Below, one piece after another: positions 1 to 21,848 of a stretch of DNA of 21,848 nt. Position numbers and translations under genes: made by a program. The stretch covers positions 1 to 21,848 of IMG/VR virus record IMGVR_UViG_3300001712_000002. The stretch is one strand, 5' to 3'. This stretch comes from a virus. The notes beneath the pieces are model-generated. The model was not told where the DNA came from, did no database searches, and was given only the letters and a program-made list of their open reading frames with translations. Position 1 is the stretch's first letter; each line of letters starts with the position of its first letter.

Positions 1-375
1 GTCGGTTTGGCTGGATCCGTAGGCAGCGGCGGGAATGGGCTTGGGCGGTGGCGGTGCGTTCGGGTCGGCCGACTTGCTGATCTGGCCGTCACGCGCTTGT
101 TGCAGGGCCTCCGCCGCTTGCCGGATTGCCGCTGTGTCGCCACTCTGGAGCGTCGCCCCAAGCGCGGCGAGCGGGCTTTTGACGGGGGGCGTCCGATTGG
201 CGGTCAGGCGGGCATACGCCGCTTTCGCCGCCGTCGCGTCACCCGATTGGGCGGCCGCCATCATCTTCAGATAGTCTTGCTTGTGTTGTCGCAAGGCCGC
301 CATCTGCGTGGTCGACGATATCGACGCGGTCGGTGATGCCGACGATATCGCGTTCACGCCCGTGCAGGTGCCCAT
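1..375 (-). CDS. Ala-rich hypothetical protein, truncated by the window's left edge
   Basis: This frame is open for 125 codons from ATG at 375 to the window edge, so the C-terminus is missing. It starts MGTCTGVNAISS and continues with a Ser/Thr-rich stretch, then a helical Ala-rich part in which two similar segments (GDATAAKAAYARL, about residues 46-58, and GDTAAIRQAAEAL, about residues 78-90) suggest an internal repeat. Near the edge it becomes Pro-rich. The only Shine-Dalgarno-like sequence is GGGAAG about 12 nt upstream. It is separated from the leftward phage operon by about 300 nt and shows no phage feature, so it may be a host gene flanking the prophage (inference). I do not recognise the family. 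Longer plus-strand frames over it have poor composition and are not preferred. Confidence 0.6.
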   Translation of the reverse strand, partial: MGTCTGVNAISSASPTASISSTTQMAALRQHKQDYLKMMAAAQSGDATAAKAAYARLTANRTPPVKSPLAALGATLQSGDTAAIRQAAEALQQARDGQISKSADPNAPPPPKPIPAAAYGSSQTD

Positions 376-678
376 GATGCCAGACTTCCCGTTGCCAATG
401 CTTCGACTTCCCCATCTTCATTTTAGGAAGCAATTTGGCCGAAACGCCGAACCTGCGGAAATTTTGATAGTTACAGGCGCGCTAACCGAGGAAGGCCCTC
501 GATTTCGGGGAGATTATTCCGGGTTAAATAGCCCCGCCCGCCACGGTCGGGGGGCACTATCGCCGATTGGCGGAAGAGGTGGAAGCCGGTGTGATCATGC
601 TAAATGTCCCCATTTACGTTTAAAACTGAGCGCCTGGTTTGTTTGGTGCCCCCGTGGATGCCCCCGTTGCGGCGCAGG
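376..678. other. Gene-poor gap, possible prophage boundary
   Basis: No convincing gene lies between the truncated gene on the left and the alpA-like gene on the right. The stretch around 440-480 and 595-625 is noticeably richer in A and T than its surroundings. It holds a CCCCG/CGGGG hairpin (532-552) and a tandem near-repeat of TGCCCCCGT just downstream of alpA (near 650-670). AlpA-type genes often sit near the integration end of prophages, so attL or attR could be here, but no tRNA 3' end or integrase is visible and the other prophage end is outside the window. Confidence 0.3.
532..552 (-). terminator. Weak hairpin, possible end of the leftward operon
   Basis: Stem CCCCG/CGGGG with an 11-nt loop. 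On the minus strand it is followed by CTATTTAA, a poor U-tract. It is about 125 nt beyond the alpA-like stop codon and could terminate the leftward operon. The stem is short, so this is tentative. Confidence 0.22.
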
Positions 679-921
679 TCAGGCGGCGGAGCGGCGTCCG
701 TTGAGCCACTCTTCGATGCTCGTTTCCCACCATCCGACCGCGCGAGCGGTAAGGGGCACTTGTTTGGGGAAGGCCCCTGCATCGATTTGGCGGTATATGG
801 TCGCTCGGCTCAGCCCGGTCGTCGCGATCACGTCGTTGATGCGCAGGAACCGGCCTCGGTCGCTTGGCCGGCCGAGATGTTTTGCTTCGGCTAGAGTCGG
901 TCGGTGCGTCGATGCAGTCAT
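679..921 (-). CDS. AlpA-family helix-turn-helix regulator
   Basis: An 80-residue protein. Residues about 25-76 match the AlpA/excisionase-like winged-helix pattern: FLRINDVIATTGLSRATIYR, then a D-x-GAFPKQVPL segment, then WW-x-x-SIEEWL near the C-terminus. AlpA-family proteins of phages and integrative elements are small DNA-binding regulators, often of an adjacent integrase or of excision. The ATG at 921 overlaps the TGA of the AAA+ gene by 4 nt (ATGA), so it is translationally coupled as the last gene of the leftward operon. No integrase follows in the window, which is unusual for this family, so its target may be the prophage end to the left or a promoter elsewhere. Family assignment is strong; the target is inferred. 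Confidence 0.88.
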   Translation of the reverse strand: MTASTHRPTLAEAKHLGRPSDRGRFLRINDVIATTGLSRATIYRQIDAGAFPKQVPLTARAVGWWETSIEEWLNGRRSAA

Positions 922-2342
922 GACTTACCGTCCTGCCGCGACGCGGTCGCTTCAGTCAGGAACTCGCGCATGAATGCTTCGAAGGCGAAGGCATGATCGA
1001 GGCCGCGATTTTCTTCGAAGATATCGTTGACCGCCTTGACCACGTCCGACGTCGTGACGCCGCGCGCGACCCCATCCGCTTTATCGCGGGTGAAGGCTGC
1101 GCGCTTCGCCCGGCCGGGGATCGACGCGGCCATCGCACCTGAAACGATATGCTCGAGCAGGAAATGCTTGTGGCCGCGCTCGATCATCTCGGCTTGGAAG
1201 TCGACTTTGATCGTCTGCGCATCGATGATGATCTTCTGCGGATCATGCAGGCATTCGACCGCAGCAAAGACGAGCTGCTCGAGCTTGCTTTCGCTGTCGA
1301 GCAGCACGCCCGCGAAGTTCTTGCGCAGGATCGACTCGATCGCTTCCGGCGTCGGGCGCTGGACGACGATCTTGAAGTCGCAGCGGCCATCGCGCAGCAC
1401 GGCCTGGTCGATGACGTTGGGGCGGTTGGTCGCCAGTAGGACGAACGCGCCGCTTTCCTGCATGCCGTCCATTTCGGCGAGGAATGTCGCGACCTGACTT
1501 TCCTCCCATGGTGCGACGCGGCGCACGCGGCCCGTGCGATCGGGCAGCAGCACTTCGGCCTCGTCCATGAAAACGAGCAGCGGGTGGCCGTGAAACGCCT
1601 GATATTCGTGAGCAAAGGCGAAGATCGCTTTGATCCGTCCCTCGGTCTCGCCGATGTACATCGACTGCAGTTCGGCACCCGAGATCGAGATGAATTCGGT
1701 CGCGGATCCATAGAGTCGCTTCATCTCCGATGCGGCTGCGCGCGCGAACATCGTCTTTCCGCAGCCCGGCGGTCCCGAAAGCATCGCCCCCTTGGGCATC
1801 TTCAGGCCATAGGCGTCATACAGCGCCTTGTGCGTGACCGGGGCCTGGATCGCGTCGCGCAGCTGCGCGAGTGCTGCATCGTTGCCGACGATATCATCGA
1901 ACGCCTGTTCGGGGGCGGCGATGATCCATTGGGCGACCGCCTTGCGCGCATCGCGGTACGATGTCGGGGGCTTGGCCTTGCCGTCGCTCGCTGACGTCGA
2001 GGACGGATTGCTCTCGCCGCTGGAGATGTCGTAACCTAACAACATGTTATTGACCAAGCGGTCGCTCATGCGCCGCATCGCCTCACGGGCGTTGTCGTCG
2101 ACAGAAACAGAGAAGCTGCGATTACGCGCCGGTGCCGGATCCGGGCTGCGGTAGGCAGCGGACTGTTCTGCGCTGGAGAAGCGCGATGCGGTGTCCGGGT
2201 TACAGCTCGGGCATGCGGGATCGCCGCACCCGCGCAGCTGGTGCTGTTCCTGTTCGGCGCGGCGGGTTTCTTGCGGCCGGCTGATTTTGCCTTTTCCCCG
2301 GTAATTGGGGTCATAGGGCGATCCGAAGGTATCCCAGCTCAT
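918..2342 (-). CDS. AAA+ ATPase, CDC48/FtsH-like, with N-terminal Cys motif
   Basis: A 474-residue protein. The ATPase core runs from about residue 145 to 345: Walker A GPPGCGKT (190-197), a SGAELQSMYIGETEGRI segment typical of classical AAA proteins, Walker B LLVFMDEAE (255-263), sensor 1 ATNRP (304-308), and an arginine-finger-like VLRDGRCDFKI (315-325). The N-terminal ~130 residues are polar and carry Cys39, Cys44 and Cys47, a possible metal site. No protease or transmembrane segment is present, so this is not FtsH itself; a remodelling or unfolding motor acting on a phage or host complex is the likely role. Its start overlaps the upstream 47-residue ORF by 4 nt and its stop overlaps alpA by 4 nt. 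It is not an obvious MuB or DnaC homologue. Partners are unknown. Confidence 0.9.
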   Translation of the reverse strand: MSWDTFGSPYDPNYRGKGKISRPQETRRAEQEQHQLRGCGDPACPSCNPDTASRFSSAEQSAAYRSPDPAPARNRSFSVSVDDNAREAMRRMSDRLVNNMLLGYDISSGESNPSSTSASDGKAKPPTSYRDARKAVAQWIIAAPEQAFDDIVGNDAALAQLRDAIQAPVTHKALYDAYGLKMPKGAMLSGPPGCGKTMFARAAASEMKRLYGSATEFISISGAELQSMYIGETEGRIKAIFAFAHEYQAFHGHPLLVFMDEAEVLLPDRTGRVRRVAPWEESQVATFLAEMDGMQESGAFVLLATNRPNVIDQAVLRDGRCDFKIVVQRPTPEAIESILRKNFAGVLLDSESKLEQLVFAAVECLHDPQKIIIDAQTIKVDFQAEMIERGHKHFLLEHIVSGAMAASIPGRAKRAAFTRDKADGVARGVTTSDVVKAVNDIFEENRGLDHAFAFEAFMREFLTEATASRQDGKS

Positions 2343-2482
2343 ATGCGCTCCGCTCGGTTGATTGTGGTCTGGTTGGGCCCGGAGATCAGAAGCTGGTCGG
2401 CGCAGCCGCTCGCATATTCGGCGGCGATCGGCTCGGCGATCGAGCGCTCGGTCGGCACCGTCGTGTTTTCAGCGTAAGCCAT
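2339..2482 (-). CDS. Small hypothetical protein (47 aa)
   Basis: A 47-residue ORF from ATG 2482 to TGA 2339. The start is set by an excellent Shine-Dalgarno sequence (GAGGAGGT, about 5 nt upstream), the best in the operon, and the frame ends in an ATGA overlap with the AAA+ ATPase start. A longer in-frame version starting near 2623 would overlap the upstream gene deeply and is not preferred. The protein is polar with no recognisable domain. Tight coupling suggests it is made with the ATPase, perhaps as a regulator or simply to deliver ribosomes to the ATPase cistron (inference). Confidence 0.6.
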   Translation of the reverse strand: MAYAENTTVPTERSIAEPIAAEYASGCADQLLISGPNQTTINRAERI

Positions 2483-2951
2483 CGCATACCTCCTCGAAGG
2501 GGCGTCGATGCGCGCAGCCAAGGTCGCCGCGCGTGGCACAGACGGGACATGCTTCGCGGGACCAGGCGGGCGGGCGGCGATCCCCAAGAATGGTCGGCAT
2601 CCTTGGTGCCGGCGGCCGATCAAGGGACTGCACCAGAGTGGTTCTCATGCCGCCGGCGGAGCGCGCAGCCGCGTGCCGTTGCCCTTCGGTGATAGGGGTT
2701 CGCTTCGGAGCGGTAGCCGGGCTTGGCTCGCGCGCGATCGGTCCACCTGCGATCAAGGCGCGAACCTTCGCGACGGTTCGCTCGGTTGGATGAGACGCCT
2801 TTCTGATCGTGTTCAAGGCAGCGGAGGGGTTGTCAGGATAGAGCGGCGCGATGAGCGCGCGCGCTGTGACGCAACGGTGCCTAGCCGCAGCCTCGATTTC
2901 CGCGATCAGCTCGGGTCCGCTCGGGCGCTCAGTGCGATGAACCGGGAGCAT
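2469..2951 (-). CDS. Hypothetical protein with HTH-like N-terminus and C-terminal Cys/His cluster
   Basis: A 160-residue protein from ATG 2951 (TGATG, 1-nt overlap with the preceding gene; a GTG at 2954 is also possible). Residues about 12-70 are helical (ELIAEIEAAARHRCVTARAL, then TERTVAKVRALI) and resemble the small helix-turn-helix segment of alphaproteobacterial phage proteins in which a serine/alanine-rich helix precedes a recognition helix. The middle is Pro/Arg-rich. The C-terminus has CPVCATRGDLGCAHRRPFE, a possible zinc site. It overlaps the next gene by 14 nt. Function is unknown; a nucleic-acid-binding role is an inference. Confidence 0.7.
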   Translation of the reverse strand: MLPVHRTERPSGPELIAEIEAAARHRCVTARALIAPLYPDNPSAALNTIRKASHPTERTVAKVRALIAGGPIAREPSPATAPKRTPITEGQRHAAARSAGGMRTTLVQSLDRPPAPRMPTILGDRRPPAWSREACPVCATRGDLGCAHRRPFEEVCDGLR

Positions 2952-4192
2952 CACAGGGCACCCGTCGCGACGCCGCCGAGCGTCATCATGGGCCCCGGAC
3001 GTCGTAATGGGGTTATGGTGATGATCTTGGCACCATTGCGCACCCGTTCGAGTTGCTCCTCGAAAGACTTGGGGCGAGCAGCTTCGGCTTGCCGGGCGGC
3101 GATCGCGGCGGCCTTATCCGCTGCGATTTCCGCGACGATCTGTGCTTTGGCGGCGTCTGGTCCGATTTCTGCAGCCAGCTGCCGGAACCGGCGCAACATG
3201 CCAGCGGGAAGCCATGAGGCCTCGCGCGCCAGGCGGCGCGCTTCCGCGCTGCGCCCGAGACGGTTGGGGGCTGGAAGTGTTTCTCCCTGCGCCGCCAACT
3301 CAGCGGCCAACTGATTCCGGATGCGATAGGCGGAACAACCGCCAATCCCCAGCGCCCGCGCGGCCCGGGCTACCGGCTCCCGTGCAAGGAGCCGTTCGCG
3401 CAAAGCGGTGATCGATTCCGGCGGGATATAGTTGGTGGATGCCTTGGCGGCACCGATACGCCGACCAGCGAGGTCACATCCGGGAAGGCACTCGCCCTTG
3501 CGCGCCAGGCGCTTGACCAGGCGATTGCGGATACGGCCGACGGTGGTGTTGCTGACGCCCGTCTGTGCGGTTACCCGCTTGGCGCCAAAGCCCTCGAGCA
3601 ATAGGCCTTCGACCTCCCGCTTTTTTGCGACAGCCACCTTCACCCCCGAATAGGCTGCACCCGCGCCCGGCGGAGGAAGGGGGGCTTTGTCGCGCGCTTT
3701 CAGATCGGCCTGATAGCGGCGGCGCTGCTCGGCGACGCAGCTGGCGCTGACGCCAAGGCGAAGTTGGATATCCAAGCCCTTCATGCCCTTGCGCAGCGCA
3801 TAGCGCAGACGCTCAAGTCCCTCCGGCGTGAGCCTACCCGTTGCATCGCGCTCTGCAGGCCGGAATCCCTTGCGCGGGCACAGCGCGATCAGGACCGCGT
3901 TGCAGGCGGAAGCTTCGGCCACCCCCATATGCGCGCCTATCCGGGCGAAGGACCAGCCTTCGACTTCGCGGAGCCGAATGGCTTCCTCCAGGCGTTGGCC
4001 CTGCAGCTTGGGCTCGGGCGCTTTTGCGGTGCAGACGGTGCGCAGGCCGAGCTTGTTGGCCATGACGTAGATCGCCTGCCATGACCGATCCGGCAGGGCA
4101 TCGGCAACGCCATTGAGGCCCAGCGCCGGATAGAGCTCGATCAGGACCGCGCGCTCTTCGCTCGTCCATGCGGGGGATTTCGCGCGGGGCAT
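2951..4192 (-). CDS. Multi-helix-turn-helix protein with SANT/Myb-like N-terminus
   Basis: A 413-residue basic protein starting at ATG 4192 (TGATG with the ParB-like stop; a GTG at 4195 is the alternative). The N-terminal ~45 residues (PAWTSEERAVLIELYPALG, then ADALPDRSWQAIYVMANKLG) have the acidic-W-T-x-E and R-S-W-x-A-I pattern of SANT/Myb or GcrA-like DNA-binding domains. At least three further HTH-like segments follow: WSFARIGAHMGVAEASACNAV, FGAKRVTAQTGVSNTTVGRIR and ALGIGGCSAYRIRN. The C-terminus is a long Ala/Glu-rich helix. Several DNA-binding units in one chain suggest a protein that bridges repeated sites, such as an origin, centromere or promoter cluster. It lies directly after the ParB-like gene. 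I cannot name a family. Confidence 0.75.
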   Translation of the reverse strand: MPRAKSPAWTSEERAVLIELYPALGLNGVADALPDRSWQAIYVMANKLGLRTVCTAKAPEPKLQGQRLEEAIRLREVEGWSFARIGAHMGVAEASACNAVLIALCPRKGFRPAERDATGRLTPEGLERLRYALRKGMKGLDIQLRLGVSASCVAEQRRRYQADLKARDKAPLPPPGAGAAYSGVKVAVAKKREVEGLLLEGFGAKRVTAQTGVSNTTVGRIRNRLVKRLARKGECLPGCDLAGRRIGAAKASTNYIPPESITALRERLLAREPVARAARALGIGGCSAYRIRNQLAAELAAQGETLPAPNRLGRSAEARRLAREASWLPAGMLRRFRQLAAEIGPDAAKAQIVAEIAADKAAAIAARQAEAARPKSFEEQLERVRNGAKIITITPLRRPGPMMTLGGVATGAL

Positions 4193-6180
4193 CACTCAGC
4201 CGCCTGAAGCATGTCGTCGGCATCGGCCGCCTCGGCCGGCACGTTGCCGCGGAAGCGCAACAACGGATGCACCCAGTTCGCCGCAGCCTGCGCCATCGAT
4301 GCGCGGGTCGCGGGATGTTGTCCGGTGACGACCTGCAGCACCTGGCGCGAGATCTCGCTACCCTTCATCCGCGCCCAGGTGCCGAAGGTCACGCGCTCGA
4401 CCATCGGCTCGGCGATGGCGAGGCACGGTCCCTTGTCGAGCAGATTGAGCAGCTCCACGGTCGGCTGCCAGAAATCGCGCAGGCCCTTATCGGTGCCGAG
4501 GCCGACCATGTCGGCCAGCGCGTCGTGGAGCGGCACGCTATAATCGCCGTAATTGAGCGACCGTTCGATCGCGAGGCCCGCGACGATCGTCGCGGCGAGG
4601 GTTTTGAAATCCTTGTCCTGTTCGCGATAGGATTGGAACGCGGCGACGAGATCGTCGCGGCTGAAGGCCGGGCACAAGTGCATGTCGCGCATGGCGTCCA
4701 TCCACAGCCGGCTGCCCGGCATGGCCTGGATCAGGCTGCGCGCGCTGTCAGGCCCGGGCGAGGCCGGGGCTAGGCGGGACACGCCGATCGCGTTGCCCGG
4801 CGTGTTCGGGGTGATCATCTGGCGCAATTGCGACCAGACCAGGAAATCGCGGCCCACGGTGCCGCCGTCGCGCGCATTGCCGACCAGGGCGGCGCGCAGG
4901 ATCGATCGACGCAGCGCGCGGAAAACATCGACGCCGTCTTGCGTCAGGCCGTCCTCTTGCTTGATCGCGGCATCGGCCGCGCGGCGCGCATCGAAGCCCG
5001 CGACCTGGCTGACGGCCGCGCCGATCGCGCGCGGCTTGGCGGCTGGCGCGGCGGTGTCGACGGGTTTGCGCGTGCTGTACTTCGCCTTCGTGCTTTCCCA
5101 CCAGAAACTGATTTTGGGGTCACCACTCGCGGCGATCTGGATGTAACCGACGACATCGCCCTCGGGCAGGGTGATTTCGGTTTCCTCGCCCAGCACCACC
5201 GCGAGTTCCGGAATATTGAGGAAATGATCTGGTCCGCCAAAGCTCGCCTGCGGCGGTTGTGGAACGAAGCGCAGATCGGGCCGCGCGGCGCGGCGGCGGA
5301 TCTCGTCGCGCACACCGGCCAGCGCGGCATCGGCAAGCTGGCGCAGCAAATCGGGATGGCAGATCAGCGCGCGCGCCGGTGCGGCGTCGGCAGGATCGTC
5401 GAAAAGGTCGAGTTCCAGCGCGCCACCGGCATCGAGATAGGTTTGCTGCCCGACAAAGCGGAGCAGCCGCGCCGCCTCGGCATCGCCGATCTTGAGCCAG
5501 GCGCGGATGCGATCGGGCGTTTGCTCGATCGGGGACAGGAGGCGCAGCGCGTTGAATGCGGCAAGCTGCAGTGTCTGTTGCTCGGTCGCGCCATAGGCTT
5601 CGGCCTGCGCCTGCGAAATCGTGCCTGCCTTCAGTGCATCGAAAATCGGCGGGGCGAGCATCCCCAGCCGATAGGCGCGATAGGTGAAACGCGGCTCCTG
5701 GCCGAGCCGCTCGGCGATCGTCTCGAGCGAATCGCCCGCCACATGCGAGCGCACCACGCCCTCGGCGATCTCATACATTTCGAGATCGAGCCGCATCATG
5801 TTCTCGGCCTGGCTTTCCTCGAGCAATTGCGCCTCGGTCAGCTGGTCGCGCACGACGACGTCGATCGGCCAGTCGGCCGGGAGCGCGCCCGCTTTGATCA
5901 GCGCGCCGATCGCGCGGCAGCGGCGACCGCCGGCATGCACGCCATAGCGTTCCTTGCCGCCCTTCAGCGGATGGACCTTCAGCGCGTTGACCAGGCCGAG
6001 CGCGAGGATCGAGCGGCCGAGCGCCTCGATCGTCATTTGCGCTGTGCGATTGGTGCGGACGTTGAAGCGGCTGATCTCGAGCTGATCGAAGGTCACCGCC
6101 TTGCGCAGGATCGCGGGCGGCAGTTGCGGGGGCCGCGCGGACGCGATCGTCGCGGGAAACTCGGTCGGGGTGCTGGTCAT
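4192..6180 (-). CDS. ParB/Spo0J-like partition or regulatory protein
   Basis: A 662-residue protein. I chose ATG 6180 because AAGGAG lies 7 nt upstream and it forms an ATGA overlap with the preceding gene; a GTG at 6186 would be only 1 nt from that Shine-Dalgarno sequence. The ParB CTPase fold is clear: HAGGRRCRAI (about residues 82-92) is the GERRxRA-type motif and ENMMRLDLEMYE (about 126-137) is the ENxxRxDLxPxE-type motif. An HTH-like segment with DSLETIAERLGQ (about residues 150-161) and then FTYRAYRLG follows. The remaining ~450 residues are an uncharacterised extension; canonical chromosomal ParB is about 300 residues. No ParA-type ATPase is in the window. Roles to consider are partition of an extrachromosomal phage form, a KorB-like regulator, or a replication/condensation clamp. 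Confidence 0.9.
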   Translation of the reverse strand: MTSTPTEFPATIASARPPQLPPAILRKAVTFDQLEISRFNVRTNRTAQMTIEALGRSILALGLVNALKVHPLKGGKERYGVHAGGRRCRAIGALIKAGALPADWPIDVVVRDQLTEAQLLEESQAENMMRLDLEMYEIAEGVVRSHVAGDSLETIAERLGQEPRFTYRAYRLGMLAPPIFDALKAGTISQAQAEAYGATEQQTLQLAAFNALRLLSPIEQTPDRIRAWLKIGDAEAARLLRFVGQQTYLDAGGALELDLFDDPADAAPARALICHPDLLRQLADAALAGVRDEIRRRAARPDLRFVPQPPQASFGGPDHFLNIPELAVVLGEETEITLPEGDVVGYIQIAASGDPKISFWWESTKAKYSTRKPVDTAAPAAKPRAIGAAVSQVAGFDARRAADAAIKQEDGLTQDGVDVFRALRRSILRAALVGNARDGGTVGRDFLVWSQLRQMITPNTPGNAIGVSRLAPASPGPDSARSLIQAMPGSRLWMDAMRDMHLCPAFSRDDLVAAFQSYREQDKDFKTLAATIVAGLAIERSLNYGDYSVPLHDALADMVGLGTDKGLRDFWQPTVELLNLLDKGPCLAIAEPMVERVTFGTWARMKGSEISRQVLQVVTGQHPATRASMAQAAANWVHPLLRFRGNVPAEAADADDMLQAAE

Positions 6181-6473
6181 GGGCACGCTCCTTCGGTTAG
6201 GACCGAGCGAGCGGGTGCCACCGCTGGACGGCCAGGGGCGGGGGCGAGGTTGGTCACCTCGCCTCCAGAGATCGGAAACATGCGCAGCGGGCGCGGCGCG
6301 GGGCGCCAGCGCGTGCAGCGCGCGGCGAGATCGAGGAAATCCACAGGCGGATGACCGGGCCGGTTACCCCACCAGGCGCGCGCCTCGGCTTCGCGCTCAG
6401 GCGTGAAATTCTGCACGCAATCGAGCGTGCCGCAGCGGGCGGTGCAGAAGCCCCGATCGCCAAAGCTGATCAT
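6177..6473 (-). CDS. Small Cys-containing hypothetical protein
   Basis: A 98-residue protein from ATG 6473, chosen because it gives an ATGA overlap with the upstream gene; the longer frame to 6749 would run through two neighbours. The N-terminus MISFGDRGFCTARCGTLDC holds three cysteines in C-x3-C-x4-C spacing, followed by an acidic helix with AWWG and then DFLDLAARC, a further cysteine. The C-terminal third is Pro/Ala-rich. The arrangement suggests a small metal-binding domain. The ParB-like gene starts inside its stop codon. Function is unknown. Confidence 0.7.
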   Translation of the reverse strand: MISFGDRGFCTARCGTLDCVQNFTPEREAEARAWWGNRPGHPPVDFLDLAARCTRWRPAPRPLRMFPISGGEVTNLAPAPGRPAVAPARSVLTEGACP

Positions 6474-6739
6474 GCGCACACCTCGCTGGTCGCGGCCGCG
6501 CGGGCAGCGCGCCAGTGTTCGAACGCGCCGCGATGTTCCGGGCAAAGATCCTTTCCCGGCGCCGGCTGATACGCGCAGCGGGCGCAGACCGGCGCATCGC
6601 ATGTTCCGCTCTTCCTGGTCGGGACCTTCCAGTCGCACAGCAGGGTGGCGGGGCGACCGCAGGCGCAGCGCTGGCGGGTGCGCGACGAGCAGATGATCGC
6701 CGACCCGCCGCCTGGGAGCGAGACGCGGTCGCACGTCAT
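6470..6739 (-). CDS. Small zinc-finger-like hypothetical protein
   Basis: An 89-residue protein with about eight cysteines: CACG (C-x-C), then LLCDW, then CDAPVCARCAYQPAPGKDLCPEHRGAFEHW. The C-x4-C-x2-C ... C-x2-H pattern looks like a B-box- or treble-clef-type zinc site and recalls small phage proteins of unknown role. It is coupled on both sides by 4-nt ATGA overlaps (6736-6739 and 6470-6473). Metal binding is inferred from Cys/His spacing; the ligand and function are unknown. Confidence 0.75.
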   Translation of the reverse strand: MTCDRVSLPGGGSAIICSSRTRQRCACGRPATLLCDWKVPTRKSGTCDAPVCARCAYQPAPGKDLCPEHRGAFEHWRAARAAATSEVCA

Positions 6740-7158
6740 GCGGCATCATTCGGGCGGTACCTGACTTCCATGGAAGCCGCTAAGACTGCGGTCCTGGCAG
6801 CTTGATATTCCAGGAGGAAGATTGACGTGCGACCGTAGCGCAACTGGATCATGCGCGGAGCGGACGTGCTCCCCATTGCCTGCCAGCGATCCCATTCGTC
6901 GGCGACTGCGGCGAAGGGCTTCAAAGCCATTACGAGCTGCGTCGACGCTAGATCGTGCGTGGCGGTAGTGCGCGCGTTGACCGCCTCAACGAGCAGTGCG
7001 GCGATCGCCGACGCGGATTCATCGCTCAGGTCACGATTGGCATCGACGACGAAGACTTCCATGTCGTCGGCGTCGAGTACCGATCCGGTTTCCTCGTCGC
7101 ACAGGCGCAAGGGCAAGCGGACGCCGAGTTCGGCCAGCAATTTCGCGAAAGGGGTCAT
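6736..7158 (-). CDS. Hypothetical protein (140 aa)
   Basis: A 140-residue protein joined to its neighbours by ATGA overlaps at both ends. It begins MTPFAKLLAELGVRL and contains an acidic segment with DADDMEVFVVDANRDLSDES followed by a long helix with ASAIAALLVEAVNAR. The C-terminal half has several aromatic and hydrophobic strands (IQLRYGRTSIFLLEYQAA). There are no transmembrane segments, signal peptide or recognisable catalytic motif. I do not recognise the family; it is a small soluble early phage protein by context. Confidence 0.7.
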   Translation of the reverse strand: MTPFAKLLAELGVRLPLRLCDEETGSVLDADDMEVFVVDANRDLSDESASAIAALLVEAVNARTTATHDLASTQLVMALKPFAAVADEWDRWQAMGSTSAPRMIQLRYGRTSIFLLEYQAARTAVLAASMEVRYRPNDAA

Positions 7159-7424
7159 GCCGACACCATCGCCGAGGCCATCAGCCGAAGGGTCGCGGTC
7201 TTGGTCCAGTTCTCGAGCAATCCCTTGTCGGGGCTGAAGGTGCAGGTGGACACGACGCCGGCGCAGGACAGCCGGCTACCGTCATAGCGCGTACGGTATG
7301 CGGCACCGTGGTTGGCGACGAGGCCGTCGATGATCGTTGCGGCGGGAACGCCCGCCCGAGTCAGCTTGCCGACATAGTCGGTCGCTGCGATCAGCTTTTG
7401 CCGTTTTAGATCGATCGCGTCCAT
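7155..7424 (-). CDS. Hypothetical protein (89 aa)
   Basis: An 89-residue protein whose ATG (7424) overlaps the preceding stop by 1 nt (TGATG) and whose stop overlaps the next ATG by 4 nt. It begins MDAIDLKRQKLIAATDYVGKL and includes GVPAATIIDGLVANHGAAYR, a helical stretch, followed by two cysteines in SCAGVVSTCTF. No family recognised. The order and coupling place it in the early operon. Confidence 0.65.
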   Translation of the reverse strand: MDAIDLKRQKLIAATDYVGKLTRAGVPAATIIDGLVANHGAAYRTRYDGSRLSCAGVVSTCTFSPDKGLLENWTKTATLRLMASAMVSA

Positions 7425-7747
7425 CAGTGCACCCGATCGAACGAAAAGGCGGGATGGGACCGATCGTGATGCGGATCTGTCAGTCGGACTTCCAGCACGT
7501 CCGAAATCCCGTGCACCTCTGTGTGCAAGAGCTCGCGCGCTTCGGACTCCGCCTGTTCAACCGACGATGCTAGGATCGCATAGGAACGCTGATCCTCACT
7601 GGTGACTTCAAAATCGATCGTGACGACGATCTCGCGCTCGCCACGATCATCGAACAATGCCCAATGGCGATCGTAATAGCGACGGCATGCCTGCAGCGAC
7701 GCCGGGTAGGGCATGGCGGCGATTTCCTGGAGCGTGGGCTTGGCCAT
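7424..7747 (-). CDS. Hypothetical protein (107 aa)
   Basis: A 107-residue soluble protein beginning MAKPTLQEIAAMPYPASLQA. The middle forms a strand-rich segment (REIVVTIDFEVTSEDQRSYAIL) followed by an acidic helix with EQAESEARELLHTEV and a last strand VLEVRLTD, so an alpha/beta fold with a small antiparallel sheet is likely. It starts 2 nt downstream of the gapR-like stop. Family and function are not recognised. Confidence 0.68.
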   Translation of the reverse strand: MAKPTLQEIAAMPYPASLQACRRYYDRHWALFDDRGEREIVVTIDFEVTSEDQRSYAILASSVEQAESEARELLHTEVHGISDVLEVRLTDPHHDRSHPAFSFDRVH

Positions 7748-7749
7748 CG

Positions 7750-7989
7750 CTACAGCCCCAACACGGATTTGTAGGTTTCGATCATCGCCTCGGCCTCGTC
7801 GCGATGGTGTTTCTCCATCTTGCGCAGGCGGATGATCACCCGCATCGTCTTGACGTCGAAGCCGGTCGATTTGGCCTCGCCGTAGACATCCTTGATGTCG
7901 TCAGCGATGCCCTTTTTCTCTTCCTCGAGGCGCTCGATCCGTTCGATGAGCAAGCGGAGCTGGTCCGCGGCAATGACGTCGGACATCAT
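7750..7989 (-). CDS. gapR: GapR-family (DUF2312) nucleoid-associated protein
   Basis: A 79-residue protein starting at ATG 7989, chosen because it gives an ATGA overlap with the upstream gene; a second ATG at 7986 is possible. Nearly the whole length matches DUF2312/GapR: an N-terminal coiled-coil helix ([20 protein letters not shown]) followed by [20 protein letters not shown] and IIRLRK. In Caulobacter, GapR is a multimeric protein that encircles overtwisted, AT-rich DNA ahead of replication and transcription and stimulates type II topoisomerases. A phage copy in an early operon beside a ParB-like gene could aid phage replication or alter host nucleoid organisation (inference). Length is normal for the family. 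Confidence 0.95.
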
Positions 7990-8168
7990 TCGACTCCTGT
8001 CAGCTGGGTGACGGTCACGGCGTATGTGTTCTTCGTCTGGCAATGTTCGATGGTCTGGGTGCCAGCTGCGGCATCGACCGAGATCACTCGATAGGTCGGC
8101 TCCGGATCGAAGCTGAGGAGGCCGCCGATCCAGCCGAGCAGTTCGTGGGCGTTGCCGGTCACACCCAT
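7986..8168 (-). CDS. Small hypothetical protein (60 aa)
   Basis: A 60-residue protein from ATG 8168. The longer frame to 8354 runs across the next gene and was not chosen. It ends TQLTGVE with a stop that overlaps the gapR-like ATG. The sequence has alternating strands ([20 protein letters not shown], then TYAVTVTQL), suggesting a small beta-rich domain. It has one cysteine. There are 11 nt to the upstream gene. Function is unknown. Confidence 0.62.
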
Positions 8169-8179
8169 GGTCGCCTCGC

Positions 8180-8407
8180 TCACAAGCCGAACAGCGCACG
8201 CAGCGCCGCTCCCAGATTGCCGGTGACGGCGACGGCCAGCAGCCCAGCCACCATGCCGAGCGCGAACAGGCCGGGGCCGCGGTGCAGCAAGCGGTGTAGC
8301 AGCGCGCGACGCGGATCGCTGGGGCTGGGTGGGCGGCAACTGGGGCATCCGCAATCCATGCGGTGCGTGATTTCCGGCCGGGGCCGGACGGCAAGGTCAA
8401 GTTTCAT
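8180..8407 (-). CDS. Small membrane protein with CxCxxC motif
   Basis: A 75-residue protein beginning [12 protein letters not shown]. Residues 19-24 contain C-G-C-P-S-C, then a basic RR/HR-rich segment, then one predicted transmembrane helix at about residues 47-65 ([20 protein letters not shown]). The start at 8407 overlaps the previous stop by 4 nt. The positive segment before the helix suggests the N-terminal part stays in the cytoplasm. Cysteines may bind metal. Function is unknown; it forms a pair with the preceding two-helix membrane protein. Confidence 0.65.
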
Positions 8408-8601
8408 CGTGACATCTCCCGCTGGATCATCGCGAAGGCGGTCGCGAGCGCGACCAAAGCGAGCCACAAGGCCGCCTTCGCCAAGGAAGGTTTGCTGAGC
8501 AGCAGCACGCTGACGCCGAAACCGGCGGCGGCGATCGCGAGATCGATCGCGCGGCGCGCCAGGCGCGCGCGCCGGGGGCGGCGGTGACCGTCGGCGCTCA
8601 T
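8404..8601 (-). CDS. Small two-helix membrane protein
   Basis: A 65-residue protein starting at ATG 8601, placed by its ATGA overlap with the upstream gene. The N-terminus is strongly basic (RRPRRARLARR). Two hydrophobic helices follow at about residues 18-36 and 43-59, so an inner-membrane hairpin is expected. It overlaps the next membrane protein gene by 4 nt. Size and topology would fit many small phage proteins, including exclusion proteins or holin-like factors; the early-operon location argues against a holin. No family recognised. Confidence 0.65.
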   Translation of the reverse strand: MSADGHRRPRRARLARRAIDLAIAAAGFGVSVLLLSKPSLAKAALWLALVALATAFAMIQREMSR

Positions 8602-8993
8602 TCGACGACGCTCGCCGCAGGCGGAGTGGCGCAGGCCGAGCACAGATCGGGCTCGACCCAGCAGCATTCGTCGCCCTTGGGATCCATGCACCGATCGTTT
8701 TTGCTGCAGGCGCAGATGCGACACAGGAAGGGCGCGAGTATGTCGGCACCCTGGGCGATCGCCTCGAGCTGGGCGAGCACGGTCAGATCGAAGCGATAGG
8801 CGAGGCGCAGGGCGACGACGGTGCGAAAGCTCGCGGGCGCGGCATCGGCTTCGATCAGCTCGAGCCATTTGCCACGCTGATGTTCGGACGTCTGCGGTTC
8901 GGTCGCGACGCGCGCGGCGACATCGGCGATGCTCAGACCGGCGCGCTGGCGACAGCGCTTGAGATATGCGCCGGGAGTGATCGTGCCGGTCAT
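8598..8993 (-). CDS. XRE-like HTH protein with Cys-rich C-terminus
   Basis: A 131-residue protein. Residues about 5-75 have the XRE pattern: YLKRCRQRAGLSIADVAARV followed by a degenerate turn and WLELIEADAAPASFRTVVAL. The C-terminal part has a cysteine cluster CRICACSKNDRCMDPKGDEC, then CWVEPDLCSACA, like small metal-binding modules seen in alphaproteobacterial prophages. It probably binds DNA, with the Cys module structural. It is coupled to both neighbours by ATGA overlaps. Confidence 0.78.
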   Translation of the reverse strand: MTGTITPGAYLKRCRQRAGLSIADVAARVATEPQTSEHQRGKWLELIEADAAPASFRTVVALRLAYRFDLTVLAQLEAIAQGADILAPFLCRICACSKNDRCMDPKGDECCWVEPDLCSACATPPAASVVE

Positions 8994-9262
8994 GACGACA
9001 GACCATCGGTCATGACGTTGGTCACTGCGGTGCCGGTGCGGTCTGTCGGGGCGGGCTCGACCAGGGTGATTTCGATCACCGGATCGACCGGATATTGCAA
9101 CGCGTGCGCCAGTTCGAGCTTGGCAAGCGAGATGTTGAGCCGCGCGCGCCGCACCCTGCCCATAGCGGTATAGGATGCGACCGACCGCTCGACCGGCCGC
9201 AGCGCCAACTGGATCGCGTCGAGCTCGGTCATGATCTTTACGATGGCGGCGCGGTTGCTCAT
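8990..9262 (-). CDS. Hypothetical protein, first gene of the coupled operon
   Basis: A 90-residue, mostly helical protein (AAIVKIMTELDAIQLALRPVER and RARLNISLAKLELAHALQYPV), no recognised family. It is the first of the uninterrupted coupled run; a 105-nt gap separates it from the CII-like gene. That gap, read on the minus strand, has TTGACC (9345-9340) but no good -10 element at the right distance, and a GC-rich inverted repeat near 9346-9362. A local promoter is therefore uncertain and read-through from the cro promoter is possible. No strong Shine-Dalgarno sequence precedes its ATG. Confidence 0.65.
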   Translation of the reverse strand: MSNRAAIVKIMTELDAIQLALRPVERSVASYTAMGRVRRARLNISLAKLELAHALQYPVDPVIEITLVEPAPTDRTGTAVTNVMTDGLSS

Positions 9263-9367
9263 GCGGATTGTCCAGGCAGCAGTTTTCCCACCCCGCCAGC
9301 GGATGCGGCGAGGGGGCTACGGTTCGGCGATGCAGGTTCGGTCAAGCCCGGGGGCGGGCCGGGCGGA

Positions 9368-9838
9368 TCATGGCGGTTGCTGCTCGTGCGCGATCAGCGA
9401 CTGGATCACCGCGACGGCGCGGTTTTTCGCCTGGATCGATTCGACGGTTTCCTTCAGCGCTTTCTTCAGAGCGCGATCGTCAGCACCGGGTAGGCCCGCC
9501 TCCATCAGCGCGACTTGGGATTCGCAGTCTTCGCGAGCAATTTCGATGGCGCACCGGCTGATCGCGTAGGCCTCACTGAGGCGTTCGGGCTTCGCCAGGT
9601 GCAGGATGGAAGCGACGATCTCAAAAATTGGTGCGCCGGGAAGGCCAGCACGCGCGTGAGCTCGCTCGAGCTTCACCATATCGACGACCGTCAATTGTTC
9701 GCGCCGGTTCGGATTGGACAGCGCGCGAAGGTAGGATGCTTTCCGTCCGGTAGCCTTGATCGCGCCGGGCATGCCCAGCGCGACGATCATCTTACCCAGG
9801 CCGTCTTCGACGGTGAGCGGATTCCGTACCATCGTCAT
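9368..9838 (-). CDS. CII-like phage regulatory protein
   Basis: A 156-residue protein from ATG 9838 (an ATG six nt downstream and an upstream in-frame extension are alternatives). Residues about 7-60 (VEDGLGKMIVALGMPGAIKA, then YLRALSNPNRREQLTVVDMV) have the layout of small CII/Cro-type HTH regulators in alphaproteobacterial phages, where a helix reading an index of the host locus precedes SNP-x-R and a following LT-x-x-x helix. The C-terminal half is helical (ALKKALKETVESIQAKNRAV) and may oligomerise. Position just beyond cro matches cII in lambda. HTH homology is suggestive rather than certain. Confidence 0.68.
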   Translation of the reverse strand: MTMVRNPLTVEDGLGKMIVALGMPGAIKATGRKASYLRALSNPNRREQLTVVDMVKLERAHARAGLPGAPIFEIVASILHLAKPERLSEAYAISRCAIEIAREDCESQVALMEAGLPGADDRALKKALKETVESIQAKNRAVAVIQSLIAHEQQPP

Positions 9839-10164
9839 ACGACCACCGCGCCTGCGCAAAACCGCGCGGCCGATTGCAGCAGCCATATCGGCCGAGCGCC
9901 TATAAAAAGAGGAGGTGGCACCGTCATGGGGGAGAGGGACCCGATGACGGTGCCGGTACGCGAACAGGACGGGTTGGGGGCACGTGCGCCAAGTCGAAAC
10001 ACCAGAACCCCAGGGCAAAGGTTCCGGGCGCACGCGATCCGGCCGACCCGTCGGCGGCCGAAACTGGAAAAGGGGGACGTCGACGGCAGGCGGGAGCGCA
10101 CCCGCCGCCGACGCTCGCCGCCCGAATGGCGGCAGAGGGAAAGGGATGGCACTGCCCGAGTCAC
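9835..10164 (-). CDS. Possible small ORF bridging cro and the CII-like gene
   Basis: A 109-codon frame begins at GTG 10164, overlapping the cro stop by 4 nt (GTGA), and ends at TGA 9835, overlapping the CII-like ATG by 4 nt (ATGA). The exact fit at both ends matches the coupling used in the rest of the operon. Against it, the translation is Arg/Ser/Pro-rich with scattered cysteines and no recognisable domain, and a strong hairpin lies inside it. It may be a real small gene, a translated leader, or a coincidence. Confidence 0.3.
   Translation of the reverse strand: MTRAVPSLSLCRHSGGERRRRVRSRLPSTSPFSSFGRRRVGRIACARNLCPGVLVFRLGARAPNPSCSRTGTVIGSLSPMTVPPPLFIGARPIWLLQSAARFCAGAVVV
9902..9954 (-). terminator. 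Strong hairpin downstream of cro, possible tR1-like terminator or attenuator
   Basis: A perfect 11-bp inverted repeat, GGCACCGTCAT (9917-9927) and ATGACGGTGCC (9944-9954), has a 16-nt loop. On the minus strand it is followed, after 8 nt, by TTTTT (9908-9904). In position it resembles lambda tR1, between cro and cII. The 8-nt gap between stem and U-run is longer than in a textbook intrinsic terminator, so protein-assisted termination, antitermination or a protein-binding site are alternatives. On the plus strand the same stem covers an ATG preceded by AAGAGGAGGT. Confidence 0.42.
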
Positions 10165-10415
10165 CGCGCGGGCTCCAGGCTGGCGCGGGTGGTAGCCGAG
10201 TCGTCGGGGTAGATGTCGGGACGAAGCACCTCTTTCGGGATGCCGGTTTCGCGCTCGACCAGGAGGACGTCCTCGGCGTGCACTGGCTTGAGATCGCGCA
10301 GACGCTCGTAGATCGACGACTGGGAACGGTTCACCAACCGGGCGTATGCCGTCTGCGTTCCGACGGCGCGGACCGCAGCTGCGAGCGGTGTGTCTATCGT
10401 CGATTCGATACCCAT
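10161..10415 (-). CDS. cro: Cro-like regulator, YdaS antitoxin family
   Basis: An 84-residue HTH protein. LAAAVRAVGTQTAYARLVNR, SQSSIYERL, then HAEDVLLVERETGIPKEVLRP and DIYP match the YdaS/Cro-like family, with the hallmark RPDIYP ending. These proteins are lytic-cycle regulators (CI antagonists) in lambdoid-like prophages. It is divergent from the cI-like gene, with the operator region between them. A plausible minus-strand promoter (TTGACC at 10450-10445) would place the transcript start within a few nt of the ATG, and no Shine-Dalgarno sequence is visible, so the mRNA may be leaderless. It is the first leftward gene. Confidence 0.9.
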   Translation of the reverse strand: MGIESTIDTPLAAAVRAVGTQTAYARLVNRSQSSIYERLRDLKPVHAEDVLLVERETGIPKEVLRPDIYPDDSATTRASLEPAR

Positions 10416-10423
10416 GGCGTTTG

Positions 10424-10450
10424 ACTATCGGTATTCCGATAGGTGGTCAA
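10424..10450 (-). promoter_or_regulatory. Putative cro promoter, overlapped by an operator
   Basis: On the minus strand TTGACC (10450-10445) resembles a -35 element. Candidate -10 elements are GATAGT (10429-10424, 15-bp spacing) or TAGTCA (10427-10422, 17-bp spacing), neither strong. The perfect operator palindrome covers the spacer and -10, so repressor binding would block RNA polymerase. Confidence 0.4.
10425..10442. promoter_or_regulatory. Operator O1 of the immunity region
   Basis: CTATCGG-TATT-CCGATAG is a perfect inverted repeat with 7-bp arms. It lies in the cro/cI divergent region and is repeated, with three changes, at 10473-10490. It is the expected form of an XRE-dimer operator. 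Confidence 0.75.
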
Positions 10451-10456
10451 TCGGAA
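10448..10456. promoter_or_regulatory. Degenerate operator half-site (possible O3)
   Basis: CAATCGGAA matches the half-site CTATCGGAA of the reverse-complemented O1 at eight of nine positions, but the other half is not conserved. Read as an 18-bp site, its centre falls 23 bp from O1 and 25 bp from O2, so spacing is regular. Confidence 0.35.
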
Positions 10457-10472
10457 AGTGCTTATGCTTGCG

Positions 10473-10490
10473 CTATTGGTTTTCCGTTAG
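10473..10490. promoter_or_regulatory. Operator O2 of the immunity region
   Basis: CTATTGG-TTTT-CCGTTAG differs from O1 at three of 18 positions. It ends 9 nt before the GTG start of the cI-like gene, where a bound repressor could regulate its own expression. Confidence 0.6.
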
Positions 10491-10499
10491 GTTCGAGCC

Positions 10500-11108
10500 G
10501 TGATTGTCGGGGCCAGAATCGAAGAGCGTTTGGTAGCTGTGCAGATGTCGCAGTCGGCGCTCGCGCGTCGTGTGAAGCTCGCGCAAAGCACCATCAACGG
10601 ACTCGTCAAAGGCGAGCAGCGCTCCACGACTAAGCTGCACGAGATTGCTCGAGCACTCAAAACGACGCCGGCCTATTTATCGGGCGAGATCGACGACCCG
10701 GAGTGCGATGCAGCTCAAGAACCCGCGCTCGACTTCGAAACGCGCGAGATACTGGATGATGTCGCGGACATGGACCCGGCAGACCGCCGCGCGATCGCGC
10801 AGATCGCGCGCAGCCTCACGCGGCGCGTGCCCACCGGGCGAGACGGCCCAGCGACCCTGCACGCGCGCGCCACCAGCTATCGCGGTCCGCCCGTCAGCGA
10901 GAACGCGCTGGGGCAAATGATCGAGGGGTTGCTGCGGGCTGTTGATCTGACGGCTCCCGTGCCCGAGCTCGCTCGTGAGCTTGCAGAGCTGTGGCCCACC
11001 GCGATCGCGCAAGTGCAAGGTCCGCTGCACGCGTCGGACGATGAGACGCCGGCGGCTCCAGCAGCATCGCCTGCAACTCTCGCCAGCGCCGGTCGCGCAC
11101 CGCGGTGA
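10500..11108 (+). CDS. cI: cI-like repressor, XRE family, without visible S24 domain
   Basis: A 202-residue protein from GTG 10500. Residues about 5-62 are an XRE helix-turn-helix: ARIEERLVAVQMSQSALARR, VKLAQSTINGLVKGEQRSTT and LHEIARALKTTPAYLSGE. Residues 75-110 are acidic and helical (TREILDDVADMDPADRRAIA). The C-terminal half contains another helical stretch with LGQMIEGLLRAVDLTAPVPE and a low-complexity Ala/Pro tail. I see no Ala-Gly cleavage site or Ser/Lys dyad region of LexA/CI peptidases, so RecA-stimulated self-cleavage is not supported. It is divergent from cro with a shared operator set. Repressor identity is inferred from the domain and context. No clear promoter or Shine-Dalgarno sequence was found. 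Confidence 0.88.
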   Translation: MIVGARIEERLVAVQMSQSALARRVKLAQSTINGLVKGEQRSTTKLHEIARALKTTPAYLSGEIDDPECDAAQEPALDFETREILDDVADMDPADRRAIAQIARSLTRRVPTGRDGPATLHARATSYRGPPVSENALGQMIEGLLRAVDLTAPVPELARELAELWPTAIAQVQGPLHASDDETPAAPAASPATLASAGRAPR

Positions 11109-11290
11109 TGACGGCGCACTGCACATCGCAGCGCGGACAGCGCAGTTCGCACGCGGGCGATGCCCGAAACACGGTTCCAGTCATTGGTCTTGCTCCCGGC
11201 CTGGCCGTCGAGGCTACTTCGACGGCTTTCAGGTCGAGCGACATGGTTGCCGGTAGAAGGTTAGGTCGGCGTTGACGAGCGCCACGCAAA

Positions 11291-11319
11291 TTGTCGGAAA
11301 TAATTCCTTGAATTAGAAG
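11291..11319 (+). promoter_or_regulatory. Putative promoter of the three-gene membrane operon
   Basis: TTGTCG (11291-11296) and TAGAAG (11314-11319) are separated by 17 bp within the most AT-rich part of this gap. A GGAA-ATAA-TTCC inverted repeat (11296-11307) overlaps the spacer and could be a regulator site. A start of transcription about 35 nt upstream of the WYL-like ATG is predicted. Confidence 0.35.
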
Positions 11320-11359
11320 CGCGAATAAGGGGGCAGGTGGTGATCCTTCAAAGCGATCG

Positions 11360-11821
11360 ATGAGGCTGGGAGATGCATCGGCTCCGGTTCTGAACCAACG
11401 CAAGGTCATCATCGATTATGTTGATGCGAACGGGGAGGCGAGCAGGCGTACAATCGTACCGTTCTTAATCGCTGGATCTTTCGCAGGCGGACGATTGGAC
11501 GTGCTCTATCTTGAGGCCCGTTGTCTCACCGCCAACGCGAAACGCACATTCCGCATCGATCGCATCCGGGAACTCAGTGACGCAGAAACCGGCGAGGTTT
11601 TGGATCTTCTGGAGTGGGCGCGTGGTCTCGAGGTCGGGCCGTTATCCCTGATCGATGAAGCTGAACCCGCAGAGGAGACCACTGCTGCCGCCCGTGTTCG
11701 ATCACCATCGCGCCTGTGGCTGATGGTAGCCATGCTATTGGCCGGGTATTTGATCGGCCGCTTTCGCATCCTGCACCTCCTTTTGGTCGCGACTCATATG
11801 CATTGGGGGCGATGGCTATGA
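11360..11821 (+). CDS. WYL-like domain protein with C-terminal membrane segment
   Basis: A 153-residue protein. Residues about 13-80 resemble a WYL-type ligand-sensing domain: QRKVIIDYVDANGEASRRTI for the first strands, a LYLEARCLTANAKRTFRIDR core matching the usual hydrophobic-aromatic ... RTFRLDRI pattern, then helix-forming AETGEVLDLLEW. Residues about 119-146 (LWLMVAMLLAGYLIGRFRIL) form one or two hydrophobic segments, so the domain is probably held at the inner membrane. WYL domains normally join an HTH in cytoplasmic regulators; here no HTH is present. ATG 11360 has no good Shine-Dalgarno sequence, and upstream in-frame ATG codons are absent. It is coupled to the next gene by ATGA. The specific function is unknown. 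Confidence 0.7.
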   Translation: MRLGDASAPVLNQRKVIIDYVDANGEASRRTIVPFLIAGSFAGGRLDVLYLEARCLTANAKRTFRIDRIRELSDAETGEVLDLLEWARGLEVGPLSLIDEAEPAEETTAAARVRSPSRLWLMVAMLLAGYLIGRFRILHLLLVATHMHWGRWL

Positions 11822-12282
11822 GGTTCACGATCGCGACGATCCTCTGCATGACGAGCCTCGTGCTGGCCTCACCCGCGCCGCTATGCGCTGCGCAGGTGGC
11901 AGACGACGGCTTAGAGGTGCTGGATGGAAAATGCTCTTATCCACCACGGTTGGGGAAGCCCGGCCCTGAAGATCGCCGCCTGGAATGCGATACTGTGGTC
12001 TTGTTGCCCTCCGGTCAGGACAGCGTATTGGTGCAATTCGCGAAAAAGGGCTCCGGCGCTCCGGTCGGCTTCGCAGGCCCGATCGGCGACAACGGAGAAA
12101 TGTCGGTGCGCCGCGTCTACCTCTCCCCCGGAAACCCTACGGCGGCAACAGCCGGTCATTGCCGCCTTTTCGAGCAAGATGGCAAGACGACGGGAATTTG
12201 GTGCGTTGCCTCGATTGGCCGTGTTCGAATTATCGCGAATTTTCGGGTCGCGCCGAAGATCACCCCGGAACTGACGCGATGA
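11818..12282 (+). CDS. Secreted four-cysteine hypothetical protein
   Basis: A 154-residue protein with a classic signal peptide (MRFTIATILCMTSLVLASPA, cleavage likely after Ala24 or nearby, context PLCA-AQ). The mature part has four cysteines at about positions 39, 57, 115 and 129, which could form two disulfides in the periplasm, and a beta-rich composition (DTVVLLPSGQDSVLVQFAKK; TGIWCVASIGRVRIIANFRV). ATG 11818 overlaps the WYL-like stop (ATGA); an in-frame ATG at 11812 has GGGGG well placed and is the alternative. It overlaps the next gene by 4 nt. No family recognised; its place between two membrane proteins suggests an envelope role. Confidence 0.72.
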   Translation: MRFTIATILCMTSLVLASPAPLCAAQVADDGLEVLDGKCSYPPRLGKPGPEDRRLECDTVVLLPSGQDSVLVQFAKKGSGAPVGFAGPIGDNGEMSVRRVYLSPGNPTAATAGHCRLFEQDGKTTGIWCVASIGRVRIIANFRVAPKITPELTR

Positions 12283-12839
12283 AAGCGTTTGGTTTCATCC
12301 TCGCCGCGATCGGCGCGTTGGTCGCAATCGGCTCGCTATTCCTATCGACATCGGTCCCGACAGAGGTTCCCGCAACCGAACTGTTCGGCGTTTCACACGC
12401 GTCTGAGGTTTATAATCTCGGGAAGCTCCAGACACAGTTGTTGGTGTTTATTGGGGGCTGCGCAATCGCGGTGATCGGCATAATCGTCGGATCGGCGGGC
12501 GTGATCATCGAGAAGGTGGCCCGGCCGGAGGCGATCCAGACGCTCGCGACGCCGGACGTCGTCACCGAAGCTCGCTCAGTCGAGAACTCTTTGGATTTGC
12601 CGCCTGCGCCTAACCCGCCCGGTGACCAAGGCAGTATCGACCCCGCTATCGGCGTTGGGCTCGGGGCGCTGGGCCTCATCATCTTCTTTACGATCGTCTA
12701 TGTGTTCGCCACGAATGGTGACCATTCCACCCGTGCGGCCATCATGCAAAATGCAGACGCGATCGCCGACAGGATCGACCACAACGCGGCGATACTCGAC
12801 GATTTGGAAACAAACGCGGCGGCAACTGCGCCAAATTGA
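12279..12839 (+). CDS. Three-helix inner-membrane hypothetical protein
   Basis: A 186-residue protein from ATG 12279 (ATGA overlap with the secreted protein). Helices are predicted at about residues 4-24, 53-77 and 123-144. The loop between the first two contains TSVPTEVPATELFGVSHASE and VYNLG, a pattern I associate with small membrane proteins of alphaproteobacteria that have no assigned function. The segment between helices two and three is acidic and proline-rich. The C-terminal tail (IMQNADAIADRIDHNAAILD) is an amphipathic helix that may form a coiled coil. With the previous two genes it forms a coupled set next to the immunity region. Confidence 0.72.
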   Translation: MKAFGFILAAIGALVAIGSLFLSTSVPTEVPATELFGVSHASEVYNLGKLQTQLLVFIGGCAIAVIGIIVGSAGVIIEKVARPEAIQTLATPDVVTEARSVENSLDLPPAPNPPGDQGSIDPAIGVGLGALGLIIFFTIVYVFATNGDHSTRAAIMQNADAIADRIDHNAAILDDLETNAAATAPN

Positions 12840-12908
12840 CGCCCGCTATGGTCCGCGTGATCAATTCCCGCTATGTTCCACCTCGGGAGCGCGGGCGTAA
12901 GCAAATCT

Positions 12909-13385
12909 ATGGTGGCGCAATATCGCCGATCGCCGAGCATGGTGAGCACGAAGCTGCAGGTGCTGGATTTCGCCAAGGCATATTTCCTACGCTGGGGCCG
13001 ATCGCCCAGCTATGGCGAGATCGGCAATGCGGTCGGCATCAACCGCTCTCGTGCGCGAGACATGGTGCGCACGCTGACCGCCGAAGGGGAGATCCTGCGC
13101 GAGTCGGGTGATCGGCGGCGGATGTCGTTTCCGGGGCTCGAGCAGCAAGTCAGCGAAGGCGATGCGATCCTCGCGCTGCGCGCCGCCGGGTGGACGGTGA
13201 ACCCCGATGGTCAGGTGTTCCAGCGGTCAACGGCCAGCACATTTCCGCCACTGCCGCGCGTGCCCGAACTTGAGCAGATACCCGTGACAGACGACGGGGG
13301 TCAGCGAAATGTCGGACAGCAATCCAGCCGAGGCGAAGGTGATGCGCGCGATCATCGCGCGCCACCGCAAACAGGCACTCGCTGA
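12909..13385 (+). CDS. LexA-N-terminal-like winged-helix DNA-binding protein
   Basis: A 158-residue protein if started at ATG 12909; ATG 12873 and ATG 12939 are in frame and none has a strong Shine-Dalgarno sequence. Residues about 14-70 match the LexA DNA-binding domain layout: KLQVLDFAKAYFLRWGRSPS, YGEIGNAVGINRSRARDMVR, and TLTAEGEILRESGDRRRMSF. The C-terminal half lacks a LexA peptidase region and instead carries a short helix-strand element (GDAILALRAAGWTVNPDG) and a polar tail. It overlaps the next gene by 77 nt in another frame, so the tail composition may be constrained. It is a likely transcription regulator of the middle or late genes. Confidence 0.75.
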   Translation: MVAQYRRSPSMVSTKLQVLDFAKAYFLRWGRSPSYGEIGNAVGINRSRARDMVRTLTAEGEILRESGDRRRMSFPGLEQQVSEGDAILALRAAGWTVNPDGQVFQRSTASTFPPLPRVPELEQIPVTDDGGQRNVGQQSSRGEGDARDHRAPPQTGTR

Positions 13386-14088
13386 ACGCGCTGCAGCTGC
13401 AGCGGCATCGCCAAAACCCGAGGTGAGGGGGGTGGGCTGGTCCACCAAGGCCCCGAAGAAGCGCAAGCCCAGCCAGCTCGAGAAAAGCATTGCCGACGAC
13501 ATCGCGCTCAACCGGCGCCGCTGGGCGGAGAAACATCCCGATCGTGCGGTAGCAGAGCGGGCATTGCGGAAATCCCGAGCGGAAATGCACGAGCGCTGGG
13601 ACCACAAGGCGCATGGCACCCCGGAAACCCACGAACACCATGCGCGTCGCCAAGACGGGGCGTTGGCGCGGCTGTACCTATCGGGATCGATCGATGCCGA
13701 GCAGCTCGCCTCGGCCGTCGAGATCGCCACGGTCGCCGAGCGGATGGGTGCCGATGTCACCGTCAAGACCTCCAGCGTCGAGACGCGCGTCGACCAAACC
13801 CGGAACGGCGATGGGATCTTTTACGAAGCGCTGGGCGCGGTGCGGCGCGAAATGGCCTATTCGCGCTGGCGACGCGAGGTGAGGGGGCCGATCGCCGCGG
13901 TGCTGGACATGATCGTCGGGGAGACGGTGGGCTACACGGTGGTCGCGCAGCGTTATGGGATGCACAACCGCCGCGCGAAGCAGCTGCTGATCGACGCGCT
14001 AGATCTGTGGCCGCGCATCTTTGGGGCGGTGTCCAAGGAAGTGGATGCTGCGACGCTGATCGCCGCGCATGCCGGCATTCTCGGCTGA
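13309..14088 (+). CDS. Hypothetical protein, possible late regulator
   Basis: A 259-residue protein from ATG 13309. The N-terminal third is basic and helical (VMRAIIARHRKQALAERAAA, then KKRKPSQLEKSIADDIALNR). The centre contains HHARRQDGALARLYLSGSID, AEQLASAVEIATVAERMGAD and SSVETRVDQ, a helix-rich segment I have a vague sense of from alphaproteobacterial prophages. The C-terminus has another helical region with a turn (VGYTVVAQRYGMHNRRAKQL, LIDALDLW) resembling an HTH. Its position, after a regulator and before a terminator ahead of the late genes, would suit a Q-like late activator, but that is inference from order only. A 77-nt overlap with the upstream gene suggests coupled translation. 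Confidence 0.68.
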   Translation: MSDSNPAEAKVMRAIIARHRKQALAERAAAAAASPKPEVRGVGWSTKAPKKRKPSQLEKSIADDIALNRRRWAEKHPDRAVAERALRKSRAEMHERWDHKAHGTPETHEHHARRQDGALARLYLSGSIDAEQLASAVEIATVAERMGADVTVKTSSVETRVDQTRNGDGIFYEALGAVRREMAYSRWRREVRGPIAAVLDMIVGETVGYTVVAQRYGMHNRRAKQLLIDALDLWPRIFGAVSKEVDAATLIAAHAGILG

Positions 14089-14173
14089 TCGTTATTTTTT
14101 GGGGGTACACAAAAACGCCCCTGCCAAAATGGCCACGTAACGGACTATTTCGACCCCGCGACAATTGCGCCTG
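14089..14173. other. Short non-coding stretch before the terminator
   Basis: After the stop codon comes T6-G5 (about 14096-14106) and an A-rich stretch, with GGGG/CCCC and GCCA/TGGC short inverted repeats. No promoter with both elements was recognised, though late transcription could start here. Confidence 0.3.
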
Positions 14174-14207
14174 AAGCCCACCGCCTTCCCCAGGCCGGTG
14201 GGCTTTT
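14174..14207 (+). terminator. Intrinsic terminator upstream of the late region
   Basis: A 10-bp perfect stem AAGCCCACCG (14174-14183) and CGGTGGGCTT (14196-14205) with a 12-nt loop runs into TTTT (14204-14207), then CC. It follows the 259-residue protein gene and precedes small late-region genes, so genes beyond it may need their own promoter or antitermination. Confidence 0.8.
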
Positions 14208-14228
14208 CCATATCTGGAGCGCTTCCCC

Positions 14229-14429
14229 ATGCCCCAGCCGCGCCTGTCCCGCTCTTCCCCTGGCGGGTCCATCGCAGATCAGCTCGAGCGGTTGACGCCC
14301 GATTGGGATCGGCTGGTGCATGACGCGCGGCTGGGGCGCCCGGGCCAGACGGCCTTCGAGGATCTCGAAGAGCGAGCACAGCAGCTTGCCCGCGCGATTG
14401 TCGCCCCCTTTCGTGGAGACCGCCGATGA
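14229..14429 (+). CDS. Small hypothetical protein (66 aa)
   Basis: A 66-residue protein from ATG 14229, about 20 nt after the terminator. The N-terminus is Ser/Pro-rich; residues 14-60 form an acidic-basic helical segment (ADQLERLTPDWDRLVHDARL; EDLEERAQQLARAIVAPF). Its stop overlaps the next ATG (ATGA at 14426-14429). No strong Shine-Dalgarno sequence and no family recognised. Confidence 0.6.
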   Translation: MPQPRLSRSSPGGSIADQLERLTPDWDRLVHDARLGRPGQTAFEDLEERAQQLARAIVAPFRGDRR

Positions 14430-14626
14430 CCACGCTCGCGATCCTGCGTGATTTCATCGCGACCATGCCCGGCGAGGAAGCGGTGATTTCGAAGGCGAGC
14501 CTGGTGGCGATCGAACGCGAGCTCACGACCGCGAGCGTCGCCGCAGCGCGAGTGAATATCGATGTCAGCGTGAACAGCGTCATCGATGGGCTGCTGACGC
14601 CTAACACAGCGCGCGGCTTCGCGTGA
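14426..14626 (+). CDS. Small hypothetical protein (66 aa)
   Basis: A 66-residue helical protein, MTTLAILRDFIATMPGEEAV, then ISKASLVAIERELTTASVAA and a final DVSVNSVIDGLLTP. It is coupled to the previous gene by ATGA and to the next ORF by GTGA. No family recognised; it resembles small helical phage proteins found ahead of DUF3164 genes only in general character. Confidence 0.62.
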   Translation: MTTLAILRDFIATMPGEEAVISKASLVAIERELTTASVAAARVNIDVSVNSVIDGLLTPNTARGFA

Positions 14627-14778
14627 ATCGCCAGCTGGCATCTCTCCTGGTCGGGAGCCGAACCCGGCAGGAAGTCTCGCCGACCGCGACTGTGCAAGGC
14701 ACACTGCCTGCGGGCACCGCCGGGGCATCGCCATCGGTTCGCGGCCGTGCAGCCACGGTTTTCCGCCAGATATCTTGA
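14623..14778 (+). CDS. Possible small ORF (51 aa), GTG start
   Basis: A 51-codon frame from GTG 14623 overlapping the previous TGA (GTGA) and ending at TGA 14776-14778. The peptide is Thr/Ala/Gly-rich with a basic C-terminal segment (NRQLASLLVGSRTRQEVSPT). The exact start-stop overlap matches the operon's habit, and the stop in turn overlaps an in-frame TTG (14775) of the following long open frame. There is no domain evidence, so this is tentative. Confidence 0.38.
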   Translation: MNRQLASLLVGSRTRQEVSPTATVQGTLPAGTAGASPSVRGRAATVFRQIS

Positions 14779-15011
14779 CCGGGGCGGAGGGGGTCTCCGC
14801 CTTCGCCACGACGATTTCAAGGCAGGTGCCGATCACGCGGAGGGTTGAGGCGACCGAGGTGCAGTGCGCACCGCTCGAGGTCAAGTCTCGCCGCACGATA
14901 GGCACACGGGTCGCGACTAGCCCAGGCCGGGCGGGTTCGGCTCGAGCAACAAGCCCGGCACTTATTCACTGCAGGGTTTCCGGGTGTGCTGGGCTGGCCT
15001 ATACCTCTGGG
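14779..15011. other. Uncertain coding stretch in frame with the DUF3164 gene
   Basis: The frame that carries DUF3164 stays open back to TTG 14775, but between about 14900 and 15011 the translation turns Ser/Arg/Thr-rich and third-position GC falls, which is poor evidence for coding. No other gene, repeat or clear promoter is seen here. Confidence 0.35.
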
Positions 15012-15968
15012 ATGCCCTTTCCTGAGAGCAGAGCATTTCGTGAGGGCGAGGCCGCAGTCATAGGCGACGGTTTGAGCTGTGTGATCGCCGCAGCGGAATT
15101 GCGCCGCGCTGGCATTGTCACCCTCACCGACAGTCAGGGCTCGTTGAGAAAGCAGCTTCGTCGAGCAGCGGCCTTCGAAGTGGTCGTTTTCGCGGGGGCT
15201 CTTGACCGACTAGCCGTTCGGGACATGCTCAGCGGCAATCAGCGCAATGCCGAGCACCTAAACGATCTTCCGCAGCTTGTGGCCGATGCGCTGCTGGATG
15301 GTTTTTACGAGCAGGATGGAGCTGGATCGATGGTCGAAGCTGCCCACCCTGCGATGATCGACGTTGCTGGCACACCTTACATCCGCGACGCAAAAGGCAG
15401 TCTTGTGCCGCTAGCTTCGGTGAAGGCCGCAGATCTGCTGATGGACGAGACGGTGCGCGGGATCCTTGACCAGGCGCGAGCGCTGTCGGCGACGATCGCC
15501 GCGTTCAAGAGCGAAACGTTCGAGCGCGTCGGTGCGCTGCAGGCTCTGATCGCGCAAAATTACGGCGGCACCGTTGGCGGCAAAAAGGGCAACATCACGC
15601 TGATGTCGTTCGACGGCTGCATGAAGGTACAGGTTCAGGTCGCAGATCTGCTCGAATTCGGCCCGGAATTGCAGGCGGCAAAAGGCCTGATCGACGCCTG
15701 TCTCACGGATTGGGCGGTCGGCAGCGCGGTCGAACTGCAGGCACTCGTCAACCGAGTGTTCCAGGTCGATAAGGAAGGCAAGATCAACCGCGCCGAGCTA
15801 TTCATGCTGTTGCGCGTCGAGATTGCGGATGAGCGCTGGGTGCGCGCGATGGACGCGATCCGTGATTCCATCCGCGTGATCGGCTCGCGCACGTATGTTC
15901 GTTTCTATCAGCGACCGGCGCCGGATGCGGCGTGGTCGGCCGTCACGATCGATCTCGCCGCCGCGTGA
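15012..15968 (+). CDS. DUF3164 family protein with N-terminal extension
   Basis: The C-terminal ~200 residues are a clear DUF3164 protein: YIRDAKGSLVPLASVKAADL, then helices, GGTVGGKKGNITLMSFDGCM, KVQVQVADLLEFGPELQAAK, then a helix up to ADERWVRAMDAIRDSI and ending SRTYVRFYQR. DUF3164 is a phage family of unknown role, common in the early region of Mu-like phages. The usual length is about 200 residues, and ATG 15330 with GGAG 8 nt upstream is the best-supported start for that core. However, the same frame is open upstream, and from ATG 15012 it encodes a protein-like extension (AAAFEVVVFAGALDRLAVRD). I give the longer form; the true start may be 15330 or even TTG 14775. Confidence 0.72.
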   Translation: MPFPESRAFREGEAAVIGDGLSCVIAAAELRRAGIVTLTDSQGSLRKQLRRAAAFEVVVFAGALDRLAVRDMLSGNQRNAEHLNDLPQLVADALLDGFYEQDGAGSMVEAAHPAMIDVAGTPYIRDAKGSLVPLASVKAADLLMDETVRGILDQARALSATIAAFKSETFERVGALQALIAQNYGGTVGGKKGNITLMSFDGCMKVQVQVADLLEFGPELQAAKGLIDACLTDWAVGSAVELQALVNRVFQVDKEGKINRAELFMLLRVEIADERWVRAMDAIRDSIRVIGSRTYVRFYQRPAPDAAWSAVTIDLAAA

Positions 15969-16615
15969 CTTCGATCGACATCCGCGCCAACCTGAAGCCG
16001 CTCCAGCGTGCGTTCATCGGGCTCAGCGCGAAACAGGTGCCGTTCGCGACGTCGCTCGCGCTGAACGCCCTCGCAAAGGGCGTCGTCGCGCAAGAAAAGG
16101 ACGAGGTGTCGGACACCTTCGACACCCCAACGCCGTTCACGCAGAATGCGTTTCGAATCGAGGTCGCCACGAAATCGCGCCCGATCGCGCGGGTCGCGGC
16201 GAAGGACATCCAGGCCGAATATCTCGAGCCTTATGTTGTAGGCGGCAATCGATCGCTCGGAACGAAGCGTGGGATGCTAGCGCCGCGCGAGATCACGCTG
16301 AACCAATATGGCAATCTGGCCAAAGGGAAGCTGGCCTCGCTCAAGGGAAAGCCCGGCGTTTTCATCGGTAAGGTGACGACGCGGAATGGCAAGGTCGTCA
16401 ACGGTGTCTGGCAGCGGCCGACATCCGCAGCACGGCGCGTCGGCAACAAAGGCGGCAAAGCCCGAACCGGATTGAAACTGCTGATCCAGTTCGAAGACAC
16501 GACGCCAGTCCGCAAGCGCTTCGACTTCTTCGGCCGGGCAACGGCCTACCTGAAGGCCAATGCCGCGCGCGAGTTCGACGCTGCGCTAAAGCGCGCCTTC
16601 GCAACCACGAGGTGA
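15965..16615 (+). CDS. Phage virion/morphogenesis-like protein (tail protein Z-like, tentative)
   Basis: A 216-residue basic protein from GTG 15965 (GTGA overlap with the DUF3164 stop). The N-terminus is SIDIRANLKPLQRAFIGLSA; a middle part has FDTPTPFTQNAFRIEVATKS, KDIQAEYLEPYVVGGNRSLG and ITLNQYGNLAKGKLASLKGK. The P-T-P-F-T-x-N, K-D-x-x-x-x-Y-L-x-P and GG-x-R sequence pattern is one I associate with phage tail or assembly proteins related to minor tail protein Z, but the match is from memory and not secure. The location before the terminase genes would be unusual for a tail gene. It overlaps no later gene and is followed by a 3-nt gap. Confidence 0.6.
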   Translation: MTSIDIRANLKPLQRAFIGLSAKQVPFATSLALNALAKGVVAQEKDEVSDTFDTPTPFTQNAFRIEVATKSRPIARVAAKDIQAEYLEPYVVGGNRSLGTKRGMLAPREITLNQYGNLAKGKLASLKGKPGVFIGKVTTRNGKVVNGVWQRPTSAARRVGNKGGKARTGLKLLIQFEDTTPVRKRFDFFGRATAYLKANAAREFDAALKRAFATTR

Positions 16616-16618
16616 CAT

Positions 16619-16834
16619 ATGATCGTGTGCGGCATAGACATCGCGACCGATCGCTTCGAAGTTGAGGTGATCGGCTGGAGTTCGTTGGGCCCACTCCGAA
16701 TTTCGGGATGGACCTCGATCTTGGTCGATCCGACGACCGGTCTCTGGGAAGCGCGCCGTCTCAGCCGTCGCGCCGCCCGCCGTCAGCGTGGCCGGGCGCG
16801 CGCCGCCCGCCGCGCAGCCGCCGCCTGTCCCTGA
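16619..16834 (+). CDS. Small hypothetical protein with Arg-rich tail
   Basis: A 71-residue protein from ATG 16619, with GAGGTGA about 4 nt upstream, a good Shine-Dalgarno sequence. The N-terminus MIVCGIDIATDRFEVEVIGW forms a strand-turn-strand like the first strands of RNase H-like enzymes (for example RuvC-like or IS110-type transposases), but the rest of such a fold is absent. The last ~25 residues are Arg/Ala-rich (ARRQRGRARAARRAA), likely nucleic-acid or membrane interacting, or a shifted frame. The stop is immediately followed by a terminator hairpin. Function is unknown. Confidence 0.5.
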   Translation: MIVCGIDIATDRFEVEVIGWSSLGPLRISGWTSILVDPTTGLWEARRLSRRAARRQRGRARAARRAAAACP

Positions 16835-16835
16835 C

Positions 16836-16854
16836 GCCCCCCCGGGGGCTTTTT
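16836..16854 (+). terminator. Intrinsic terminator after the small Arg-rich gene
   Basis: GCCCC(C)/(G)GGGGC followed by TTTTT (16850-16854). The palindrome is nearly continuous, so the actual stem is shorter than six base pairs with a 4-6 nt loop. It would separate the small genes from the packaging module, suggesting that terS has its own promoter or read-through. Confidence 0.55.
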
Positions 16855-16930
16855 GGGTCCTTCCGGGCCCCTTCTGCATCGAGGGTAATTGCGCACCGCG
16901 ATGCTTGCCCAGCTGACGGTTCGAAAAGTT

Positions 16931-17203
16931 GGTTGCGGGGGGCAACCGGTTGCGGGGGAGGGGATCGATGCCGCTCTTATCTCTCACCGCATTTGCTAAG
17001 ACGCACGGCGCGACCCGTCAGGCCGCGGCAAAGTGGAAAAAGGCCGGAGTTCTGCAGTTTTCCGGCGAACTAATCGACGTCGATGCCTCTGACCAGCGGA
17101 TGCGCGATGCAGGCTTGGGCCGCTTCAAGATCGAAGCGGGTAGGGCGCAACCGGCCCCCGCAACCAAGACCCGCAACCGCGCAACGGTTGCGCCTGAGGT
17201 TGC
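16931..17203. repeat. Cluster of GGTTGC/GCAACC motifs, candidate packaging region
   Basis: Exact copies occur at 16931-16936, 16942-16947, 16948-16953, 17147-17152, 17160-17165, 17173-17178, 17186-17191 and 17198-17203. The first and second form a hairpin GGTTGC-GGGGG-GCAACC, and 17181-17191 reads GCAAC-G-GTTGC. Eight copies in about 273 bp far exceeds chance for a 6-mer on both strands. The region spans the terS leader and its 5' third, the usual place of cos or pac recognition sites in many phages. Binding by TerS is an inference. Confidence 0.55.
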
Positions 17204-17615
17204 CGCCATCCTCGACGAGGTTGTCGCTGACTTCGAGGATGCCGCAGCCGATGGCGACATCGACGAGGAGATTGCCGGCGGCTTCATCGAGCAGCTGCTC
17301 GAGGGCAAGTTCCGATCGAAGGTCGAAGCGGCAGCGATCAAGGAAAATGCGCTCGCGCTGAAACATCTGCTGGTCGCCAAGAAGGAGGCCGGAAAGCTCA
17401 TCGAGATCGAGCATGCGCAGATGGTGATCTTCGACGATCGCCGCGCGGCTCGTGATGCCTGGATGGCCTGGCCTGGCCGCTTTGCTCCGCTGCTCGCTGC
17501 CGATCTCGACATCGACGGAGCGAAGCTGGCGGAGGCGCTGAAGCCCTATGTCCACCAGCAGCTCGACGAGCTCGGCGAGCCCGACCTCGATTTCATCGCC
17601 GCCGACGAAGACTGA
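16968..17615 (+). CDS. Terminase small subunit
   Basis: A 215-residue protein from ATG 16968, chosen because GGGGGAGGGGA lies just upstream. The N-terminus has a Nu1-like winged-helix DNA-binding segment: LLSLTAFAKTHGATRQAAAK, then WKKAGVLQFSGELIDVD. The middle is a long acidic helix (EVAAILDEVVADFEDAAADG, then EEIAGGFIEQLLEG) and the C-terminal part KLIEIEHAQMVIFDDRRAAR is typical of terminase small-subunit oligomerisation domains. TerS binds the packaging site and recruits TerL. It lies directly upstream of TerL, which begins within its 3' end (68-nt overlap). GCAACC repeats lie in its leader and codons about 60-79. Confidence 0.85.
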   Translation: MPLLSLTAFAKTHGATRQAAAKWKKAGVLQFSGELIDVDASDQRMRDAGLGRFKIEAGRAQPAPATKTRNRATVAPEVAAILDEVVADFEDAAADGDIDEEIAGGFIEQLLEGKFRSKVEAAAIKENALALKHLLVAKKEAGKLIEIEHAQMVIFDDRRAARDAWMAWPGRFAPLLAADLDIDGAKLAEALKPYVHQQLDELGEPDLDFIAADED

Positions 17616-19689
17616 CCTGCTGCGGCGCGCAGCGCGCCGCGGCTGGACCCCTCCACCCCGTATCAGCCTTCCGGAATGGGCTGACCGATATCGTGTGCTG
17701 GCAAAGGAGGCCGGCAGCACCTCCGGCAAATACCGCACCGCCCGCGTCGAGATCGCCCGCGGCCCCATGCTCGCCGTTACCGAGCCGGGCGTTCGCAAGA
17801 TCACCGCGCAGGTCGCGACGCAGCTGCTCAAGTCGACGTTGATCGAGAACATCATGGGCTATCACGCCCATCTCGATCCCTGTCCGATGCTGATCGTGCA
17901 GCCCAAGGATACGGCGGCGCTCCAGTTCTCTAAGGAGCGCCTGGCGCCCTTCATCAAAGCGACGCCGGTCCTCCGCGGGCTGATCGGGACGTCGAAGACG
18001 CGCGATGCCGGCGACACGATCGACTATAAAGCGTTCCCCGGCGGGTTTCTTGGGATCGTCGGCGCTGGCAGCCCGGACAATCTGGCACGCCGTCCGATCA
18101 GGATCATCCTGTTCGATGAGGTCGACAAATATTTGCCGCTGAAGGAGGGCAATCCCCTCCTGATCGGTGCCGAACGGCTCGCAACGTTCGAATCGAATTC
18201 GCTTGATGTCGCGGTCTGTTCTCCCACCATCACCGGTGAGAGCAAGATCGAGGCTCGGCTTGCGGAATCGGACCAGCGGCGTGCGTCGGTCGCTTGCCCG
18301 GAATGTCATCACCGTCAATTTCCGGAGTTCTTCAACCATATCGATTGGGAGCATGGGTCGGACGGCAAGACTCATCGCCCCGATACGGCGCGGATCTATT
18401 GCGAGGCGTGCGGCACTGCCTGGTCGGAGGGGCAACGCCTCCGCGCCCTGGAGACGATCCGGTGGCACCAAACGCGCACGTTCGAATGCTGCGGCATCCG
18501 GCAGGATCCGCTCGAGCGATATGCGGCAGAGTGGAAAGCCGAGATCGATCCGCGCGCGGTCGACAAGGTCTGGGATTGGTGGGCCAGCAATCGCTGGGCC
18601 GTCTACCGGGCGAAGTGCAGCTGCTGCGGCACATGGGCCGTACCGAACAAACATGCCGGTTTCCAGGCGGGGAAGGAATACAGCCCTTGGGCCAATGATG
18701 CGCCGCCCGAACTGGCGGCGAAATGGCTTGCCGCAACCGATGAGGACGGCAAGCTCACTTTCTACAATACCCAGCTCGCGCGCACCTACCGCAAAAATAC
18801 CGGCAAGATCCTCGATCCGGATTCGCTCCTCGCCCGGCGTGAGGTTTGGGAAGCCGAGATCCCAGATGGCGTCGCCATTCTCACCGCCGGCATCGATACG
18901 CAGGATTACCGGATCGAGATCGAAATCGTTGGCTGGGGCCGCGACGAAGAGAGTTGGTCGATCGCATATGAGGTGATTGAGGGCGAATTCGACGATCCCA
19001 AGGTGCAGGCGCAGCTCGATGCCTATCTGAGACGGATATGGCACCGCGCCGACGGCCGCCCATTCAAAATCAGCGCCGCATGTCATGATTCCGGCGGCCA
19101 TCACACGAACGCAGTCTATACCTTCTCCAAGGCCAATCTCTCGCGCTATATCTGGGCGATCAGAGGCGAGAGTGCGCGAACTGGTCAGCGCAACCCGATC
19201 TGGCCGACCAAGCGGCCGAGTTCGCGCTCGAAGAAGTCATTTCGACCGGTGATCCTGGGCGTCAATGCCGCAAAGGATGTGATCCGGTCCTATCTCGGAC
19301 GTACTGGGCCGGGGCCCGGATATATGCACTTCAACGTCGACCGTGACGTTGGCTACTTCGCCCAGCTGACTGCCGAGGTCATTGTCGTCAGAGAGCTCGG
19401 CGGCCAGAAATATCGCGTCTGGGAATTGCCCGGTGGTCGCGCCAACGAGGCAAGCGACTGTCGCGTCTATGCCTATGCCGCGCTCCATGGCCTGATGCAC
19501 CGCGGCCTCAAGCTCAACCGCGAAGCGGAAAGGGTCGGCGCCGTCATGACGTTCGAGCCCGAACAGCCAGCTCCGGCCCCACCACAGCCTGCACCGGCAA
19601 CACCGGAAACCGGCACTGCGCCGACGCCCGCCTTGCCGCCTGCAAAAATGACCGCGCGCCGCACCGGCGGCGGCCGTCGCCTTGCCTGA
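17548..19689 (+). CDS. Terminase large subunit, GpA family
   Basis: A 713-residue protein. Start ATG 17548 lies within terS and GGAGG is 12 nt upstream; the first ~20 Ser/Thr residues may be an artefact of the overlap but no later ATG precedes the domain. ATPase motifs: deviant Walker A region QVATQLLKST (about 88-97), Walker B IILFDEVD (about 186-193), coupling motif SPTITGES (about 225-232). A zinc-binding segment has CPEC (250-253) and CEACG (285-289), with further cysteines near 314-315 and 357-360. Nuclease acidic residues are Asp450 (GIDTQ), Asp514 (HDSGGH) and the Asp in EASDCRVYAY. The C-terminal ~60 residues are Pro/Ala-rich. Packaging of DNA into proheads is the role known for the family. 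Confidence 0.97.
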   Translation: MSTSSSTSSASPTSISSPPTKTDLLRRAARRGWTPPPRISLPEWADRYRVLAKEAGSTSGKYRTARVEIARGPMLAVTEPGVRKITAQVATQLLKSTLIENIMGYHAHLDPCPMLIVQPKDTAALQFSKERLAPFIKATPVLRGLIGTSKTRDAGDTIDYKAFPGGFLGIVGAGSPDNLARRPIRIILFDEVDKYLPLKEGNPLLIGAERLATFESNSLDVAVCSPTITGESKIEARLAESDQRRASVACPECHHRQFPEFFNHIDWEHGSDGKTHRPDTARIYCEACGTAWSEGQRLRALETIRWHQTRTFECCGIRQDPLERYAAEWKAEIDPRAVDKVWDWWASNRWAVYRAKCSCCGTWAVPNKHAGFQAGKEYSPWANDAPPELAAKWLAATDEDGKLTFYNTQLARTYRKNTGKILDPDSLLARREVWEAEIPDGVAILTAGIDTQDYRIEIEIVGWGRDEESWSIAYEVIEGEFDDPKVQAQLDAYLRRIWHRADGRPFKISAACHDSGGHHTNAVYTFSKANLSRYIWAIRGESARTGQRNPIWPTKRPSSRSKKSFRPVILGVNAAKDVIRSYLGRTGPGPGYMHFNVDRDVGYFAQLTAEVIVVRELGGQKYRVWELPGGRANEASDCRVYAYAALHGLMHRGLKLNREAERVGAVMTFEPEQPAPAPPQPAPATPETGTAPTPALPPAKMTARRTGGGRRLA

Positions 19690-19699
19690 AGGGATCTAT

Positions 19700-19966
19700 A
19701 TGGCTCGTTTCGATCCCAGCCTCAGCATTCTGGCGGGCATGGATACCTCTGTCCTCCGCCAGCAGCTGAGTTTGATGCAGCAGGACTATCTGGACCTGAG
19801 CTCCGGCCGCAAGGTCGAGAGCGCATCCTATGCTCAGGGCGACGGCGCGAAGAGCGTGAAATATACGGTTGCGACGATCGGCCAACTGGCGATGGCAATC
19901 CGGCAGATTCAAGCGCAACTGGGTATCATCCCGTCGCCACGTCGTGCGATTGGCGTCCGCTTCTGA
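19700..19966 (+). CDS. Head-tail joining protein, gpW-like
   Basis: An 88-residue protein from ATG 19700, with AAGGGA 6-7 nt upstream; an earlier TTG (19682) is possible but not needed. It has an N-terminal helix (DTSVLRQQLSLMQQDYLDLS), then SGRKVESASYAQGDGAKSVK and YTVATIGQLAMAIRQIQAQL, the arrangement of lambda gpW, which completes the connector between head and tail. It sits between TerL and portal, the same order as in lambda. A 10-nt gap separates it from TerL and it overlaps the portal start by 1 nt. Confidence 0.9.
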   Translation: MARFDPSLSILAGMDTSVLRQQLSLMQQDYLDLSSGRKVESASYAQGDGAKSVKYTVATIGQLAMAIRQIQAQLGIIPSPRRAIGVRF

Positions 19967-21657
19967 TGGCGTCGCCACCCGCTCTGGTCGACAACCGTGG
20001 CCAGCCTATCCCATCCGCGACGATCGCGCGGATCCGCGAGGATGCCCAGCGCGGCAGCAGCCGGATGCGCGGGTCGCTCGGTGGCGGTGGCGCGGGCAAT
20101 TTCTTCCCTTACGACGCGGTCAATTTTCAGTCGCAGGATCAAGGCGACTGGTTTCCGCAAGTCCGCTCGCCGGATACCGAGATCAACCTCTATCGCGACC
20201 GGATGGCCGCGAAGGCGCGTGATCTGCGCCGCAATGATCCATGGGCCAACGGCGCGATCAGCGGCATCCTCGATTCGACGATCGGCGCGCAATATCGCTT
20301 CGTTTCTAAGCCCGATTATCGCGCGCTCCGGCTCCACGCGAAGGGGTTCGACGCGGTTTGGGCCAACGAGTATCGCCAGGTGCTCGAGGCGAAATGGCGC
20401 ACCTATTCCGAGGATCTCGGCCACTATAACGACGTCAATCGTCGGCTCACGATCTCGCAGCAGTTTCGCCTCGCGCTCGGTCACAAACTGGTCGACGGCG
20501 AGTCGTTGATCGTCGCACAGTGGCGACCGGACCGGATCGGCCGCGGTACCGCGACCTACGCTACCTGCTTCGAAGGGATCGATCCCGATCGGTTGTCGAA
20601 CCCCAATATGGGGCCCGACACGCGCTATATCCGCGGCGGTGTCGAGATCGACGATGATCAGGTGGCGATCGCCTATCATATCCGCCGTGCCCACCAGTTC
20701 GACTGGTACAATTCGGTGGAGAGCATGCAGTGGGATCGCGTCGAACGCGAGGACCCGGACGGCTGGCGTCGCGTCTATCACGATTACGATGCCGACCGCG
20801 TCTCGCAGAACCGCGGCGTGTCGGTTTTCGCGCCGGTCATCGGCTCGCTCAAGATGCTGTCGCGCCTCTACGGGGTAAAGCTGCAGGCCGAAACCGTCGC
20901 GGCCGCGTTCGGGCTGTTCGTCACCTCGCCTTATGATTTCGAAATGGTGCGCCAGGCGCTCGATGACGAGGATCAGGACGAGAAGGCGTTCGGCTGGTAC
21001 CAGGACATGCGCTCCGACTTCCATTCGGATCGCGACGTCAGCGTCACCGGCGCGCGCTTCGCGACCCTCGCGCCCGGCGAGGATATCAAGTCGGTCGCGC
21101 CGGGCGGCGGCCAGACCGATATCAAGCCCTTCGCGCACGAAATGCTGCGCGGCGTCTCGGTCGCGATTGGCGTGTCCGGCGAGGAAGTGCACAACGATTA
21201 TTCGGACTCGAGCTGGTCGTCGGCGCGCGCCGGTATCGTCAAGGCGGAGAAGACCTACAATCGTCGCTGCGACGAGTTCGACCAGAACACCGCCACCCCG
21301 GTACTCGCCACCTGGCTCGAGGAGCCGTTCGAGCGCGGTGAGCTCCCGCTGCCGCGAAACGCACCATCCTATCTCGAAATGCGCACCGCCTATGCGCGTG
21401 GGCGTTGGCTCGGTTCCGCGCGTGGTTGGGTTGACCCCGTCGCCGAGCGTCAGGGCGTCGTGCTCGGCCTCGATGCCGGCCTCTCCACCATGGAAGAGGA
21501 ATGCGCGAAGCAGGGCATGGATTGGGAAGAGAACCTCGAGCAGCGCGCCATCGAATACCATCGCATGGTCAAGCTCGGTCTACCGCGGCCGCAATGGTTC
21601 GGCAACGAATACACCGCGACCCAGATCTCGGCACCGCAATCACCGGAGCAAGCCTGA
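19966..21657 (+). CDS. Portal protein, lambda gpB family
   Basis: A 563-residue protein from ATG 19966 (TGATG overlap). It has the lambda-type portal layout: N-terminal basic arm, INLYRDRMAAKARDLRRNDP followed by WANGAISGILDSTIGAQYRF, a wing region (KWRTYSEDLGHYNDVNRRLT), QFRLALGHKLVDGESLIVAQ, the GIDPDRLSNPN segment, AYHIRRAHQFDWYN, and RVSQNRGVSVFAPVIGSLKM. The C-terminal part has SVAIGVSGEEVHNDYSDSSW, WSSARAGIVKAEKTY. The protein forms the dodecameric portal through which DNA is pumped. Length is close to lambda gpB (533 residues). The following small gene overlaps by 1 nt. Confidence 0.96.
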   Translation: MASPPALVDNRGQPIPSATIARIREDAQRGSSRMRGSLGGGGAGNFFPYDAVNFQSQDQGDWFPQVRSPDTEINLYRDRMAAKARDLRRNDPWANGAISGILDSTIGAQYRFVSKPDYRALRLHAKGFDAVWANEYRQVLEAKWRTYSEDLGHYNDVNRRLTISQQFRLALGHKLVDGESLIVAQWRPDRIGRGTATYATCFEGIDPDRLSNPNMGPDTRYIRGGVEIDDDQVAIAYHIRRAHQFDWYNSVESMQWDRVEREDPDGWRRVYHDYDADRVSQNRGVSVFAPVIGSLKMLSRLYGVKLQAETVAAAFGLFVTSPYDFEMVRQALDDEDQDEKAFGWYQDMRSDFHSDRDVSVTGARFATLAPGEDIKSVAPGGGQTDIKPFAHEMLRGVSVAIGVSGEEVHNDYSDSSWSSARAGIVKAEKTYNRRCDEFDQNTATPVLATWLEEPFERGELPLPRNAPSYLEMRTAYARGRWLGSARGWVDPVAERQGVVLGLDAGLSTMEEECAKQGMDWEENLEQRAIEYHRMVKLGLPRPQWFGNEYTATQISAPQSPEQA

Positions 21658-21848
21658 TGTTTATCGATGTCACGCATAGTGGCGATGGGCGCACTTTGCG
21701 GCTGTCGACCTCGGCGATCGCCTATCTCGATCACGCAGAAGACGGAGCGCGCGTTCGCCTGATCGGCGGTGAGAGCTTGCGCGTCGCGGAGTCGCCAGCG
21801 GAGATCGAGGCGAGCATCGAGGCCCATTTCACAACCATCGTCGGTGTG
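21657..21848 (+). CDS. Small FlbD-like phage protein, truncated by the window's right edge
   Basis: The first 64 codons of an ORF starting at ATG 21657 (TGATG with the portal stop). It begins MFIDVTHSGDGRTLRLSTSA and continues IAYLDHAEDGARVRLIGGES, then LRVAESPAEIEASIEAHF. This strand-rich layout (N-terminal strand, I-x-Y-L, then GG-x-x-L-x-V-x-E-S) resembles small FlbD-type or similar regulators that sit next to portal genes in alphaproteobacterial phages; the assignment is from pattern memory. The C-terminus is outside the window. It is in the head gene cluster, so a head-assembly or packaging role is possible. Confidence 0.6.
   Translation, partial: MFIDVTHSGDGRTLRLSTSAIAYLDHAEDGARVRLIGGESLRVAESPAEIEASIEAHFTTIVGV

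What the first reader, a model, noticed from the sequence alone, without database searches (positions are those of the whole stretch)
11291..12839. Membrane-anchored WYL-like, secreted and three-helix proteins form a coupled set beside the immunity region
Three genes (11360-11821, 11818-12282, 12279-12839) are joined by ATGA overlaps, start after a possible promoter, and lie directly behind the cI-like repressor. Seen: a WYL-like fold without an HTH but with a C-terminal membrane segment, a signal-peptide protein with four cysteines, and a three-helix protein with a cytoplasmic-type amphipathic tail. Established: WYL domains sense ligands (often nucleic acids) in regulators, and genes flanking repressors are often expressed in lysogens. 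Inference: an envelope sensing or superinfection-exclusion system not matching any I know.
Basis: partly seen in the sequence, partly recalled or inferred. Interest (0 to 1): 0.72.

Follow-up and report, generated by a model that had tools for sequence, protein, structure and literature searches.

The report
Phage membrane-anchored WYL sensor gene cassette
Next to its repressor, a Sphingomonas prophage carries a nucleic-acid-sensing (WYL) protein with a membrane tail, translationally coupled to a secreted protein; related repressor-WYL pairs, often followed by envelope or secreted-nuclease genes, recur in many temperate phages and resemble in layout lambda's rex exclusion genes.

Summary
The three genes and both ATGA overlaps are real. 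Gene 1 is a true WYL domain (Pfam 3e-10; predicted fold matches PafBC, BrxR, CapW and DriD) with ssDNA-binding arginines intact, no HTH and a conserved C-terminal membrane segment. Gene 2 is a secreted four-cysteine protein of a family also found in Sphingomonadaceae chromosomes. Gene 3 has three hydrophobic helices; its tail is probably periplasmic, not cytoplasmic.

It is not a conserved three-gene set. A sibling phage keeps genes 1-2 under purifying selection (dN/dS about 0.25-0.28) but has lost gene 3 to a HicBA cassette. Gene 1 recurs next to another prophage's repressor without genes 2-3, and as a reversed insert in a Mu-like tail operon, ATGA-coupled to a different secreted protein.

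The wider pattern is stronger. HTH-less WYL proteins (mostly WYL-TerB) lie directly downstream of a cI-like repressor in 19 of 22 viral clusters, often followed by secreted or membrane genes, including a secreted nuclease coupled by ATGA. HTH-bearing WYL regulators show 0 of 18.

Best reading: a lysogen-expressed, membrane-tethered nucleic-acid sensor with an envelope partner, Rex-like in layout but unrelated (0.4). Rival: a sensor acting on the repressor (0.3). No function was shown; lysogen expression is untested.

The parts
10161..10415 (-). Cro-like repressor gene, divergent from the cI-like gene
   Evidence: PHROG 35 transcriptional repressor 3e-9
10425..10442 (.). operator-like palindrome CTATCGGTATTCCGATAG
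   Evidence: exact match to the pattern drawn from this region
10473..10490 (.). second operator-like site CTATTGGTTTTCCGTTAG; a weaker one lies at 10394-10411
   Evidence: none found upstream of gene 1
10500..11108 (+). cI-like repressor: HTH_3/HTH_26, no S24 peptidase match
10894..11184 (-). 96-aa ORF antisense to the 3' end of the repressor, Cys-rich N-terminus, homologous ORFs in L004 and L029
   Evidence: no Pfam match
11185..11359 (.). 175-bp intergenic stretch before gene 1; no clear promoter
11360..11821 (+). gene 1: WYL domain (residues about 10-72) plus C-terminal membrane segment (WYL-TM)
   Evidence: Pfam WYL 3.2e-10, AF2/Foldseek, dN/dS 0.28
11543..11563 (+). RTFRIDR ligand-binding motif (R62, F64, R65, R68)
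   Evidence: aligned with PafC R201/R204 and the Pif1 WYL domain; spacing equals CapW R183/F185/R189
11711..11818 (+). C-terminal membrane segment and conserved GY(L/V)(I/V)GR(F/L)R...WGxWL tail
   Evidence: invariant G129, Y130, G133, R134, R136, G150, W152, L153 in four proteins; predicted helix 118-149
11818..12282 (+). gene 2: secreted beta-rich protein with four conserved cysteines, ATGA-coupled to gene 1
   Evidence: homologues in 16 other Sphingomonadaceae genomes; AF2 mean pLDDT 83; dN/dS 0.25
12279..12839 (+). gene 3: three-TM protein with probably periplasmic tail, ATGA-coupled to gene 2, lost in the sibling phage
12315..12861 (.). variable segment: in L004 replaced by a lipoprotein-like ORF plus a HicBA toxin-antitoxin pair
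   Evidence: homology break and resumption; HicB/HicA Pfam hits
12723..12836 (+). gene 3 tail with motif NADAIADRIDHNAAILDD, shared with lipoproteins L011 and L004
12873..13385 (+). DNA-binding gene after the cassette, conserved in L004 and L031
   Evidence: phrog_3502 and a weak LexA-type HTH match

Best explanation
Genes 1 and 2 form a lysogen-side accessory unit, and gene 3 is optional cargo. Gene 1 keeps a WYL nucleic-acid-binding domain in the cytoplasm and fixes it to the inner membrane by its C-terminal helix. It most likely senses single-stranded nucleic acid made by a superinfecting phage (or by damage) at the membrane, and works with the periplasmic partner made by coupled translation (gene 2), and here a membrane protein (gene 3), to block or abort the second infection. 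The plan is Rex-like: a nucleic-acid sensor encoded behind cI plus an envelope effector. Shown here: WYL fold (predicted), ligand arginines, membrane segment, secreted partner, translational coupling twice with different partners, purifying selection, moron-type insertion, and recurrent linkage of WYL proteins to cI-like repressors. Inferred: expression in the lysogen, ssDNA as ligand, protein-protein contact, and exclusion of phage.
For: WYL fold. R65/R68 align with PafC R201/R204, the pair whose mutation together with its PafB counterpart abolishes ssDNA binding, and with ssDNA-contacting arginines modelled in a Pif1 WYL domain. WYL-TM plus ATGA plus a different secreted protein lies reversed inside a Mu-like tail operon of another prophage, between tape measure and baseplate hub, with GC3 0.63-0.65 against mostly 0.8 or more around it; that is classical moron placement. 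Gene 1 has the lowest GC3 (0.61) of the window genes tabulated. dN/dS is 0.28 and 0.25. Related cI-WYL pairs are followed by envelope genes, among them a secreted SNase coupled by ATGA. rexAB of lambda and of a P. putida prophage occupy the same place and pair a DNA-binding sensor with a membrane effector.
Against: No recognisable effector (nuclease, channel, toxin) in the window's own genes 2-3. Gene 2's relatives are ordinary chromosomal genes, so it could be a captured housekeeping envelope protein. In L031, WYL-TM occurs without any secreted partner. Full WYL-TM is rare (four loci found). No expression or phage-challenge data. The membrane segment is interrupted by two arginines, so its topology is uncertain.
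Confidence: 0.4

Rival explanations
1. Lysogeny-control sensor. The WYL protein is a partner of the cI-like repressor: it senses ssDNA or nucleotides made on DNA damage and weakens or strengthens repression, in effect supplying from a second gene the sensing domain that the repressor lacks. The membrane anchor would sequester the complex.
For: HTH-less WYL proteins lie directly downstream of cI-like repressors on the same strand in 19 of 22 viral WYL-TerB clusters, 12 of them within 50 nt, and in seven prophage loci with gaps of -43 to +32 nt. In the window, L029/L031, L033, L066, L080 and L081 the repressor has no S24 peptidase match. PafBC and DriD use ssDNA in WYL to signal damage.
Against: Three cI-WYL loci (L034, L063, L096) have repressors with a normal S24 peptidase. 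One WYL-TM copy sits far from any repressor in a tail operon. In the window an antisense ORF and 251 nt separate the two genes.
Confidence: 0.3
2. Lysogenic conversion without phage sensing: gene 1 regulates or accompanies envelope proteins borrowed from the host (genes 2-3), changing envelope properties of the lysogen, for example in stress or competition.
For: Gene 2 and gene 3 both have homologues as ordinary genes in Sphingomonadaceae chromosomes; gene 3 is exchangeable.
Against: Does not explain the WYL domain with intact ligand arginines, nor its recurrent linkage to repressors.
Confidence: 0.2
3. Incidental cargo: three unrelated genes brought together by mosaic exchange at a variable site, with no common function.
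For: Gene 3 is swapped for HicBA in the sibling; genes 2-3 are absent in L031.
Against: Genes 1 and 2 are both under purifying selection in the sibling, and the ATGA coupling of WYL-TM to a secreted protein is found twice with different partners.
Confidence: 0.1

Closest known systems
WYL-domain sensors (PafBC, DriD, CapW, BrxR; Pif1 and Cas13d WYL1)
   Same: WYL fold with the arginines that bind ssDNA in PafBC and Pif1 or are proposed to bind a ligand in CapW
   Different: no HTH, no WCX, no helicase; instead a C-terminal membrane segment with a conserved WGxWL end
RexAB of phage lambda and RexABpp of a P. putida prophage (PMC12894663)
   Same: encoded behind the cI-like repressor; nucleic-acid-binding sensor plus membrane component
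   Different: no match to a known RexA/RexB family was seen; sensor and membrane anchor are on one chain, and the partner is secreted
SieA and other membrane superinfection-exclusion proteins (PMC10883804); SNIPE membrane-bound nuclease (PMC13190303)
   Same: inner-membrane location, action at phage DNA entry; SNIPE also ties a DNA-binding domain to the membrane
   Different: no sequence relation shown; gene 1 has no nuclease; SieA has no WYL domain (own knowledge)
WYL-TerB and WYL-BRCT proteins (Makarova et al. 2014, PMC4012209)
   Same: WYL fused to a non-HTH partner; WYL-TerB relatives also sit behind phage repressors here
   Different: gene 1 carries a membrane helix instead of TerB; no repressor linkage was found in the passages of that paper that I read

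Membership tests
WYL-domain superfamily (PF13280) | sequence match above the curated threshold | tested here: met
   40.3 bits against 21.8
WYL-domain superfamily (PF13280) | Sm-like beta-barrel fold | tested here: met
   AF2 core and Foldseek: PafBC 8e-4, BrxR, CapW, DriD
WYL-domain superfamily (PF13280) | positively charged ligand groove (RxFRxxR) | tested here: met
   R62/F64/R65/R68 present; R62, F64, R68 invariant in six relatives
WYL transcription factors (CapW/BrxR/PafBC/DriD type) | N-terminal wHTH | tested here: not met
   WYL begins at residue 10; no HTH match at E up to 1
WYL transcription factors (CapW/BrxR/PafBC/DriD type) | C-terminal WCX domain | tested here: not met
   after the WYL barrel only a short helix, a disordered linker and the membrane helix
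RexAB | located downstream of a cI-type repressor | tested here: met
   rep 10500-11108, gene 1 from 11360, same strand
RexAB | homology to RexA or RexB | tested here: inconclusive
   no such Pfam or NCBIfam match for genes 1-3, but the libraries were not checked for Rex models and no direct comparison with Rex proteins was run
RexAB | phage exclusion phenotype | not testable with these tools
   needs phage challenge
Superinfection exclusion proteins | expressed from the prophage in the lysogen | not testable with these tools
   no RNA-seq; promoter scan negative
Known anti-phage systems (PADLOC 2.0) | match to a complete known system | tested here: not met
   only partial WYL-domain matches (RTasWYL-YodC, CRISPR-associated WYL)

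The most novel reading that the evidence does not exclude
Temperate phages widely carry a lysogeny module of cI-like repressor, HTH-less WYL sensor and exchangeable envelope or secreted-nuclease effector; in this phage the sensor is fixed in the membrane. It would be a rex-like exclusion/switch system that evolved independently around the WYL domain.
Probability: 0.35. Interest if true: 0.85.

Novelty: new variant of a known kind. Interest (0 to 1): 0.6.

Why it matters
WYL domains are established as nucleic-acid sensors in damage response and as regulators of host anti-phage systems. Finding them, without a DNA-binding domain, next to the repressors of many temperate phages would mean that prophages use the same sensor to decide about induction or to repel rivals. 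The window gives the simplest testable version: a 153-aa membrane-anchored sensor with one secreted partner. The papers I could search did not describe a repressor-WYL operon or a membrane-tailed WYL protein.

Tried and rejected
Conserved three-gene system: rejected, gene 3 is absent or replaced in the sibling and in other WYL-TM loci. Promoter-driven separate operon: no supporting consensus, no operator copy before gene 1. Known defence system: PADLOC gave only WYL-domain matches; NCBIfam gave no match for genes 1-3. Gene 2 as lysozyme inhibitor or other named secreted family: no sequence match; Foldseek only weak calycin/lipocalin-like hits with E > 0.03 and TM <= 0.44, so no fold name is claimed. 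Gene 3 as DUF4064: 13.6 bits against a cut-off of 32.1, rejected. Plasmid and phage collections gave no relatives of gene 3. WYL hits in Autographiviridae (Stm18, BUCT609) are 69-aa proteins beside a primase gene and not part of this pattern. Many weak WYL hits in Sphingomonas genomes were HTH-bearing YafY-type regulators and served as controls.

Full report
What is there. The window is a virus record; 11.7 kb of it (5041-16781) is 99.95% identical to a contig of Sphingomonas sp. Ant H11, so this is a Sphingomonas prophage. It has a Cro-like gene (10161-10415, minus), operator-like palindromes, a cI-like repressor (10500-11108, plus), the three genes of the finding, a DNA-binding gene (12873-13385) and, further on, terminase and lambda-family portal genes. 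The three ORFs and both ATGA overlaps are as described.

Gene 1. Pfam WYL at 3.2e-10, above the curated threshold. AF2 on four natural sequences gives a beta-barrel with pLDDT mostly 82-91, then a disordered linker and a long C-terminal helix. Foldseek's best PDB matches are PafBC (8e-4), BrxR, CapW and DriD. By sequence profile the best PDB match is the WYL domain of a bacterial Pif1 helicase (5e-7), then PafC. R65 and R68 fall on PafC R201 and R204 in that alignment; mutating that arginine pair in both PafBC subunits abolishes ssDNA binding (PMC11804915). They also fall on R498/R501 of Pif1, modelled as ssDNA contacts (PMC9964779). The spacing R62-x-F64-xxx-R68 equals CapW R183/F185/R189 (PMC9122588). 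There is no HTH. The C-terminus carries an invariant G-Y-x-x-G-R-x-R pattern and ends in WGxWL or a close variant in four proteins. Because two arginines interrupt the hydrophobic stretch, it may be a short transmembrane helix or a membrane-bound hairpin; I do not claim a topology.

Gene 2. A signal peptide followed by a beta-rich domain with four cysteines that are nearly invariant in homologues from Sphingomonadaceae (16 other genomes of 398 searched). These homologues were not found next to a WYL gene within the short loci fetched. The model is confident (mature part mostly above 85) but has no convincing PDB match.

Gene 3. Three hydrophobic helices. Relatives of its N-terminal part occur in four other Sphingomonadaceae genomes of 299. 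Its tail motif is shared with a putative lipoprotein of the host genome and with the lipoprotein-like ORF that replaces gene 3 in a sibling phage.

Is it a set? The sibling phage IMGVR_UViG_2924999570_000004 (L004) is 92.6% identical over window 10770-12314, then diverges and resumes at 12862. Genes 1 and 2 are kept at 92% and 94%, with dN/dS of 0.28 and 0.25. Gene 3 has lost its start codon and all but its first 40 bases or so; a lipoprotein-like ORF and a HicB-HicA pair occupy the site. In another genome (G328) WYL-TM occurs twice. On contig C24 it follows the repressor and is followed at once by the DNA-binding gene, without genes 2-3. On contig C3 it lies reversed between tape measure and baseplate hub genes of a Mu-like tail operon, with its stop codon overlapping the start of a different secreted protein (W-L-stop/ATG, as in the window), at GC3 0.63-0.65 against mostly 0.8 or more around it. 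Thus 'WYL-TM coupled to a secreted protein' recurs with different partners, gene 3 does not, and WYL-TM itself is rare: searches of about 400 family, 400 order and 250 genus genomes and of the viral collection returned only these four loci.

The wider pattern. WYL proteins without an HTH, most with a C-terminal TerB-like part, sit directly downstream of cI-like repressors in seven further prophage loci, with gaps of -43 to +32 nt (L033, L034, L076, L077, L080, L081, L096; domains). Of 38 WYL loci that I sorted by hand from those searches, 9 of 20 HTH-less and 0 of 18 HTH-bearing had such a repressor (one-sided Fisher p = 0.001). In a second set of 29 IMG/VR contigs found with the WYL-TerB alignment (22 clusters at 80% identity), 19 clusters have a same-strand repressor within about 470 nt upstream, 12 of them within 50 nt. 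Caution: the search alignment was built from repressor-linked members, so the viral set is biased towards them, although its members are only 31-41% identical to the query. Genes just downstream are often envelope-directed: secreted SNase with ATGA overlap (L101/L108; Pfam 6.8e-9), another SNase-like ORF (L104), zinc-ribbon TM proteins (L077, L112, L114, L117), other TM or secreted ORFs (L100, L103, L106, L109, L132). Signal peptides and TM segments here rest on hydropathy only.

How it may work. The position (behind cI, or as a reversed moron), low GC3 and selection point to a function in the lysogen. The WYL domain points to single-stranded nucleic acid or nucleotides as the signal. The membrane tail and the coupled secreted partner point to an output at the envelope. 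RexAB has the same plan: a DNA-binding sensor and a membrane effector behind cI, and RexA of lambda also modulates the lysogenic/lytic switch (PMC12894663). I therefore favour Rex-like exclusion (0.4) over a pure repressor-control role (0.3). The recurrent repressor linkage would also fit the second, and the two are not exclusive. Three linked repressors keep an S24 peptidase, so WYL does not simply replace SOS cleavage.

Limits. No expression, binding, localisation or phage data exist here. Structure prediction of complexes was not available. The literature check covered open-access papers only and found no repressor-WYL operon and no membrane-tailed WYL protein.

Noticed in passing
window 10894-11184 (-); L004 5538-5828 (-); L029 1885-2190 (+): A 96-aa Cys-rich ORF antisense to the 3' end of the repressor is conserved in sequence and place in diverged phages; in the window its GC2 (0.67) exceeds GC3 (0.62), so coding status is uncertain.
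   Followed up: partly
window 10500-10770 vs L004 5090-5417: The repressor's HTH half differs between the sibling phages while the DNA from 10770 to 12314 is 92.6% identical: an exchange of immunity specificity inside the repressor gene.
   Followed up: partly
L004 6955-8088: HicB-HicA toxin-antitoxin genes sit in the site where the window phage has gene 3; a variable cargo site between repressor cassette and DNA-binding gene.
   Followed up: partly
L101 7718-8044 (-), L108; L104 downstream of the WYL gene: A secreted staphylococcal-nuclease homologue is translationally coupled (ATGA) to a repressor-linked WYL gene; a second SNase-like ORF lies downstream in L104. A secreted nuclease behind cI-WYL would suit destruction of incoming DNA.
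   Followed up: partly
window 7753-8400 (-): Phage-encoded GapR-like DNA-binding domain (PF10073, 1.8e-32); similar short ORFs recur in the other sphingomonad prophages read here.
   Followed up: no
L011 1399-1773 (-), window 12723-12836: The motif NAD.IAD.ID.NAA.LDD is shared between a host lipoprotein and phage membrane proteins; its role is unknown.
   Followed up: partly
L002 5755-6270, L003 5734-6243: Acetobacteraceae phages phiAP1 and phiKM1 also carry HTH-less WYL proteins beside XRE repressors, in phiAP1 with an N-terminal hydrophobic segment instead of a C-terminal one; phiKM1 has N in place of the arginine equivalent to R65.
   Followed up: partly
window gene 1 residues 17-73: PADLOC's RTasWYL-YodC model (annotated DRT, defence reverse transcriptases) matches at 1.4e-8 through its WYL part.
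   Followed up: no
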